A stretch of 64,000 nt of DNA from Bacilli bacterium. GTDB taxonomy: Bacteria > Bacillota > Bacilli > RF39 > UBA660. Below the pieces are notes generated by a model. That model worked only from the letters and a program-made list of their open reading frames with translations, was not told where the DNA came from and made no database searches. Shown here piece after piece: positions 1 through 64,000 of this stretch. The stretch's first letter is position 1, and every line of letters starts with the position of its first letter. The position numbers and the translations under genes were made by a program. The stretch spans positions 129,486 through 193,485 of the forward strand of contig JAFXSE010000003.1 in the NCBI GenBank assembly GCA_017525855.1, given 5' to 3'.

Positions 1-84
1 AATTTCATCATCTAATTCATCTTCAAGAACCTTTTTAGTAGATTCTGTCATCAAAATTTTACTATTACTATTAGTATCTGTCAT
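1..84 (-). CDS. Hypothetical protein, N-terminal part only (runs off the window)
   Basis: A minus-strand reading frame starts with ATG at 84-82, behind a good AAAGGAG ribosome binding site, and runs off the left edge without a stop. Only 28 residues are visible; they are hydrophilic, with acidic residues near the end. It is the last visible gene of the minus-strand structural operon that begins at 2188. Function unknown. The clear RBS and the 12-base spacing from the previous stop make it a real gene. Confidence 0.6.
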   Translation of the reverse strand, partial: MTDTNSNSKILMTESTKKVLEDELDDEI

Positions 85-96
85 ATCAGATCTCCT

Positions 97-558
97 TTAT
101 CTATTACTTAACTTTAATTGAATTGAATTTGGATTTAATACCATTTTTTCACCAACTAATACTGTTTCTGCTGGTACTAATGGTAATACAGCAATTAATT
201 CATAATCATAAGTTGGTGTATTTACTAAATTATTAGTTTCTTTTCTATAATATAAACCTATATAATTTATTTTATCTGAACCTGTTGTCCAATTAACTTT
301 TGCTTTTTCCCATTCAATAGCTGATGCATTACGAATAATACCATTTACTGGTTCATTAAAAATACAAGGCTTCGAATTAATAGTATACCATTTTGATACA
401 GGCTCTTTTGTAAATGTAAATGTATCTTCATCAAAATCTATACCTAATCCAACATATATAGTTGTATTTGTATAGTTAGTATTAGGAATACCGAAATTAT
501 TAGCTAATACAGTTTCTATAAACTTTGGAGATAATTTAAATGTATGTATATCTGACAT
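97..558 (-). CDS. Minor virion structural protein, paralogue of the next gene upstream
   Basis: This 153-residue protein has the pattern of a common phage minor structural (fibre-like) family: an N-terminal helix, a YVGLG strand near residue 37, an IxxxxAIxW element in the middle, a YIGLY strand, and a C-terminal VGExMVLNPxxIQL ending. It aligns along its length with the protein encoded at 569-1021, so the two are tandem duplicates. It sits in a minus-strand operon with the 381-residue gene upstream. The family assignment comes from motif layout only; its place on the virion is not shown by the sequence. Confidence 0.6.
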   Translation of the reverse strand: MSDIHTFKLSPKFIETVLANNFGIPNTNYTNTTIYVGLGIDFDEDTFTFTKEPVSKWYTINSKPCIFNEPVNGIIRNASAIEWEKAKVNWTTGSDKINYIGLYYRKETNNLVNTPTYDYELIAVLPLVPAETVLVGEKMVLNPNSIQLKLSNR

Positions 559-568
559 ATTTCTATTC

Positions 569-1021
569 CTAAATATCTGTTAAACTTAATTGAATAGCAC
601 CAGGCTCTAAAATAATGGTTTCACCTTTAAGTACTGTTAAATTTTCTGGTAAGCGTAATACAACTAATGGTTTTATTACTTGAGACTCGTCTGTATAGGC
701 TTGAGTATTAAATAATCCTATCATTTCAATACTTTTTCCATTAGTTGTCCAATCTTCAGAAGCTGTATTAAAAATAATTTCATTTATATTATAGATAACA
801 TTATTTTCTATATTACCAAAAACAACACGTGCTCGATTATAATTACCTAATGGTCTACCATCAAATACTTCTGTAAAATCTTCAGTATTTGCATGAGCTG
901 CTTCCTGATTTAATCCTAATCCTACAAATATAATTTTTTCATTTAAATCTGGTGTATTTAATCCAAAATACTCAGATAAAATTTTATTTGTAAAATCTAC
1001 TTGCAATCCATAAATTGCCAT
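569..1021 (-). CDS. Minor virion structural protein, tandem paralogue
   Basis: 150 residues with the same layout as its downstream neighbour: FVGLGL near residue 33, a central IIFNTASEDW segment, an MIGLF strand, and a C-terminus with LKGETIILEPGAIQL. This resembles the small phage structural family whose members end in a conserved GDxxxFxxGxLxxxL-like strand. It lies between 1043-2188 and 97-558 with about 10-20 bases between genes, so the three are probably co-transcribed. It ends in TAG, which shows that TAG is a true stop here. Function inferred from family resemblance only. Confidence 0.6.
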   Translation of the reverse strand: MAIYGLQVDFTNKILSEYFGLNTPDLNEKIIFVGLGLNQEAAHANTEDFTEVFDGRPLGNYNRARVVFGNIENNVIYNINEIIFNTASEDWTTNGKSIEMIGLFNTQAYTDESQVIKPLVVLRLPENLTVLKGETIILEPGAIQLSLTDI

Positions 1022-1042
1022 TTAACTATCTCCATATACTTT

Positions 1043-2188
1043 TTAATTTAGAACTGATACAGCAAGTTTCTTTGCTGAAAAAACTATATCTAATCTATAA
1101 GGTGTTAAATATTTCGGTTTTAATGCTTTTAAGTTATCAATATCTTCTTGATAAGTATCACTAAATCTGTCAATAGAAATTAATTCTATTTCACCAATGT
1201 TTAAATCATCTTTCTTAATATAACCTGTTAATGACCCATTTTTACCAAAAATTGTATAGCCTTGCTCTATATTATATTTAAATGAAGTTAAATTATGATC
1301 TTCATCTATTCCCGTAACTATAAGTTTTAATGGTATTTTTTCACCTTCTACATTTTTAATAATATTAATAACTTTATTATTTTCATCATAAACTTCGTAT
1401 TCTTCATTTAATTCAAAATATGGTCTAGATTTAATAATATATTTTGATCTAGAATCATAATACATTAAAGTAGAAATATATTCACAATATTCTGATTCAT
1501 CCATAGGTACTTCATAAATATCATCTAATCTAATAGCTTTTTTAACACTACCTAACGGTAATAAACAATGTTCAAACCAAATAATACCTTGAGCCTTAAT
1601 ATTTGTCTTTTTATCAAGATTATTACAATACCAATCAAACCAAATAGTGTGTAATGTTGTTTCAATATTATCAAATGAAGATTTACGAGCAGGTGAACAG
1701 TTAGCAACTCTTGAATAAGTTTTACTATCAGATAACTGTTTCATTACTGTACCTAATACAACCCATTCTCTAGCTATTTTATGCTCATTAGAATCATATT
1801 CATTAAATACAATACGAGAATTTCTAGGTAAATGTAATTTTGTTGGAATAATAACTTCTAATGGATAAATTCCATCTGTTCCATCAGCAGACATACCTTC
1901 ATCTGAAACATTTTGTCTATATTCACTAAATTTAGGAATTACTGATTCAACTGTATCTTTCCATTCAATATTAACAAAATTACTATATTCATCAACAAAA
2001 TTTTCTGTATCTTCAAAATTATCAGTTAAGGGTATACGTATTAAAACTTTTGTACCCCAATTACTAAACAATGCTTCATCACGTAATGCTGCAATATATT
2101 CAGCATTATCTGCAATATAAGCATCTCTTAAATTAAATCCAGAAAAATCTATTTCTTTAAGTCTAGATAAATTAGTATTTTTAACCAT
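1043..2188 (-). CDS. Probable virion structural protein, function unknown
   Basis: 381 residues, soluble, with no transmembrane segment or enzyme motif that I recognise. It is the first gene of a minus-strand unit: a promoter-like GTTCTAGTATATA lies 22 bases upstream of the ATG, and a terminator separates it from groEL. The following genes are two paralogous minor structural proteins and one truncated gene, which suggests a baseplate, neck or fibre role. There is no strong Shine-Dalgarno in front of the ATG, so the start is slightly uncertain. I do not recognise the family. Confidence 0.5.
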   Translation of the reverse strand: MVKNTNLSRLKEIDFSGFNLRDAYIADNAEYIAALRDEALFSNWGTKVLIRIPLTDNFEDTENFVDEYSNFVNIEWKDTVESVIPKFSEYRQNVSDEGMSADGTDGIYPLEVIIPTKLHLPRNSRIVFNEYDSNEHKIAREWVVLGTVMKQLSDSKTYSRVANCSPARKSSFDNIETTLHTIWFDWYCNNLDKKTNIKAQGIIWFEHCLLPLGSVKKAIRLDDIYEVPMDESEYCEYISTLMYYDSRSKYIIKSRPYFELNEEYEVYDENNKVINIIKNVEGEKIPLKLIVTGIDEDHNLTSFKYNIEQGYTIFGKNGSLTGYIKKDDLNIGEIELISIDRFSDTYQEDIDNLKALKPKYLTPYRLDIVFSAKKLAVSVLN

Positions 2189-2210
2189 TTTAATTCTCAG
2201 AAAATTACAA

Positions 2211-2223
2211 TATATACTAGAAC
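2211..2223 (-). promoter_or_regulatory. Phage-type promoter motif GTTCTAGTATATA
   Basis: Read on the minus strand this is GTTCTA followed directly by GTATATA, 35 bases from motif start to the ATG of the 1043-2188 gene. The same motif recurs before most transcription units of the window. It sits immediately after the groEL terminator. Confidence 0.5.
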
Positions 2224-2225
2224 TT

Positions 2226-2264
2226 AAAAAAAATTCCTGACCTCTTATATTTGAAGTCAGGAAT
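2226..2264 (-). terminator. Intrinsic terminator after groEL
   Basis: Minus-strand hairpin: a perfect 9-bp stem, ATTCCTGAC with GTCAGGAAT (2256-2264 and 2233-2241), a 14-base loop, and a run of seven T (2232 to 2226). It ends the thioredoxin-GroES-GroEL operon. Confidence 0.8.
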
Positions 2265-2287
2265 CTACGGTTGACTCGAACTTAAAA

Positions 2288-3934
2288 TTACATCATTCCA
2301 GGCATCATATTTAATGCTAATCCTTTATTTTCTTCCGGATCTTCACAAATAATTACACTACTTGTTAAAGCTACACCTGCAATAGATGATGCCGCATATA
2401 CAGTACCTTTTACAACTTTAGCTGGATCTAAAATACCATCTTCAATTAAATTAGATATTTTAAGTGTTTTAACATTATAACCCATATTGATATTTTGAGT
2501 ATCTAAAACTTCTTGAGCAATTGTATCATAATGTACACCAGCATTATCCAAAATTGTATTAAACGGTGCCTTAAGAGCATTTACAAAAATATCAATACCC
2601 ATTTGTTCATCAAGATTATCGGACTTTAATACAGCCTTTGCATTTTTTGAAATATGCAATAATGTTGCACCACCACCAGGTAAATAACCTTCTTCAAGAG
2701 CAGCTTTAACAGCATATTGTGCATCTTCAAGTCTATCTCTTAATTCTTTAATTTCTGTTTCAGATGATCCACCTACTTGAATTACTGCAATACCATTTGT
2801 AAGAGAACCAAGTCTTTTACCAAGTTGTTCTTTTTCAAAAGTATCATTTTCTTTGCAAGCATTAATTTCACCTTTAATAGCCTCAATACGTTTAGCAATT
2901 AAATCAGGATTACCAACACCTCCGCGAATAATTGTTTCATCCTTTTTAATAATTACTTTTTCACAACGTCCAAAAGCTGCAGAACTCATTTCTTCTAAAG
3001 TCATAGACATTGGATCATCTGCTACTTCAGCATCAAGATAAATTGCCATATCTCTAAGAATATCTAAACGTCTTGCACCATAACCAGGAGCTTCAACACA
3101 AGCAATCTTAAGTTGACCTCCAGAACGAACAATATTCATAGCTAACCCTTGAATAACTGTATTATCAAAACTTTCAGCAATAATTACTAATGGTTTTTGA
3201 GCTTGAACTACATCTTTAATTACATTTGCCAAAGTACTGAAATTTGAAATTTTTGAGTTACATAATAAAATATATGGATTATCAAATTCAGCAGTTTGTG
3301 ATTCCTGATTTGTAATAAAAAATTGAGATGTCCAACCTCTATCAAAAGTCATACCTTCACGAATTGATAAACTAATATCTCTAGCTTTAGTTTCCTCAAC
3401 AGTAACGACACCATCTTTTGTTACTTTACGATATGCTTCTGCAATAATTGATCCTAATTTTTCATCGCCATTTGCAGAAACGGTTGCAATTTGATTTAAT
3501 TGTTCATCTGTTGAAATGGCTACTGCAGCATTATTAAGCTGTTCGATTACATAATCTTTAGCTTTTTCAATACCATAACGTAATGCTGTACGATTTACTT
3601 CATTTTCAGATAATTCAATTTGACGAACACCAGCATTTACAATAGCTTGAGCTAATACAGTAGCTGTAGTTGTACCATCACCAACAGCATCCATTTGTTT
3701 TTGAGCTACTGAAATAGCAAGATCAGCTCCTAATTTAACTTTTTCATCTTTTGGAGCAATTTCTCTAGCTACAGATACACCATCTTTAGTAATTACTGGT
3801 GCTTTATCTTCTCTTGCAATAACAACTGTTCTTCCAGCTGCTCCTAATGTTGTTTTTACAGCATTACCAACAAGATTAATACCAGCTACTAAAGCATCTT
3901 GAGCTTCTTTATTAAAATATGCAGATTTACTCAT
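2288..3934 (-). CDS. groEL: Phage-encoded chaperonin GroEL (60 kDa)
   Basis: A complete group I chaperonin of 548 residues, the same length as E. coli GroEL. Visible hallmarks are the N-terminal ATP site (GAAGRTVVI near residue 31, DGVSVAREI near 52, GDGTTTATV near 86), the apical domain, the C-terminal equatorial PGGGATLLH near residue 413, and a methionine/glycine tail ending MMPGMM. The nucleotide-binding elements look intact, so an active ring ATPase is likely. It lies 2 bases downstream of a groES-like gene and behind a thioredoxin-like gene under one promoter, and a strong terminator follows. Phages more often carry only a co-chaperonin (T4 gp31) or only a GroEL-like protein (phage EL), so a complete pair is unusual. 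Likely role: folding of capsid or other virion proteins. Confidence 0.97.
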   Translation of the reverse strand: MSKSAYFNKEAQDALVAGINLVGNAVKTTLGAAGRTVVIAREDKAPVITKDGVSVAREIAPKDEKVKLGADLAISVAQKQMDAVGDGTTTATVLAQAIVNAGVRQIELSENEVNRTALRYGIEKAKDYVIEQLNNAAVAISTDEQLNQIATVSANGDEKLGSIIAEAYRKVTKDGVVTVEETKARDISLSIREGMTFDRGWTSQFFITNQESQTAEFDNPYILLCNSKISNFSTLANVIKDVVQAQKPLVIIAESFDNTVIQGLAMNIVRSGGQLKIACVEAPGYGARRLDILRDMAIYLDAEVADDPMSMTLEEMSSAAFGRCEKVIIKKDETIIRGGVGNPDLIAKRIEAIKGEINACKENDTFEKEQLGKRLGSLTNGIAVIQVGGSSETEIKELRDRLEDAQYAVKAALEEGYLPGGGATLLHISKNAKAVLKSDNLDEQMGIDIFVNALKAPFNTILDNAGVHYDTIAQEVLDTQNINMGYNVKTLKISNLIEDGILDPAKVVKGTVYAASSIAGVALTSSVIICEDPEENKGLALNMMPGMM

Positions 3935-3936
3935 AT

Positions 3937-4257
3937 TTAGTCATCCTTTCTTTGTTCAATTTCACCATCAATTTCTTTAGCTATAATATCTGACATGAAT
4001 ACTCTAATAAGCTTCATACCATTCATAGTCATTTTAGTTCCAGCTACTTTAGGAAAACATACTTTATCCCCAATAGCAACTGTTGCTGGAATAAAACTAC
4101 CTTTCTCAAAATAACCTTCACTACAAGAAATTACTTCACCATAAGTAAAATCAAGATCAACTGAATCAGGAATATATAAATCCCCAACTTTATTTTCTTT
4201 TTTAATTTCTTCTACAAATACATTAGGACCTAATGCAGTATAAATTTTATTCGTCAT
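3937..4257 (-). CDS. groES: Co-chaperonin GroES-like protein
   Basis: 106 residues with a GroES beta-barrel pattern: an N-terminal LGPNVFVEE strand (GroES: LxDRVxVxR), a mobile-loop region containing GDLYIPD that could dock to GroEL, a YGEVISCSEG strand (GroES: GEVLAVGxG), VAIGDKVCFPK (GroES: VKVGDxVxF), and a C-terminal SDIIAKE (GroES: SDILAI). It is followed after 2 bases by groEL and overlaps the preceding thioredoxin-like gene by 11 bases, so the three are translationally coupled. The mobile loop differs from the bacterial GGIVL tripeptide region, which may tune it to the phage GroEL. Confidence 0.9.
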   Translation of the reverse strand: MTNKIYTALGPNVFVEEIKKENKVGDLYIPDSVDLDFTYGEVISCSEGYFEKGSFIPATVAIGDKVCFPKVAGTKMTMNGMKLIRVFMSDIIAKEIDGEIEQRKDD

Positions 4258-4477
4258 TTAAACCTTCCTTTTCTTCAAAGTATTCTACAATATCATCTTT
4301 TCCAGCAATTAAAGTTTCGTCATCTAAAATTAAAGTTGGTGTTTGTTTAATACCTAAACGTTCAACATCTTCTATAATATCATCAGCTAAAACTTCATCA
4401 ACTTGGATATGATTTTCACTAAGCCATTGCTTTAACATTTTACAAGGTATACAAAATTTTCCAGTAACTAATTTCAT
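4247..4477 (-). CDS. Thioredoxin/glutaredoxin-like small oxidoreductase
   Basis: 76 residues with a redox-active CIPC motif near residues 13-16 right after the first beta strand, a helix, and a cis-proline loop written as KQTPTLILDD near residue 48, followed by the closing strand and helix (IVEYFEE). This is the minimal thioredoxin fold of phage glutaredoxins, NrdH and mini-thioredoxins. It is the first gene of the chaperonin operon, preceded by GGAG and by a promoter motif at 4500-4515. Whether it serves ribonucleotide reduction or oxidative folding alongside GroEL/ES is open; no nrd gene is visible in the window. Confidence 0.85.
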   Translation of the reverse strand: MKLVTGKFCIPCKMLKQWLSENHIQVDEVLADDIIEDVERLGIKQTPTLILDDETLIAGKDDIVEYFEEKEGLNDE

Positions 4478-4499
4478 AAAGATTTCTCCTTTTTTCTAT

Positions 4500-4515
4500 T
4501 ATATAGTACTAGAAG
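4500..4515 (-). promoter_or_regulatory. Phage-type promoter motif CTTCTAGTACTATATA
   Basis: Minus-strand CTTCTAG, then TACTATATA, with the motif start 38 bases before the ATG at 4477. It overlaps the last codons of the upstream 62-residue gene, so it would start a new transcript for thioredoxin-GroES-GroEL. Confidence 0.5.
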
Positions 4516-4697
4516 TGAAAAAAATCAATCATTTTTGCAAAAAAATTTCCATTTCCTTTTTTATCTTCTTTTGAAACTGGTTGCCATTTAATTGTAGGCT
4601 TTTCTTCTGTTTCAATAATTTCTTCTTCTATTTTTTCAGGTTTAACCTTATTTTTAATTGTTTTAACTTGTTTTTTAGGTGTTTTTTTACTTACCAT
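4509..4697 (-). CDS. Small lysine/glutamate-rich protein, unknown
   Basis: 62 residues. The first half is very lysine-rich (KKTPKKQVK), the middle is glutamate-rich (EEEIIETEE), and the C-terminus is aromatic (MIDFFHF). It is probably disordered with a short C-terminal binding segment. A GGAG ribosome binding site precedes the ATG, and the gene follows the metallophosphoesterase by 17 bases. Function unknown. The promoter for the chaperonin operon lies over its stop codon. Confidence 0.5.
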   Translation of the reverse strand: MVSKKTPKKQVKTIKNKVKPEKIEEEIIETEEKPTIKWQPVSKEDKKGNGNFFAKMIDFFHF

Positions 4698-4714
4698 AGT
4701 TAAGTCTCCAAAAA

Positions 4715-6217
4715 TTAAATTAAAATTAATTGTGCTGTACCATTTTCATGAATAATAGCATTTCCATGAGCCCATTTAGTCATTCCTTTTTGATTATAAT
4801 TAACAATAAGTTTAGATAATGTTCCTACATATATTGTTTTTTCACGAATTTCTGGTGAATGAGTATGTCCAACAATACAATTTTCAAAAGTTTTATTAAA
4901 TGCATTAGGACTACCAAATGCTCCAGAAATACCGGCATCACCATGTTCTGAAATAGTAAAACCACAAATATTATAACCTTTGCTTTTTTCTAAAAATATA
5001 ATATTACTTTCAACTTTATTATCTAAAATATGCTGACCAGAACAATATTTAATAAAAAGTTTAGCTCCTAAAATTGCATTTTTTGTATCATGTACAAAAT
5101 CACCATTATCTAGCCATTTTTCAATAAATGCATCATGATTTGAATTTACAACCCAAAAAGTTGTTTGACAATCTTTAGCTAATGCATTAAGTTTGTTACA
5201 TACAATATCTAATTCTGTTTTTAAATCTTTATTATTTTCATTTAAATTTTGAGCATTAAATAAACATTTACCGAAATTATGATGACATACACTATTCCAT
5301 GAAGCTACATCATGTAACATCGTATATTTTGGTTTATAAGTATTAATAAAATCTTTCGTGAGTTTAATACTATTCTCATCTTCATCTGGTAAATGTAAAT
5401 CTCCCAAAACCATTCCTGGTAATTCTTTTAAGGTTTTTACTGTACCAAGACTATATTTTTTATTTAAGTCATAGATAGAATTATCTTTAAATTCAAGATT
5501 ACGAATAATATATCTTTCTTGTTTTGTATTCCATTCTAATAAAATAGCTCCATATTTATGATATTTTGAATCAATATGTCCAGCTACCGTATCTTTATAT
5601 TCAGGTATTGATAAACTGCCTGTACTACAAGCTATTCTATAAGAACTGTATTGCTTATATGGAAGAATTTGTAAATATTGTTTATTTGCACCTACTACAA
5701 TTGTATTAAGATTAGTTGATAATTTATCCAAATTTAATAATGGATTCTTTTGTGTAGGTGGAATAAGAAAATCTTGAGCAATACATTTATTATCTTTTTC
5801 AAATTCAAAACGTGTAGCTAAGTATGGTTGCAATAAATCATAAGTTTCTTCATCAAATGTTCTATTTTTCTTTTGGCTTTTGCCCCATAAAATACCTAAT
5901 TCAGCTTTATTAGTATTACAATAATTTTGTAAAGTTATAAAAAAGTCTTCATTTATGATTGAGCCATCATGAACAAAAGTAATGACTATTTTGTCTGTTT
6001 TTTTACCAAATCTTTTAGTTAAATTATGTCTTACAACAGATAAATCTGCATTTGCATCTTCTAAAAATTTATTCCAACTACCCCAAATACTTTCAATAGT
6101 TGTTGATGAACATACTGTATCATAATTTCGATATTCTGTTCGTGTTAACCTTTTATTGGTCATAGCACATAAATTATTATATTCATCAATAATTTCTTGT
6201 TTATTGTATTTTTTCAT
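4715..6217 (-). CDS. HEAR-type DNA-binding domain fused to calcineurin-like metallophosphoesterase (T5 A1-like)
   Basis: 500 residues. The N-terminal 55 residues match the homing-endonuclease-associated repeat: EIIDEYNNLC, then RTEYRNY, then TIESIWGSWNKFLEDA. The C-terminal half carries the metallophosphoesterase signature in order: GDLHLPD near residue 268, NSNHD near 357 in place of GNHD/E, and GHTHSP near 445. This combination recalls phage A1-type proteins such as T5 A1, which is needed for host DNA degradation, and Mre11-like nucleases. The start overlaps the ClpP-like gene by 17 bases, so the two are coupled. A DNase attacking host DNA is the best guess; the substrate is inferred. Confidence 0.7.
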   Translation of the reverse strand: MKKYNKQEIIDEYNNLCAMTNKRLTRTEYRNYDTVCSSTTIESIWGSWNKFLEDANADLSVVRHNLTKRFGKKTDKIVITFVHDGSIINEDFFITLQNYCNTNKAELGILWGKSQKKNRTFDEETYDLLQPYLATRFEFEKDNKCIAQDFLIPPTQKNPLLNLDKLSTNLNTIVVGANKQYLQILPYKQYSSYRIACSTGSLSIPEYKDTVAGHIDSKYHKYGAILLEWNTKQERYIIRNLEFKDNSIYDLNKKYSLGTVKTLKELPGMVLGDLHLPDEDENSIKLTKDFINTYKPKYTMLHDVASWNSVCHHNFGKCLFNAQNLNENNKDLKTELDIVCNKLNALAKDCQTTFWVVNSNHDAFIEKWLDNGDFVHDTKNAILGAKLFIKYCSGQHILDNKVESNIIFLEKSKGYNICGFTISEHGDAGISGAFGSPNAFNKTFENCIVGHTHSPEIREKTIYVGTLSKLIVNYNQKGMTKWAHGNAIIHENGTAQLILI

Positions 6218-6905
6218 TATCCTTTTTTACCTCTTTACGACGTGTTTTTATTGGTTTTAATGACTTTTGATATTCTTTATCAAATAGTGCTTTGGCTAAC
6301 TCATAATTTTGTTTTGCAGCTAAATCATTTTCTAATACAACATCTGCTAAGCCATATTCAACACATTTATCTGCTAGAACATATCCACGTTCATCACTTT
6401 CTAATTCATGTAACAATTTTGAATTAAGTTTACCATGACTTGCTGAAATATATAATTCATGTAAACTATTAGCATATTCTAAATTTTGTTGACAAGTTTT
6501 TTCAATCTCACTATATTTACATGTAATATCGGTAATAGTACCAAAATGTAAAAAATGTCTAGAATATTTACTAATAACCCTATAATCACCTTGGGTTGCT
6601 ATCAAAGAAGCCGCAGAAGCTGCCCATCCAAAAACCCAAGTAGAGACTTTAAAATCGTAAGCTCTAGCTAAATTCATTAATCCAATAATAGCTAAAGCTG
6701 TATAAACTTCACCTCCGCCACTATTAATATAAAAATTTATTTCTGCTATATCGTGATTTTGATCATTTTGAATAAACGTACTGAGATCACCTATCAAATA
6801 AGCACAGTTTTCAGAAGTAATTGTATCCATTAAATAAACATTATTTCCATACATATAATTTCGAAAACTTGTATTATTTACAGATGTATTCAAACCATCC
6901 CACAT
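6201..6905 (-). CDS. ClpP-like serine protease
   Basis: 234 residues with the ClpP/crotonase-fold protease pattern: INFYINSGGGEVYTAL near residue 55 (ClpP: INSPGG), FGWAASAASLIA near 92 with the nucleophilic serine in the xAS context, and SRHFLHFG near 115, supplying the catalytic histidine (ClpP: MIHQP). The C-terminal tail is lysine-rich. Phages use ClpP-like proteases for prohead maturation, but no portal or capsid gene is adjacent here. Its partner in the operon is a probable DNase, so a role in host takeover or turnover is equally possible. First gene of a minus-strand unit with a promoter motif at 6923-6938. Confidence 0.8.
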   Translation of the reverse strand: MWDGLNTSVNNTSFRNYMYGNNVYLMDTITSENCAYLIGDLSTFIQNDQNHDIAEINFYINSGGGEVYTALAIIGLMNLARAYDFKVSTWVFGWAASAASLIATQGDYRVISKYSRHFLHFGTITDITCKYSEIEKTCQQNLEYANSLHELYISASHGKLNSKLLHELESDERGYVLADKCVEYGLADVVLENDLAAKQNYELAKALFDKEYQKSLKPIKTRRKEVKKDNEKIQ

Positions 6906-6922
6906 ATATTTCTCCTTTATTT

Positions 6923-6938
6923 AGATAATATATTGAAC
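6923..6938 (-). promoter_or_regulatory. Phage-type promoter motif GTTCAATATATTATCT
   Basis: Minus-strand GTTCAATATATTA, starting 33 bases before the ATG of the ClpP-like gene. It diverges from the plus-strand motif at 6991, so the 132-base intergenic region is a divergent promoter region. Confidence 0.5.
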
Positions 6939-6990
6939 AGGTAGAATTTTTAATAATTTGAATAAATATTTCCATTTCTAAATATTAATG

Positions 6991-7003
6991 TTCTAATTAT
7001 AAG
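6991..7003 (+). promoter_or_regulatory. Phage-type promoter motif GTTCTAATTATAA
   Basis: Plus-strand GTTCTA followed by ATTATAA, 47 bases upstream of the ATG at 7038. Back to back with the minus-strand motif at 6923-6938. Confidence 0.5.
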
Positions 7004-7037
7004 TTTATAATTGCAATTAACTTTATAGAAGTATACT

Positions 7038-8447
7038 ATGAAAAATAACTCTTTCAGATCTGAGTTTTTATCAGATATTAATACAAAAAGTACTATATCT
7101 GAAGCTACATTACCTGATTATAGTGGTGATGACGAATATGGTATTGAAGATCAAATTCGATTAATAAAAGCTAATCCAGATATATTAGCTAAAATGAAAA
7201 ACGCTGATAAAGAAACATTAGAATATGTTTTACAAAAATGGAATACATTTTCTAATAATGATAAACAAGCTATTTTACGATCAGAATATCGCCAAAAACT
7301 TAAAGATATTTTAGACGATAAAAAACAAAAACAAGAAAAAGCTCAAGAATTAATTAATAATTGGGAAAGTTTATCTTCTGAAGAAAAATTAAAAGCTTTT
7401 CATGAATATGGTCCAAAATTTATGAAAACTATTAATAATTTATATCCATCGAAGAAAACTCAATCTGAAAATCCTAAAGAAACACAAAAAGAACCAGTTT
7501 CATTTTATAACAAAACTCCAATATCTAAAGAAAAACAAATAGAAATATTAGATAAAAATCCTTTAGATATTATTTATATGGAAAATCCTTACAAAGAAAC
7601 AATAAGTTATTTTCAAACATTAGCCGATAAACGTGATTTAGGATTAAATACTATTTATAATCCAATAATTAAATATTATTTACATGTTAATCCTAATACC
7701 ATTGATAGAAACAATTATCATAAATTTACAAATGATGAATTTAAACAGGCTTATAATCAAGTTGAATTTAAGCAGTTTGATAATGTTTCAGATCAGTATT
7801 CATTGAAAAATTTGGGTAGAAAACAAGCTGAACAAATTATTAGAGCTAATCCAGAAGATATTACAAAGTTTACAGATGCTGATGAAAATTTAAAACTTTT
7901 GGCTATTAAACGAAATCCATTAGTAATTGAAGATCTTTATAAAAATAAAATGCCTATTTCAAAAACTTCTATGAAACAGGCTATAGATGGAAGTTTAAAT
8001 GTTTTAAAAATATTAAAGAATAATAACATTAAACTTCCAAATGATCTTGCAAAATATTGTATTGATAAATGTCCACAATCTATTGTAATTTTAGTAAATC
8101 CTTCAGAAGAATTAAAAAATTATGCAGTATCTAAAAGACCAACATTAGCTAATAAATTAGATTTGAAGGATAAACCAGGTGATATTACTACAGATTATCA
8201 ATTTATTTCAAAAGCAAATAAAGAAAGATTAGAAAATGAAGATGATGAAATTATAAAAAATTTATTAACAAATGACGATAGTGAAGTAGAATATGATCCA
8301 GAAGATAAAAATTTTGATTCTGAAAAGTTTTTATCCGATAAAAACAATGAAGGTACAAAAGCTATGCTTGATTATATAAAAGCTCTTCATAATGAATCAC
8401 TATCTAATTATCTAAATAGAATGAAAAAAACATTGTTATCTGAATAA
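7038..8447 (+). CDS. Large hydrophilic protein with degenerate helical repeats, probable virion/core protein
   Basis: 469 residues, rich in Asn/Lys/Asp/Glu. It contains several degenerate helical units built around an xNPxxI core (ANPDILAKM near residue 45, KNPLDII, ANPEDITKF, RNPLVIEDL, VNPSEELKN), reminiscent of the DUF4116 type of repeat. Near the N-terminus is TISEATLP (residues 18-25), which fits the T4 prohead protease rule (L/I)xE followed by a small residue. The gene opens a two-gene plus-strand unit with the 1025-residue gene 11 bases downstream. A packaged internal or scaffold protein is my inference; no known family is recognised. Confidence 0.5.
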   Translation: MKNNSFRSEFLSDINTKSTISEATLPDYSGDDEYGIEDQIRLIKANPDILAKMKNADKETLEYVLQKWNTFSNNDKQAILRSEYRQKLKDILDDKKQKQEKAQELINNWESLSSEEKLKAFHEYGPKFMKTINNLYPSKKTQSENPKETQKEPVSFYNKTPISKEKQIEILDKNPLDIIYMENPYKETISYFQTLADKRDLGLNTIYNPIIKYYLHVNPNTIDRNNYHKFTNDEFKQAYNQVEFKQFDNVSDQYSLKNLGRKQAEQIIRANPEDITKFTDADENLKLLAIKRNPLVIEDLYKNKMPISKTSMKQAIDGSLNVLKILKNNNIKLPNDLAKYCIDKCPQSIVILVNPSEELKNYAVSKRPTLANKLDLKDKPGDITTDYQFISKANKERLENEDDEIIKNLLTNDDSEVEYDPEDKNFDSEKFLSDKNNEGTKAMLDYIKALHNESLSNYLNRMKKTLLSE

Positions 8448-8458
8448 AGGAAATAAAA

Positions 8459-11400
8459 ATGAGTTATATTTATACATTAAAATCAAAATACTTAAATGCT
8501 TTGAATGATGTTATTAAAAAAATTACTATTACAGAAAATGCAAAAGTAATTAAAAATCCTTTATTAGAAGCAGATAATAATTTTACATCTATTGTTAAAT
8601 CAGAAAATCAATTCGATCCAAGTAAAATAAATTCAAATGTTTTAGCAGATGAAACAGAAGATCAAGAAGATGAAAAAAAGCTTGAAAAGAAAAATAAACT
8701 TAAAACTATGGTCTTGAATAAAATCAAACAATCATTAGAAATTTCTGATGATTTACAAGCCATGTTAAAAGAAATTGATGATATAAACAAAGATACTCAA
8801 TTAAATGAATGGATTTTAAATGAAAAAGGTAATACTGCAGAATTAAAAAACAAAAATGCTGCTATTTTTAAACAAAATAATCAATTGTGTTTATCTCATA
8901 ATGGCAAAATTGAAATTTTTCATTCTGTACCAGAATTACATGAATGGTTAAGAAAGAATAATTATCCATTACCAAAAAATATTAAATTACATGAATCTGT
9001 AGCATTAAAAGAAGACGAAGATTTTAAATCCCAATTAGCACAATGGAATTTAAAAAATGGTGATACTTTAAATAAAAAAGATGATGATTTAGAAGATAAA
9101 ATAGATACTCAAGATAAAGAAGATGATGAAAATAAATTAATTTTACCAAATGAAATAGAAACAAAACTTTTAACTACAGATGAAGAATTTGAAGAAGAAT
9201 ATGCTAGATTATCTAAAATTTATGGTCCAGCATATGCTATGATTTTATTAATGCATGAACAATGTATAGATTTACCTTACTTAGAAGGTGATGATGAAGA
9301 TATAACAAGAACTTTACCTACACTAAAACAAATTATGCCTTATAAAAAAGCAAATTATGGCGAAAAAGGTAATATTTTAGATGGAATTGGACAGCGTGTA
9401 GGAAATGATATTGTAGATCATAATAATAACTTACTTGGTAAAATTGATAAAAATCACAGTTTATCTGATATTGTTAAAGCTATTAAAATGTCTGATCAAA
9501 ATGCTACAACAGCTGCTCGTAAAAAAACGCCTTTCGATGCTTTAAAAACTTATAATAGATTATATGGTAATGATGAAGAAATTGCTAAAAGAAATGAAAG
9601 AATGCCTAAAAGTTTAACAAAAACTTTAGATAATCACAATAGCAAAGTTATTGATATTCCAAATATTAAAGATATTACATATAATGTTGAACCAAGTGAT
9701 AAAAAATTAGATTTAGATGATGATTTTTCTTGGGTTTTTGATGAAGATTGTGCAGTAACAACTTCAAGTATAGGTCCTGCTGTACAATATACTGCAGATA
9801 AAGAATTAGATGAAGATACCTTAGTTGAAACAATTTTACAAGCAACTGGTCCAGATGGATCTTCTGACTATGTTTATGGTTCATTTGATAAAAAGAATGG
9901 CACAATACATTCAAGAGATATGAAATTTATCAATAAAAAAGATATTGTAGCTTATTATATGAAAGAATTACAATACTTAAATGATGGTCATAAAAACGGT
10001 ACATTAACTCCAAGTGAACAAAAATTATTTAAAACAATTAGTACATCTGGAATGATGGATCGTACAAATCCAAATTCATTCATTAGTCAATTAGAAGATA
10101 TTGCTAAAACAAATTATATGTCAGATACTGGTAATTACCAATATAGTGCTACAAATGCTCATATGGGTAAAGCTACTGGTGCTAAATTTGATACTTTAGA
10201 TGCTAATGGTAATCCTCATGTATGGGATTCTAGATTATCTTTATTACCAGATATTGCTAAGGGAAGATATAATATAACTAATGCTCAAGGTAATACCGTT
10301 TTAGATGTTAAACAAATTCAAAATAAAATGAATGAATTAAAAGATTATCTTGGTATTGAGCGTATTGATTTTAGATGGTTAAGTATTCCTTCTTGTATTG
10401 ATAGACGTGATAAAAAAGATATGGATTTATGGCTTAAAGGTAAATATTGGGTAAAACCAGAATTAGATGAAAATGGTAATCCGACCGGAAGAGTATTAAA
10501 AGCAGATATGACTGATCCAGATGCTTATAATTATGATGATTTATTCTATGAAAAAGATGAAAATGGTAATTTTGCTGTTGATCAAAAAGGAAAAAGAATA
10601 GTTAATCATGATTATGATGCTTATCTTACAAAATTCAAAGAAAAATTAGTACAAGAATGTTTTAAAAAATCTGTACAATATACAAAAATAGACAAATTAT
10701 ATAATGAGCTTTCTAGTAAAATAGAGAAAGAAATAATTAAATCTGTTGAAGAAGAAAAAGAACAAGAAAATAAATTAAATAAATTATGGACTGGAGCTTA
10801 TAAAAAAGCAAAAATTAAAGAAATATATGATGCTATTACAAATTTATATGCCTCTGGTTCTTCTTTAAGTCAAGATAAAAATATTCTTAAAAATCTTGGT
10901 GCTTTAATTTATGGAAAAGCTATTAAAGATAGTGATAAAAATTTATTAATTCAAAAATTAATGCAAAATCCTAATCTAACTCCAAATGATTCAAATATAT
11001 TAAATGGATTTTTATCTGTAATTGATGTTAAAGAAGAAGCTTCAGATATAGTTTATGATTTAGATTTACTTAAGCAAGATTTAATAAATTTTTCAAATGA
11101 AAAAAATGAAACAGCATACGATTTAGATTTACTAAAAAAAGATTTATCTAATAAACCTCAAACATTAACTGAAGATGAATCTCCTGAAGATTTTGCATCT
11201 GGTATTGATTTAAATTTATCTAGTGGTGATGCTGGAAATACAGCAGACACTGCTGATATGAATATTGACTCTGGTTCTGATATAAATTTAGATTCAAACC
11301 CTGAAGGATCTGATTCTATGGATAATTTTGGAGATATAAATATTGGAAATGTTAGTGAATATGGACCAGATAATGGACAACAAGAAGAGCAACCACAAGT

Positions 11401-11536
11401 TCCGGCTGAACCACAAGAAGTTGAAAGAATCATCGATGTTTTAGAAGATCAAGATGGAAATATTCAAGTCAAAACTCAAAATGAAGACACAAAGAAAGTA
11501 ACTACAAAAAAGTTACATGAAATTGATGTTGTATAA
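8459..11536 (+). CDS. Very large acidic protein, probable virion or core protein
   Basis: 1025 residues. An N-terminal segment with ITENAK (near residue 24) and PLLEADN (near 36) offers two (L/I)xE sites of the T4 prohead-protease type. A long acidic linker occupies roughly residues 190-260, a mixed globular region runs to about residue 780, and the C-terminus is Asp/Glu/Ser/Gly-rich with a duplicated YDLDLLKxDL element near residues 864 and 884. No transmembrane segment or enzyme motif is seen. Start chosen for the AAAGGAAAT just upstream. It is followed by the most A+T-rich gap of the window and a terminator. Structural role inferred. Confidence 0.5.
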   Translation: MSYIYTLKSKYLNALNDVIKKITITENAKVIKNPLLEADNNFTSIVKSENQFDPSKINSNVLADETEDQEDEKKLEKKNKLKTMVLNKIKQSLEISDDLQAMLKEIDDINKDTQLNEWILNEKGNTAELKNKNAAIFKQNNQLCLSHNGKIEIFHSVPELHEWLRKNNYPLPKNIKLHESVALKEDEDFKSQLAQWNLKNGDTLNKKDDDLEDKIDTQDKEDDENKLILPNEIETKLLTTDEEFEEEYARLSKIYGPAYAMILLMHEQCIDLPYLEGDDEDITRTLPTLKQIMPYKKANYGEKGNILDGIGQRVGNDIVDHNNNLLGKIDKNHSLSDIVKAIKMSDQNATTAARKKTPFDALKTYNRLYGNDEEIAKRNERMPKSLTKTLDNHNSKVIDIPNIKDITYNVEPSDKKLDLDDDFSWVFDEDCAVTTSSIGPAVQYTADKELDEDTLVETILQATGPDGSSDYVYGSFDKKNGTIHSRDMKFINKKDIVAYYMKELQYLNDGHKNGTLTPSEQKLFKTISTSGMMDRTNPNSFISQLEDIAKTNYMSDTGNYQYSATNAHMGKATGAKFDTLDANGNPHVWDSRLSLLPDIAKGRYNITNAQGNTVLDVKQIQNKMNELKDYLGIERIDFRWLSIPSCIDRRDKKDMDLWLKGKYWVKPELDENGNPTGRVLKADMTDPDAYNYDDLFYEKDENGNFAVDQKGKRIVNHDYDAYLTKFKEKLVQECFKKSVQYTKIDKLYNELSSKIEKEIIKSVEEEKEQENKLNKLWTGAYKKAKIKEIYDAITNLYASGSSLSQDKNILKNLGALIYGKAIKDSDKNLLIQKLMQNPNLTPNDSNILNGFLSVIDVKEEASDIVYDLDLLKQDLINFSNEKNETAYDLDLLKKDLSNKPQTLTEDESPEDFASGIDLNLSSGDAGNTADTADMNIDSGSDINLDSNPEGSDSMDNFGDINIGNVSEYGPDNGQQEEQPQVPAEPQEVERIIDVLEDQDGNIQVKTQNEDTKKVTTKKLHEIDVV

Positions 11537-11708
11537 GTTTACAAAAAGAAAACAAGAAAGAAAGTGGCATAAAGAAATAAAAAAAATAAAAATTTTTAAA
11601 TTTAAATATTTATATTATATATTTTATTTTTTAATTAATTATATTTATTTATATTTTAATTTATATATTAATTTTATTTTATTATATATAATATATTTTT
11701 TAAATTAT
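11537..11708. other. Almost pure A+T intergenic tract
   Basis: From about 11580 to 11708 nearly every base is A or T, more extreme than other intergenic regions of this already A+T-rich genome. A 77-codon frame across it (11517-11750) encodes only low-complexity Tyr/Ile/Phe/Lys and has no start signal of its own, so I do not call it a gene. It may simply be an unconstrained 3' region, or a duplex-unwinding or protein-binding site. Confidence 0.5.
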
Positions 11709-11748
11709 TATACGCGTGTACATGCACATATGCGCGTATATATTTTTT
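11709..11748 (+). terminator. Intrinsic terminator closing the 7038-11536 unit
   Basis: TATACGCGTGTA (11709-11720) pairs with TATGCGCGTATA (11729-11740) over 12 bp including two G-U pairs, with an 8-base loop, followed by TATTTTTT. The sudden CGCG content inside A+T-only DNA makes the hairpin conspicuous. Confidence 0.7.
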
Positions 11749-11787
11749 AACTCTATACAAAAAATTATAAAAAAATTTTTTAAAAAA

Positions 11788-11802
11788 GTATTCTAGTATA
11801 AA
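11788..11802 (+). promoter_or_regulatory. Phage-type promoter motif GTATTCTAGTATAAA
   Basis: ATTCTAGTATAAA, starting 33 bases before the ATG at 11821 and followed by the AAGGAG ribosome binding site of that gene. Confidence 0.45.
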
Positions 11803-11820
11803 AAATAAGGAGATTTTTTT

Positions 11821-12351
11821 ATGAAAATAATTGGTGATCCAAAACTTTCAGATAAATTTTATATAATCAAATCAGATAAAAGTATAGAATGGGTACCTTC
11901 ATTAGAAACGGCTAAATCTTATGTAGACGATAAAAATAATCGTAATTGGTTTGGTAAAGATATTTATTGTACAAATGAAAAAATTTATAAAGGTTATAAT
12001 GGAAAAAATTATTTAAAAATTGATCTTCCTGAAAAACCTAAAAAAATTATAAAAAATGAAAATTTTAAACTTTTACAAACTCAAATATATGAATATTTAC
12101 CAAAAATCTTAAATGATTTAGTAAAACAAGAAAATTTTTCATCTTTATTAGAAATTTTATCTTGGTCAAATTCAAAAGTATTAAAATTTAAACAATTAGC
12201 TAAAAAATTTTTAACATATAGAGATTCAATTTATCTATATGCTGATACTTTTTTAAAAAATTATGAAGAAAAAAATGAAAATATGGATGAATTACAAGAT
12301 ATTCAAACAACATATCAAGAATTTTTAAAAGATTTTCCAAAATTTGAGTAA
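11821..12351 (+). CDS. Hypothetical protein in the replication/recombination operon
   Basis: 176 residues, lysine-rich and mostly helical in its second half; no motif recognised. It starts behind a strong AAGGAG and is the first gene of a plus-strand unit that leads through two more unknown genes to the gp46/gp47 nuclease genes. The context suggests a replication- or recombination-associated function. I cannot assign a family. Confidence 0.5.
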   Translation: MKIIGDPKLSDKFYIIKSDKSIEWVPSLETAKSYVDDKNNRNWFGKDIYCTNEKIYKGYNGKNYLKIDLPEKPKKIIKNENFKLLQTQIYEYLPKILNDLVKQENFSSLLEILSWSNSKVLKFKQLAKKFLTYRDSIYLYADTFLKNYEEKNENMDELQDIQTTYQEFLKDFPKFE

Positions 12352-12357
12352 AACTTA

Positions 12358-13248
12358 ATGAAAAAATCTATTCGTGTACATATAATACCAACTTATAAAT
12401 CAAATCAAAATGATATTTATGATTTTTTTAATCAATTTTATAAAAATGATGAAATATTAGATTTAGTTTGGTTAAATAATACTTTAGATGAATTAGATAA
12501 AAAGTTTATAATATCAAAATATGAAATAGAAGGAGGAGAAATTTCATTATTATCTGACTTTTATTTTGAATTACTTTATAATCTTCTTAAAATACATTGT
12601 AAAAAAATCATAACTACAACAAATTTTATAAATTTTAATAAAGGTATTATAAATCTTTCAGATATTATAAATGTTATCTATAATTTTAATCTTCATGATA
12701 CATTAAACCAACAAATCTTTAAAAATATTAAAGCTGCAATAGCTTCTAATAAAATTATCAATATAAAAACTGTAGATATTTCATTAAAAAATGATGAAAT
12801 TAAAAATATTAATATTTTAAATAACTTAAATATCAAATCATGGGAAATAATTCCATATTTTAATTCAAAAGATTATACAATTTTTGAAGAAATTATAAAA
12901 AAATATTTAAAATATACTAAATTAATGAAATTTGCTTTTCAAAATGAATTACAATTAAAAAATATATTAAATTTAAATAATTTTGAAACTTTTGATGTTT
13001 ATTTATTACCAGAAAATAAATTTGGACTAAAAATTTTTGAAAATGATCAATTAAATTTAGAAAAATTTGATAATATAGATACTTTATTAGAAAAATTGTT
13101 AGAAATGGAAATTTTACATGATAATTATTGTAAAAAATGTACTTCTAAATTAAAGTGTATGTCAAATTACTTTTTTAATCATACATATAAAGGAAAATCT
13201 TGTAGTGGATTTAAAAATCTAATTAAAGATTTTGAAAATAAGGAGTAA
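12358..13248 (+). CDS. Hypothetical protein with a C-terminal cysteine cluster
   Basis: 296 residues, extremely rich in Asn/Ile/Lys. The last 35 residues hold a cysteine cluster, CKKCTSKLKC followed by a spaced KSCSG, which could coordinate zinc or an iron-sulfur cluster. Six bases separate it from the upstream gene. No family recognised; possibly an accessory replication protein, given the neighbouring recombination nuclease. Confidence 0.5.
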   Translation: MKKSIRVHIIPTYKSNQNDIYDFFNQFYKNDEILDLVWLNNTLDELDKKFIISKYEIEGGEISLLSDFYFELLYNLLKIHCKKIITTTNFINFNKGIINLSDIINVIYNFNLHDTLNQQIFKNIKAAIASNKIINIKTVDISLKNDEIKNINILNNLNIKSWEIIPYFNSKDYTIFEEIIKKYLKYTKLMKFAFQNELQLKNILNLNNFETFDVYLLPENKFGLKIFENDQLNLEKFDNIDTLLEKLLEMEILHDNYCKKCTSKLKCMSNYFFNHTYKGKSCSGFKNLIKDFENKE

Positions 13249-13252
13249 TTTT

Positions 13253-13816
13253 ATGAATTTAATGTATCCTTTTATAAGCAATACTAAAATAAAAGTTAAA
13301 GATGCTAAAATTGTACAAAAATTTAATAATTTATGTGAAATTTGGAAAAATGAAAAAATAAGTATTTCTGATGAATTTATAAAAATTGGTACAACTCCAT
13401 ATTATCTTAATGTATTACCAATGATTAAGAAAAATAGAGATGTTTTACAAAAACCAACTGAAATATGTGAGATAAGAATAAATTGGAAAAAAGAATCTTT
13501 TGCCGGATTGTCTACAGATGAAATTTTAAAAAAATTAAAAAAACAATATGGTTGGACAGTTACTATTGTTGATGCAGATCACAAAAGAAATAAATTTAAA
13601 AATAAAAATATAGTTTGGGTTATTTTTGATTCTTTAGAAGAAGCTAGTAGAAATATGAATTTGTTTAATTCTATGTTTATAACTGCTATGGAATTAGATT
13701 GTATAGATGAATATAAAAAATTTAAACAAAGTCCAGATAAAAGACCTTTAACTTTTGATAAACTTTGTAATACAGCTTATGAACTATACGATCAGATAGA
13801 TAAAGGAATATTATAA
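13253..13816 (+). CDS. Hypothetical protein upstream of gp46
   Basis: 187 residues. I chose the ATG at 13253 rather than an upstream in-frame ATG at 13232 because AAGGAG lies directly in front of 13253 and the upstream codons overlap the previous gene. The protein is mixed alpha/beta, with a WTVTIVDAD strand and a VWVIFDSLEEAS strand-helix near the middle that look like an RNA-recognition-type or ferredoxin-like fold, but no known family is recognised. Its stop overlaps the start of the next small gene (TAATG). Confidence 0.5.
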   Translation: MNLMYPFISNTKIKVKDAKIVQKFNNLCEIWKNEKISISDEFIKIGTTPYYLNVLPMIKKNRDVLQKPTEICEIRINWKKESFAGLSTDEILKKLKKQYGWTVTIVDADHKRNKFKNKNIVWVIFDSLEEASRNMNLFNSMFITAMELDCIDEYKKFKQSPDKRPLTFDKLCNTAYELYDQIDKGIL

Positions 13817-13986
13817 TGAATAATGGTGAATTAAAAATTACTGTATCTGGAATGGATTTAAATGCGGCTAAAGAATTAAGTAATATTATATTACAATGTT
13901 TAGAAAGAGATTATCTTTTTCGAACGCAATTTGCAAATTGGAAAATAGCTGTTGATGAAAAATTAGAAGATTTAAATAATGAGTAA
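13816..13986 (+). CDS. Small 56-residue protein between two recombination-operon genes
   Basis: ATG overlaps the previous stop as TAATG, and its own last 8 bases overlap the start of the gp46-like gene, so it fills the gap exactly and keeps translation coupled. The peptide begins MNNGELKITVSGMDL and continues as an amphipathic helix ending acidic. No family recognised. The tight overlaps at both ends and codon use like its neighbours support it as a real gene. Confidence 0.65.
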   Translation: MNNGELKITVSGMDLNAAKELSNIILQCLERDYLFRTQFANWKIAVDEKLEDLNNE

Positions 13987-15844
13987 ATTTAAAATAACAA
14001 AAATTGAAATTGAAAACTTTAGAAGTATACAATCTAAAGTTATTTTAAATATTAAACCAGGTTTATTTAGTATTGTTGGTGTAAATAATGATGAACCTTC
14101 ATCAACAAATGGATGTGGTAAAAGTACTATTGTTTCTGCTTTATATTGGTGTTTAACAGGTAATACATTAACAAATGAAATCTTAGCAGATGAAGTTATA
14201 AATAATAAAATAGGTAAAAACTGTAAAGTAGTTTTATATATTGATTCTGATCAAGGTGAAATTAAAATCACAAGATGTCGTAAAGATGATCAATTAGGAA
14301 ATAATCTTTTACTTGAAATAGGAGGAGAAGATTTATCTTGTCATAAAATTGCAGATACACAAGATAGATTAAACAAGTTAATAAAAATTCCTTTTGATTT
14401 ATTACATAGTACAATTATGATGACTTGTGATATTAAATCTGCTTTTTCACAGTTAACTCCTCAACAACGTATTCAAACACTTGAAAGCATACGTGATTAT
14501 TCTATTTGGGATAAAATAAGAGATGAAGCAAATAAAGATATAAAAGATTATAATTCTCAAATTCAAGAAGATAAGTTAAAGTTAAGTAGTTTAACTGGAA
14601 GTATAAACACATATAAAGAATTAAGAGAAAAAACTTATCTTGAACTAAAAAATTTACAAGAAAACTATAATGAAGAAGAATTAACTAATAAAATAAATGA
14701 ATTAACTCTTCAAAGAGAAAATACAGAAAAAGAAATCAATAAAATATCAGAAAAAATAAAAGAATTAGAAAATAAAACTTTTCAAGATACATCTTTACTT
14801 AAAGAAGAATTAGATAAAATAGTTGATGAAGCAAATAATTTAAAATTAAAACAACAAGAGTTAGAATCTAATAATAAAATAACACAAAAAGATATAGATA
14901 TAATTGATAAATGGTTTATTAATGATAAATGTCCTACATGTGGTAGATTATTAGAAAGAACAGAAAAAGAAATTAAACAAAAACAATTAGATAAAAATAA
15001 TTTAGTTGACTCCATTAATAAAAATAAAAAAGAAATAGAAAATTATACTATTTTAATTACAAGTAAAAGAAAAGAATGGTCAGATAAAAATACTCAATTA
15101 CAACAATTTGATAAAGATAAAATAGAAAATACAAATACTATTAAAAATTTATCAAAAGAAAGTTCTGATTATACAATCAATCTAAATACTTTTATAAGAG
15201 AATTAAACAAACTCGTATTAATTAAAGAAAATCATATTAATGATATAAATAAAATTAATAATTCTTTAAATGAATATGAGAATAAGGTTAGTACACTTAA
15301 AAAAGATATTGAATTGATTCAGGACAGAATTGAAAAACTTGAAAAAAAGCGTCAATTATCTGATTATTATTACAAGTTATTGGGTAGTAAAGGTGAATTA
15401 AGACCTTACTTATTAAATAAAGATATTATGTATCTGAATAAATGTATGCAGAAATATATATCTAGATTTTTTACAAATACCACAGTAGAATTAAAATTAA
15501 ATGGAGCATCTATAGATATCAATATTGATAGTAATGGAGTCAAAAAGTTAGTTTCTAGTTTATCGGGTGGTGAAAAGAAAAGATTAGATTTATCTATACA
15601 ATTAGGTTTATATGATTTAGTACAATCGACTTCACAAATAGGATTTAATACCATTTGGTTAGATGAAATTGAACAATGTTTAGACGATTTAGGTGTCGAA
15701 CAACTTATAGAAGTAATTGAAGATAAATCACAGGATGTAGAATCTGTATACTGGATTTCTAATAATAGTGCAGTTAAACAAGAAATTCCTAATAAAATAG
15801 TTTGTACTAAAAGTTTAGGAAAAACACAAATATCAGAGATCTAA
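13979..15844 (+). CDS. 46: Recombination endonuclease subunit gp46 (SbcC/Rad50-like ATPase)
   Basis: 621 residues with the complete SMC/Rad50 architecture: an N-terminal IEIENFRSI strand, Walker A (NGCGKST near residue 44), a long coiled coil, a zinc hook CPTC near residue 319, the returning coiled coil, a signature motif LSGGEKKRLDLS near 523, and Walker B with WLDEIEQCLDD near 560. T4 gp46 forms a complex with gp47 that resects DNA ends for recombination-dependent replication. The gp47 partner follows after 21 bases. Slightly longer than T4 gp46, because of the coiled coil. Confidence 0.95.
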   Translation: MSKFKITKIEIENFRSIQSKVILNIKPGLFSIVGVNNDEPSSTNGCGKSTIVSALYWCLTGNTLTNEILADEVINNKIGKNCKVVLYIDSDQGEIKITRCRKDDQLGNNLLLEIGGEDLSCHKIADTQDRLNKLIKIPFDLLHSTIMMTCDIKSAFSQLTPQQRIQTLESIRDYSIWDKIRDEANKDIKDYNSQIQEDKLKLSSLTGSINTYKELREKTYLELKNLQENYNEEELTNKINELTLQRENTEKEINKISEKIKELENKTFQDTSLLKEELDKIVDEANNLKLKQQELESNNKITQKDIDIIDKWFINDKCPTCGRLLERTEKEIKQKQLDKNNLVDSINKNKKEIENYTILITSKRKEWSDKNTQLQQFDKDKIENTNTIKNLSKESSDYTINLNTFIRELNKLVLIKENHINDINKINNSLNEYENKVSTLKKDIELIQDRIEKLEKKRQLSDYYYKLLGSKGELRPYLLNKDIMYLNKCMQKYISRFFTNTTVELKLNGASIDINIDSNGVKKLVSSLSGGEKKRLDLSIQLGLYDLVQSTSQIGFNTIWLDEIEQCLDDLGVEQLIEVIEDKSQDVESVYWISNNSAVKQEIPNKIVCTKSLGKTQISEI

Positions 15845-15865
15845 AGAGAGGGCTAATTTATAAAC

Positions 15866-16915
15866 ATGAAAATACTATTTTTTAGTGATATTCACTTTCA
15901 TCATACACATCGGTTTTCTCATATAACTCCAGATGGTATGACTATTCGTGAACAAGAACATTTATCATGTGCAGATACTATAATTAAAATCTGTAAAGAA
16001 GAAAATATAGATAGAATTGTATTTGGTGGAGATGCTTATGGTCCAGTTGGCGATAACATTTCATGTCAAACACAATATGTAATTTGTAAATTTTTTGAAA
16101 AATTACAATCCACTAATCTTCCAATAGATATTGTTGTAGGTAATCATGATTTATTGCTTGACACTATTAATAATAGAGAAGCTCACAAATTAATTCCGTT
16201 TAAAAATTGGGAGAATATCAATGTTTATGACATGCCTTGTATTATTACCGATTATCATTTTATATATATGCCTTACAATATATGTGATGAATATAATACG
16301 TCGTTTTTAGAAAATATAAAAAATAAAAATGAATATACTATTTTTTCACATTTAGAAATTCAGGGTATACACTTAGGAAATGGTATATTTACAAAAAAAG
16401 GAGTAGATATTGATCTTTTAAAAGAATTTAGAATGACTTTACAAGGTCATTATCATTCTGGAGGTAGTTTAGCAAAAAATATTCAGATATGTGGGTCAAC
16501 ACAAAGGTTATCGTTTAAAGATAAAGGTACAGCTAGAAATAATATCATAATTTATAATACAGAAACGAATAAAATAGAGAGAAAAAGTTTTGAATGTCCA
16601 GATTGGTTAATTTTTACAGATGATAATTTGGATGATTTCTTAAAAATAGATAATAATAACTATGTAAAATTAGAATTATCTAGTGATATTTTATTAACAA
16701 AAGAAATTCAAAATAAATTAAACCAAGTAAAAGATAAAGATGTACATATTGATTTGGAAAGAATTTCAATAAATAAAACAATAGATACAGAAATTGAAAG
16801 AGAAGATGATATAAGTGTTATGAAACAATTTGTAAATAATTCAGAAAATACAGATGAGTTTAAAGAAGCACTTATCGATGAAGGTGTTAGATTATATAAT
16901 AAAGTTACAAAATAA
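15866..16915 (+). CDS. 47: Recombination endonuclease subunit gp47 (SbcD/Mre11-like nuclease)
   Basis: 349 residues with the Mre11 phosphoesterase signature: FFSDIHFHHTH at residue 4, FGGDAYGPVGD near 52 (GGD), VGNHDL near 91, SHLEIQG near 160 and LQGHYHSG near 192. The C-terminal part is the capping and Rad50-binding region. It follows its gp46 partner directly, as in T4-like phages. Expected to be a Mn-dependent 3'-5' exonuclease and endonuclease acting with gp46. Confidence 0.95.
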   Translation: MKILFFSDIHFHHTHRFSHITPDGMTIREQEHLSCADTIIKICKEENIDRIVFGGDAYGPVGDNISCQTQYVICKFFEKLQSTNLPIDIVVGNHDLLLDTINNREAHKLIPFKNWENINVYDMPCIITDYHFIYMPYNICDEYNTSFLENIKNKNEYTIFSHLEIQGIHLGNGIFTKKGVDIDLLKEFRMTLQGHYHSGGSLAKNIQICGSTQRLSFKDKGTARNNIIIYNTETNKIERKSFECPDWLIFTDDNLDDFLKIDNNNYVKLELSSDILLTKEIQNKLNQVKDKDVHIDLERISINKTIDTEIEREDDISVMKQFVNNSENTDEFKEALIDEGVRLYNKVTK

Positions 16916-16961
16916 TTGTTAGAAATGGAAAATTAATTTGTAGAAATTTTATAATAAAACA

Positions 16962-16977
16962 CTTCTAGTTTATATGA
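16962..16977 (+). promoter_or_regulatory. Phage-type promoter motif CTTCTAGTTTATATGA
   Basis: CTTCTAG followed by TTTATATGA, 76 bases upstream of the ssDNA-binding protein ATG. This is one of the longest leaders in the window and might leave room for translational control, as known for T4 gene 32. Confidence 0.45.
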
Positions 16978-17037
16978 GAGATATGATAACTCTTTAAAAC
17001 ATAGACAAAACATTAAATTTAATTAGGAATATTAAAA

Positions 17038-17847
17038 ATGGAAAAAGAAATTAATACAGAATGGGTAAATACCGTGTTAAATACTGAAAGTAAAAAAGAA
17101 TATTCTGGAGATCTTCCAGCTATTGATTGGTTAAAAGGTGGAAAAGATTATAAACGCCAATTAATTTTTAAAGTTTTACCAGCAAATAGTAAAGAAAATA
17201 AAATTTTTAGTTGGATTGTTGGTACTCACTGGTTAAATACAGAAAGTGGAACTAAAAGATTTGTATGTCCAGAACAGACACCACATTTAAAAGCTGCTGG
17301 TGTAAAATGTCCTGTTTGCGAAGCTAAAAGACGTTTATTAAAAGCTGGTTTTACAGAAGAAGATTTATCGGTGCAAGGTAAATTTGGTTTAATTCCAGTT
17401 TTTGATCCTCGTATTCAAAGTAATATTAAAGTTGTTGTAACTGGATCAGATACAAGACAGGATTGGGATAAAGCTCATGTATCTATTTTACAGCAAAATG
17501 GAAGTTTCTTAACAAAATGGATGGTAGAAAAACACATTGATAAAGAAATTCCAGATTTTACTAGTTGGGAACATAGCAATCTCATTAAGTTTAGCCGTCA
17601 AATGGATAATTCAAAATGGGAAAGAGATGTTACTTTTGTACAGTTTAATCCTACAGAAGAAGTTTTAGCTAAGTTAAAAGAAGAAAATGAAGCTTTAGTA
17701 ATGCCTGATTTATGGAAAATGCCTGATGATCAAGCAATTATTGAAATTACAGGTATTGTAAATACAATGGAAGAGAATTATATGAAAGTTAAAGAAGCTT
17801 GTAATACAAATTCTCAACCAGATGACGATGATGATATTCCGTTTTAA
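17038..17847 (+). CDS. 32: Single-stranded DNA-binding protein, gp32-like, with a bacterial-SSB-like C-terminal tip
   Basis: 269 residues. A gp32-type zinc ribbon is visible: CPEQTPH, then KCPVCEAK near residue 95 (Cys, His, Cys, Cys spaced as in phage gp32). The OB-fold region surrounds it. The C-terminus is acidic and ends DDDDDIPF, almost identical to the tip of bacterial SSB proteins that recruits partner proteins; T4 gp32 has an acidic tail but not this tip. A terminator follows, so it is expressed as a single-gene unit, fitting the large amounts of SSB needed during replication. Confidence 0.85.
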   Translation: MEKEINTEWVNTVLNTESKKEYSGDLPAIDWLKGGKDYKRQLIFKVLPANSKENKIFSWIVGTHWLNTESGTKRFVCPEQTPHLKAAGVKCPVCEAKRRLLKAGFTEEDLSVQGKFGLIPVFDPRIQSNIKVVVTGSDTRQDWDKAHVSILQQNGSFLTKWMVEKHIDKEIPDFTSWEHSNLIKFSRQMDNSKWERDVTFVQFNPTEEVLAKLKEENEALVMPDLWKMPDDQAIIEITGIVNTMEENYMKVKEACNTNSQPDDDDDIPF

Positions 17848-17872
17848 TTGATGGAATGTTTTGTCCCGGAAA

Positions 17873-17907
17873 GGGAGTAATTTAATAGTTACTCCCTACT
17901 CTTTTTT
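17873..17907 (+). terminator. Intrinsic terminator after the ssDNA-binding protein gene
   Basis: GGGAGTAA (17873-17880) pairs perfectly with TTACTCCC (17889-17896), loop of 8, and a short spacer then six T (17902-17907). Confidence 0.8.
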
Positions 17908-17923
17908 AAGGTATAATATATAG

Positions 17924-18427
17924 ATGAAACAAACTCCTTTAAAAAGTACGCATAATCAATTGAAAAAGACACCTTTAAAATCCAATTCAAAAGGACTAAA
18001 GGTGTCTTCATCTTTAAGAAAGGTAGGAAATATAAATATTATTACCTTAAAAAATAAAAAAGTTCATTTAAAACAAACTGGTCAATTAAAAAATAATGGT
18101 TCAGAATTAAATAAAAATACTGAGCTTAAAAAGCAAAATGAAAAATCAAAAACTAAATGGGAGCAGGTTCGCAATCAAATACTAGAACGTGATAATTTTA
18201 AATGTATAGTTTGTGGAAAACCAGCTACACAAGTACATCATATACATTTAAGATCTAAGCGTAAAGATTTAATATATGAAAAAAATAATTTAGTTAGTTT
18301 ATGTGATAAATGTCATTTTCATCAAAGTAATGATTTATATAAAGAACAAACAGAAGTAATAGCTAAAGCTAAACATATAACAGTTGAAGAATTACTTAAA
18401 TTTGCAGAAACAAGGAGTGAAGAATAA
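17924..18427 (+). CDS. HNH endonuclease
   Basis: 167 residues. The C-terminal half is a classic zinc-stabilised HNH domain: RDNFKCIVCGKPA, VHHIHLRSK, NLVSLCDKCHFHQS (two CxxC-type pairs plus the HH core and an Asn). The N-terminal 75 residues are a basic tail with repeated PLKS and LKK units. It may be a free-standing homing endonuclease or a phage packaging- or restriction-associated nuclease. It starts only seven bases after a good TATAAT, so its transcript may be nearly leaderless. It is directly followed by the next gene, with no gap. Confidence 0.88.
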   Translation: MKQTPLKSTHNQLKKTPLKSNSKGLKVSSSLRKVGNINIITLKNKKVHLKQTGQLKNNGSELNKNTELKKQNEKSKTKWEQVRNQILERDNFKCIVCGKPATQVHHIHLRSKRKDLIYEKNNLVSLCDKCHFHQSNDLYKEQTEVIAKAKHITVEELLKFAETRSEE

Positions 18428-18877
18428 ATGCTTGAATTTGATATAGAAAAAGTAGAGGCTTTAGATTTTGAAAAAATTAAAGAACAATTACAATATATTT
18501 TTAAGACAGATGAAGATATTGTAAATTTTGTTAATTTTCTTAAAAACGTTCAAAAATTTGTTAGTTTAAGTGATGATAAGCGTCATATGCTTCAAGTTAA
18601 TCTTAGTTATTTTAAATCACAAATTTCTTTATATGAAAAGAAAATTAAATTGCTTATTGATAAAAAGAAAAACGAACAAGTAAGATTAGCTATTAAAAAA
18701 GCAAAAGGTATTGGTGAAAAAATAACTGAGAATACTGTTACTTATTATAGTGAAGAAAATGAAACGTTAGAAGGCTTATTGGAAATTTATGCTTTAGTTA
18801 GTGCTTGGGCTAGTTATATGAATGATTTATATTTTATGTGCGGTCAAACAAATAAGAATTTGGGCTCAAATTATTAA
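18428..18877 (+). CDS. Hypothetical helical protein
   Basis: 149 residues, predicted mostly helical, with two lysine-rich helices in the middle (KKIKLLIDKKKNEQ). ATG follows the HNH stop immediately, with GGAG 8 bases upstream, so it is co-expressed with the nuclease. No recognisable family. A sequence-specific DNA- or protein-binding partner is possible but not shown. Confidence 0.45.
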   Translation: MLEFDIEKVEALDFEKIKEQLQYIFKTDEDIVNFVNFLKNVQKFVSLSDDKRHMLQVNLSYFKSQISLYEKKIKLLIDKKKNEQVRLAIKKAKGIGEKITENTVTYYSEENETLEGLLEIYALVSAWASYMNDLYFMCGQTNKNLGSNY

Positions 18878-18941
18878 CAAAAAGTAAATGTTGGAAAATT
18901 ACATGTGAAAAAAGAAAATTTGGGTTTTTATAAATAAAAAG

Positions 18942-18957
18942 AATTCTATATATTTTA
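18942..18957 (+). promoter_or_regulatory. Phage-type promoter motif AATTCTATATATTTTA
   Basis: ATTCTATATATTTTA, starting 50 bases before the ATG of the possible sigma factor gene. Confidence 0.45.
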
Positions 18958-18991
18958 TTTAGATAAAAAATTTTTTGGAGTAGAAGAGAAA

Positions 18992-20032
18992 ATGCCAAGA
19001 ACAACTGGGATGAAAACTATTAAAAAAGCTAAGTTACAGAAAAGAACTAATCGTAAACAAAACTTTAAAAAATTTTTTGAAATGGGATGTACCGATAAGC
19101 AGTTATTTCTCAATGCTTGTAAAAATGATGAAAATTTGCTTATTTATACTTGTTTAAAACCATCTGAATTAGACGAATATTTAGACAAATTAAAAGAATT
19201 TGAAACTATTGACGAAAAAATGGATTATCTTGTGAATAATCAACCATTTATGAATGAAAACTTAGAAAGATTTGAAAGATGCGTTGAATCAATTGCAGCT
19301 TATTTAAAAGGTTATATTGAGTATAATGGTTATCGTATGGCTAATTCATCTGGTGATAATAATGATTGGACATCTGAATTTTGGGCAAAATTTTGTAAAA
19401 TATGTCAATTTTATCGTACAAGGTGGTTTTTTCCTGATAGCTTAAAAAAGAAATCAACAGTAGTATATAATAAAATACAATATAAAGAATTTGTATATAT
19501 TTGCAGATTGTCAATTACCGGTGAACGTAAACATTTAGCATTTTTAGCTACTATGGATGAAAATTCTTCTATATTTAAAATGTCTTTAGATAGTAAGATT
19601 GACAGCGAACATGGTAATGATAAAACTTTAGCTGATGTTTTACCTGCTCAACAAGATGGTGAATATATGGCTAGTTTATCTAATGTTAATAATATATTAA
19701 AGAAAGCTTTAAGTTTTTGTGATCAATATAATGATGCTAAAAATTATAAAGAAAAAATTGCAGATTTTTATAGTAAACAAGATCCAGTTGGTTTTGATAA
19801 AAAGACAATTATGTTAGGTAAAATCTTTTTATATAAAGCTGGTTTAGTTAGTCCTAAAATTTTACAATTTATTAAAACACTTTCATCTACATATAAATCT
19901 CGTTATAATTTAAGTAATGCTAGAATATTAACACAAATTGATGAATTTAAGCAATATAAAACATTTAAACCAAAAAAGCAATCTGATTTAACATATAAAG
20001 AATTAATTTTGAGAAAAAGAGGTGAATTATAA
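18992..20032 (+). CDS. Possible phage RNA polymerase sigma-like factor (gp55-type), tentative
   Basis: 346 residues. After a basic N-terminus there is a helical region with FWAKFCKICQFYRTRWF near residue 130, and later a SLDSKI stretch followed by LADVLP near residue 197. This resembles the region-2 helix and the SLDxxI...LxDxL linker of sigma70-family proteins, and phage late sigma factors are this divergent. Position supports it: it lies next to replication genes, and the window has a recurring non-sigma70 promoter motif that needs a recognition factor. The C-terminal half is unassigned. It could also be another DNA-binding protein. Its stop overlaps the DHFR start (TAATG). Confidence 0.4.
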   Translation: MPRTTGMKTIKKAKLQKRTNRKQNFKKFFEMGCTDKQLFLNACKNDENLLIYTCLKPSELDEYLDKLKEFETIDEKMDYLVNNQPFMNENLERFERCVESIAAYLKGYIEYNGYRMANSSGDNNDWTSEFWAKFCKICQFYRTRWFFPDSLKKKSTVVYNKIQYKEFVYICRLSITGERKHLAFLATMDENSSIFKMSLDSKIDSEHGNDKTLADVLPAQQDGEYMASLSNVNNILKKALSFCDQYNDAKNYKEKIADFYSKQDPVGFDKKTIMLGKIFLYKAGLVSPKILQFIKTLSSTYKSRYNLSNARILTQIDEFKQYKTFKPKKQSDLTYKELILRKRGEL

Positions 20033-20598
20033 TGACAAAAGAAATAGCTGCAATTTTAGCTGTTGGTCCTTATGGAGTTATAGGTAAAGGTGATAAGTTA
20101 GTTTGGCATTCAAAAGCTGATTTTAAGCACTTTAAAGCAAAAACAATGAATTGGCCATGTATATTTGGAGCTACAACTTTTTATGGTTTACCAAATTATC
20201 CATTGAAAAATAGATTAAATATAGTATTAAATAAACCACAAAAGGAAGATACTTTAGTTGATCCTCGTGGTTGGTTAACTTTTAATGATATAACTAAAGC
20301 ATATGAATATTGTGAAAATTATGATAATGTATTTGTATGTGGTGGTAAATCTATATATGAATATGTAATTAAAAATAATTTAGTTAATACAATTTATTTA
20401 ACTGAAGTAAAATCTGATAAATTAGAAGAAGAAATTCATAATAATATAGATGATTATGTAAGACTAAATATAGATTTTAACTTATTCGAGCATGGCGGTT
20501 GGGTATGTAGTAGTTTTGAGTATCCATCTGAAGAAGATATGAAAGATGATGATGTAAAAGTAAAATTCATAAAATATATTCGAATAAATGAAGTATAA
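20032..20598 (+). CDS. frd: Dihydrofolate reductase
   Basis: 188 residues with the DHFR pattern: an N-terminal AAILAVGPYGVIGKGDKLVW (loop 1, conserved Trp), then ADFKHFKAKTMNWPCIFGATTF (substrate helix and GRxTxxS equivalent), LNIVLNK, and the NADPH-binding VCGGKSIYEYV near residue 100 (family GGxxxYxxxL). It reduces dihydrofolate for dTMP synthesis; phage copies support thymidylate supply, and in T4 the enzyme is also a baseplate component. Coupled to the upstream gene by a TAATG overlap. A GC-rich terminator follows. Confidence 0.93.
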   Translation: MTKEIAAILAVGPYGVIGKGDKLVWHSKADFKHFKAKTMNWPCIFGATTFYGLPNYPLKNRLNIVLNKPQKEDTLVDPRGWLTFNDITKAYEYCENYDNVFVCGGKSIYEYVIKNNLVNTIYLTEVKSDKLEEEIHNNIDDYVRLNIDFNLFEHGGWVCSSFEYPSEEDMKDDDVKVKFIKYIRINEV

Positions 20599-20636
20599 GT
20601 TCTAAATTTAGTCATTAGTTTTTAAACTATGATAGA

Positions 20637-20678
20637 AGTCGTTGCGGTTTTTCCCTCCTTTTCCGTAGCGACTTTTTT
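20637..20678 (+). terminator. Strong intrinsic terminator after DHFR
   Basis: AGTCGTTGCGG (20637-20647) pairs with CCGTAGCGACT (20663-20673) over 11 bp including two G-U pairs, a pyrimidine-rich loop, and six T. It is one of the most GC-rich elements in the window. Confidence 0.88.
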
Positions 20679-20728
20679 ATTTATTATTAAACTAATATCA
20701 ATCAATAACCAATAAAAAGTATAAAAAA

Positions 20729-20740
20729 GTTCTAAATAAA
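20729..20740 (+). promoter_or_regulatory. Phage-type promoter motif GTTCTAAATAAA
   Basis: GTTCTAAATAAA, starting 45 bases upstream of the first tail-fibre-region gene and just after the DHFR terminator. Confidence 0.45.
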
Positions 20741-20773
20741 AAGAATGAATGAGTTATTTTTTGAGAAAATGCA

Positions 20774-21664
20774 ATGGTCTCTATACAAAATAAAATAATA
20801 CATAGATTTATACGTAATTTTTCAGATTATGATGTCGATGGACCATACTATGGTCAAATTATCCCTACAGATACACAAGCTTTTGCAATATATCCAGAAG
20901 ATAGTGAAACTCCAGGTGTTTATTATGTACTTGGAGATGGTATTCATACATATACAGAAATTAAACGTGGCTTAGGTGATAATGAAGCGGCTAAAGAATA
21001 TCCTATGTTTACGAAAGCTGACTTAAGAGCTTTAAAAGAAAAAGCTGATAAATCTTATGTTGATGCTTTAATAGATAAAGTAAAAGAAATTATTAGGGAT
21101 ATTGTTATAGATATAGATGGACTTGGTCGAAGAATAACTCAAAACGAAGAAGACATTGCATATTTAATAGATAATACTTATACAAAAGAAGAAATTGATA
21201 GCAACTATGCCAAATATAAACAAATAGATGAAAATCATAGAACAGTTGCTGTTTCAAGTCCAATTGTTGAAGAGATACCTAATAGTGATGTAGCAACACA
21301 TGATAGTAATAAAGGTTTAGGTGGATGGCATGAGGTTGCAACATTACATGATATGCAAACTATTCAACCTTCAAGAAAAAGAGAAGGTATGGCTGTATAT
21401 GTAAATGAAGTTGATGGTTTGTATGTATTACGAAATGGTGAATGGAAATTATTTGCTTCACAAGCAAAAACAGATGGATATGTTTATTATCAAAGAGTAC
21501 CTAGTGCTGAATGGAATGTATATCATGGATTAATAAAATATCCAAGTGTGACAGTTGTTGACACAGCTAAAAACGAAGTATTGGCTGATGTTACATATAT
21601 AGATACAAATAGTGTAACAATTAGGTTTAATCAACCGGTGAGTGGCTATGCGTATTTAAATTAA
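20774..21664 (+). CDS. Tail fibre/baseplate-associated structural protein
   Basis: 296 residues. The N-terminus resembles fibre-attachment proteins, with a GQIIPTDTQAFAIYPED segment and GDGIHTYTEIKRG near residue 55. A short helical linker with NTYTKEEIDSNYAKY near residue 135 follows. The C-terminal domain contains WNVYHGLIKYPSVTVVD, then NSVTIRFNQPVSGYAYLN, a beta-sandwich ending found at the tips of many phage tail proteins. First gene of the 20774-26288 unit. It is probably a connector between baseplate and fibres; its exact position is inferred. Confidence 0.65.
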   Translation: MVSIQNKIIHRFIRNFSDYDVDGPYYGQIIPTDTQAFAIYPEDSETPGVYYVLGDGIHTYTEIKRGLGDNEAAKEYPMFTKADLRALKEKADKSYVDALIDKVKEIIRDIVIDIDGLGRRITQNEEDIAYLIDNTYTKEEIDSNYAKYKQIDENHRTVAVSSPIVEEIPNSDVATHDSNKGLGGWHEVATLHDMQTIQPSRKREGMAVYVNEVDGLYVLRNGEWKLFASQAKTDGYVYYQRVPSAEWNVYHGLIKYPSVTVVDTAKNEVLADVTYIDTNSVTIRFNQPVSGYAYLN

Positions 21665-21686
21665 TTTTTAATTAGGAATAAGTAAA

Positions 21687-23384
21687 ATGAAAATTGGTAT
21701 AGATTTAAATTTAAGACAAAATGAAATTCAAAATGGCGTCTTTCAAAATTTAGTAGCCGCTCCAGAAACACCTAAGTTAGGTCAAGCTTATTTTGATACA
21801 ACTATGGGTAAGTATGGTTTGTATGAAGGTACACCTGGTAATGAATATTGGGCATACTATGCTACTGTAGAAGATTTACAAAAAGCTATTGATGATTTAG
21901 GTACAATGGCTTATGAAGACAAAAATGATTATTATACAAAACAAGATATAGTTGATCATTTTTGGAGTAATAATGATAAAACTTTAGCTACTGGTCATTT
22001 TAAAGTTGAAACAGATGGTACAAATGGTAAAGCTATAGTTTGGAATGAAGAAACTGGCGGTGGTGCTCAATTTATTAATAAAGATGGCACTGAATCATTT
22101 GTCGGTGTTAATGATGGTGGTATTGCCTCTGGGAATAAAAAATTAGTAGCTCAAATTTATGCAGATAAAAAAGTCGGTGATACTTGGGTAGGTGCAAAAT
22201 TAGATGTTACTAATGAGGGTATGTATTATACCGTTGGTGGTGATAAGTTTGCTCAACGCGCTGTTGATGCCAATGAAATTGCTACACATGGTACAGTTGA
22301 TGCTGAAGCTGCAGCTCGCCAACAAGCAGATGAAGCTTTAAAACAAGAAGTATTATCACATTTATGGAATAATAATACATCATTTGATACTGGTTATTTT
22401 CAAACAGAGGCTTCCGATGCAAACGGTACAGCAAAAATTTGGAATGAAGTTGATGGTGGTGGTATTCAACATAATTCTGCTGCTGCTGATGGAGATACCG
22501 TATTTGTTGGTGTTCATGGCGATGATCAAGTAGGTGAATTTGTTTCTATTTATGCTAAAGATAAATCTGATAGCTCTAAAACAAAAAGAGTACTTGTTAA
22601 AACAGATGGTGCTTATTATTTAAAAAATAATGGTATTACAACTACTCCGAATGATGAAATTGCAACAATAGGTAATGTTTCAGGTAGTGTTGCTGAAGAA
22701 GAAGCTAGAGCTAAAGCTGCAGAGCAAGCCTTAGATGATAAAATCGGTATAGAACAAGGTAGAGCAGAAGCTGCAGAAGCTGCTTTAGATGAGGCAAAAG
22801 CAGATAAAGCTACGACATTAGCAGGTTATAATATTCAAGATGCCTATACTAAAGATGAAGTTGATGCCAAAATGTCCTCTGCTTTCCATTATAGAGGTTC
22901 TGTAGATTATTATGACGATTTACCTGAATCTGGTAATATGGAAGGTGATGTATGGAATATTAAATATGCAGATCCTGATCACGGTGTAGATGCTGGTGAT
23001 AATGTAGTTTGGGTTGAATTAGATGAAAGTGATGAGTCTGGTCTCGGTGGTTATTGGGATGTACTTGCTGGTATTATGGATCTTTCAGCTTATGCTAAGA
23101 AAACTGAAGTACAGGCAGTTGAACAAGAATTAACTGAATTTAAGACAAATTTAAAAGTTGCTGAATTTAATCCAGAAATTGAAGTTGGTGCTAGTGGTTA
23201 TGCTACATGGACAATTCCACATACTCACGGTGAAGATGTTGTTGTAGCTGTTAAAGAAGTTAGTACTAAAGAAGAAATTTTAGCAAACATTACACAAAAT
23301 AATAATAGTGTAACAATCGGAATAAATGCTGAACCAAATACTACTTTGGCTGCTAATACTTATAAAGCAATTATTATCGGTTAA
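21687..23384 (+). CDS. Tail fibre protein with coiled coils
   Basis: 565 residues. It starts with a fibre-entry domain (KIGIDLNLRQNEIQNGVFQN, then GQAYFDTTMGKYGLYEG), common in phage tail proteins. Two similar beta modules follow around residues 90-170 and 220-310 (both with HFxxETDG- or YFQTEASD-like strands and IWNE), then an Ala/Glu-rich coiled coil (about 330-400), an AFHYRGSVDYYDDLP module near 395, and a C-terminal beta domain ending ANTYKAIIIG. No enzymatic motif. Elongated trimeric fibre likely. It lies 22 bases after the previous gene, with its own SD. Confidence 0.7.
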   Translation: MKIGIDLNLRQNEIQNGVFQNLVAAPETPKLGQAYFDTTMGKYGLYEGTPGNEYWAYYATVEDLQKAIDDLGTMAYEDKNDYYTKQDIVDHFWSNNDKTLATGHFKVETDGTNGKAIVWNEETGGGAQFINKDGTESFVGVNDGGIASGNKKLVAQIYADKKVGDTWVGAKLDVTNEGMYYTVGGDKFAQRAVDANEIATHGTVDAEAAARQQADEALKQEVLSHLWNNNTSFDTGYFQTEASDANGTAKIWNEVDGGGIQHNSAAADGDTVFVGVHGDDQVGEFVSIYAKDKSDSSKTKRVLVKTDGAYYLKNNGITTTPNDEIATIGNVSGSVAEEEARAKAAEQALDDKIGIEQGRAEAAEAALDEAKADKATTLAGYNIQDAYTKDEVDAKMSSAFHYRGSVDYYDDLPESGNMEGDVWNIKYADPDHGVDAGDNVVWVELDESDESGLGGYWDVLAGIMDLSAYAKKTEVQAVEQELTEFKTNLKVAEFNPEIEVGASGYATWTIPHTHGEDVVVAVKEVSTKEEILANITQNNNSVTIGINAEPNTTLAANTYKAIIIG

Positions 23385-23409
23385 TTTACATTGATTTGGA
23401 GAGATATCA

Positions 23410-23856
23410 ATGACAGCATCTAATGTTGGAAAATATTATAACCTTGATAGAGACTCAAGCTTATCAGCTAATTCTGATTATCATATTCCATCACAAAAAG
23501 CCGTTAAATCAGCGCTTGCTACAAAACAAGATACTTTAACGGCTGGTGCTAATATAGTAATTGATGGAAATACGATTAGTGCTGTTGTTGAATCAAATGT
23601 TCTAAAATTCGAAGATGTTTCAGTTACTACAGATACTTTTGTAGAAGATGAAACATATGAATCATATCCATTTAAGGCAAATATCAGGTTAACTGGAGTA
23701 ACTGACGAGATGTTTCCTACAGTTATTTTTAGTGTTCCTGATGCTTTATCTGGTAATTATTTATTTGTTGTAGAAACTTATGATGGTGGAGTAACTATAT
23801 GGAGTAAAGCTGTTCCTGAATCCACATTAGTTATTCCAACCATCGTATGTCAATAG
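23410..23856 (+). CDS. Small tail fibre-associated protein
   Basis: 148 residues: an N-terminal fibre element (LATKQDTLTAGANIVIDGNT near residue 40, typical of tail-fibre shafts) and a C-terminal beta domain with EMFPTVIFSVPDA and an ending VIPTIVCQ. The C-terminal domain is paralogous to that of the next gene. Good GGAG site upstream. Likely a fibre tip or adaptor subunit. Confidence 0.6.
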   Translation: MTASNVGKYYNLDRDSSLSANSDYHIPSQKAVKSALATKQDTLTAGANIVIDGNTISAVVESNVLKFEDVSVTTDTFVEDETYESYPFKANIRLTGVTDEMFPTVIFSVPDALSGNYLFVVETYDGGVTIWSKAVPESTLVIPTIVCQ

Positions 23857-23865
23857 GAGTCTAAT

Positions 23866-24387
23866 ATGTCAAAACGTTTTCCTGGTGTATATCCTCCAAA
23901 TTGGAAACCTGGAATGGCTGTTCCAGGTACACGTCATTTGTCATATTGGGATGAATTACTTGGTGGTAAATTAGACAAAAAATATAAACCAAATACTATT
24001 TATGCAGTTGATGAAAATGGTAATCAAGTAATGATTGGTTTTGATGAATTAGGTATAAAAGATGCTCCTATGGATAACAAAGAATATGCACGTAAAAATG
24101 GTACCTGGGATCAAGTAGATACATATACATTTAAATTGAATAATGTACACATTTATAGAGTTAATTGGGAAAGATATAATAATGCAAGTGATATTTACTT
24201 GTATGAATATAAAATAGTAGATGAAAGAATTACAGATCAACTTATTCCTAATGTAATTTTTAATGAAACAGAATCTATATCAGGTTTATTTTCTCCAATT
24301 ACAAATACAAGTAATGGATATGTTTCTATTTATGCAAAAGAAATACCTCAATCAGATTTTATAATACCGGTTGTATTATTCGAATAA
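23866..24387 (+). CDS. Small tail fibre-associated protein, paralogous C-terminus
   Basis: 173 residues. The N-terminal 80 residues are unique (RFPGVYPPNWKPG start, an ARKNGTWDQV linker near residue 75 that is typical of fibre shaft-to-tip transitions). The C-terminal 85 residues form the same beta domain as in the preceding gene (LIPNVIFNETES and a final IIPVVLFE). This suggests duplication of a tip domain on different stalks. AGGAGT site upstream. Confidence 0.6.
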   Translation: MSKRFPGVYPPNWKPGMAVPGTRHLSYWDELLGGKLDKKYKPNTIYAVDENGNQVMIGFDELGIKDAPMDNKEYARKNGTWDQVDTYTFKLNNVHIYRVNWERYNNASDIYLYEYKIVDERITDQLIPNVIFNETESISGLFSPITNTSNGYVSIYAKEIPQSDFIIPVVLFE

Positions 24388-24403
24388 GGATAGGAAATAG
24401 ATA

Positions 24404-24841
24404 ATGTTAGGTAAATCAAATAGTTCAGCATCAAATAGTTATATAAAAATTAAGAATCAGGATATAACTGTTACTGAAAACGGTATTTATACACATGAAA
24501 CCGGATATACTGGTTTAGGGACTGTTACAGTTACTGTTTCAGGTTCAGGTGGCGGTGATTTAGTATATGCAACAAATAATTCAAGTTTTGGTGTTGCACA
24601 AGATCAAAAGGTTTGGGTAAATGTAACTAAATTGGCTGATCAAACAAAAGTTTACACTATTGTAGATTATGCTAATACTAATGAGAATTCTATCACAGGT
24701 GTTGCTAAAGAATCTGGTTTAATTGGTGATAGCATATTAATTTTAACTGTATTAGGTCTTGAGGTTGAAGGTGGGCCATTAATTACAAAAGATGGATATT
24801 TCCTTACAACTAAAGCTAATGAAGTTCTATACTATAAATAA
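24404..24841 (+). CDS. Tail fibre-associated protein sharing its N-terminal module with the giant adhesin
   Basis: 145 residues. The first 45 residues (MLGKSNSS, ITVTENGIYTHETGYTGLG, TVTVTVSG) match the start of the 1586-residue adhesin at 26448 (MLGGTNSN, VTLTENGTF, DYTGFGTVTV). The ending LITKDGYFLTTKANEVLYYK matches the ending of the small gene at 26079 (LITKANENLVIK). So it looks like a minimal protein made of an N-terminal attachment module, a beta core and a shared C-terminal tail. The last codons contain a promoter motif for the next gene. Confidence 0.6.
   Translation: MLGKSNSSASNSYIKIKNQDITVTENGIYTHETGYTGLGTVTVTVSGSGGGDLVYATNNSSFGVAQDQKVWVNVTKLADQTKVYTIVDYANTNENSITGVAKESGLIGDSILILTVLGLEVEGGPLITKDGYFLTTKANEVLYYK
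24824..24839 (+). promoter_or_regulatory. Phage-type promoter motif GTTCTATACTATAAAT inside a gene end
   Basis: GTTCTATACTATAAAT lies in the last codons of the 24404-24841 gene, starting 46 bases before the ATG at 24870, the usual distance. It may give extra expression of the downstream fibre gene. Confidence 0.4.
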
Positions 24842-24869
24842 TAATTAAATTTTTTTAAGGGTATTTACA

Positions 24870-26057
24870 ATGGCAAATAAAACGATTAGTGAATTAAGTA
24901 CAGCCACGTTATCAGATAGTTTAGTGATGGTTGTTGAAGGTGCAGCAGCTACAGAAAAAACAACTGTTGCTTCCTTAAAAGAATATATTCAAGAAGGTGT
25001 ATCTATAGATGTTGATAATGCATTAAGTACTACATCCGAGAATCCTGTTCAAAATAAAGTTATTACAACAGCATTAAATAATAAAGTAGATAGTTCATCT
25101 TTAGCTACTGTTGCTACAAGTGGTGCTTATAGTGATTTAACAGGGACACCAACTATTCCAGCTGCTCAAATTCAATCAGATTGGAATCAAACAGATAATT
25201 CTGCTTTAGATTATATTAAAAATAAACCAACTATTCCAGAGGGTGTTATCGTAGATCAGACTTATGACCCTACATCCACAAATGCACAATCTGGTGTAGC
25301 TGTATCAGAAGCAGTTTCTACAGCATTAAGTAGTGCATATCGTCCAGCTGGATCTGTTAGTTTTGCTAATTTAGGTCAATTAGTAGCAGCCAATGAAGGT
25401 AAAGTTTATAATGTTAATGAATCATTTACAACAACTATTAATTTCGTAGATGGTTTAGGAGCTAATTATCCAGCCGGTACTAATGTTGTAATTATTAATG
25501 TGGGTACTACAGCAGTTCCTGAGTATAAGTATGATGTTTTATCAGGTTTTGTAGATTTGAGTGCTTATGCTACAACTGCTTCATTAGCAACGGTTGCTAC
25601 ATCAGGATCTTATAATGACTTAAGTAATAAACCTACTATTCCTGCAGAAGTTACCGAATCTACAGTTAGTGGTTGGGGATTTACTAAAAATGAAGGTACA
25701 GTTATAAGTGTTAATAATGTAGCTCCAGTTAACGGTAATGTTACATTAAATATTCCTGCTGCACAGGTTCAAGCTGACTGGAATGAAACAGATAGTACTA
25801 GTATGGCATATATTGCTAATAAGCCATCTGGATTTAATGTAGATCAGATTTATGATTCTACATCAGCAAATGCTCAATCTGGTGTAGCTATTGCAGGTGC
25901 TGGTTTCTTAACTCAACATCAAGATATTTCTGGTAAGCAAGATGTTTCTAATTTAGTTACATCTTTGTCAGCATCTTCTACAGATACTCAATATCCAAGT
26001 GCTAAATGTGTTTATGATATGATTGGTGATATTGAAGCAGCTTTAGCAACTATTTAA
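24870..26057 (+). CDS. Tail fibre protein with internal shaft repeats
   Basis: 395 residues. Typical phage fibre composition: MANKTISELSTATLSDSLVM start, repeated TSGxYxDLxxxPTIPA units (near residues 85 and 245), repeated ADWNxTDxxxxxYIxNKP units (near 103 and 300), repeated DQxYDxTSxNAQSGVAV units, and a YRPAGSVSFANLGQL module near residue 165 comparable to the RGSV module in the 21687 gene. The C-terminus has QYPSAKCVYDMIGDIEAAL. The shaft-like repeats suggest a long trimeric fibre. No catalytic site seen. Confidence 0.7.
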   Translation: MANKTISELSTATLSDSLVMVVEGAAATEKTTVASLKEYIQEGVSIDVDNALSTTSENPVQNKVITTALNNKVDSSSLATVATSGAYSDLTGTPTIPAAQIQSDWNQTDNSALDYIKNKPTIPEGVIVDQTYDPTSTNAQSGVAVSEAVSTALSSAYRPAGSVSFANLGQLVAANEGKVYNVNESFTTTINFVDGLGANYPAGTNVVIINVGTTAVPEYKYDVLSGFVDLSAYATTASLATVATSGSYNDLSNKPTIPAEVTESTVSGWGFTKNEGTVISVNNVAPVNGNVTLNIPAAQVQADWNETDSTSMAYIANKPSGFNVDQIYDSTSANAQSGVAIAGAGFLTQHQDISGKQDVSNLVTSLSASSTDTQYPSAKCVYDMIGDIEAALATI

Positions 26058-26078
26058 TAATATTTTTGGAGTACTCAT

Positions 26079-26288
26079 ATGAGTATAGCTAGTGAAATAC
26101 AAAGATTAAAGCTTGTAGTAGCAAATGCTTATTTAGAAGCTGAAAGACTCGGAGCTACTATTCCGGTAAATCGTAATATAGATAATTTACCAGATTGTTT
26201 AGCTACTATTTCTATAGCTGTAAAATTGTTAACTAAAAATAATGAAAGTTTAATAACTAAAGCCAATGAAAATCTTGTTATTAAATAA
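26079..26288 (+). CDS. Small fibre-associated protein (ASEIxRxK module)
   Basis: 69 residues. It begins MSIASEIQRLKLVVANAY and continues GATIPVNRNIDNL, a module also present at the start of the 45098 gene (ASEINRIKTNIENAY, GAIIPSTRNSTNL) and in many phage tail proteins. It ends with the LITKANENLVIK tail shared with 24404-24841. GGAG site upstream. Followed by a terminator. Probably a short structural accessory. Confidence 0.6.
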   Translation: MSIASEIQRLKLVVANAYLEAERLGATIPVNRNIDNLPDCLATISIAVKLLTKNNESLITKANENLVIK

Positions 26289-26312
26289 AAATATTAAAGT
26301 TATGTAATTAAG

Positions 26313-26343
26313 ATGAGTATATAGAGATATATACTCATTTTTT
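26313..26343 (+). terminator. Intrinsic terminator ending the first fibre unit
   Basis: ATGAGTATAT (26313-26322) pairs perfectly with ATATACTCAT (26329-26338), a six-base loop, then a T run to 26343. Confidence 0.75.
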
Positions 26344-26391
26344 ATATTAATTGTTTAGTGTTCATATATTCTTTTATTTATAAAAAATCAA

Positions 26392-26410
26392 GTTCAAATA
26401 GTATATATGA
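26392..26410 (+). promoter_or_regulatory. Phage-type promoter motif GTTCAAATAGTATATATGA
   Basis: GTTCAAATAG followed by TATATATGA, starting 56 bases before the ATG of the giant adhesin chain at 26448. A weaker related sequence (GTTCATATATT) lies about 35 bases further upstream. Confidence 0.5.
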
Positions 26411-26447
26411 ATTTTTGCAAAAATTAAAGATTTTAAGGAAGATATAA

Positions 26448-29400
26448 ATGTTAGGTGGTACCAATAGTAATAGTCAATTAATTAAAAATTTGGATGTCAC
26501 ATTAACCGAAAATGGTACTTTCGTATCTGGTGAAGATTATACTGGATTTGGTACAGTTACTGTTGCTGTGCCACCTGATGTTATGGATACCGAATTATCT
26601 ATAACTCCTACTGCTACAGATGTTATTACAATTCCTACATGGGATGAATATACTGGTCCTTTTACTGATCCAGTAACAGGTACTGAATATGCTGGTGCAG
26701 GTAATATTAAAGTAAGACGGATTAGTTCTTGGATTGACTCAAATATTTCTGCTGATAATATTCGTAAAGGACAAACAATTTTAGGTGTTTCTGGTAATGT
26801 TATTGAATTATTACCGCAAACTAAAACTACTAAGTCTACAACAACGCAATTTACAATTTATCCTGATTCTGGTTATAATGCATTATCTTCTGTTACAGTT
26901 AATCCATTAGTATTACAAGATGTTACTCATGTTACTCCAAAAAGTTATTCAGTAACTGTATATAAAGGATCTGGTTATGATGGTATGAATTCAGTCCAGA
27001 TTGATGCTGTTACTGCGGCTGTAGATTCAAATATTCGGCCAGAAAATATTAAGAAGAATGTTACAATTTTAGGTGTACGCGGTACATATGATAATTATGT
27101 AGCTCCTGTGGTTCAACCTACTACTGTTTCACCTACTACTTCTGAACAAATTCTTACACCTCCTTCTGGAGTTGATGGATTTAATAGAGTTGCTGTAAAT
27201 GCAGTTACATCAGCTATTGATGCAAATATAAAACCAGAAAATATCAAGCGCGACGTTGAAATTTTAGGTGTAATTGGTACATATCGTATTGAAAATTTAC
27301 AAGATAAAACGGTTGATCCTCAGCAATATATTCAAACAGTTACTTTTGATTCTACTCTTGGATATGAGGGTTTAAATTCAGTTACTGTTAATCCTGTTAC
27401 ATCTAGTGTGGATAGTAATATTAGAGCAAGTAATATTAAAAAAGATGTAGTTATTTTAGGTGTAACTGGTGAATATGATCCACAACCAGTTATTCAAGAT
27501 CCAGTTACTATAAATCCAGATGTATTGGCTCAATCTGTTACTCCTGATCTTGGATATGATGGTTTAAGTAGAGTTAATATAAATGCAGTAACTGCTAGTA
27601 TTGACGCTAACATATTAGCTGAAAATATTAAGAAAAATATTAGTATTTTGGGTGTAACTGGTGAATATGAAGGTATTCAGCCTAATTATCAAGAATCAAA
27701 AACTGTTCAACCAGTAACCTCTGGTGATATTGAGGTTACCGCAGATCCAACATATGATGCTTTATTAAAAGTTATAGTAAAAGCTGTAACTGCTTCTATT
27801 GATCCAAATATTATGCCAAAGAATATTCGAAAAAATATTAGTATTCTTGGTGTATTGGGTACAATGGAAGAAGGTGGTGAACAAAAATGGTTTGATTTTT
27901 CAGGAATTCAAAACTTTGTTGAATTAAATCAAGATGCTTGGAGTGAAGGTGGTAATGAAACGATTTCTATTGTCGGTAATAGAAATAATTATGAATTAGA
28001 AAACTTTATTAATGAAACATTTCCGGGTATTGAAAATATTAATGCTGTAATGTTTACACAAGTATATGGTTATGATGATGAAGAAATAACTGATGATAAA
28101 GTTACAGAATGCTATATAAACTTTATTGGTGGAAGTTTATATATGGAATATTCAAAAATTACTAATATTCCAGATCAAATTCGTTATTTTTATCCATTTA
28201 TAAATGATTACGGCATTAATGGTTTAACCATGAATTTAGCATATGATGATGGTTTAGCCAGAACTATGAAATTATATGTACTTACAGATTCTACAAGAAC
28301 TTATCAGCCTGTACCTGTTTTAGTTACTGATAATATGGATAGTAGTTTATTACCGGCAGGTTATGATGATTTTAGATTTGTTAAAAATATAAGTATACCT
28401 GCACATGATGTATTTATACCAAAAGTTAAAGCTAACGATAATATTCAATTTGTATTACGAGATGAAGATGCTGTAAGAACAAGACTCTTAGAAACTGCAA
28501 ATCAGCCAGATATTATTGAAGTTAGCGCTTATGATAGAAATTATGATAATATAGATTTAGAAACTAATATTATCGGTAGTTATAAATTAAAAGATTATAC
28601 AAATCTTATTTGTGATCCAACAACTTATGTAGCCAAACAAAGAGTTTATGGTGAAACTGGATATATTAAAATACCAGGTACAGTTGAAAAGAAAAATGGT
28701 TATGTGTATTATTTTAAATTTAAACCAATGGATTATACTGGATATAATAACTATTTTACTTTATTTGATTGTAATAATTTATTTAAATTAGGTTTATACC
28801 GGCCTTATAACTACGGATATTATTATATAGGATATGTATATAATTGGACTTCTGCTACAGGTGGTAGTTGGACAACGTCTAATACATTATATACTGGAAA
28901 TACATATTGGTTTAGAGTACGTGTTAGTGGTACAACTACAGGATTAGATCTTTCAACAAATGGTTATACTTGGACAAATTTTGCTAATGTAAGTAGCTCT
29001 TATATTAATCCAACAAATACAAATGATATCACAATATATTCATTAGCCGGAATTAATAATGATTTATTTACAGATGAAATATATATTACTGATTCATCTG
29101 GAAATAAAGTTTATTCAGTTTTGGATCCAATATATATTAATAAAACAAGTCATGAAATAGTTGATAGAGATAATAATAATATATTAGAAGTTAGAGATGA
29201 GTCAAGAAAAGGTATATTATATCAGGGTAACGAAATAACAAATTATGATACGTATGATATTTCTAATAATTTATTAGATTTAGGTACTGACGGATATATT
29301 GAATTACAAGATGGTTTTAAAACAGGTGGTAAAACTTGGGAAATTTGTCAACATTTTAGATTACCATCAATTACTTCTAGTGCGGGTAGACATTTAGTAT

Positions 29401-31208
29401 CTTGGGCAGTATCTGAAAGTAATGATAGACGAAATTGTTTATGGATAGATACTAGTCATTGTATTTGTTGGCGTGTATATAATGCAACTAATTCTGCATT
29501 AATTGATGGTAGAATAAATAGTACAGCATTAACTGTAGGAAATAGTTACTATATTAAGTATGGTTGGGATGGTTATCGTTATTATATGTATTGCTCAACA
29601 AATGCTAATTTTACAAACATCGTATCAAGTTATACTTATGATAATACTAATTCAACTTATGCTGAAGGTTCAAAACTTTTAATAGGTAACTGGAATAAAG
29701 CACATACAACAGGATCAGTAAGGTTTTTATACTTAGATAATTATACTCAGATTAGATTAGGAAATGAAATTGTATGGAAGTCACAAACAGAAAGCTTATA
29801 TGGTAATTTAGTAAATTATACTGATGATGGTTCTCCTATTACTTTAGATGCATATTTGGCTCAAAAAGATGGATATACTCCATATAAAGATATTTCAACA
29901 TTTGGGTCTCCAACTATATCAAATACAGGAATTATAAGTAATTTAAATAGAGGAAATTATATTTGGTATAATAAAAAATCTTTTTCATTAAATAATAATT
30001 TTGAAATATATACTAAGTTTATGTTTACCTCAACATATAGTGATTGGCGATTAATTTTAGCATCTTACAAAGAATGGGGTTGGAATTTAGGAGTTAATTC
30101 TGAATCTAAATTACATTGGAATGTTGGTAATGGAGCTGGAACTTGGTCAAATGGTATAACAGGTACTGAAGTATTAAATCTTAATACCTGGTATTATGTT
30201 AAACTTATAAAAACAGGAACAACATCTTATTTATATCACTCTACAGATAATGAAACATGGGTATTAGATGGTTCAGTTTCATATAGTACAGGTATCTCTA
30301 ATTATATGACAGTCGGTACAAAAGGTTTATCTTATGGATGTGAAAATCTTTATATAGACTTAGTAAATACATATATTAGATCTGGAGATGAATTATATTG
30401 GCAACCACAAATATATAATGTATCTAAAGAGAGTACAAATACTAAATTATATAATATCCCACTTCTTTCAGATGAACAAACTAATATAAGCAAATTTAAT
30501 AAACAATATATTGAGGCTTTAATACCATTTAAACCAGAAAATAATACATGGGAAATTTGTACAAAATATAAATTTAACAGTTTATTTGGCTGTTTATTTG
30601 GTAATGGTTTTTATGGTGAAGAAAAGAATATAAGATTTTGTGCATTTTTAGAATCTGATGGTTCAACATGGCTTGGATTAAGTTCAGATGGTGAATCTTG
30701 GAATATTTGTGATCAAATACTTACTGATCATATTTTAGATATAAATACTTGGTATTGGTTTAAGTTAAGTTTTGATGGAACTCATTATAAATTTATGTAT
30801 TCTACAGATAATACAGCATGGACTGAATTAGCTGATATAGAAGATTCAACACCTATTTATGATATTGAAGATAATATTATATTTGGTACAAATCCATATG
30901 TAAAAGTACAGTCTACAAATATTGATGGTTTTGTAGATCTTAATGAAATGTATTATAAGATTGATAATACTTTAATATGGCAACCTACTTTTAGAGTATT
31001 ACAAGATTATGATTGGGTATTTACACAAGATTCTAATTGGTCATATACAGGTTTAACAAATCTTGGTAAAAAAGGTGAATTAATAGTTCCAGAGCATAAT
31101 ATTTATGAATGGGATCAGTTACTAATGAGATGGAGAGGATTAAAGCAGTTAACATTTAACTTAGATGATCCTGATGGAATTTTATATACAAAAGTAATAG
31201 AAAATTAA
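26448..31208 (+). CDS. Giant multi-domain tail adhesin, first subunit of the split-domain chain
   Basis: 1586 residues. Order of parts: an N-terminal TENGTF/YTGFGTVTV attachment module (1-45); six ILGV repeats of roughly 65 residues (about 90-475), each with an xIDxNIxxxNIKKxxxILGVxG core; a unique beta region with SIPAHDVF near 660; about four LamG/concanavalin-like lectin modules (about 740-1555), each with a TWEIxxxF strand, a WYWFKLSFDG-like strand and an ending WQP; and a final IVPEH coupler. The last 20 residues (LTFNLDDPDGILYTKV) look like the first half of a PEGA domain, completed at the start of the next gene. It probably binds host surface glycans. Own promoter upstream; GGAAG site. 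Confidence 0.75.
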   Translation: MLGGTNSNSQLIKNLDVTLTENGTFVSGEDYTGFGTVTVAVPPDVMDTELSITPTATDVITIPTWDEYTGPFTDPVTGTEYAGAGNIKVRRISSWIDSNISADNIRKGQTILGVSGNVIELLPQTKTTKSTTTQFTIYPDSGYNALSSVTVNPLVLQDVTHVTPKSYSVTVYKGSGYDGMNSVQIDAVTAAVDSNIRPENIKKNVTILGVRGTYDNYVAPVVQPTTVSPTTSEQILTPPSGVDGFNRVAVNAVTSAIDANIKPENIKRDVEILGVIGTYRIENLQDKTVDPQQYIQTVTFDSTLGYEGLNSVTVNPVTSSVDSNIRASNIKKDVVILGVTGEYDPQPVIQDPVTINPDVLAQSVTPDLGYDGLSRVNINAVTASIDANILAENIKKNISILGVTGEYEGIQPNYQESKTVQPVTSGDIEVTADPTYDALLKVIVKAVTASIDPNIMPKNIRKNISILGVLGTMEEGGEQKWFDFSGIQNFVELNQDAWSEGGNETISIVGNRNNYELENFINETFPGIENINAVMFTQVYGYDDEEITDDKVTECYINFIGGSLYMEYSKITNIPDQIRYFYPFINDYGINGLTMNLAYDDGLARTMKLYVLTDSTRTYQPVPVLVTDNMDSSLLPAGYDDFRFVKNISIPAHDVFIPKVKANDNIQFVLRDEDAVRTRLLETANQPDIIEVSAYDRNYDNIDLETNIIGSYKLKDYTNLICDPTTYVAKQRVYGETGYIKIPGTVEKKNGYVYYFKFKPMDYTGYNNYFTLFDCNNLFKLGLYRPYNYGYYYIGYVYNWTSATGGSWTTSNTLYTGNTYWFRVRVSGTTTGLDLSTNGYTWTNFANVSSSYINPTNTNDITIYSLAGINNDLFTDEIYITDSSGNKVYSVLDPIYINKTSHEIVDRDNNNILEVRDESRKGILYQGNEITNYDTYDISNNLLDLGTDGYIELQDGFKTGGKTWEICQHFRLPSITSSAGRHLVSWAVSESNDRRNCLWIDTSHCICWRVYNATNSALIDGRINSTALTVGNSYYIKYGWDGYRYYMYCSTNANFTNIVSSYTYDNTNSTYAEGSKLLIGNWNKAHTTGSVRFLYLDNYTQIRLGNEIVWKSQTESLYGNLVNYTDDGSPITLDAYLAQKDGYTPYKDISTFGSPTISNTGIISNLNRGNYIWYNKKSFSLNNNFEIYTKFMFTSTYSDWRLILASYKEWGWNLGVNSESKLHWNVGNGAGTWSNGITGTEVLNLNTWYYVKLIKTGTTSYLYHSTDNETWVLDGSVSYSTGISNYMTVGTKGLSYGCENLYIDLVNTYIRSGDELYWQPQIYNVSKESTNTKLYNIPLLSDEQTNISKFNKQYIEALIPFKPENNTWEICTKYKFNSLFGCLFGNGFYGEEKNIRFCAFLESDGSTWLGLSSDGESWNICDQILTDHILDINTWYWFKLSFDGTHYKFMYSTDNTAWTELADIEDSTPIYDIEDNIIFGTNPYVKVQSTNIDGFVDLNEMYYKIDNTLIWQPTFRVLQDYDWVFTQDSNWSYTGLTNLGKKGELIVPEHNIYEWDQLLMRWRGLKQLTFNLDDPDGILYTKVIEN
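26719..27860 (+). repeat. Six protein-level tandem repeats with an ILGV core
   Basis: Copies begin near 26719, 27004, 27200, 27394, 27583 and 27781, with a period of about 65 codons after the first. Each holds an xxxxDxNIxxxNIKK segment and an ILGVxG turn. The DNA differs between copies, so this is an old repeat array, not a recent tandem duplication. Confidence 0.8.
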
Positions 31209-31222
31209 AGTGGAGATAATCA

Positions 31223-33493
31223 ATGACATCTAAAGTAATTCAAACTTTTACTGGAAATGATGTATATTATAAAGTAATTAAAGATGGTTATAAAACTATA
31301 ACGGAAACTATTCATGTTACAGATAGTATGCCTACTCGTAATGTTTATAATTTAGAGCCATCTGCTATAGTACATGATCCTGAATTAGATTATACAGTTG
31401 ATACTTCACATGATTATCCTCCAGTTATTACATTCAATGAAAATGTAGTAACTCCCGATGATACAGAAATTACAACTAATAAATATGTTTTAGCTCCTTA
31501 TGGACAAAATTATATATTAACAGATGGAGGTAATACTGAGGATAATTTTAGTAGAATTGGTAATGTTCAAGTAAATAAAGATGGTATAGCAAGTGGATTT
31601 TCTACAATAAATTGTATTCGACTTTTGGAAGCTTTTAATCCTGGTAACAATCCTTGGGAGATTATTTTTAAAATTAAAACAAGTGGTGATGTGACAACAA
31701 ATCAATCGATTTTTGGAAATTATGGAGCTTCTTATCAAAACTCGCCACAAATAAATATAAATGAAAGTCATTTTAGTATTTATATTCCAACTAATCCTAT
31801 ATCAAGTTCATTTCTTATTAATAAGACAGGTACATATACAATAATACCTAATACTTCATATTGGTTGAAATTATTTTTTAATGGAACTTCTTATGGTTTA
31901 GATTATTCATTGGATGGTCTTTTATTTATCAGTGATATATCAGAGAGTAGTTCAGTTGCAATTGGAGTTGCTGATGAAGGTTTTTACATTGGATATAATT
32001 ATTACTCATCTTCTAGTACTCAATATTTTCAAGGTTCAATAGATTTATCAGAAACTTATGTTAAAATAAATAATGAAATCTGGTGGCAACCGACTTGGAA
32101 TAGTTTAGCTCTTAAATATATACCAAACGGGAATATTGAGGTAAATAGTAATGGAGTTGCTAAAAATTTTTCTACAAGTAACTATATTAAAATATTTAGT
32201 TTTCAACCAGAAAGTTTACCTTGGAAAATAACTACACAAGTTTATTTAACACAATGGGTTGATAGCTCATCTATTTTTGGACAAAGTGGAGAATATTCTA
32301 TACCACAATTATATGTAAATGGCTCGGGTTATTTACTATTATGGATTTCTTCAAACGGTAGTTCTTGGAATATAGCTAGTGGTGTAACTTCGAGTAGAAC
32401 TATTTCAAGAAATACTTGGCATACTTTAGTTTTAGAATTTACAGGATCTAGTTATAGAGTTTTAGTAGATAATGTTGTATATATTACAGTAACTAATTCA
32501 AATAAACTTTATAGAAATAATAAACCTTTATGTTTAGGTTTTGACGAAAGTACTTATTTTAGAGGTAATATTTGGTTAAAAAACACTACCATTACTTATA
32601 ATAATTCTACAGATAATACTTTTACATGGAAATATAGAGGATTAAAAACCATAAATAGCAATATTATCGGCGAGCCTATTTTTAGTTATGATGAAAAATT
32701 CATGCGTGGGTTTAATGCTTCAAATTATTTTACTAAGAGTATTGATTTAAGTAATTATACTTCTTTTGAAATTTATATGAAGATTCTTACTCCAAATAAT
32801 ACTGATACAAATGGTGCATTCTTTTCCAATAATACTACAGGAGCATCACCACTTAGACGAGATGGAACAGCATTAACTTCTTGGAGTTCACAACAATATA
32901 TTGGTACATATCAAATGGCTAACAATACTACTCATTGGATAAAAGGTTATTCTAATGGTACTACTTGGTACTTGTATGGCAAAGCCGATGAAGGTGAAAC
33001 TTTAGAAGAAGTTATGAATAGTGAAAATTGGATTTTATCTGGATCTTGTCCAGCATCATATATGGTTTCTTCTACAGTAAATAATTTTATTTTCGGAAGA
33101 AATACAGATACATATAGCACTCAATATTTTACAGGAAGTATTTATACTGATGATATTTTAATTAAAAAAGATGGAAATATTATTTTTACTAATGTAACTA
33201 TATTAGGTGAGGAGGTTCCTGGTATTTTAGATTCTAATTATTTAGATACCGGTGATCAAGTTACTTTAAATTTATATGATGTTGAAACAGTTGATCGTAC
33301 ATTAATTTTAAATGATAATAGAGATGTAACCGTTCCAAATAAACAATATGTAGAATATGATGGTGAAGTTGAAATTCCAGAACATGGTTTATCTATATAT
33401 GATCCAGAAACTTATTCATGGTCTAAATATAGAATTATTACATTAAATGTAAATGATGAAGATACAGGTATTTATACAGAAGGTAATATTTAA
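31223..33493 (+). CDS. Tail adhesin, second subunit of the split-domain chain
   Basis: 756 residues. The start (MTSKVIQTFTGNDVYYKVI, then KDGYKTITETIHV) is the second half of a PEGA domain; its first half is at the end of the preceding gene. Then come about three LamG-like lectin modules (near residues 110-295, 310-455 and 480-650; hallmarks NPWEIIFKIKT, LPWKITTQVYL, SFEIYMKIL and a WWQPTW ending). The C-terminus has an IPEHGLSIYDPETYSW coupler and again a PEGA first half (ITLNVNDEDTGIY). The gap to the previous gene is 14 bases with GGAG. No enzymatic motif. Confidence 0.75.
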   Translation: MTSKVIQTFTGNDVYYKVIKDGYKTITETIHVTDSMPTRNVYNLEPSAIVHDPELDYTVDTSHDYPPVITFNENVVTPDDTEITTNKYVLAPYGQNYILTDGGNTEDNFSRIGNVQVNKDGIASGFSTINCIRLLEAFNPGNNPWEIIFKIKTSGDVTTNQSIFGNYGASYQNSPQININESHFSIYIPTNPISSSFLINKTGTYTIIPNTSYWLKLFFNGTSYGLDYSLDGLLFISDISESSSVAIGVADEGFYIGYNYYSSSSTQYFQGSIDLSETYVKINNEIWWQPTWNSLALKYIPNGNIEVNSNGVAKNFSTSNYIKIFSFQPESLPWKITTQVYLTQWVDSSSIFGQSGEYSIPQLYVNGSGYLLLWISSNGSSWNIASGVTSSRTISRNTWHTLVLEFTGSSYRVLVDNVVYITVTNSNKLYRNNKPLCLGFDESTYFRGNIWLKNTTITYNNSTDNTFTWKYRGLKTINSNIIGEPIFSYDEKFMRGFNASNYFTKSIDLSNYTSFEIYMKILTPNNTDTNGAFFSNNTTGASPLRRDGTALTSWSSQQYIGTYQMANNTTHWIKGYSNGTTWYLYGKADEGETLEEVMNSENWILSGSCPASYMVSSTVNNFIFGRNTDTYSTQYFTGSIYTDDILIKKDGNIIFTNVTILGEEVPGILDSNYLDTGDQVTLNLYDVETVDRTLILNDNRDVTVPNKQYVEYDGEVEIPEHGLSIYDPETYSWSKYRIITLNVNDEDTGIYTEGNI

Positions 33494-33511
33494 GTATAAG
33501 GATTTAAAAAT

Positions 33512-36500
33512 ATGACACAAAAAACTATTAAAGCTTTATATAAACAACCAGTAAATTATAAGCTTACGAAAGATGGTTATAAAACTATAAATGGGGTTAT
33601 ACATGCACAAGATGGTATGCCTAAAGTAGTTGATTTACCAGTACCTTCTGAATTATATACAACTGATTTACAATATAATGTTGATACAGAAATAAATGGC
33701 GCACCAATTATAACAACTGAGTCATTTACATTACCTGATAATGAAATTTGTGAAGCTAAAGAATACTGTTATGCTCCTAAAGGAAATACTTATGATTACA
33801 GATCAAAAAAAGAAGTTGAATATAGTTACATTAATACGGCTAGTTATACTGTAGTTGGAAGTCCAACCATTGATACAACTTCTGGGATAATTACAAATTT
33901 TTCAAATAGTAACTATTTAATAACTGGAAATAGTCCTTCTGGTACTGTTAACTCATATGAAGTAGTATTGAAATTTAAAACATCTTCATTCGATGATGGA
34001 AGACTTATTGGAAATTATGCAAGTAATATACATAGTATACAGGTAGAAGTACCAAATAGTAATGAAAACAAAATGTGGTGGGGTCATCCATCTTCAGGTT
34101 ATTCATGGCAAGCAATAAATCCAAATTATGTTATTGAACCAGACACTTGGTATTGGGTAAAAGGTGTTTATAATAGTAGTACATCAAAACTAATCGTATA
34201 TATGCATAAAGAAAATGAAGATTATATTAATTGTGGTGAGTTAGATGTAACAGGATGTGGTTGGAATGAAGACATTGAAATAGGATGTGATCAAGGAGGA
34301 GGTGGAGCTACTGGAGCATATATAGATCTCTCAGAATCTTATATTAAAATAAATGGTAGCTATTGGTGGAAACCATGGATTAGAGAAACCAAAATTGAAG
34401 AAGTAATAACGCAAATACCAGGAATTCTTGATTCTTCGGTTACAACAGATGATTGGCAGCAAAATCAAGAATATAAATTATATCAATTAAAAAATCAAAA
34501 TAATACTGATACATTACAATTAACAGAGAATAATATTACAGATACAACTCAAAAATATAAGCAATATATTAATCAATTAACAATTCCAGCTAGAGACTAT
34601 AAATGGTATTACAACGGTATACCACAATCGGTATATACTAATTTTTATAATCAAGGAGCTACAATTAATAATAAAATTGCAGTAAATTTTACCGGTGGTC
34701 CTATTATGCTATATCCATTATATCATATGGTTTATGATACTAGTAATATATGTATGTTTATGAATATTGAAACAGGTAATATTACTCAAGATTGTATATT
34801 ATTAAGTTTTTCACGAAATTTATCTGAATCTGTAACATTACCTGTATTTGCTATAAAAAATAGTAAATTAGCTTTGCTTAGTAATACAAGTCCTACAGAT
34901 ATTACATATGGTAGTAGTACATTAACATCATATACTAAATATTGGATAGCTCTTGCCGTAAATTTTAATACTTTAGTTTGTGATATGTATTTAATTACTG
35001 ATAATAATTATACAAATAAAACATTACCGAGTATTTCTTCTTGGACAAAAGAATTGACATTTGAAGGAGATAGTCCTGAAATGTTTTATGCCGAATTAAT
35101 GTTAGGTTTTGATGTTTTAAATATTGGATTAAATAGTTTTACAGGCAAAGTATATTTAGATAATTTATGGGCAAGAAATAATTTAGATTCTTCATATACA
35201 CAAATTGTTTGGCAAGCTTATAGTTATTATAATTATATTTATTACTGGATGGCAAATAAGTCATTATATAATTATAATATTAATGAAGATTATGGTAATA
35301 TTTTAGATTTTTCAGATTCATATGTAAACGTTGCTCAAGATCAATTTTATAAATACAAGAATTCTGAAGTATTTTTAATGCCAATAAATGGTGGTGAAAT
35401 AATAAATTATTATTCTGCAAATGGTATTTTAAGTGGTACTGCTTATGTAGATGAATTAACAGGTATTATGAGTAATTGTAATCCGACTAATTATCTTACA
35501 TTACCTGAGGCTTTTTTACCAGAAAATAATCCATGGGAAATAAATTTAAAAGTTAAAACACCAGATACAATGGATGCAATGCATTATATTATGGGTAGCT
35601 TAAATAGCTATTACTGGACTGTAGGCGGAGAATTAAGTGTTAATAATACATTTGGTTTTGGTATTACTTCTACTGGTGAAAGCTGGGATATTGCATGGTT
35701 AGCGGGAAATACTGTTGCAACTTCAGATACTTGGTATTGGATTAGATTAAGTTTTACTGGTACAGAATATAAATTTGAATTAAGTACTGATGGTGAAACT
35801 TATAATTTAGAAGCTTCTGTGGCAAATACCACTTCTATTTATCAAAACTCTACAAATAGTATTATTCATTTAGGTACACAAGCTACACATTATACATATT
35901 GGACAGGTGAAATTGATTTATCACAATGTAATATTAAAATAAATAATGTTATTTGGTGGAATGGTGTAAATATAACACAAGCCCATAGATATTTAAAAGA
36001 AGTTACTAAAGAATCTGTTAATTATGATAATTTCGCTAATCTACCTACAACTTTAATTGACAATGCTAATTTTATAATTAGCAACAATAAAATTACAAAT
36101 GGTCCTACTAGTTATCATGTTCAGAGTGCTACATCATATGGATATTTTGCTTTTACACCTACTGAAACTAAAACGGTAAGTATAAAAGCATATATTAGTT
36201 CAGAGGATTGTTGTGATTGGGGTGCATGTTATATAGGTACAAAAATATATAGGCCAACACATGATCAAATATTAAGTCAAACAACTGATGGTTATGGGGT
36301 ATATTTATTTGCTATTCATGGAAGTACTTCAGAAACGACTTACACTTATACATTACAAGCTGGAACAACTTATTATATCAACTTTTACTATACTAAAGAT
36401 CATAGTGTAGACGGAGGTGATGATAGACTATATATTACTCAATTAAGAGGTTTTGTAGGTACACAAGTAGAAATTATAAATTTACCTGGTTGTTTGTATA

Positions 36501-36787
36501 ATTATAATGATGAAGGACAAGAGCACCAATTTGATGTATATTATGATGCTAATTATACACAACCTATTTTAGTAAGTACCGGCGAAACATATTCTGGTGG
36601 TACTAAAGTAGACACTATAACTATTCCTGCACATAAAACATGGAATTATCAGACAGGCGGTAATTGGTTACCTATTACATATGTAGATACAACAACAAGT
36701 AATTATACTTATGAAGATGGTAATCTAGTTCTAACAGAATATACAGGTAATGAAACTGATGTAATTTTACCTAATGCGGTATTATAG
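33512..36787 (+). CDS. Tail adhesin, third subunit of the split-domain chain
   Basis: 1091 residues. The start (QPVNYKLTKDGYKTINGVI) completes the PEGA domain begun by the preceding gene. About three LamG-like modules follow (hallmarks VNSYEVVLKFKT near residue 148, a divergent copy near 395, and NPWEINLKVKT near 675), then a unique region with SVSIKAYISSED-like strands near 890, an IPAHKTWNYQ coupler near 1045, and a final segment with LVLTEYTGNETDVILP. That last segment is the N-terminal cap of a BspA-type leucine-rich repeat domain, whose body starts the next gene 11 bases later. Confidence 0.75.
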   Translation: MTQKTIKALYKQPVNYKLTKDGYKTINGVIHAQDGMPKVVDLPVPSELYTTDLQYNVDTEINGAPIITTESFTLPDNEICEAKEYCYAPKGNTYDYRSKKEVEYSYINTASYTVVGSPTIDTTSGIITNFSNSNYLITGNSPSGTVNSYEVVLKFKTSSFDDGRLIGNYASNIHSIQVEVPNSNENKMWWGHPSSGYSWQAINPNYVIEPDTWYWVKGVYNSSTSKLIVYMHKENEDYINCGELDVTGCGWNEDIEIGCDQGGGGATGAYIDLSESYIKINGSYWWKPWIRETKIEEVITQIPGILDSSVTTDDWQQNQEYKLYQLKNQNNTDTLQLTENNITDTTQKYKQYINQLTIPARDYKWYYNGIPQSVYTNFYNQGATINNKIAVNFTGGPIMLYPLYHMVYDTSNICMFMNIETGNITQDCILLSFSRNLSESVTLPVFAIKNSKLALLSNTSPTDITYGSSTLTSYTKYWIALAVNFNTLVCDMYLITDNNYTNKTLPSISSWTKELTFEGDSPEMFYAELMLGFDVLNIGLNSFTGKVYLDNLWARNNLDSSYTQIVWQAYSYYNYIYYWMANKSLYNYNINEDYGNILDFSDSYVNVAQDQFYKYKNSEVFLMPINGGEIINYYSANGILSGTAYVDELTGIMSNCNPTNYLTLPEAFLPENNPWEINLKVKTPDTMDAMHYIMGSLNSYYWTVGGELSVNNTFGFGITSTGESWDIAWLAGNTVATSDTWYWIRLSFTGTEYKFELSTDGETYNLEASVANTTSIYQNSTNSIIHLGTQATHYTYWTGEIDLSQCNIKINNVIWWNGVNITQAHRYLKEVTKESVNYDNFANLPTTLIDNANFIISNNKITNGPTSYHVQSATSYGYFAFTPTETKTVSIKAYISSEDCCDWGACYIGTKIYRPTHDQILSQTTDGYGVYLFAIHGSTSETTYTYTLQAGTTYYINFYYTKDHSVDGGDDRLYITQLRGFVGTQVEIINLPGCLYNYNDEGQEHQFDVYYDANYTQPILVSTGETYSGGTKVDTITIPAHKTWNYQTGGNWLPITYVDTTTSNYTYEDGNLVLTEYTGNETDVILPNAVL

Positions 36788-36798
36788 AGGATAAATAA

Positions 36799-37611
36799 AT
36801 GACTGGATTTCCTGGGTTACAAAGTATAAAAGTTGCAAATACTTATTTTCAAAATTGTATAACCGTAGTTAATGTGAATTTTAATGGATTGAGTTATACA
36901 AATAATGATGCATCATATGCTTTTACAAATTGTACTAATTTGAGCGATACTGTAACTTTACCTAATAATGTTACAAATATGTCCTATAGTTTTGGAAATT
37001 GTACAAGTTTTAATACAATTCCTACTATTCCAGATAGTGTAATTAATATAGCTCATAGTTTTGATGGTTGTATTAATATATCTGGAGATTTGTATATTTC
37101 AAATCCAAATATTACAAATGCGACTAATTGTTTTATAAATACTACATCTGATAAAACAATACATATTCCATATTATTTTGCAAATAAAGTACATACACCG
37201 ACATATAATTCATTTTATGCAGCTGGTTATGGAGAAGATGTAACAAATAGACAGCATGGTGTAATCTTAACAGATGATAGTACACGCACATTAACATTTT
37301 ATGCCAATACTCAAAATTGGGCTGCGTATGTAACGACAAGTTTATCTCAGATAAATGCTTCGAATAATGTATATCCTGAAATTATAGGTCAAACTCTTAC
37401 ATATCATGCATTTCAGCCTGGTTATGAAACTATTGGTGAAACTATATCTGTAACGGAAAATAGAGTAATCAATATACCAGCAAATGAAGGAAATTTAGAA
37501 GAAGTAGATTTATCACTTTATAATTATACAATAACAAATAATGTTGCTTACGTTAGTAAATATAATAGTACAACAACAACTATAACATTACCTAGTACAA
37601 CTACAAGATAG
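36799..37611 (+). CDS. Tail adhesin, fourth subunit: LRR body, PEGA domain, LRR cap
   Basis: 270 residues. The first about 115 residues are BspA-type leucine-rich repeats (YAFTNCTNLS, YSFGNCTSF, HSFDGCINIS), lacking their own N-cap, which is at the end of the preceding gene. Residues about 165-235 are a complete PEGA domain (LTFYANTQNWAAYV, then FQPGYETIGETISV). The last 30 residues (YTITNNVAYVSKYNSTTTT then ITLP) are another LRR N-cap, completed by the start of the next gene. The gap to the next gene is 16 bases with GGAG. It is the smallest link in the chain. Confidence 0.75.
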   Translation: MTGFPGLQSIKVANTYFQNCITVVNVNFNGLSYTNNDASYAFTNCTNLSDTVTLPNNVTNMSYSFGNCTSFNTIPTIPDSVINIAHSFDGCINISGDLYISNPNITNATNCFINTTSDKTIHIPYYFANKVHTPTYNSFYAAGYGEDVTNRQHGVILTDDSTRTLTFYANTQNWAAYVTTSLSQINASNNVYPEIIGQTLTYHAFQPGYETIGETISVTENRVINIPANEGNLEEVDLSLYNYTITNNVAYVSKYNSTTTTITLPSTTTR

Positions 37612-37627
37612 AATTTGGAGTAAATAA

Positions 37628-40600
37628 ATGACTGAATCTGTAAAACAAGTATTATATCGTACAAATTCATTTTCTAATAATAAAAACATTACAAGTGTTA
37701 ATTTAAATAATGCAACTTTTGTTAATGGTAACATGTTTAATGTTTTTAGTAATTGTACAAATCTTACTTCTGTTTCGAATATAGGTAATAGTACAGTAGA
37801 TATGGCATATACTTTTGTAAATTGTAATAAATTAACAAGTGTAGGTCAATTGCCAAATAGTGTAGTAAATATGTATAATACTTTTTATAATTGTAGAGCT
37901 TTATCTACTACACCTGTATTACCTAATGCTGTAAAAGTTTTGACTAATACTTTTTACTATACAAATATAAATACTACACCAGATATTCCAAATTCTGTTA
38001 CTTCATTAGATAATACTTTTAGAGGTTGTTATAATTTAACAACTATTACTCCTCTTCCAGATACAATTCAATATATGTATGGTACTTTTGCATATTGTAA
38101 TAAATTAACTAGTATTCCAGCAATTCCACCCAAAGTTACTAATTTGGCTAGTACATTTGTTGGATGTAATGGATTTACTAATGTTACTGTTCCAAATACA
38201 ATATCTGAATTATCATATACTTTTCAATACTGTAATAAGTTAACAACAGTTACTATTCCTGATTCCGTAACTAGTATGTATGGAACTTTTAGTAGGTGTA
38301 AAAGTTTAGTAACTCCGCCGACTATTCCAAATTCTGTTACATCAATGGGAAGTACTTTTTCATATTGTACTGGTTTAAGTAGTTATCCTGTTTTTCCAGA
38401 GCATATTACAGGTTTTCAATATATGTTCCAAGGATGCACTCAATTTACAACATTTTATCAATTACCTGCTAACGCTACTTATATATATGGAATATTTAGT
38501 GGATGTAGTAATATGGCAGGTTCATATAATATTCCTTCTACCATTGAGCGTGAAATGGGATACGCTTTTAGTGGATGTAGTAAATTAACTGGATCAATAA
38601 CTGTTCCAGAAAAAGTTGTTGATTGTTATAGTAGTTTTCAATCTTGTACAAATTTAAGTGAGGTAATATTTAACTGTAATAATACTTGTTTAAATTACTG
38701 TTGTAATGGTTGTACAGGTTTAACTGATGTAACTTTTAATTGTAATCATATAAATAATACTTGGTATGCTTTTAGAAATTGTAATAATTTGCGTAATGTT
38801 TCTGGTTGCATAAATAGCGGTAATATTGGTTGGATATTTCAAAATTGTCAGAATTTAACTAATTGCAATTTAGTTTTAGGTGATATTCATAATGGATCTT
38901 TAGCTTTTTCTAGTTGTATTAATCTAGAAAATCTTAATATGACAATAAATTCAGTAAATAATGCTGCAAGCTTTTTTTCAGGTTGTTCAAAATTAACTTC
39001 ATTTATTGATATACCTGGTGCTGGAAATTTAGATAGTGCCTATGAATATGTATCTATACCGACAACACCTCCAAATATTGCAAATACTGTTAAAAATTTA
39101 TCTTTTACTTTTGGATCATGTACAAATTTAACAGATATGCCAAATTTAACAAATTGTACTAACTTAACTATTATGAGTTCAGCATTTTATAATTGTACAA
39201 ATCTTGTAAATATTACAACTATTCCAAATAGTGTTACTGATATGTATGGTACATTTGCTAATTGTATAAGTTTAACAAGTGTACCTGTTATACCAGAAAA
39301 TGTTGGTCGAATTGATGATTTATTTCGAAATTGTACAAGTTTAACTGGAAATATTTATATTAGATCAGATAAAGCAAATATGATGTATGATAGAGCTTTT
39401 ACAGGTACATCATTACAGAAGAATGTTTATATTCCATATACATATAACAATGGTGTTCATACAATTGTATATAATTCATTTATTAATTATTCCTATGATG
39501 AAAATGGTACAACAGATGGAGTATATTTAAAACCAGGGTTTATGTATCTTAATATGTCATTACCTACAAATAGTACATTATATATAAACGGTGAAGTTGT
39601 AACAAATGCTCAGCAATTAACACTTAAAGAAGATACAGATTATGTTTTAATAAAAGAAGGGTATGTACCATATACAAAACATATTATATATCAAGAAGGA
39701 ATAACTACAGATAGTATTGTAGATGCTGATTTATCTAATAATGGTGTAACTTTAACAATTAATCCAACACAAGCTGATGTAATTATTGAATTTACATATT
39801 TAGGCATGACTTCTGTTGCAAATAGCTGTATGGTTGCAAGTGGAACTCAAGTCACATATAAAGTTAAAAAATCAGGTTATAAAAAAGAAATTCAAACAGT
39901 TACAGTAACTGAAGATACTACAATAACTGTAACATTAGAAGAATCAGAAATTCCGACAACTCCTGGAAGTAGAATTGGTAATATAGCAACTGTTGTTGGT
40001 ACTTTTATAGATAATTCTGGTAAATCTTATGTTTATGCTGTATTAGATTCTATTTATCGTGATTTAAATGCTCCAGATTATTTACCTATGAAAGATTTTG
40101 ATCCAGAAGAATATCATGGAACACCTCCTAATTTACCTATGTATGGGGAATATACATATAATGCAACATATATGACAACAAACGGTAATATAGAATCAGC
40201 AACACATAATACTGATGTAATGATAGATTATTATAAAGATTATAATCCATATGATTCAGAATATTATAGATTAAATCCAGAGGAAATTCCTGATTTAGAT
40301 GAAAGTTATTACTATGAAACTATTTATCATATAGCAAGAAATGCTGCGGTAGTAACGTTAGATGGTGAACGATTTGAATCTCAATTACCAAATACATATG
40401 AATTAAATCAAATTTGGCAAAATAAAGCTGTCTTGGATGGATATGATCCAACATTATTAGAAGATTCTTCACAGTCTTTGACTAATGTATTTGATGAAAA
40501 TAGAGAAAATTTACGTGTTTGGTCATCTACATTAGGTGAAGCTTTCTATGAAATAAAGTTGTGGGGAGTTTGTAGACGTTGGGATGATCCAATAGAATTA

Positions 40601-40663
40601 ACAGTAAGCTGGGCCCAAGGTAATGGTAGAGTAGTTCCAATTTTTGAAATTCCTTTAGATTAA
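37628..40663 (+). CDS. Tail adhesin, terminal subunit: BspA-type LRR solenoid, two PEGA domains, Lcl/DUF1566-like tip
   Basis: 1011 residues. Residues 1-about 635 are a long BspA-like solenoid with some 20 repeats of the type TFxNCxxLTxxxxIPxSVT. Two intact PEGA domains follow (about 638-700 and 705-775); the second contains LGMTSVANS at the point where the split copies have their stop/start. The last about 230 residues resemble an Lcl/DUF1566-like C-type-lectin tip (YVYAVLDSIYRD, then LPNTYELNQIWQNKAVLDG, then WSSTLGEAFYEI). The first LRR cap is at the end of the preceding gene. Likely the host-contacting end of the fibre. Confidence 0.75.
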   Translation: MTESVKQVLYRTNSFSNNKNITSVNLNNATFVNGNMFNVFSNCTNLTSVSNIGNSTVDMAYTFVNCNKLTSVGQLPNSVVNMYNTFYNCRALSTTPVLPNAVKVLTNTFYYTNINTTPDIPNSVTSLDNTFRGCYNLTTITPLPDTIQYMYGTFAYCNKLTSIPAIPPKVTNLASTFVGCNGFTNVTVPNTISELSYTFQYCNKLTTVTIPDSVTSMYGTFSRCKSLVTPPTIPNSVTSMGSTFSYCTGLSSYPVFPEHITGFQYMFQGCTQFTTFYQLPANATYIYGIFSGCSNMAGSYNIPSTIEREMGYAFSGCSKLTGSITVPEKVVDCYSSFQSCTNLSEVIFNCNNTCLNYCCNGCTGLTDVTFNCNHINNTWYAFRNCNNLRNVSGCINSGNIGWIFQNCQNLTNCNLVLGDIHNGSLAFSSCINLENLNMTINSVNNAASFFSGCSKLTSFIDIPGAGNLDSAYEYVSIPTTPPNIANTVKNLSFTFGSCTNLTDMPNLTNCTNLTIMSSAFYNCTNLVNITTIPNSVTDMYGTFANCISLTSVPVIPENVGRIDDLFRNCTSLTGNIYIRSDKANMMYDRAFTGTSLQKNVYIPYTYNNGVHTIVYNSFINYSYDENGTTDGVYLKPGFMYLNMSLPTNSTLYINGEVVTNAQQLTLKEDTDYVLIKEGYVPYTKHIIYQEGITTDSIVDADLSNNGVTLTINPTQADVIIEFTYLGMTSVANSCMVASGTQVTYKVKKSGYKKEIQTVTVTEDTTITVTLEESEIPTTPGSRIGNIATVVGTFIDNSGKSYVYAVLDSIYRDLNAPDYLPMKDFDPEEYHGTPPNLPMYGEYTYNATYMTTNGNIESATHNTDVMIDYYKDYNPYDSEYYRLNPEEIPDLDESYYYETIYHIARNAAVVTLDGERFESQLPNTYELNQIWQNKAVLDGYDPTLLEDSSQSLTNVFDENRENLRVWSSTLGEAFYEIKLWGVCRRWDDPIELTVSWAQGNGRVVPIFEIPLD

Positions 40664-40699
40664 AACTTATAAATGAAGGGTTTTATAGTAAAAAATTAA

Positions 40700-40714
40700 G
40701 TTCAAATACATATG
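40700..40714 (+). promoter_or_regulatory. Phage-type promoter motif GTTCAAATACATATG
   Basis: GTTCAAATACATATG, starting 48 bases before the ATG of the beta-helix gene at 40748. It resembles the 26392 copy in having GTTCAA. Confidence 0.45.
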
Positions 40715-40747
40715 TTAAAAATATTTATACAATTGGAGAATTTTTAA

Positions 40748-43105
40748 ATGTCAGTTTTACAATTTAATGGGAATGAATATAATATTTTATATATTGATGC
40801 TAATATAGGTGCAAATGTGGGTGATGGATCTACTCCTGCTACTGCTTTAGCAAATATTCCAGCTACTCTTACAGATAAAACTTGTTATATTGTAAGAAGA
40901 CAAGAAGATAATGAGGTTACATATGTAGATTTACCACAATCTTGGTATGATTCATTATATTATATTATGTTTTTAGGTATGCCTAAAGCTGATGACCCAT
41001 TGTATAATTTTATGGAAGCTGATGCCAAAACTCTTTGGGGTAATGATACAGGTAAATATGCACGTATTAGATGTAATATGAGTTCATATACCAATGTAGA
41101 TAACTGGAGTGGTGATAATTTTAATGATACAAATAATAAAACATTATTAAAAACTAATAGTATTAGAAATTTTTATGCAGCAAATTGCTATTTTTATAGA
41201 GATGGTAATGGGGGTGCTCAAAGTTCTAATGCTAACCAATTTGGTTATATGTTTGCTTTTGATTATGGTTCAAGATTTGCAGATGTAACTTTTAATAATT
41301 GTAAATTTGGTTATACACAATATAATTTTGAAAATGATGATTATATTGCAAATAATACTGATATTTCTACAGATACTAGTAAATATCCTCAATATAAATG
41401 TCAAAGTTATATAGGTATTCAAAATTGTAATACATTTACTATGAATGGCTGTATAATTAATCATGTTTGGACAGCAGCTTATGGTACTAGTTATGCATAT
41501 TATTTTACGCGTGGAACAGCTAAATGTATAAGAATGCGTAATTTAAATAAATTTATATTTACAAATAATCAATATAATGTTTTATATAGAAACGGCTATA
41601 ATAATACAGATGCTGTTTATGAAAATACAAATAATATTGTATTAAACGATGGCAATACTGGGCAAGAGTCGTATAATAATGGTTCTCAAAGAACAAAAGC
41701 AATAGTAAAAAATATTGAAATAAATAGAATTTATACAGCAACCGGTGCTAGAATAGATGCTCAAAATTTACGTGTAGATGTAGCAGATTTATTAGTAAAT
41801 AACGTACACATTAATCATAAGGTTATGCATAACGGTAGGCTTACTAGTTGGAATTTTAATGAAGCTAATGGGTCTTTTTTAGAATTTGAAGGATATAATA
41901 GTTTAAATGTTTCTGAAATTTATGCAGATTTTACAGGATCAAATATTAATAGTGCTCGTGTTTTAAAATTATATTCTGATAACAATACGGTTGGTAATCC
42001 TAAAGATTTTTGTAGAGATATATATATTAAAATGGATCCAGTTGGAACATTAAATATGGGTGGTTCAATTGTTGATTTAATAAGATCATATTATATGCTT
42101 AATAATACTACTAGTATTGAAAATGTTGATAGAAATAATGATTGGGATATCTATGGCTATCATGCAAATATGACAGAAAGTTCAATAGTTAATAATATTG
42201 TTGTTGAAGCTGAAAATACAACAAATTATGCTATTTATTGTGAAAGATTTGGTTTTAAATCACCTTTTGTAAAAGGTAGGGTATATTTAGGTAATTCAAC
42301 AGCAGATATTAAAAAACATTATAATAAAATATCTACAAGTACTGGGGCTCTTGTTTATGGTAGTAGCTATTATAAATGTGATGATTATGAGGCTAATTTA
42401 GAATATCCAAATTATAACGGTACTACACAAATTGCATGGCAACCTAATGGAAGATCATCTGTATATATTAACAAATCAAATTGTATTTTATATAATGAAA
42501 TGCCAACTACAAGTATTTATTTAGCTAGTTCAAATAATTCGTTTGTTTGTCCAAACTATATAAAAACTGGTCAATTTTTCCAAAGAAATGAAGTATGTTT
42601 TTGTAAATCTTGGAATACTGTAAGAACAGGATCTAATTCACAAGGTTCACTTAGATTTAATAATAATTATGCTGGGATTAATAATAACTCTTATCCATTA
42701 ATTGTTGGTCATGAACCTTATTCTGGTATTCAAATTGTACCAAATTCTATAGGTAAAAAGATTTTAACGGCTTATATGGCGCATAAAAATATGGATGCTT
42801 CTGAATTAGGCTATATCAATCGTATTGGTATTCATGTTATTTGTCCAGAAAAATATACAGATTATTTTGATAATGAAAAAATAAATACAAGACATCATGA
42901 GTTTGTTTCTGAAGCAGTTGGTTGGGAACCTGATACATCTACATGGTCTGGCGATACTAACTTACGTACTTATAAATGTGAAATACCAATTGAAGTATAT
43001 ACTTTAGAAGATCCTATTGATGTTAAAATTTGGTTTAACTGGTATTCTGTAAATGGATATGTATATGTTGATCCAGACTTTAAATTAAGAGATGTTGTTG
43101 AATAA
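40748..43105 (+). CDS. Right-handed beta-helix tailspike-like protein
   Basis: 785 residues. The N-terminus has YIDANIGANVGDGSTPATAL, the GDGSxPATAL entry strand common to pectate-lyase-fold tailspikes, then repeated short strands rich in Asn/Tyr with FNNC and MNGC turns (residues 150-650), as in parallel beta-helices. The C-terminus forms a beta domain with YKCEIPIEVYTL near the end. A clear catalytic triad cannot be picked by eye; such proteins may be depolymerases or binders. It has its own promoter and terminator, so it is a single-gene unit after the split-domain chain. Confidence 0.7.
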   Translation: MSVLQFNGNEYNILYIDANIGANVGDGSTPATALANIPATLTDKTCYIVRRQEDNEVTYVDLPQSWYDSLYYIMFLGMPKADDPLYNFMEADAKTLWGNDTGKYARIRCNMSSYTNVDNWSGDNFNDTNNKTLLKTNSIRNFYAANCYFYRDGNGGAQSSNANQFGYMFAFDYGSRFADVTFNNCKFGYTQYNFENDDYIANNTDISTDTSKYPQYKCQSYIGIQNCNTFTMNGCIINHVWTAAYGTSYAYYFTRGTAKCIRMRNLNKFIFTNNQYNVLYRNGYNNTDAVYENTNNIVLNDGNTGQESYNNGSQRTKAIVKNIEINRIYTATGARIDAQNLRVDVADLLVNNVHINHKVMHNGRLTSWNFNEANGSFLEFEGYNSLNVSEIYADFTGSNINSARVLKLYSDNNTVGNPKDFCRDIYIKMDPVGTLNMGGSIVDLIRSYYMLNNTTSIENVDRNNDWDIYGYHANMTESSIVNNIVVEAENTTNYAIYCERFGFKSPFVKGRVYLGNSTADIKKHYNKISTSTGALVYGSSYYKCDDYEANLEYPNYNGTTQIAWQPNGRSSVYINKSNCILYNEMPTTSIYLASSNNSFVCPNYIKTGQFFQRNEVCFCKSWNTVRTGSNSQGSLRFNNNYAGINNNSYPLIVGHEPYSGIQIVPNSIGKKILTAYMAHKNMDASELGYINRIGIHVICPEKYTDYFDNEKINTRHHEFVSEAVGWEPDTSTWSGDTNLRTYKCEIPIEVYTLEDPIDVKIWFNWYSVNGYVYVDPDFKLRDVVE

Positions 43106-43114
43106 TAAAAAATT

Positions 43115-43145
43115 AAAAGGGAGTTATAAAGACTCCCTTTTAATT
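43115..43145 (+). terminator. Intrinsic terminator after the tailspike gene
   Basis: AAAAGGGAGT (43115-43124) pairs perfectly with ACTCCCTTTT (43132-43141), loop of 7. Confidence 0.85.
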
Positions 43146-43176
43146 TACTTCTTTTATTTACTATATCTTATGTAAA

Positions 43177-43194
43177 GTTCTATTAAATATAAAC
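43177..43194 (+). promoter_or_regulatory. Phage-type promoter motif GTTCTATTAAATATAAAC
   Basis: GTTCTATTAAATATAAAC, starting 36 bases before the preferred ATG at 43213. It would drive the lysis cassette as a separate unit. Confidence 0.5.
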
Positions 43195-43212
43195 TTTATG
43201 GAGCATTTAAAC

Positions 43213-43833
43213 ATGTCAAATATATGGTGTTTTCTTAAAAAATATGTCTGGTGTTTTCCAGCATTGATTATGTTTATAGGTATACTTTATTATATTAATT
43301 TATTTGAGCGCATGTATGCTCGTGATTTAGAACGACAAATGAATGAAAAATTTCAAATTGTTAATGTATTAGAAGCTTTACATACATATGATGGTTTACA
43401 TATAGCAGTAAATGCATTTGATAATTTTGATGATACAAATATATACATTTTAAGAAAAAATTTAGAAACAGGTCAGTTAGAAGAACGTTATCATAGTAAT
43501 AATTGTAAATTTAAGTTACAACAACATCCTTTTGAAAATGAGGAAATAAGACATCAATTAATATCACATGAAAAAGGTTCTTTTGCTTTCGGTGAAGATC
43601 GTAATCATAAAATTTTATGGGATTATAGGTGGGTAAACGTAGATAATAAAAATTATTTAATTATAATGAGTATAACAAATTATCCATTAGATGCGATAGA
43701 TAGAGAATTTCAAATTTCGATTGGATTGCTACTTTTAGTTACAGCTTTATTAAATTGGTCATTGGTAGGATATGGAAAATACTTAAGATCTGGATATTGT
43801 AAGATTAAGTCTAAGAAAAATAAAAGTAAATAA
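43213..43833 (+). CDS. Two-transmembrane protein with a periplasmic sensor-like domain, lysis cassette
   Basis: 206 residues. I prefer the ATG at 43213 because GGAG lies 9 bases before it; an in-frame ATG at 43198 overlaps that site. One membrane segment lies near the N-terminus (FPALIMFIGILYYINLF) and another near the C-terminus (ISIGLLLLVTALLNWSLVGY), with about 130 residues between them that contain a beta-rich stretch (IYILRKNLETGQLEE, DYRWVNVDNKNYLIIMS) resembling a Cache/PAS-type extracytoplasmic domain. First gene of the cassette, followed by holin and spanin genes. It could be a lysis regulator or a superinfection sensor; unproven. Confidence 0.55.
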   Translation: MSNIWCFLKKYVWCFPALIMFIGILYYINLFERMYARDLERQMNEKFQIVNVLEALHTYDGLHIAVNAFDNFDDTNIYILRKNLETGQLEERYHSNNCKFKLQQHPFENEEIRHQLISHEKGSFAFGEDRNHKILWDYRWVNVDNKNYLIIMSITNYPLDAIDREFQISIGLLLLVTALLNWSLVGYGKYLRSGYCKIKSKKNKSK

Positions 43834-43866
43834 CTATTAGGTTGATAGAGAAGAAGGTTTTAAAAG

Positions 43867-44208
43867 ATGATAGAAAACGGTGATAGAAATCCAGAATACC
43901 TGACGTTATTTCTTTGTTTTATCTTAGCTATATTAGGTGGAACAGCGAAAGAATTGTCAAAAATAGATGAATGCTTCACTTGGAAAAAATTTGGAGCTAA
44001 TGTATTTATTGCAGGATTTTGTGGATTAATGATTGGATTATTTGCACCAGATTTTGAACATAAAAATTGGATTATGTGTGCTGCCGGTATTTCTGGAGTA
44101 ATGGGAATAGCTTTTCTTAATTTTTGTGAAGAATTACTTAAAGAAGTTATAAGTAATATTGCTCATAATCATATTGATAAAGGAAAGGTAAAACGTCATG
44201 ATAAATAA
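43867..44208 (+). CDS. LydA-type holin
   Basis: 113 residues with three hydrophobic segments (LTLFLCFILAILGGTAKEL, VFIAGFCGLMIGLFA, MCAAGISGVMGIAFLNF) and a charged C-terminus. The ILGGxAxxL start and the GISGxMG motif in the third segment match the LydA family of phage holins (phage P1 LydA). Expected to form inner-membrane lesions that time lysis. Its end overlaps the next gene (Rz-like) by 11 bases, the classic holin-spanin order. Confidence 0.75.
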   Translation: MIENGDRNPEYLTLFLCFILAILGGTAKELSKIDECFTWKKFGANVFIAGFCGLMIGLFAPDFEHKNWIMCAAGISGVMGIAFLNFCEELLKEVISNIAHNHIDKGKVKRHDK

Positions 44209-44506
44209 AGTACTAACAATAATTTCTTTAGTGTTATTTGTAGGATTACTTATATTTGCATTTTTATGGCGTTTAGATCATAACAAATATAACCATGCCT
44301 GTGAAATGTTGACAGACGCTGAAAGTAAAATAAATATATTAGAGCAAGAAAATAAAAATTTATTAGAATATAATTTAAAAAGAGAGGAAAAGTTAAAACA
44401 AATTGAAGCAGAATATAAAGAAAGATTAGATAATATTCCAGCTGATACTTGTGGAGATACTAAACCATCAAAAGAACTATTAACTTATTTGCGTAAAAGA
44501 AAATGA
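44198..44506 (+). CDS. Rz-like i-spanin
   Basis: 102 residues: one N-terminal transmembrane segment (IISLVLFVGLLIFAFLW), then a coiled coil (ESKINILEQENKNLLEYNLK, then EEKLKQIEAEYKERL) and a C-terminus with a single cysteine. This is the topology of inner-membrane spanins. It overlaps the holin gene upstream and shares an ATGA overlap with the gene downstream. It would pair with the small lipoprotein at 44848 to fuse inner and outer membranes, which implies a Gram-negative host. Confidence 0.7.
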   Translation: MINKVLTIISLVLFVGLLIFAFLWRLDHNKYNHACEMLTDAESKINILEQENKNLLEYNLKREEKLKQIEAEYKERLDNIPADTCGDTKPSKELLTYLRKRK

Positions 44507-44832
44507 TATCAGTAAAAGTAAAATTTATACCATATTATCTTAAAGATGATAAAGCATATAAGATAGGTGAAGTCAGATATGTTAATAGTAAAGATATTAT
44601 TAAAGCAAGAGAAACAGGATATAAAACAGCTGAGCAAAATTTAAGCACATGGGAAGTTACAATTACCGATGGAAATATACTTGTAGATGAAAAAAATTTT
44701 TTCAGTGATATTGTATATTATACTTTTTATAAAGCTTTGTATGAGCTTTGTTATGATTCAGATACTAAAGATTTTGTAGAGGGACCTTATGATACACTAT
44801 ATCACTTATTAAAATATGGTAATTTTTATTAA
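44503..44832 (+). CDS. Hypothetical protein inside the lysis cassette
   Basis: 109 residues, soluble, beta-rich start (MISVKVKFIPYYL) and a Tyr-rich helical end (YYTFYKALYELCYDS). The start codon overlaps the spanin stop as ATGA. No membrane segment and no hydrolase motif are visible, so it does not look like the missing endolysin. Function unknown. Confidence 0.45.
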   Translation: MISVKVKFIPYYLKDDKAYKIGEVRYVNSKDIIKARETGYKTAEQNLSTWEVTITDGNILVDEKNFFSDIVYYTFYKALYELCYDSDTKDFVEGPYDTLYHLLKYGNFY

Positions 44833-44847
44833 AAAGGATGTATAGCA

Positions 44848-45114
44848 ATGAAATACTTTTTTAGAGTTATCTTTTTATATACAGTATTTCTTTTTGAGAT
44901 AATGATTTTAATGAGCTGTACACATACAGAAGTAAGACCAATTTATATAAATAAATATGTTCAAAAAGATTATGATTATAATTGCTTAGATGGTACAAAA
45001 ACATTTACACAAATTATAGTTTGTTATCAGGCTCAGGATAATGCGGAAAAAGCACAAAATAAAATAACTAATGATTTAATATTACAAGATCAGAAAGATG
45101 ACAGTAGCAAGTGA
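44848..45114 (+). CDS. Small lipoprotein, candidate o-spanin (Rz1-like)
   Basis: 88 residues. The signal peptide of 23 residues (basic MKYFFR, hydrophobic FLYTVFLFEIMI) ends in the lipobox LMSC, with the lipidated cysteine at position 24. The mature part is short and hydrophilic. Together with the Rz-like gene 340 bases upstream it fits a separated i-spanin/o-spanin pair. The last 17 bases overlap the next gene. It lacks the proline richness of lambda Rz1, so another outer-membrane lipoprotein role, such as superinfection exclusion, is possible. Confidence 0.6.
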   Translation: MKYFFRVIFLYTVFLFEIMILMSCTHTEVRPIYINKYVQKDYDYNCLDGTKTFTQIIVCYQAQDNAEKAQNKITNDLILQDQKDDSSK

Positions 45115-45514
45115 AATAAATCGTATTAAAACTAATATTGAAAATGCTTATAATGCTCTTAGTAATAAAGGTGCTATTATTCCTTCAACTCGTAATAGTA
45201 CTAATTTAGCTACGGCAATTAATACAATTGATGTTAATGATAGCGCAAATATTATTAATGCTACCAATTATACGGGGCATGCATTACTAAAAGGAGAAAA
45301 AGTTTTTATAACAACTATAAATCCAAACACTTCTTCTGAAGATGGTGGATATTATATTATTAATTTTACAAGTATTCAAGATGAACGTATCTATACAGGT
45401 GTAACAGCCGATGGATGTAGTGCATTAGCAAAAGTTGATGTATTTACTGTATTAGAATCTACAATTATGACTAATGCAGAAAACGATTCATTTATATACG
45501 ATGTAATAATTTAA
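45098..45514 (+). CDS. Fibre-associated protein with ASEIxRxK module
   Basis: 138 residues. The first 50 residues (ASEINRIKTNIENAYNAL, GAIIPSTRN, NLATAINTI) repeat the module that makes up most of the 26079-26288 protein. The remainder is a beta domain with HALLKGEKVFITTINPN. The start lies inside the end of the lipoprotein gene. It is a tail-fibre accessory protein that marks the return from lysis genes to fibre genes. Confidence 0.55.
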   Translation: MTVASEINRIKTNIENAYNALSNKGAIIPSTRNSTNLATAINTIDVNDSANIINATNYTGHALLKGEKVFITTINPNTSSEDGGYYIINFTSIQDERIYTGVTADGCSALAKVDVFTVLESTIMTNAENDSFIYDVII

Positions 45515-45567
45515 TAGATTACTAATTTTTAAATTTAAGCTTAAATTTTAATAATAGGTGAAATAAA

Positions 45568-46467
45568 ATGGCTGAACAAAATATTCAAATTAAAAGTAAA
45601 ACTGGTGATCTTCTGTATCCGAAAACAAAAGGCTCATTAGTTTATAATGATAATAATCAAGCATTAGGTGGAGTAGAAGCAGGAGCTCAAGTTAACGTTA
45701 TTGAAACAGTTAAGTTGAATGGTACAGCTTTAACCCCTGATGCAAATAAGGCTGTAAATGTAGTTATTCCTGCTGCAGCCGAATATACAATTGCACAAGA
45801 CCAAACAGCTGCTGCTGGTTATGCTGCAACTTATCATTTAACAAAAGATGGTGTAAATGTTGGTGCTGCTATTAATATTCCAAAGGATATGGTTGTATCT
45901 TCTGGTTCTGTTGAAACTTGTGCAGAAGCAGATAAACCTGTAGCTGGATATAAAGTTGGCGATAAGTACATTGATTTAGTTCTTGCTAATGCTGATAGCT
46001 CACATATTTATATCTTAGTTAGTGATTTGATCGATGTTTATACAGCTGGTACTGCTATTACTATTTCTGGTAATCAAATCAGTGTTAACATTGAAACATT
46101 AAAATCAACATTTGCTGAAATTAGTGACTTATCTGATTATCAACCATTAATTACATCTTCTGCTAAAGTTAGTGCAGATTTAATTGACGATAGTAGTTCT
46201 ACAAACAAATTTGTTACTGCTACTGATAAAACGACTTGGAATAATAAACAAAACGCAATTACATCTTCTTCTAAATTGAATGCAGATTTGGTTGATGATA
46301 CTACATCTACTAATAAGTTTGTAACTGCTAGTGATAAATCTACTTGGAATGCTAAACAAGATGCTATTAGTGATTTAGCTACAATTCGTTCAGGTGCCGC
46401 TGCTGGTGCTACTGCAGTTCAACCTGCTGATTTGTCTGCATATTTAACTTATGAAGTTTTAGCGTAA
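45568..46467 (+). CDS. Tail fibre protein with shaft repeats
   Basis: 299 residues. Fibre-type sequence throughout: KTGDLLYPKTKGSLVYN entry domain, YTIAQDQTAAAGYAATYHL, GTAITISGNQISVNI, and two copies of a SSxKxxADLxDDxxSTNKFVTAxDKxTWNxKQ unit near residues 205 and 236. The C-terminus is Ala-rich with a PADLSAYLT ending. It is similar in style to the 24870 gene. Ribosome site AATAGGTG is modest. No promoter motif found upstream, so it is probably read through from the lysis unit. Confidence 0.65.
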   Translation: MAEQNIQIKSKTGDLLYPKTKGSLVYNDNNQALGGVEAGAQVNVIETVKLNGTALTPDANKAVNVVIPAAAEYTIAQDQTAAAGYAATYHLTKDGVNVGAAINIPKDMVVSSGSVETCAEADKPVAGYKVGDKYIDLVLANADSSHIYILVSDLIDVYTAGTAITISGNQISVNIETLKSTFAEISDLSDYQPLITSSAKVSADLIDDSSSTNKFVTATDKTTWNNKQNAITSSSKLNADLVDDTTSTNKFVTASDKSTWNAKQDAISDLATIRSGAAAGATAVQPADLSAYLTYEVLA

Positions 46468-46486
46468 TCTTCAAGGAGAATAGATA

Positions 46487-46813
46487 ATGACTACGGCAAT
46501 ACCAGTTATTTTAAAAGACACTGCGGGTAACTATGTGTTGCCGCAGTCTTATCAGATTAAAGCGACTGCAGAAACTTTAGGCAGCATAAGAGTTGGATCT
46601 GGATTAAATATGGCTAATGATGGTGTATTAAGTACTACTGCAACAACTATGATAGGTGCAACTTCAAGTGTAGCTGGTACATCCGGATTTGTTCCAGCTC
46701 CAGCTGCTGGTGATAATACTAAGTTTTTACGTGGTGATGGTACTTATGCAACAGTAAGTGTTTCACCTACATTTACTTATGATTCTTCTACAGAAACTTT
46801 AACGATAAGTTAA
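46487..46813 (+). CDS. Tail fibre distal/accessory protein
   Basis: 108 residues: a short beta start (IPVILKDTAGNYVLPQSYQ), then TLGSIRVGSGLNMANDGVLS, a motif usual at fibre-shaft boundaries, and FVPAPAAGDNTKFLRGDGTYATV before a short end. The FLRGDGTYA element is typical of fibre proteins just before a receptor-binding domain, which is absent here, so the gene may be a shortened fibre. AAGGAG upstream. Last gene before the convergent helicase gene. Confidence 0.6.
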   Translation: MTTAIPVILKDTAGNYVLPQSYQIKATAETLGSIRVGSGLNMANDGVLSTTATTMIGATSSVAGTSGFVPAPAAGDNTKFLRGDGTYATVSVSPTFTYDSSTETLTIS

Positions 46814-46822
46814 TCTATAAAG

Positions 46823-46957
46823 GTTCTAATTATTAGATAGGTTTAGACTTTTCTGCCCTCTATTATAAATTGTATGAAATAAGTAGAGAAGTTTTAGAGT
46901 ATCTAATGATTTTAATAGTTAAAAAAGTTAAGGGAGATTTTTAAGTCTCCCTTTTTG
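46823..46957 (+). ncRNA. Candidate structured small RNA between a promoter-like motif and a terminator
   Basis: No gene is present. A GTTCTAATTATTAGATAG motif (46823-46840) is followed by a long potential hairpin: AATTATTAGATA (46828-46839) with TATCTAATGATT (46900-46911), 12 bp with one G-U, and an inner helix in which AGACTTTTCT (46845-46854) pairs with AGAGAAGTTT (46885-46894) allowing G-U pairs. A terminator ends it at 46957. A small RNA is an inference from this layout; the outer helix partly overlaps the promoter-like motif, which is an objection. Confidence 0.3.
46930..46957. terminator. Bidirectional intrinsic terminator between convergent genes
   Basis: AAGGGAGA (46930-46937) pairs with TCTCCCTT (46946-46953), with T runs on the plus side (to 46956) and, on the minus strand, opposite the A run at 46921-46926. 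It serves both the fibre unit and the helicase gene. Confidence 0.85.
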
Positions 46958-46958
46958 T

Positions 46959-48407
46959 TTATTTTTCACTAACTGGTGCATTTTTTAATGTAACATTTAA
47001 ATTACATTCTTGTTCGATTTTTACAGGATCCCATTGTTCGGTTTCTTCAAGTCGACAAGTTCCTAAATTTTGATTACAGTAAATAACAGCACCATATGTA
47101 CCTGTTCTTGATTTAGCCATATACAATCTACATTTACATTGAGCTTTTTCACCTACATTAGCATTAATTGTAGTTACAGAATGTGCTAAGTGAGCTTTTT
47201 GAGCACTATCTGCAATAGCTGCCATTGTAACTACTTCATCACCTTTAACATTCCAACTATATCTACCTAATTGTGAGGCTGAAATAACTGGACACTTAAA
47301 GCTTGTGGCTAAATTTTTACAATCTGCAGCAACAGCACCTATATCTTCATATGTATTACCTTTTAATTTTTGTGTAGAAACCATTTTATCAAGGTAATCT
47401 ATAAAAATTACATCTGGCTGCCATTTTTCTTGATATTTTTCAGATCTTCTTCTTGTAGCATTTAATATATAAGCATTTAATACTTCTGTATTAATTTTAC
47501 CCTGAGGATAATATTTAACAATTAAATGTTTACCATGTTCATTAAAAAATTTATTTTTAGCTTCTAAATAATCTTTAAGTAAACTAGGATCATTTGCTAC
47601 CTCTTTTACTGGATATCCAGAAATATTTGATGCAAATAATGGAGTTAACTGTTCTTGTGTTAATTCCAATGTAATAAAAATTACATTTTTATGTTGTTTT
47701 AATGCTTCTACTGCAAGATATGTCATTAAACGAGTTTTACCAGATCCTGGAGGAGCACAAACTAAATGAATATTATCTGTTGTAAATCCACCACCAAGAG
47801 CCTCATCCCAGCTAGGAATATTCGTTTTTAACATATTTTTAGTATTATAGTTATTTTCTATCATTTTTGTTAACTGTTCGTCAGTTAGTTCACCAACGTC
47901 AACACCTAAATCTGTATCTGAAGTAACTGATAATACTTTTTCAAATTGTGCTATAGCTTCTTCATAATTTCCAACTTCTAATATTTTATCACCCTTATTT
48001 AAGATTTTTTTCCATTCACATTGTCTCATGAATGTAACTAATTGATCTTCATACCATTTTAATTGTTTCTCATCTGTTATATCATAAATATCATTGAGTG
48101 CATCTTCATATCTGAAATAATCTGAGGTTTTTAAATTTCTTTTTTCTAAAAATTTTTGTACATTATTTTTTAAAATTTGTAAACTTGGAATCGCTTTATA
48201 ATTTTTGTAGTAGTCTTTTAATATTAAAAATATATTATATAATGTTATATCTTCAAAGTAATCTGGTTGTAATAATCTAAATCCATTTGTAGTTGCCCAT
48301 TCATCATCATATATTAATGTTCTTATAAATCCTTTTTGTATGTCTAAGCTAAATCTTTTATCATTAAATGTCATTACAACATCTTCTTCAGAATTTTTTT
48401 CAGACAT
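46959..48407 (-). CDS. 41: Replicative DNA helicase (gp41/DnaB-like)
   Basis: 482 residues. The N-terminal domain is helical; the RecA-like domain has Walker A APPGSGKT near residue 216, FITLELTQEQL near 248, Walker B VIFIDYLDK near 326, and the DnaB-type VISASQLGR near 375. This is the hexameric 5'-3' helicase of the phage replisome. Strong AAGGAGG ribosome site and a phage-type promoter 43 bases upstream of the ATG. A separate minus-strand unit from the UvsW-like gene behind it. No primase gene is seen in the window. Confidence 0.92.
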   Translation of the reverse strand: MSEKNSEEDVVMTFNDKRFSLDIQKGFIRTLIYDDEWATTNGFRLLQPDYFEDITLYNIFLILKDYYKNYKAIPSLQILKNNVQKFLEKRNLKTSDYFRYEDALNDIYDITDEKQLKWYEDQLVTFMRQCEWKKILNKGDKILEVGNYEEAIAQFEKVLSVTSDTDLGVDVGELTDEQLTKMIENNYNTKNMLKTNIPSWDEALGGGFTTDNIHLVCAPPGSGKTRLMTYLAVEALKQHKNVIFITLELTQEQLTPLFASNISGYPVKEVANDPSLLKDYLEAKNKFFNEHGKHLIVKYYPQGKINTEVLNAYILNATRRRSEKYQEKWQPDVIFIDYLDKMVSTQKLKGNTYEDIGAVAADCKNLATSFKCPVISASQLGRYSWNVKGDEVVTMAAIADSAQKAHLAHSVTTINANVGEKAQCKCRLYMAKSRTGTYGAVIYCNQNLGTCRLEETEQWDPVKIEQECNLNVTLKNAPVSEK

Positions 48408-48435
48408 TTTATAATACCTCCTTCAGTTAAAATTA

Positions 48436-48450
48436 CATAAATATAGAATC
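48436..48450 (-). promoter_or_regulatory. Phage-type promoter motif GATTCTATATTTATG
   Basis: Minus-strand ATTCTATATTTATG, starting 43 bases before the helicase ATG at 48407. Confidence 0.45.
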
Positions 48451-48486
48451 ACATTTAAAATATAATGCTATTGAAAAAAATTATAT

Positions 48487-50055
48487 TTATTTTTCCATTT
48501 TAGCATTTTCTTCACCAATTTCTTTAATTAATTTCATAAAATCTTGAACATCATTTAAAATTTTAACACCAGAATCTGATAACATTTGGCGTCGTTTGTA
48601 ATAATGTTCTTCACAAGTACGTTCACCACCTATATCTTTAAAATCAATAACAAAAGATATATTTTTACCATTTTTACGTTTTCTACTTGCTCTACCTATT
48701 CTTTGTATATTAGAAATACTAGTTTTACCAGCACTAAAAATAACTACGGCTTGAAATATATCTAAATCGATACCTTCATCCATTACAGTTGAACCAAATA
48801 TTATATTATAGTTTTTTTCTAAAGCTTCTCGTATATCTTTAGGTGTTCCTTTTCTTTCTTCTAATTTTAAAGCGTTTCTTTTTGTAGTTATATATTCATA
48901 TATTGTTTCTTTGCCACATTGAAATAAGGAATTAATACCTATTTCTTTTAATTCTTTCATTATTTTTTGACCTGGCTTTTTATTATTAAATGCAGCTAAT
49001 GTTTTTATACCATTTTGATTTAGGAATTTAAGCATTTCTATACCAGCATGATTTCTTGCTTTATTGTAAACAATATTCATACGATATTTCATAAAATAAT
49101 TATCTTCAAACTGCTTTGGTAGAATTGCTTGTTTATTTTTATATGAAATAAAATATGCATGTGGTTCAGCAATATTTTTATCAGCTATAGTATCTTTCAT
49201 TTCATATATAAAAGATCGAGGTCCAAGTAATGCAATTGTTCTAAAATCTTCATCATTTTCATATGGATTTTTATATTCTCTAAAAGGACTTCCACTATAA
49301 CCTATAATATGCTGTAAATTTTCAGGGATAGTATAAAATAAAGGCTCAAACCAAGTTAATGATTGAACATGATGACATTCATCCCAAATTATTGTATTAA
49401 CTTCTTTCAAAAAATTAATATATGTTTCATCCTGTCTATTTAAGCGACTGTCTGAACTAGAAGTATTTAGTAAAACAATTCGTTTCGAATAATCTGGTTC
49501 TTTACTTTGAATCCAACTTACATCAGTTTCTCCAAATGATAATAATCTTTCATATATCTGTGTGAGAATAAAATTATTACCATTTAATATTAAAATTTTA
49601 TTGTTTTTCAATACTTTACACACTAAACTTAGCATGGAAGTTTTGCCACTTCCTACTGTTGAATGTATAAGACTACGATAACGATTAACCGATGTTAAAA
49701 CAGCATCTAATTGGTAATCGCGTATTTCAAAATCTGGATTTATTTGTTGTACTTCTTCTGCTTTTTGTAAAACATAATCTGCAGTATATAATTCTTCTTG
49801 TTCTTGAATTTCATTTATTTGTAAATTTAATGTTCGGCTTATATATTTGCATAAGCCTCCAGGAAATCTTATAATTTTATGTATTCCGTCATCACATATA
49901 AATTTATTTAGTATGTTATAATATCTAGATAAATTTGTTTGTTTTGTATCAAAATCAAATTCTTTTCTAGTTAATAGACCAATTATTTTACTAGTTATTT
50001 CTGGGGATTCATCAACTACATAATCCCAAAAGGTATTGGTATGGATAATTGGCAT
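48487..50055 (-). CDS. uvsW: SF2 DNA helicase, UvsW-like
   Basis: 522 residues with helicase motifs in order: RDYQLDAV (Q-like) near 114, motif I STVGSGKTSM near 131, motif II WDECHHVQ near 223, motif III GYSGSPFRE near 251, GSTVMDEGIDLD near 427 and motif VI QRIGRASRKRK near 460. T4 UvsW unwinds R-loops and branched DNA, and controls the switch from origin- to recombination-dependent replication. ATG has AAAGG about 10 bases upstream. It shares the upstream intergenic region with the plus-strand gene at 50122. Confidence 0.9.
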   Translation of the reverse strand: MPIIHTNTFWDYVVDESPEITSKIIGLLTRKEFDFDTKQTNLSRYYNILNKFICDDGIHKIIRFPGGLCKYISRTLNLQINEIQEQEELYTADYVLQKAEEVQQINPDFEIRDYQLDAVLTSVNRYRSLIHSTVGSGKTSMLSLVCKVLKNNKILILNGNNFILTQIYERLLSFGETDVSWIQSKEPDYSKRIVLLNTSSSDSRLNRQDETYINFLKEVNTIIWDECHHVQSLTWFEPLFYTIPENLQHIIGYSGSPFREYKNPYENDEDFRTIALLGPRSFIYEMKDTIADKNIAEPHAYFISYKNKQAILPKQFEDNYFMKYRMNIVYNKARNHAGIEMLKFLNQNGIKTLAAFNNKKPGQKIMKELKEIGINSLFQCGKETIYEYITTKRNALKLEERKGTPKDIREALEKNYNIIFGSTVMDEGIDLDIFQAVVIFSAGKTSISNIQRIGRASRKRKNGKNISFVIDFKDIGGERTCEEHYYKRRQMLSDSGVKILNDVQDFMKLIKEIGEENAKMEK

Positions 50056-50083
50056 TTTTTAAAAACCTTTCTTACATATTTTT

Positions 50084-50098
50084 GTTCTATTATATATC
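50084..50098 (+). promoter_or_regulatory. Phage-type promoter motif GTTCTATTATATATC
   Basis: GTTCTATTATATATC, starting 38 bases before the ATG at 50122. It is one of the best matches to the consensus. Confidence 0.5.
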
Positions 50099-50121
50099 TA
50101 TATAAAGGAGAACTTCATAAT

Positions 50122-50412
50122 ATGTTTAATACAATAAAAAAATGGTTTCGTAAAACAGAAAATTTCGAAAATAACGAAAATTTTTCTGAAAGTCAAATTA
50201 TTACTTTTAGTGATCTTAAAGCACAAAATATTACAATAGAAGTAAGACAAAACGGAAATAATACTATTTTAGTTATTACAGAAAATAAAAGTAAAACAGA
50301 AATCATTTTAGATAAAGAACAATGTATTTTATTATCAGCTTTATTTAGTGAATATTTTGAAAAAGGTAATATTAATAAATTTGTACAATTGTTAAAAAGT
50401 GAGGGAAAATAA
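50122..50412 (+). CDS. Hypothetical small protein
   Basis: 96 residues. I chose the ATG at 50122 (AAAGGAG 12 bases upstream, promoter motif at 50084) rather than the longer in-frame ATG at 50041, which overlaps the divergent UvsW-like gene and would lie upstream of the promoter. The sequence has an N-terminal amphipathic basic helix (FNTIKKWFRK) and a compact beta domain (ITIEVRQNGNNTILVITEN). Function unknown. Stop overlaps the next start as TAATG. Confidence 0.6.
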   Translation: MFNTIKKWFRKTENFENNENFSESQIITFSDLKAQNITIEVRQNGNNTILVITENKSKTEIILDKEQCILLSALFSEYFEKGNINKFVQLLKSEGK

Positions 50413-50774
50413 TGGAAAAAGCATATCAATTATCTGAAAAGATTATTAATGATGTAAATGAGTATTCTCAAAAGTATATAGGTGAAGAAGGTAAATATGT
50501 AAATACACCAGATTCAATTGAGTTACTTAATTGCATTATAGAAGAAGGTTTTACATTACATAAGTATATGTGTGAAAAAGAATTATATGTAGAAAAACCA
50601 AGAATTCAAAAAGCATTAGTTGAAGTACAGAAATATATTGAGAAATTAACTATTACTGAAGATAATGCTAAAAAGTTAAACATTTCTAATGCATTACAGC
50701 TTTGGGAACAAGCACGAATTGCTATTGCTTTTTTGGCCTGTGAGATATTAGATTTTAGGGATGCATTGAATTAG
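50412..50774 (+). CDS. Hypothetical helical protein
   Basis: 120 residues, predicted all-helical, start coupled to the previous stop (TAATG) with GAGGG upstream. No motif recognised. Possibly a regulator or accessory factor of the small-gene operon that begins at 50122. Confidence 0.5.
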   Translation: MEKAYQLSEKIINDVNEYSQKYIGEEGKYVNTPDSIELLNCIIEEGFTLHKYMCEKELYVEKPRIQKALVEVQKYIEKLTITEDNAKKLNISNALQLWEQARIAIAFLACEILDFRDALN

Positions 50775-50785
50775 GATTTTAAATA

Positions 50786-51556
50786 ATGAGCATAAATAAT
50801 AAAACTTATTACGGATATATTTATAAAATAACATGTCTTGTAAATAAACGTTGTTATGTTGGTCAAAAAAGAAAATCTATTTATGATAAAAATTATTGGG
50901 GAAGTAGTAAAAATACAGAATATTGGGAAGATTTAAAAATATTTGGCAAAGAAAGTTTTAAACGTGAGGTTTTATATTGGGCAGAATCACAAGAAGATTT
51001 AAATCAAAAAGAAACCCAATATATAATTTCAGAAAAAGCTCTTTTTTCTGAAGGTGGTTATAATTTATGGTTAAATCGACAACAATGTGAATTAACAAAT
51101 GAAATTACGGAAAAACATCATAAAAATTTGATGATTGCTATGAATTCAGAAGAATATCGAAATAAAATAAGGAAAGCAGCTGAAAAAAGAAAAGGTGTGC
51201 CAGTATCAGAAGAAACTCGTAAAAAACTCAGTGATTCTATAAAAAATTCTGAAAAGCGTAAAGCAACAATGGCTTCAAAAGAATATCGTGAAAAAATGTC
51301 AAACTCTATAAAAAATTCCGAAAATCATCGTAAATGGTATATAGATCCTGAATTAAAAGCTATTAAATTTGGAGAATCTTTTAAAAGAAAAATAAGCATA
51401 ATTGTTAGTAAAAATAATATTGGTAAACATTGGTATACAAATGACAAAATAAATGTATTTAGAAAAGAATGTCCAGAAGGTTTTATTCCAGGAAGATCAA
51501 AAAAGGTAAGAAACAATATTTCAAAAGGAAGATTAAATGCCAAGATTAAGAAATAG
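50786..51556 (+). CDS. GIY-YIG homing endonuclease with NUMOD-type DNA-binding modules
   Basis: 256 residues. The GIY-YIG catalytic domain is N-terminal: YGYIYKITCLVNKRCYVGQ (both Y and YVG elements), then the WGSSK strand and a later glutamate-containing helix (NQKETQYII). The linker has NUMOD3-like helices (GVPVSEETRKKLSDSIKN, EYREKMSNSIKNSENH), and the C-terminal GKHWYTND, then ECPEGFIPGRSKK element is the DNA-contacting tail common to phage GIY-YIG enzymes. A selfish element able to move into related phages. It overlaps the following VRR-NUC gene by 20 bases. Confidence 0.88.
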   Translation: MSINNKTYYGYIYKITCLVNKRCYVGQKRKSIYDKNYWGSSKNTEYWEDLKIFGKESFKREVLYWAESQEDLNQKETQYIISEKALFSEGGYNLWLNRQQCELTNEITEKHHKNLMIAMNSEEYRNKIRKAAEKRKGVPVSEETRKKLSDSIKNSEKRKATMASKEYREKMSNSIKNSENHRKWYIDPELKAIKFGESFKRKISIIVSKNNIGKHWYTNDKINVFRKECPEGFIPGRSKKVRNNISKGRLNAKIKK

Positions 51557-51965
51557 ATTATCAATGCCTGTTTTGCAAAAGCAAGCTGATAGTGAGGATA
51601 TACTACAACGACAAATAGTAGCAAAATTTCGTGCGCATCAAGCATTTGTAATTATGACAGATGCTGTTGGACCTGCTTTAAAATTTATTTCTGATAGTAA
51701 AAAACGTATGGGTTTTATTTCATGGTCAAAAGCGAGAGGCTGGGAAAAAGGAGTACCAGATTTATTAATTGTATGGAAAGGTAAAGTCTTATTTTTAGAA
51801 TTAAAGTTTGGAAAACAAGGTAGATTGAGTGAAGAACAAAAAATTTGGAGACAACGAATTTTAGACGCAGGATATGATTATGCTTGTTGGCGAACATTAG
51901 AACAATGTGAAGAATGGATTACTCAACATTTAAATAATAGTGAGGAATCTGATGCCAGTTTATAA
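51537..51965 (+). CDS. VRR-NUC domain nuclease
   Basis: 142 residues. The core has KGVPDLLIVWKGKVLFLELK (the PD-(D/E)xK-type catalytic core, D and ExK) and then GRLSEEQKIWRQRILDAGYDY, which together are the VRR-NUC signature. Phage versions act as structure-specific nucleases, for instance on branched DNA. Good AAGGAAG ribosome site inside the end of the homing endonuclease gene. It could resolve branches left by recombination before packaging. Confidence 0.85.
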   Translation: MPRLRNRLSMPVLQKQADSEDILQRQIVAKFRAHQAFVIMTDAVGPALKFISDSKKRMGFISWSKARGWEKGVPDLLIVWKGKVLFLELKFGKQGRLSEEQKIWRQRILDAGYDYACWRTLEQCEEWITQHLNNSEESDASL

Positions 51966-52428
51966 AAAATTACATGAAGGTACAAGAAGAGTTTCACCTG
52001 GAGCTATACATAATTTTAGTACACTCGCTAAATGTAGTGTAAAAGAAGTTATTTATGATCCAGATTCTAAAATAATAAGATTTACAGGAACTGTAGTATC
52101 ATCTACTCGTAAAGGTAAATATAATTGTATAGTAGAATTTTTAAATATTGAACCTACAGAAAATTTATCTGAAGATGAAATAATGCAAGGTTTTAAACCA
52201 AAACCTAATTTATCAGATGATGAAATAAGATGTAGATGTAATTGTACTAGTTATAGATTTAGAGCTGATTATGCTAATAGAAGGGCTGGTGCTGGTACGG
52301 GTTCAAGATTTCCAACATATCATAGATTAACGGATAGAAAACCAAATAATCCAGATAATATTCCAAATATTTGTAAGCACATTATGGAATTTGTAAATTA
52401 TCTTCAAAAACAAGGATTTATAATTTAA
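51952..52428 (+). CDS. SWIM-like zinc-binding protein
   Basis: 158 residues. ATG at 51952 has GAGG at a good distance; a GTG at 51940 is an alternative. The C-terminal half has RCRCNCTSYRFRADYANRRA and later NICKHIM, a CxC...CxH arrangement like SWIM zinc fingers. It overlaps the preceding nuclease gene by 14 bases, so the two are coupled. Similar proteins occur near structural genes in other phages, so it may be DNA- or virion-associated; function not established. Confidence 0.6.
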   Translation: MPVYKKLHEGTRRVSPGAIHNFSTLAKCSVKEVIYDPDSKIIRFTGTVVSSTRKGKYNCIVEFLNIEPTENLSEDEIMQGFKPKPNLSDDEIRCRCNCTSYRFRADYANRRAGAGTGSRFPTYHRLTDRKPNNPDNIPNICKHIMEFVNYLQKQGFII

Positions 52429-52441
52429 GAGAAACTTTAAA

Positions 52442-53326
52442 ATGTATAATACTTATAACATAAATCCAACTACTTTGAATTACAAAACATATCAAGATTT
52501 ATCAATTGATATTAAAGCAAATATATTTAAATTACCTAAAGATATTGATTTAATTGTAGGTATTCCAAGAAGTGGTTTAATTCCGGCCACAATGCTAGGT
52601 ATAATATTGTCTAAAAAAGTTATAACATTAAATGAGTTTATTAATAATATTTATGAGTTTGAAACAACAACTCGTATTATATTTGCAAAAGATATAAAAA
52701 ATGTTTTAATTGTAGATGATTCAATTCTTTCAGGAAATACATTTAAAAATGTAAAAAATAAACTTAAAGAACTGGGATTAAATCTTAAATATAATATAAA
52801 GTATTTAGCTGTTTACTATAATAGTGAAAATTATAAAGATAATATTGATATAGCTTTACAGAAAGTAAATACTCCAAGACTATTTCAGTGGAATTATTTA
52901 AATCATGTCTTTTTAGGAACAGCTGCTTTTGATATAGACGGAGTATTATGTAAAGATCCAACCAATGAAGAAAATGATAATGGTAATAAGTATAGACAAT
53001 TTCTATTGCATACTAAACCTCTTTATATACCACAATATAAAATACCATATTTAATAACTTCACGTTTAGAAGAGTATAGAGCAGAAACAGAAGAATGGTT
53101 AAATAAAAATAATATAAAATATGATCATCTCATAATGCTTAATGGATATACAGCAGATGAAAGAAAAAAATTAAATTTACATGCAAAATTTAAAGCTGAA
53201 CAATATAAAAAATTAGAAGATATTAGATTATTTATAGAAAGTGATAGAAATCAAGCAATACAAATTAGCAAATTAACAAAAAAATTATGTTTTTGTGCTA
53301 CTACGGATGAATTGTTTGGAAAGTAA
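52442..53326 (+). CDS. Phosphoribosyltransferase fused to a HAD-like phosphatase
   Basis: 294 residues. N-terminal PRTase type I: DLIVGIPRSGLIPATMLG near residue 37, and the PRPP loop VLIVDDSILSGNTF near residue 90. C-terminal HAD-like part: AAFDIDGVLCKDP near residue 163 (DxDG nucleophile motif), LITSRLEEYRAETEEWL near 197, and a late acidic ESDRNQA near 265. It would act on a nucleobase or sugar phosphate and dephosphorylate a related product. It sits directly in front of two glycosyltransferase genes, suggesting a sugar- or nucleotide-modification pathway. Confidence 0.8.
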   Translation: MYNTYNINPTTLNYKTYQDLSIDIKANIFKLPKDIDLIVGIPRSGLIPATMLGIILSKKVITLNEFINNIYEFETTTRIIFAKDIKNVLIVDDSILSGNTFKNVKNKLKELGLNLKYNIKYLAVYYNSENYKDNIDIALQKVNTPRLFQWNYLNHVFLGTAAFDIDGVLCKDPTNEENDNGNKYRQFLLHTKPLYIPQYKIPYLITSRLEEYRAETEEWLNKNNIKYDHLIMLNGYTADERKKLNLHAKFKAEQYKKLEDIRLFIESDRNQAIQISKLTKKLCFCATTDELFGK

Positions 53327-53336
53327 GGAGTAATAT

Positions 53337-54239
53337 ATGCTACCATTAGTATCTGTAGTTATACCTGTTTATAATGTTGAAGCTTATTTATGTCAATGTC
53401 TTGATTCTATAATTTCACAGACATTGAAAGATATTGAGATTATTTGTGTTGATGATGGTTCAACAGATAACTCATTAAATATTTTAAAAGAATATGCTGC
53501 TAAAGATAAAAGAATTACTATAATTACTCAAAAAAATTTATATGCTGGTACAGCTAGAAATGCAGGTTTAAAAATTGCAAAATCTGACTATATTATGTTT
53601 TTAGATTCAGATGATTTTTTTGAATTAAATATGCTCGAAAATATGTATAATAAGATTATAGAAGATAATTCTGATGTAGTTATATGTAGGTATTATATAT
53701 ACGATGATCAATCTAATAAAATTATTGGAAAAAATAATATAAATAAAACTTTTATAAATAACTCTCCTTTTTCTATAAATACTTTTAAAAATGATTTATT
53801 TACAATTAATCCTCCAAATCCTTGGACGAAACTTTTTAAAAAGCAATTATTTATAGAAAATAATTTACAATTTGAAAATTATAAATGCTGTAATGACTTA
53901 ACTTGTATCTGTATGGCTTTGGCTTTATCTAAAAAAATAACAGTTGTAGATGATATTTATATTTATTATAGAGCTAATCAATTAGGTAATTTAACTGCAA
54001 ACAGAGGTAATGACTATATAAGTTTTATATTAGCAATACATCAATTAGAAAATAATTTAAAGAAGTTTAAACTATATGAAAAATTTTATGTAACTTTTTT
54101 AAATAGGGTTAAAGGTTCAATGAAATGGGAGTTATCAATTCGTAATAAAGAGCAAAGAATAAAAATGATAAAATTTGCCAAAGATATTTTATCAAAAGAA
54201 TTGTATGATATATTATATAAGATAGGACAAAACATATGA
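53337..54239 (+). CDS. Glycosyltransferase family 2
   Basis: 300 residues with the GT-A fold: VSVVIPVYNVEAYLCQCLDS at the N-terminus, ICVDDGSTDNSLNIL near residue 37, ARNAGLKIAKSDYIMFLDSD near 73 (DxD), and the C-terminal acceptor helices. The best guess for the product is transfer of a sugar to a cell-surface, virion or nucleobase acceptor. It ends 4 bases into the next GT gene (ATGA overlap), whose first domain is very similar, so they are tandem duplicates. Confidence 0.9.
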   Translation: MLPLVSVVIPVYNVEAYLCQCLDSIISQTLKDIEIICVDDGSTDNSLNILKEYAAKDKRITIITQKNLYAGTARNAGLKIAKSDYIMFLDSDDFFELNMLENMYNKIIEDNSDVVICRYYIYDDQSNKIIGKNNINKTFINNSPFSINTFKNDLFTINPPNPWTKLFKKQLFIENNLQFENYKCCNDLTCICMALALSKKITVVDDIYIYYRANQLGNLTANRGNDYISFILAIHQLENNLKKFKLYEKFYVTFLNRVKGSMKWELSIRNKEQRIKMIKFAKDILSKELYDILYKIGQNI

Positions 54240-55546
54240 TTAAAATTTCAATAATTATACCTGTTTACAATACAGAAAAATATCTTAGAAGATGTATCGA
54301 ATCTGCTATAAATCAAACATTAAAAGATATTGAAATTATTTGTATAGATGATGCGTCTACTGATAATTCATTGAATATACTTAATGAATATGCAACAAAA
54401 GATAAACGTATAAAAGTAATAGCCTTTAAAACGAATAAAGGTGTAGGTAGAGCCAGAAATGAGGCTTTACGAATTGCAAGAGGTGAGTTTATTGGTTTTA
54501 TTGATAGTGATGATTTTGTAGATGAAAAATATTTTGAGGAATTATATAGTTATACACAAGATTATGATATAGTTAGAGGAATACGTGTAATTAGTTTGGA
54601 TAGTAAGACATATAAACATGCAAAAAATAAATATGGTTGTATAATTCCTTCAATTATTCGCAAGGCTTTTTTGAAAAAGAATAATTTAAAATTTCCAGAA
54701 CGACGAATACCTGGAGAAGATAGTACTTTTAAAAGATGGTTATATAATCATACGGATAAGATTTTTGAATGTCCAGATAAAAATATATATTATTGGTACA
54801 TCAAACGAGAAGGTTCTTTATCTAATTATCAATTAAATATATCACCTTTAGTATCAGTTATTATTACTCTTTATGAAATTAAAAAAGAATATGTTATTGA
54901 ATGTATTGAAAGTGTATTAGCACAAACTTATACTAATTTTGAAATTATTTGTGTTGATGATTGTTCACAACGCGTAGATTATTCAGATATTATAAATATG
55001 TCTGATAAAATAAAATTATATAGAAATGAAAAAAATTTAGGATTAGGAAAAAATGTTAATAAAGCATTTAGTTTGGCTAGTGGAAAGTATATAGTGAGAT
55101 TAGATGGAGATGATATTTTTGAAAATACTATTTTAGAAAAAGAAGTAGCTATATTAGAAAATAATAGTAATTATGGAGCAGTTTGTTGTGAATTAAAAAG
55201 GTTTGATGAAAGTAATCAACATATAAAAAGACCAATAGAATGGAATTATAAAGAAATTGTAGAAAATAGAATGTTTGCAGGTACTGGATATGCAGGTGGA
55301 GTAATGTTCAGGGCAGATTTATTAGAAAGCTGTTCAATAGATGAATCATTACCTATTTGTGAAGATTTTGATTTTCAATTACAAATACTCTCACAAACTG
55401 ATATATATAGTATACATGAAATATTATATCATTATCGAACTCATTGTGATGGATTATGTCATAAAATAACACGTCAAGTTCGCTGGGCAACTTTAGATAA
55501 AATTATAAGCAAACATAAAAAGCTTTTGAGTACTAACAGTAAGTAA
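54236..55546 (+). CDS. Two-domain glycosyltransferase family 2
   Basis: 436 residues carrying two GT-A domains. Domain 1 (about 1-200): ISIIIPVYNTEKYLRRCIES, ICIDDASTDNSLNIL, ARGEFIGFIDSDD. Domain 2 (about 205-425): VSVIITLYEIKKEYVIECIE, ICVDDCSQ, SGKYIVRLDGDDIFE and a CEDFDF acidic motif for catalysis. The two domains differ, so they may add different sugars in sequence, like bifunctional capsule polymerases. It is coupled to the preceding GT gene and followed by a promoter for a structural gene. Confidence 0.9.
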   Translation: MIKISIIIPVYNTEKYLRRCIESAINQTLKDIEIICIDDASTDNSLNILNEYATKDKRIKVIAFKTNKGVGRARNEALRIARGEFIGFIDSDDFVDEKYFEELYSYTQDYDIVRGIRVISLDSKTYKHAKNKYGCIIPSIIRKAFLKKNNLKFPERRIPGEDSTFKRWLYNHTDKIFECPDKNIYYWYIKREGSLSNYQLNISPLVSVIITLYEIKKEYVIECIESVLAQTYTNFEIICVDDCSQRVDYSDIINMSDKIKLYRNEKNLGLGKNVNKAFSLASGKYIVRLDGDDIFENTILEKEVAILENNSNYGAVCCELKRFDESNQHIKRPIEWNYKEIVENRMFAGTGYAGGVMFRADLLESCSIDESLPICEDFDFQLQILSQTDIYSIHEILYHYRTHCDGLCHKITRQVRWATLDKIISKHKKLLSTNSK

Positions 55547-55554
55547 TTTATAAA

Positions 55555-55574
55555 GTTCTAATACCTATATGAAA
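55555..55574 (+). promoter_or_regulatory. Phage-type promoter motif before the 324-residue structural gene
   Basis: GTTCTAATACCTATATGAAA, starting 34 bases before the ATG at 55589. Confidence 0.45.
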
Positions 55575-55588
55575 ATAAGGGATATATA

Positions 55589-56563
55589 ATGCCAACAATT
55601 GATTTAAAAATACCGACAAATTCAAGATTTCATAGTTCATTGAATGAAATAGATTTGGCAATGAAACAAATTTTTTTACATGTGATGCGAGTAGCTGATC
55701 CAAGAGATAAGTCAGGTATACAAGATAATATTACAGAAGAAGAAACAGAATATCTTTGGGATGATTCAAGAATATTTCAAGTAGATGAATTAGATACTGA
55801 AGAGATATTTAATACATATTTATTGCGTAAGAAAATTAATAATACAAAGGGTGTAGATATATCTTATCCTTTATTAGCTTATTTACAAAATGATATAGAT
55901 ACTGTATTTTGGGGTACAGGTAATCGTTTTCATCAATGGTATTTAGATTTACCAGTAGATACAGTAAATTGGGAAGTAGGTGATATAGTTGGTGTTGCTG
56001 AAGTTGGACCTTGGATGGGATTACAGGGTGAGGTCGCTGAAACTATACAAGATGATAATCAATTATACTGTAAACTAATGATAAATGGCAGTTTAGCTAT
56101 GGATCCTGATCCTCAAAATAAATTAAAGAAAATACCACATTTATTTAATATAAAAGATTTACGAGCATTAGGTGATAAAACTCCTCAAAGATATAAAGCA
56201 AAATCTATTACTGGTACGTATTCTACAACTATATTAGTAGATAATAGAGATGAAGCACAATATTTAAGAGATAAATTTATTTTAAGATGTGCTGATGCTA
56301 AAATATGGTTTAAATATAATTCTCCGACAATAGCTAATACTGAAAATCAAATTTTTACTGTATTTGATATTCCTAATATCGGTAAATATCCTACTTCACA
56401 AGATAAACTTAAGGGTATGGGTTATATTTATGGTATTACTTTTAATACACATATTTGGGGTTGTTTAACAGATGAACCGTTACCACAAGGTTGGATTGAT
56501 ACAATTCGTATGAATATTGAAGTAGAAAGAGAAGGAAGAGTTAACAGAATAGTTATAAATTAA
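55589..56563 (+). CDS. Probable virion structural protein (neck/tail region candidate)
   Basis: 324 residues, soluble mixed alpha/beta, no enzyme motif. It starts PTIDLKIPTNSRFHSSLNEI and contains a beta-rich core (VDTVNWEVGDIVGVAEVG, then GLQGEVAETIQDDNQLYCKL, an SH3-like pattern) and a conserved-looking C-terminus (WGCLTDEPLPQGWIDTIRM). It lies in a strand-consistent block leading to the tail sheath gene, which favours a head-to-tail connector or baseplate role. Family not recognised. Confidence 0.5.
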   Translation: MPTIDLKIPTNSRFHSSLNEIDLAMKQIFLHVMRVADPRDKSGIQDNITEEETEYLWDDSRIFQVDELDTEEIFNTYLLRKKINNTKGVDISYPLLAYLQNDIDTVFWGTGNRFHQWYLDLPVDTVNWEVGDIVGVAEVGPWMGLQGEVAETIQDDNQLYCKLMINGSLAMDPDPQNKLKKIPHLFNIKDLRALGDKTPQRYKAKSITGTYSTTILVDNRDEAQYLRDKFILRCADAKIWFKYNSPTIANTENQIFTVFDIPNIGKYPTSQDKLKGMGYIYGITFNTHIWGCLTDEPLPQGWIDTIRMNIEVEREGRVNRIVIN

Positions 56564-56573
56564 ATAAATAATT

Positions 56574-56588
56574 GTTCTATATAATATA
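56574..56588 (+). promoter_or_regulatory. Phage-type promoter motif GTTCTATATAATATA (first of two)
   Basis: GTTCTATATAATATA, 94 bases before the ATG at 56668. A second, weaker GTTCTAGTTTTTG lies at 56615, 53 bases before the ATG. Double motifs also precede the sheath gene, so both may be highly expressed. Confidence 0.45.
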
Positions 56589-56667
56589 ATTTTCTAGTCG
56601 TGTCTTATTTATTAGTTCTAGTTTTTGTAAGTTAAAAATAATTTAAAATTTTTAAGGTGATTTTATA

Positions 56668-57864
56668 ATGGCAAAATATACAAATAGATTGAAAGCACGT
56701 TTGGCTTATGCTAGATTGTGTGAAAGTGCTAAAGAAGGCAAAAACTGGATTGTGACACGTAAATTAATTCTCGAAACAGAAGAAGGTGATGTCTCCTTTG
56801 ATGCAGGTGAAGAAGTAGAGATTGGTGCTACTCCTGAAGGTGATATGGGTATTAATGGTTCAGCAGCTTGTGTTGTTATTACAGATCCTGAATTAGCAGC
56901 TAAAATTGCTGATACAGTTGTTAATGCTGATGAAACTTCTGATGTTGAATTCGTAACAAAAGATGCTGTTGATGCAGTTATGGATGGCGAAGCAGCTGAT
57001 CAAGTTGTTGATGATTTAGCTGATGACGCTGGTGCAGAAGATGTATCTGCTGAAGAAGAAATGTCAGTTGAGGTTCCTGAATTAGATCCTAATAAGAAAG
57101 AATCAGTTGAAGCTAAATTTGCTAAATTCAGTACAAATCGTTTAAATCCTAAGAAAGTTCTCGTTTGTGAATCTATTATGATTGATGAAGAATCAAGTGA
57201 TCGTATTAATATGTATAATATTAAATGTGATCGTTTGAAAAAAGAAAGTTTCAATGATTATAAAACTTTTTCAGCTCGCGTTTCTGAATTAAAAGGTTCT
57301 TTACAACCTGGTAAACGTGAAATTGCTTTAACAGAAGCTGGTGAAGTTATGGGTTCTTATGATACAGAAGCTGATGCTGGTACTTTGTATCCTGAAAATT
57401 CTTGGAGTGATGTAGATGCTATGGATAATGCTGATACAGCTCCTGTTGAATTAATGAATGAACCTGAAGCAGATATGGATTTTGATGCATGGAATGATGA
57501 AGGTGAAGCTGTTGCTCCTGCTGAGGAAATGCCAGAAGCTGCTGAAGATGGTGTTGCAGATGTAACTGATCAATATACTGGTGGTAGTGTATTTGAATCA
57601 TGCTTGAAAAAGTATGAAGAATCAGCTAAATCAGGTAAAGACTATATTGAAATGGTTAATAGTTTAGAAAAAGCTGGTTTGAAAGAATCTGCTATTGCTA
57701 AAGTTGTTTCTACATTTGATAGTCGTAAATTAAATGAATGCGTTCGTGTTTATGATACAAAATATGGTAAATATGTTAATGCATTGAAAGAATCTGTAGC
57801 TGCAGATAACTTCATTGAAGAAACTGGTGAAGCTAAACGTTTCTCTAAGAGATTCTTTAATTAA
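56668..57864 (+). CDS. Abundant acidic head/scaffold-type protein candidate
   Basis: 398 residues. Codon use is richer in G+C than most neighbours, which suggests high expression. The N-terminus is basic and helical (YTNRLKARLAYARLCESAKE), with RLCES fitting an (L/I)xE processing rule; the centre is Ala/Asp/Glu-rich and probably disordered (residues 85-135 and 235-300). Further possible sites are VLVCES near 167, and YVNALKES in the C-terminal helical part. The composition resembles T4-type core or scaffold proteins that are cut and packaged. It has two upstream promoter motifs and a double-hairpin terminator. Assignment is inferred. Confidence 0.45.
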   Translation: MAKYTNRLKARLAYARLCESAKEGKNWIVTRKLILETEEGDVSFDAGEEVEIGATPEGDMGINGSAACVVITDPELAAKIADTVVNADETSDVEFVTKDAVDAVMDGEAADQVVDDLADDAGAEDVSAEEEMSVEVPELDPNKKESVEAKFAKFSTNRLNPKKVLVCESIMIDEESSDRINMYNIKCDRLKKESFNDYKTFSARVSELKGSLQPGKREIALTEAGEVMGSYDTEADAGTLYPENSWSDVDAMDNADTAPVELMNEPEADMDFDAWNDEGEAVAPAEEMPEAAEDGVADVTDQYTGGSVFESCLKKYEESAKSGKDYIEMVNSLEKAGLKESAIAKVVSTFDSRKLNECVRVYDTKYGKYVNALKESVAADNFIEETGEAKRFSKRFFN

Positions 57865-57929
57865 TTTTTGCCACTTTTTTCCTTTCTTGGCAAAAATATG
57901 GAGCTTTGTTAATTCAAGGCTCCTTTTTT
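57865..57929 (+). terminator. Double-hairpin terminator after the acidic head-type protein
   Basis: The first stem is TTTTTGCCA with TGGCAAAAA (57865-57873, 57888-57896). The second is GGAGC with GCTCC plus inner pairs (57900-57923), followed by six T. It sits directly after the stop codon. Confidence 0.8.
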
Positions 57930-57933
57930 ATTT

Positions 57934-57948
57934 GTTCTATAAAATATG
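57934..57948 (+). promoter_or_regulatory. Phage-type promoter motif GTTCTATAAAATATG
   Basis: GTTCTATAAAATATG, starting 36 bases before the ATG at 57970. Confidence 0.5.
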
Positions 57949-57969
57949 TTTAATAAATAAGGTTTATCA

Positions 57970-58254
57970 ATGTATTTAATAGAAGAACAACTTGATTCTG
58001 ATAACAAAACAGTAGGTTATTGGGTAAGAGAAAAAATAGCTAATAAATTAGTAGAATCACATTTTGTAACGTTGTCTCCAAAGCAATGTTCATGTAGATA
58101 TTTTGCTGAATCTCATAATCCTCATACACATTTTCATATAAATGTTGTTGAAACTTGGATAAAGCAAGGTAAACCGTGTGCAGCAATGTATGGTAAATCA
58201 AAATCAGGTAAAGTAGTAACTTTATGTCCGGGATTTATTAAAGTTAAACAATAA
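57970..58254 (+). CDS. Small Cys/His-rich protein, possible zinc binding
   Basis: 94 residues with QCSCRYFAESHN, then THFHINVVETWIKQGKPC: a CxC pair followed by histidines and a further Cys, which could form a SWIM-like zinc site. Its own promoter motif lies 36 bases upstream and another lies just downstream, so it is a single-gene unit in the structural block. Function unknown. It may be distantly related to the SWIM-like gene at 51952. Confidence 0.5.
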   Translation: MYLIEEQLDSDNKTVGYWVREKIANKLVESHFVTLSPKQCSCRYFAESHNPHTHFHINVVETWIKQGKPCAAMYGKSKSGKVVTLCPGFIKVKQ

Positions 58255-58275
58255 TCTTGATTTATATTATAACAA

Positions 58276-58292
58276 GTTCTATTTATAAAATG
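58276..58292 (+). promoter_or_regulatory. Phage-type promoter motif GTTCTATTTATAAAATG
   Basis: GTTCTATTTATAAAATG, starting 48 bases before the ATG at 58324. Confidence 0.5.
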
Positions 58293-58323
58293 AATTAATT
58301 CATAACCTATAGGAATTTAAGAA

Positions 58324-59226
58324 ATGAAACTTAGAGAACGTTTAATTAATATTGCAAATGAAGTTTTAACAGAAGGTGTTGAAAGTTCAAAAGATATTAT
58401 TTCAGATAATAGTGTACCTGGTGGTTTTGATGATATGGGTATGGCAAATGTTAATCCTGGTGAATTTGCTCAAGAAGAAATTACAGATCATCAAAATTTA
58501 GAAAATACTGCAAGTATGTCTAATGATACAGATTTTGAAGGTAAAGCAACAAATCCTAGTGCAAATCCTGGTAATCTTGTAGATAAAGTACAAGATATGA
58601 TGAGTGATTTAGTTGATATTTCAGTTCCGGATGAAGAAGGTTCTGTTACTATTGTTAAATCTGTAGAAGATAATTGCGGTGGTGATGATCCAAAATGTTT
58701 AGAAATGAAGAAAAAAGATAACTTTGGTGAATCAGCATTTGCAAAAATTGTTGAATCTGTTCTCGGTGGCAAAACTTGTGAAGAATATTTAATGGAAGCT
58801 AGTAGTGAACCTTATATTAAACCGACTAGCACTGGTGAATATGTAGTATGTAAAGCAAATGGTGAAATTTGTCGTACATGTGATACAGAAAAAGAAGCTG
58901 AAGAAGCATTAGTTGAGTTAAAAAAAACTAAAGAAGAATGCTCAATGAAAGAATCACAATATGCTAATAATAGAGATTTTGTTCCACAAACAGGAATTAA
59001 CGCTTCAGATGTTCTTAATGCATTAAAAAAAGAATTAGGTGATGGTTCAGAAGCATTACATGTAGATGAAGTTGCTGATTCTGAAAATCCTAAATCTTAT
59101 CGTGTTTCTATGATTGATACAAAGAAATTACCTAAAAATCTTCATGTTGAAAATGTAATACTTAAATTAGATGGTGATACATATTCAATGGAAAAATTAG
59201 CTGATGAATATCCAATTGCAAAATAA
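58324..59226 (+). CDS. Acidic core/head-associated protein candidate
   Basis: 300 residues. The N-terminal amphipathic helix is followed by EVLTEGVES near residue 17; LTE before a small residue is the exact T4 prohead-protease site type. Residues 25-105 are acidic and low-complexity. A central helix (SAFAKIVESVLGGKTCEEYL) resembles the C-terminal helix of the 56668 protein, which has a similar VFES-C-L-KKYEE pattern. A small globular domain ends the protein (SYRVSMIDTKKLP, VILKLDGDTYSM). Likely an internal, proteolysed head protein; inferred. Confidence 0.45.
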   Translation: MKLRERLINIANEVLTEGVESSKDIISDNSVPGGFDDMGMANVNPGEFAQEEITDHQNLENTASMSNDTDFEGKATNPSANPGNLVDKVQDMMSDLVDISVPDEEGSVTIVKSVEDNCGGDDPKCLEMKKKDNFGESAFAKIVESVLGGKTCEEYLMEASSEPYIKPTSTGEYVVCKANGEICRTCDTEKEAEEALVELKKTKEECSMKESQYANNRDFVPQTGINASDVLNALKKELGDGSEALHVDEVADSENPKSYRVSMIDTKKLPKNLHVENVILKLDGDTYSMEKLADEYPIAK

Positions 59227-59240
59227 TTAGGAATACTAAT

Positions 59241-59837
59241 ATGAAATTTACTCCTAAAAAAATTATAACAGAAGAAGAATTACAGGTACCATCATTTAGT
59301 AGAGATAGAACATATGATGTAAATGATATTATGGAATTAATAAATAATTCATTTATATTAAGTCCAGAAAATCTTCCAAAAATTAAAAAGTTAGGAAGTA
59401 AATATGATATTTTATATACTAAACCAGATGCAATTTTAGATGATATTTGTCAAAATAGTTTTCTTCCTACTTGGTCTGGTGATGAAGAAATAGATGCTGA
59501 AGAATTAGAAAGTAAACTTAAGAATTTTGCAAAAGATATGGAATTCACTCAAGATGAATTAAATGAATTATGCGAAGAAATAAAGCATACTAAAAATCCT
59601 ACATCAGCTAGAATTGAAGAATTTAATGATGTTTTACAATCTGATATTTCAACATTAGAAAATCTTAGATCCGAATTAAGTACTAATATGGCATCTGTTG
59701 GAATAGGTAAGCTTATTAATGAATTAAAAAAGCTTGAATATTCTGGAAATAAGTATGAAACATGGGATTATAACAAATACGCAACTGATAAATCAAAGTA
59801 CACTTTATTAGGTGGTAGTGACGAAGATTACGAATAA
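59241..59837 (+). CDS. Hypothetical protein in the structural block
   Basis: 198 residues, acidic, mostly helical in the second half. It begins MKFTPKKIITEEELQVPSF, again with an (I/L)xE pair close to the N-terminus. It follows the 58324 gene by 14 bases and precedes the Stealth-like gene by 11, so the three are one operon. Function unknown. Confidence 0.45.
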   Translation: MKFTPKKIITEEELQVPSFSRDRTYDVNDIMELINNSFILSPENLPKIKKLGSKYDILYTKPDAILDDICQNSFLPTWSGDEEIDAEELESKLKNFAKDMEFTQDELNELCEEIKHTKNPTSARIEEFNDVLQSDISTLENLRSELSTNMASVGIGKLINELKKLEYSGNKYETWDYNKYATDKSKYTLLGGSDEDYE

Positions 59838-59848
59838 AGGAGTTAAAA

Positions 59849-60748
59849 ATGGGGGGAGTAGCTGGACCATGTTTACCACAAATAAGACATGGAATGATGA
59901 TAAAAAAACAGTTATTATCAAATACTTCTTTATCTACTAAAGCAAAAAGTTTAGTTGAAAATAAAAATAAATTTGTTCCTATTTGTGAATCTGATAAGCA
60001 ATATGATTTGGTATATATTTTAAAAGAATCTGAGTTAAATCCAGATTTAAAGATGTCATTGAGATCTATTGCTCAATTTTGTACATTTAAAAATATTTGG
60101 TTAGTTGGTTATAAACCTAGCTGGGTACAAAATGTAAAATTTTTAAAAACAGAGCAAACTGGTACAAAATGGCAAAATGCTATGATTAATATGATAGCTG
60201 CTTGTCAATGTGAAGATATTTCTGAAGATTTTGTACTTATGAATGATGATTTTTTTGCTTTAGATCATATAAGAGATTGGAAAAAATCATTAAATTTATG
60301 TTTAGGTACACTTGAAAAACAGGTATTATTATATAGTACCAAACGAAATAAATCTAGATGGCAATATGGTTTTGAATATGCTGTAGATTTGTTAGATAGA
60401 TGTGATTGTAGCAGTCATATTAATTATGAATCACATCTTCCTATTATTTTTAATAGACATAAATTTTTAGAAATGTGTGAAAAACCTGTAATTAAAGAAT
60501 TTTTAACTACGAATAAGGTTTTACATAGAAGAAGTGTATATAAAAATTTATATCCAGATATTGATTTAGAAGAACCAGCAAAAATAAGAGATGTTAAAAT
60601 TTCTATAGGTAGAGATTTAAATGATGCTTGGTTACATTGTAATTGGTTAAGTGTTTTTGATAATGTTACTGATAACATTAGAAGATATCCAAGAGTTAAT
60701 AAATTTTTAGCAGCTATGTATCCAACTAAATGTATTTTTGAAATTTGA
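59849..60748 (+). CDS. Stealth-like (CR2-type) glycosyltransferase/phosphotransferase
   Basis: 299 residues. Conserved-region pattern: YDLVYILKESELNPDLKM, then SLRSIAQFCTFKNIWLVGYK, then EDFVLMNDDFFALDHIRDW, matching the Stealth CR2 layout (ELRYSLRSI...NIYIVT...FLxxNDD). Stealth proteins transfer sugar-1-phosphates in capsule synthesis, and related genes occur in several tailed phages. A strong AAGGAG site precedes the ATG. It could decorate virion or host surface. A promoter for the sheath follows. Confidence 0.65.
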   Translation: MGGVAGPCLPQIRHGMMIKKQLLSNTSLSTKAKSLVENKNKFVPICESDKQYDLVYILKESELNPDLKMSLRSIAQFCTFKNIWLVGYKPSWVQNVKFLKTEQTGTKWQNAMINMIAACQCEDISEDFVLMNDDFFALDHIRDWKKSLNLCLGTLEKQVLLYSTKRNKSRWQYGFEYAVDLLDRCDCSSHINYESHLPIIFNRHKFLEMCEKPVIKEFLTTNKVLHRRSVYKNLYPDIDLEEPAKIRDVKISIGRDLNDAWLHCNWLSVFDNVTDNIRRYPRVNKFLAAMYPTKCIFEI

Positions 60749-60804
60749 TCTAATTTTAATAAATATAACAATTTACTAATAAAAAACAGTTTTAACTATT
60801 TAAA

Positions 60805-60821
60805 GTTCTATAAAGTAATTG
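60805..60821 (+). promoter_or_regulatory. Upstream phage-type promoter motif of the sheath gene
   Basis: GTTCTATAAAGTAATTG. It is enclosed by an inverted repeat (AACAGTTTTAACT at 60785-60797 with AGTTAAACTGTT at 60843-60854), which may be an operator or an RNA hairpin. Confidence 0.35.
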
Positions 60822-60876
60822 AATTTATAGAATGTTATATTAAGTTAAACTGTTATCTTGCTATATACTTTTATAA

Positions 60877-60890
60877 GTTCTATTATATAG
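60877..60890 (+). promoter_or_regulatory. Phage-type promoter motif GTTCTATTATATAG of the sheath gene
   Basis: GTTCTATTATATAG, starting 47 bases before the sheath ATG at 60924. An excellent consensus match in front of what should be one of the most abundant late proteins. Confidence 0.6.
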
Positions 60891-60923
60891 TTTATAATAA
60901 ATTTAATAGAGGATTAAAAAGCA

Positions 60924-62957
60924 ATGGCAAATTATCGTTTTCCGGGCGTATATCCAAACATTCGTGACCTCAGTGGTATTGTAACAATTAATGCTAGTAC
61001 TTCTTGTGGTTATGTGGGAGAGGCTCCTTACGGTCCCGTATTTAAACCAACACTTTGCTCCACATTACAAGATTATACTGATCGTTTTGGTCCATTAAGT
61101 TCACAGTACGGCTATGCTGGTTATTCATTGGCCGTTGCTTCTGAGACTATTAATGAACATTATTTTGTTCGTGTAGTAAATACAGGTTCAGAATTTGATG
61201 AAGATCGTTCAAATAATGCAAAATGGGCAGCTGGTGCTATTATGCAGAATAGTTTTGAATATCAAGAAACATCTGAAAGTGGTGAAATAGTTTCTAATCG
61301 TCCTTATATTCCGGGTTATTTCTATGAAAAAATCGTAGGTGCTCAAAATTTACGTGATTCTGGTTCAGATTCTGGTTTATTTAAAGATGATGAAGTTACT
61401 CAAGGTATTTCTGATGCTTCCATGATTTTTGCAGCGACTGATCCGAACGCTCGTGATTTTTATGTTACTGTTGAAGATAGTACAATTAATGAAAATCTTT
61501 CATATAGTATTTTAGATATGACAGTTGTACCTAGTAATGAAGGTATTGAACATTATGCCTTAGTTACTTGCAAAGTTGATGCTGCAATGCTTGATGGTGT
61601 TGATGTTGGTGATAAAGTTGTAATTTCAAAAGTAACTGATTCTATTTTTAATGGTTTATATGAAATTGAAAGTATGGATGTTGATTCTGAGAATAAAAAT
61701 GTAAAATTATTTACATTTACTGTTCCGTTCGGTGATAAAGATCCTTCTGAACATTTAGAGCCTGGTATTGCAAATGCAAGAGCTCGTATTTATCCAGCAA
61801 ATAATGAAACAACATTCAGAGTAATTGTTGAAGAAAAAATTGGTCGTGTATTCAGAACATTAGAAGTATATGATTATTGTACATTATATCCTGCTCAGGA
61901 TAATTATGGTAATTCTACCTTCGTTGAAGATGTAATTAATGTTTCTTCTAACTTTATTCAAGTATTTGTTAATACAGATATTACAGAAAATAATTTTATT
62001 ATACCGGAATATGCATATCGTGTTAACTTAGAAGGTGGTAATCCTGGTTCTTGGGGTAAAGGTCAATATAATGAAAAGATTGATGCTTTATGTGATGGTT
62101 GGGAATATTTCCGTGATCGTACTCAAGTAAATGTTTCACTTTTAATGAACTCTGGTTATGTAAGTAGATCAAATGTTTCATATCAAAATAAAATGATTGA
62201 AATTGCTGAACATCGTCGTGATTGCTTCTGCTTATTAGATGTTCCTATGACAGATACAGCTTATAGTGATGCTGTTGATTTCCGTCAAGATATGCAACAA
62301 TCTACATCTTATCGCGCTGCTTTATGTACTCCATGGGTTAAAACATATGATGCAGCTCAAGGTCGTTCAAACTTCTTAATGTGTCCATCAGCATATATTG
62401 CTAAAATTATGGGTACAGGTGAACCTTGGATGGCTCCTGCTGGTTTAAATCGTGGTGTATTAAGTTCTACGATTGTTTCTCCTACAGGATTAACTGATTA
62501 TTATAATACAATTCAAGGTGGTGTTCTTTATACAGATAATCAAATGAACTGCTTAATTAGAGACGCAGCTGTTGGTTATGTAAGCTGGGGTCAAAGAACA
62601 TTACAGAAAAAACCTTCTGCTCTTGATCGTATTAATGTTGCTCGTACAGTAATTTATATCGAAACAGTATTACGTGATGCTGCTAGATGGCATTTGTTTG
62701 AAAATAATACAGCTTATGAACGTATGCAAATTACATTACAATTTACAAGTTTCTTAAATACAATTTTAAGTGCTGAGGGTATTCAAAGATTCCAAGTAAT
62801 TTGTGATGAATCTAATAATACACCTGCTGTAATTTCAAATAATCAATTAGTAGTTGATATTTACTTATGGCCTTCATATACAGCAGAAGTTATTATTCTT
62901 AATACAAATGTTATGGGTGCTGATACTACAGTTAATATTAGTACATACACTAACTAA
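60924..62957 (+). CDS. 18: Contractile tail sheath protein (gp18-like)
   Basis: 677 residues, close to T4 gp18 (659). The start ANYRFPGVYPNIRDLSG, then GYVGEAPYGPVFKPTLC and ASETINEHYFVRVVN, match the N-terminal sheath domain; the C-terminal part has the conserved sheath core: DVPMTDTAYSDAVDFRQDM near 445, PSAYIAKIMGTGEPWMAPAG near 490, then GYVSWGQRTL and INVARTVIYIETVLRDAARW near 570. It polymerises around the tail tube and contracts at infection. Codon use is richer in G+C than neighbours, as expected for an abundant protein. A terminator follows. Confidence 0.95.
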   Translation: MANYRFPGVYPNIRDLSGIVTINASTSCGYVGEAPYGPVFKPTLCSTLQDYTDRFGPLSSQYGYAGYSLAVASETINEHYFVRVVNTGSEFDEDRSNNAKWAAGAIMQNSFEYQETSESGEIVSNRPYIPGYFYEKIVGAQNLRDSGSDSGLFKDDEVTQGISDASMIFAATDPNARDFYVTVEDSTINENLSYSILDMTVVPSNEGIEHYALVTCKVDAAMLDGVDVGDKVVISKVTDSIFNGLYEIESMDVDSENKNVKLFTFTVPFGDKDPSEHLEPGIANARARIYPANNETTFRVIVEEKIGRVFRTLEVYDYCTLYPAQDNYGNSTFVEDVINVSSNFIQVFVNTDITENNFIIPEYAYRVNLEGGNPGSWGKGQYNEKIDALCDGWEYFRDRTQVNVSLLMNSGYVSRSNVSYQNKMIEIAEHRRDCFCLLDVPMTDTAYSDAVDFRQDMQQSTSYRAALCTPWVKTYDAAQGRSNFLMCPSAYIAKIMGTGEPWMAPAGLNRGVLSSTIVSPTGLTDYYNTIQGGVLYTDNQMNCLIRDAAVGYVSWGQRTLQKKPSALDRINVARTVIYIETVLRDAARWHLFENNTAYERMQITLQFTSFLNTILSAEGIQRFQVICDESNNTPAVISNNQLVVDIYLWPSYTAEVIILNTNVMGADTTVNISTYTN

Positions 62958-62982
62958 AACTAAGAATATTAAATATAAATTT

Positions 62983-63010
62983 AGGAGATCGAAAAACGGT
63001 CTCCTTTTTT
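62983..63010 (+). terminator. Intrinsic terminator after the sheath gene
   Basis: AGGAGATCG (62983-62991) pairs with CGGTCTCCT (62997-63005) with one G-U pair, a five-A loop, then a run of six T. Confidence 0.85.
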
Positions 63011-63022
63011 ATTATTAATGGC

Positions 63023-63051
63023 TTTACATTTGTATTTTTGTACAGTATACT
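63023..63051 (+). promoter_or_regulatory. Host-type sigma70 promoter (TTTACA, 17-bp spacer, TATACT)
   Basis: TTTACA at 63023-63028, exactly 17 bases, then TATACT at 63046-63051, 38 bases before the ATG at 63089. No GTTCTA motif is present, so this unit is probably read early by the host RNA polymerase. Confidence 0.6.
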
Positions 63052-63088
63052 TAATTTAAGATAATGAAAAAAGAAAGGATAGTTTAAA

Positions 63089-63589
63089 ATGGTTTATGAT
63101 TATCTACCACGTGTTTGGACAGAAAAAGGATATTATTATCCTTGTTTTAGTGAATTAGGATTAACTTATGAAAATCCTGATTTAGAATTTAATGGTGAAA
63201 ATATTGAAGATTTAAGATTTGCATATTCTTGGATTTTAGACGCTGACAAAGGTATTTATTTTAAGCATGTTGTAGAAAGATGCTCTGGAATTAAAGATAA
63301 ACATGATAAATTAATTTATGAAGGTGATATAATTACTAAGTTGTATGTTACACCAACAGGTGAATTAACAGATGAACTCGATACAGATTTTGTTTATGAA
63401 GTAAAATTTAAGTATGGTACATTTGGAGTTGAAACAAAAACAAAATTTATTCCATTACAAGAATTTTTAATTAAATCTGAAGGTGAATATATTTCTAATG
63501 TTGGTAATAAGGTAATTTATGGAAGATCAATATTAGCTATTGTTGGTAATATTCATCAAAATGCTAGTATTTTAGAGAAAGTTAAATAA
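63089..63589 (+). CDS. YopX-family protein
   Basis: 166 residues. The YopX family signature is clear: RCSGIKDKHDKLIYEGDII near residue 65 (family FTGLxDKNGxxIYEGDIV), a variable middle, and ILAIVGNIHQNASILEKV at the end (family VIGNIYENPELL). YopX proteins are common in phages and prophages of Firmicutes and others and are of unknown function. Expressed from a sigma70-type promoter, so probably an early gene. Strong GAAAGG site upstream. Confidence 0.85.
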   Translation: MVYDYLPRVWTEKGYYYPCFSELGLTYENPDLEFNGENIEDLRFAYSWILDADKGIYFKHVVERCSGIKDKHDKLIYEGDIITKLYVTPTGELTDELDTDFVYEVKFKYGTFGVETKTKFIPLQEFLIKSEGEYISNVGNKVIYGRSILAIVGNIHQNASILEKVK

Positions 63590-63822
63590 TGAGAGTATGT
63601 CAACAACAAGGATATACACATATTATAGTTTTAAATAGTCAATGGTTTCCTATTACTACATATTCATATTTAGAAAAAGGAGATGCTAACTTAATAGGTA
63701 TAGTTTCAGTAAGGGATATGATTACTGGAATTGAAAAAAAGTATATTGGTGTTGCTAAAGGTGAGAATAGATTATATGATGAAGATTTGATAATCGCTTG
63801 TGGAGCCACATATTCAGATTAA
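63589..63822 (+). CDS. Hypothetical small protein coupled to the YopX gene
   Basis: 77 residues, start overlaps the previous stop as TAATG. It begins MRVCQQQGYTHIIVLNSQW; small beta-rich fold, no known motif. Its 3' end overlaps the convergent terminase-like gene by 9 bases. Probably an early gene of unknown function. Confidence 0.6.
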   Translation: MRVCQQQGYTHIIVLNSQWFPITTYSYLEKGDANLIGIVSVRDMITGIEKKYIGVAKGENRLYDEDLIIACGATYSD

Positions 63823-64000
63823 ATCAAATAATTCTTCTTTGTTGGAGTCAATTAGTGATTCATATGTAAATGGAACATTGATTGACTCTTTTGTTTTATA
63901 TTCATATTGAGGAATATCAAAGTAATTAAATTGTGCATTATATATTGCACCAACTAGGGCATCACAACCATCTTTTAATTCTACAGTACGCGTAACTTTA
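63814..64000 (-). CDS. Large terminase subunit, C-terminal end only (tentative)
   Basis: An open minus-strand frame enters from the right edge and ends at TGA (63816-63814), giving 62 residues. It contains KDGCDALVGAIYNAQFNY, matching the final acidic motif of phage terminase RuvC-like nuclease domains (KDxxDALxGAxxNA), where the aspartate binds metal. T4-like genomes place gene 17 next to the sheath gene 18, which agrees with the sheath just to the left, although here the orientation is opposite. Only the C-terminus is visible, so the call is tentative. Confidence 0.45.
   Translation of the reverse strand, partial: KVTRTVELKDGCDALVGAIYNAQFNYFDIPQYEYKTKESINVPFTYESLIDSNKEELFDLI

What the first reader, a model, noticed from the sequence alone, without database searches (positions are those of the whole stretch)
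26448..40663. Adhesin chain whose domains are split across four consecutive gene boundaries
Seen: the genes at 26448, 31223, 33512, 36799 and 37628 (4714 residues in total) are joined in the same way. Junction 1: one gene ends LTFNLDDPDGILYTKVIEN and the next starts TSKVIQTFTGNDVYYKVI, continuing KDGYKTITETI. Junction 2: ITLNVNDEDTGIY, then QPVNYKLTKDGYKTINGVI. Each pair together makes one PEGA domain. Junctions 3 and 4: LVLTEYTGNETDVILP, then the LRR body at 36799; VAYVSKYNSTTTTITLP, then the LRR body at 37628. Each pair makes one BspA-type LRR domain (N-cap plus solenoid). All four downstream genes start with MT, all have a Shine-Dalgarno, and gaps are 11-18 bases. An intact PEGA copy in the 37628 protein (near residue 715) has LGMTSVANS at the same point, as if it were a fused version of the junction. 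Inference: the halves complement each other between subunits, like donor-strand exchange, giving an ordered fibre whose assembly sequence is set by matching half-domains. I know of no described phage fibre built this way.
Basis: partly seen in the sequence, partly recalled or inferred. Interest (0 to 1): 0.9.

Follow-up and report, generated by a model that had tools for sequence, protein, structure and literature searches.

The report
Phage adhesins joined by split domains
Five neighbouring phage genes seem to encode a chain of adhesin proteins in which each gene boundary cuts a protein domain in two, so that the end of one protein probably completes the start of the next.

Summary
Five + strand genes (26448-40663, 4714 aa, gaps 14/18/11/16 nt, Shine-Dalgarno and ATG at each downstream start) have boundaries inside domains. 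Genes 2 and 3 begin part-way into a PEGA-like domain: their first ~40 residues match only its second half (hhalign 95% and 76%; controls at most 3%). The tails of genes 1 and 2 fall on the missing first half, but their score is no better than controls; only placement supports them. Tails of genes 3 and 4 score above all 181 controls against N-caps of intact BspA-type LRR proteins, and genes 4 and 5 carry LRR repeats near their starts. Two divergent phage contigs keep both PEGA splits with other reading-frame offsets, so recoding is unlikely. Tail type fits the next gene in 11 of 12 adjacent pairs examined; the misfit is an LRR gene without upstream cap. Best explanation: the tail of each subunit completes the first domain of the next (donor-strand-like, between different proteins), giving an ordered adhesin of lectin-like and LRR modules, open to module exchange. 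Complex formation and virion location were not tested. Probability about 0.6.

The parts
26448..31208 (+). gene 1, 1586 aa: N-terminal tail-protein-like repeats, then bodies with only weak ConA-like hits; ends with a candidate first half of a PEGA-like domain
31146..31205 (+). junction 1 tail (last 20 residues of gene 1), candidate PEGA strands 1-2
31209..31222 (+). 14-nt gap with Shine-Dalgarno
31223..33493 (+). gene 2, 756 aa: second PEGA half, laminin-G/ConA-like domains (two matched within residues 103-471, a likely third by eye), terminal small domain, candidate first PEGA half
31223..31357 (+). junction 1 head (first 45 residues of gene 2): second half of a PEGA-like domain
33431..33490 (+). 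junction 2 tail (last 20 residues of gene 2), candidate PEGA strands 1-2; no strand assigned in the monomer model
33494..33511 (+). 18-nt gap with Shine-Dalgarno
33512..36787 (+). gene 3, 1091 aa: second PEGA half, lectin-like bodies, ends with an LRR N-cap half
33512..33646 (+). junction 2 head (first 45 residues of gene 3): second half of a PEGA-like domain
36698..36784 (+). junction 3 tail: BspA-type LRR N-cap half
36788..36798 (+). 11-nt gap with Shine-Dalgarno
36799..37611 (+). gene 4, 270 aa: LRR repeats recognisable from about residue 38, ends with an LRR N-cap half
37504..37608 (+). junction 4 tail: BspA-type LRR N-cap half
37612..37627 (+). 16-nt gap with Shine-Dalgarno
37628..40663 (+). 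gene 5, 1011 aa: long BspA-type LRR body (LRR_5 E=6.6e-47; phrog_9915 from residue 18), intact PEGA copy, C-terminal part without a Pfam match
39749..39940 (+). intact PEGA copy in gene 5 (residues 708-771)

Best explanation
The five genes encode separate subunits of one linear adhesin made of different proteins. At each boundary the C-terminal strands of subunit n supply the missing first half of the N-terminal domain of subunit n+1: strands 1-2 of a PEGA-like sheet at junctions 1 and 2, the N-cap hairpin of a BspA-type LRR at junctions 3 and 4. This works like donor-strand complementation, but between different, co-encoded proteins, so that gene order becomes subunit order. Short SD-containing gaps let neighbouring subunits be made side by side. 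Because the conserved ends act as connectors, the bodies between them can be exchanged. Shown: split positions, half-domain homology (PEGA heads strong; LRR-cap tails fair; PEGA tails weak), conservation, tail/next-gene fit. Inferred: physical pairing, specificity, virion location, receptor binding, polarity.
For: Heads: hhalign 95% (gene 2 family, residues 2-35 to columns 28-61 of 74) and 76% (gene 3 family, 4-42 to 30-68); the first half is absent. Tails: gene 1 family aligns to columns 11-22, gene 2 family to 11-26, so tail and head tile the domain without overlap; 0 of 167 control blocks aligned in that place with a score of 9.6 or more, 3 of 167 aligned there at all. LRR caps: tails of genes 3 and 4 score 16.9 (probability 12.5%) and 22.2 (60%), pooled 25.0 (76%), against intact caps; best of 181 controls 12.0. 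Register: Tyr-Lys at residue 16 in 23 of 23 gene-2 and 38 of 38 gene-3 homologues (the 38 include the window's own protein and those of L001 and L002, and the 23 were picked partly by this head); it is at residue 18 in L001's gene 2. No internal, fused copy of the motif in 119 proteins. Conservation: L001 and L002 (gene 2 32% and 42%, gene 3 36% and 34% identical) keep both PEGA splits, gaps 15/18 and 15/17 nt, with SD. Fit: 11 of 12 adjacent pairs agree in tail and next start (6 PEGA-PEGA, 2 cap-LRR, 3 neither-neither, by reading). The terminal small domain occurs with a PEGA half (20 of 23 gene-2 homologues), with an LRR cap (17 of 38 gene-3 homologues) or with neither, so the tail is an added part. 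Ends are better conserved than most of the bodies. Nearest neighbour is of the same junction in 46 of 46 distinct heads and 23 of 25 distinct tails. Gene 2 model: residues 1-12 and 737-756 have no assigned strand, as expected of unpaired halves.
Against: PEGA-tail scores (10.8 and 9.6; 12.3 and 11.1) lie inside the control range (12.8 of 167; 12.9 of 113); 33 of 167 controls reach 9.6 and 15 reach 10.8 somewhere on the profile. In a plain score matrix the window's gene 1 tail is only in the top 3%, L002's in the top 17%, and many gene-3 tails, used as controls, do as well. The gene 2 model has pLDDT 72-90 in the tail and 86 in residues 1-10 although no strand is assigned, which I cannot interpret without coordinates. 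L002 has an LRR gene (2154-4676) after a gene with no cap-like end. In the six-sequence comparison the ranges overlap (heads: same junction from 64, different up to 88; tails: from 30, up to 43), and junction signatures may reflect simple orthology. No complex was predicted and no virion data exist.
Confidence: 0.6

Rival explanations
1. The halves pair, but homotypically: a subunit's tail completes its own head or that of another copy, giving rings or homopolymers rather than an ordered chain of different subunits.
For: Gene 2 carries both a second half and a candidate first half; tails 1 and 2 are homologous (97%), and so are heads 2 and 3 (99%).
Against: Gene 1 homologues have only the PEGA tail (18 of 18) and gene 3 homologues only the PEGA head (by reading; P0038's end is a possible exception); the gene 2 monomer model shows no strand at its own ends.
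Confidence: 0.15
2. The short ends are self-sufficient or vestigial: heads are small edge sheets, LRR bodies need no cap, and tails are flexible ends, left from old gene fission, without pairing.
For: PEGA tails are not significant by score; an LRR gene without upstream cap exists in L002; gene 4's last 43 residues have pLDDT under 50, in a model of low confidence overall (61.4).
Against: Ends are better conserved than most of the bodies; tail type fits the next gene in 11 of 12 pairs, though these pairs are related by descent; the tail is absent in 3 of 23 gene-2 homologues, so it can be lost where not needed.
Confidence: 0.17
3. The ribosome or a recoding event joins the reading frames, so the genes make one giant protein.
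For: Short gaps and domains continuing across boundaries.
Against: Frame offset at junction 1 is 2 in the window and 0 in L001 and L002; at junction 2 it is 0, 0 and 2 (from the coordinates); SD plus ATG at 8 of 8 boundaries; the head motif is never internal in 119 proteins, though the length limits allowed a gene 2-3 or gene 1-2 fusion of the window's size.
Confidence: 0.03

Closest known systems
Donor-strand complementation/exchange fibres (chaperone-usher pili, recalled; TasA of Bacillus subtilis, PMC9674648, abstract read)
   Same: A strand from one subunit completes the fold of its neighbour, giving a linear fibre.
   Different: TasA is one repeated subunit donating one strand; here five different phage proteins and two kinds of half-domain (PEGA sheet, LRR cap).
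T4 long tail fibre gp34-gp35-gp36-gp37 (PMC5537660, passages read)
   Same: A phage adhesin built end to end from separately encoded subunits in fixed order.
   Different: gp34 and gp36 are trimers with a triple beta-helix in gp34; no half-domain complementation is described in the passages read.
PEGA / Head_fiber_dimeric domains (PF08308, PF25641; crAss001 gp29, dimeric head fibre, PMC10172136, passages read)
   Same: The heads and the intact copy belong to this domain type; an intact P0068 copy matches crAss001 gp29.
   Different: There the domain is whole within one chain.
ConA-like/LamG proteins of uncultured phages (BFVD matches)
   Same: Tandem lectin-like domains as in gene 2.
   Different: Whether their domains are split at gene boundaries was not looked at.
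BspA-type LRR proteins (PF13306)
   Same: Gene 5 body and the N-cap motif.
   Different: Here cap and repeats lie in different genes.

Membership tests
PEGA-like domain, split (junctions 1-2) | second half (strands 3-6, with the Y.V.K.GY motif) at the N-terminus of the downstream gene | tested here: met
   hhalign 95% and 76%, controls up to 3%
PEGA-like domain, split (junctions 1-2) | first half (strands 1-2) at the C-terminus of the upstream gene | tested here: inconclusive
   right placement, score within control range
BspA-type LRR, split (junctions 3-4) | N-cap hairpin at the upstream C-terminus | tested here: met
   scores 16.9 and 22.2 against best control 12.0 of 181, but probability only 12.5% and 60% (76% pooled); two of the six caps were picked by eye after a failed first test
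BspA-type LRR, split (junctions 3-4) | LRR repeats near the start of the downstream gene | tested here: met
   gene 4 family residues 38-70 match LRR proteins (95%); gene 5 LRR_5 6.6e-47 and phrog_9915 from residue 18; the first residues were judged by eye
Donor-strand complementation fibre | donated strand sits in the neighbour's fold | not testable with these tools
   no multimer prediction on hand
Donor-strand complementation fibre | incomplete receiving domain in the isolated subunit | tested here: inconclusive
   gene 2 model: residues 1-12 without strand, but pLDDT about 86
Virion adhesin / tail fibre | carbohydrate-binding-type folds | tested here: met
Virion adhesin / tail fibre | present in the virion | not testable with these tools
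   only location: tail sheath genes at window 60924 and close to the block in L001 and L002

The most novel reading that the evidence does not exclude
A modular phage adhesin made of different subunits in which split PEGA and LRR domains act as plug-and-socket connectors: gene order sets subunit order, and conserved connectors let whole lectin-like or LRR modules be added, lost or swapped between phages while still fitting their neighbours.
Probability: 0.45. Interest if true: 0.85.

Novelty: new variant of a known kind. Interest (0 to 1): 0.7.

Why it matters
It would give phages a general connector for building long multi-protein adhesins and for exchanging binding modules by recombination at gene boundaries, and it would show that a domain shared with crAss001's head fibre can be assembled between chains. 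It also warns that domain annotation gene by gene misses domains completed by a neighbour. The claim is directly testable with predicted complexes and purified proteins.

Tried and rejected
Recoding or read-through: thought unlikely, since frame offsets differ between phages and SD/ATG are present at 8 of 8 boundaries. The intact copy's LGMTSVANS as a fused junction: not supported. Pfam scan of pieces: gene 2 heads gave weak PF25641 hits (E 0.01 window, 0.008 L002; the window's also LysM2_NFP 0.03), the two gene 3 heads and all five tails none. A first LRR-cap test used four database proteins that aligned badly; tails scored 13.2 and 15.9 (controls to 11.1) but not at the cap. I then trimmed the caps and added two from L010, chosen by eye. 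My script labels for tails were wrong for many gene 1/2 proteins and P0109; the counts 18 of 18 and 20 of 23 are by reading the tails printed. In one search the L013 copy was cut wrongly at a stop and added nothing. Contig-length pairing was too thin to decide: 5 of 20 PEGA-tailed gene-2 homologues share a contig length with a gene-3 homologue, 0 of 3 without that tail do. Searches without relatives of the chain: genome contigs twice, INPHARED for genes 2 and 3 and the gene 5 PEGA copy, viral contigs with single proteins; gene 5 found only LRR matches below 60% identity in INPHARED. L003 shares only a lectin-like body at 30%. In one search only residues 103-471 were well covered, so the ends of gene 2 got no structural match. 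Papers: 'PEGA domain' + phage + tail gave two listings, neither on phage tails by title; 'donor strand' + 'tail fiber' + phage + domain none; searches showed nothing on split domains among the titles listed (15 of 36, 6 of 6, 12 of 50, 12 of 63, 12 of 65). Passages of PMC9700779 and PMC2447325 were also seen. All this covers only the held open-access library.

Families g1-g4 were assigned by me from id ranges and ends. P0039 and P0041 were set apart; P0044, P0047, P0051, P0052, P0055-58, P0060, P0062, P0064, P0068, P0069, P0071, P0072, P0078-80, P0082, P0084-90, P0108 and P0116-P0119 were left out of the family counts. One search used 18 of the 20 PEGA-tailed gene-2 homologues (near-duplicates P0074, P0076 dropped).

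Full report
Setting. The window is part of a large phage genome: groEL, SbcCD, a DnaB-like and another helicase, glycosyltransferases and a tail sheath are encoded around the block. The gene 3 protein is known from 7 contigs, the longest 257,352 bases. No tRNA or Rfam match was found. No relative of genes 2 and 3 is in the INPHARED phage records.

Junctions 1 and 2. I built a profile of intact PEGA-like domains: two tandem copies each from P0068 and P0051, the gene 5 copy and five crAss-like phage copies, crAss001 gp29 among them; a sixth phage copy was cut wrongly and added nothing. The N-termini of the gene 2 and gene 3 families match its second half clearly and start at columns 28 and 30 of 74. 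The C-termini of the gene 1 and gene 2 families align to columns 11-22 and 11-26, inside the missing first half. Their scores are weak: 10.8 and 9.6, where controls reached 12.8; only the combination of place and score is unmatched among 167 controls. With a smaller profile the result was the same (12.3 and 11.1 against 12.9 of 113). The two tail families are homologous to each other (97%), as are the two head families (99%). So the half-domain nature of the heads is shown; that of the tails is likely but rests on placement, homology between junctions and gene context.

Junctions 3 and 4. Gene 4 shows LRR repeats from about residue 38, gene 5 from about residue 18. A distant 245-aa LRR protein, P0115, ends in a similar cap by eye. 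Against this, L002 has an LRR gene after an unrelated gene without cap, so an upstream cap is not obligatory.

Relatives. Of 38 gene-3 homologues (the window's own protein and those of L001 and L002 included), all have Tyr-Lys at residue 16 and 17 end with the LRR cap; of 23 gene-2 homologues all have Tyr-Lys at residue 16 and 20 end with the PEGA half; all 18 gene-1 homologues end with it (PEGA tails counted by reading). L001's gene 2 has Tyr-Lys at residue 18. The motif is never internal in the 119 proteins. Where contig lengths coincide, 5 of 20 PEGA-tailed gene-2 homologues share a contig length with a gene-3 homologue, and 0 of 3 without the tail; 3 of 7 gene-4 homologues share one with a gene-3 homologue, cap-tailed in all 3. 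This is thin and indirect: the table gives only the longest contig of each cluster. At DNA level, two IMG/VR contigs (L001, L002) carry gene 1 - gene 2 - gene 3 followed by a homologue of the window's 40748 gene, without genes 4 and 5; there gene 3 lacks the cap. Taking the junctions of the three phages, the step from the last chain gene to the 40748-type gene in each, and the L002 LRR gene with its upstream neighbour, tail type fits the next gene in 11 of 12 pairs; the L002 LRR gene is the misfit. The pairs are related by descent, so this is not a significance test. A pattern scan for the head in register found only these two contigs in IMG/VR. In both, a tail sheath gene lies close downstream on the other strand.

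Ends against bodies. In the gene 2 family the first 100 residues (0.70-0.71 pairwise identity per 50-residue block) and the last 106 (0.58-0.66) are better conserved than the rest (0.23-0.47). In the gene 3 family the first 100 residues (0.63-0.73) and block 1001-1050 (0.74) stand out, but so does an internal block, 301-350 (0.75), and the last block is low (0.24) because tail types are mixed; the other blocks lie at 0.13-0.55. P0041 joins a gene-2-type head to a gene-3-type end (by reading). This is what module exchange between fixed connectors would leave, but ordinary mosaic evolution of phage fibres would look similar.

Mechanism and standing. I judge donor-strand-like complementation between different subunits the best explanation (0.6). 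Isolated models fit but do not prove it: gene 2's residues 1-12 and its last 20 have no assigned strand, yet confidence there is 72-91; gene 4's last 43 residues have pLDDT under 50 in a poor model (61.4). Physical pairing, specificity and virion location remain untested. Donor-strand exchange itself is known (TasA, PMC9674648, abstract; chaperone-usher pili, recalled), so I rate this a new variant of a known kind.

Noticed in passing
26390-26400 and 40698-40708: The 11-mer AAGTTCAAATA occurs exactly twice in the window, 47 and 39 bases before the start codons of gene 1 and of the 40748 gene, flanking the five-gene block; it could be a promoter element, but with one mismatch allowed the count (5) is not above chance (7.9 expected).
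   Followed up: partly
L002:2154-4676: A BspA-type LRR gene with a glycine-rich end lies upstream of the gene 1 homologue, after a gene with no cap-like end.
   Followed up: partly
P0038 (identical to L002 gene 3), C-terminus: The end of this last chain member looks by eye like a whole PEGA-like domain, and one stretch is among the top 0.01% of windows for the PEGA first half.
   Followed up: no
L014 (crAss001 gp29): An intact PEGA-like copy from an uncultured source (P0068) matches the dimeric head fibre gp29 of crAss001 and relatives, 35 INPHARED records in all.
   Followed up: partly
40748-43105: The gene after the block is 61% and 40% identical in L002 and L001, has no Pfam match better than E 0.6, and follows the chain in all three phages.
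   Followed up: partly
2288-3934 (-), 13979-16915: The phage encodes a groEL-like chaperonin and SbcCD-like nuclease subunits.
   Followed up: no
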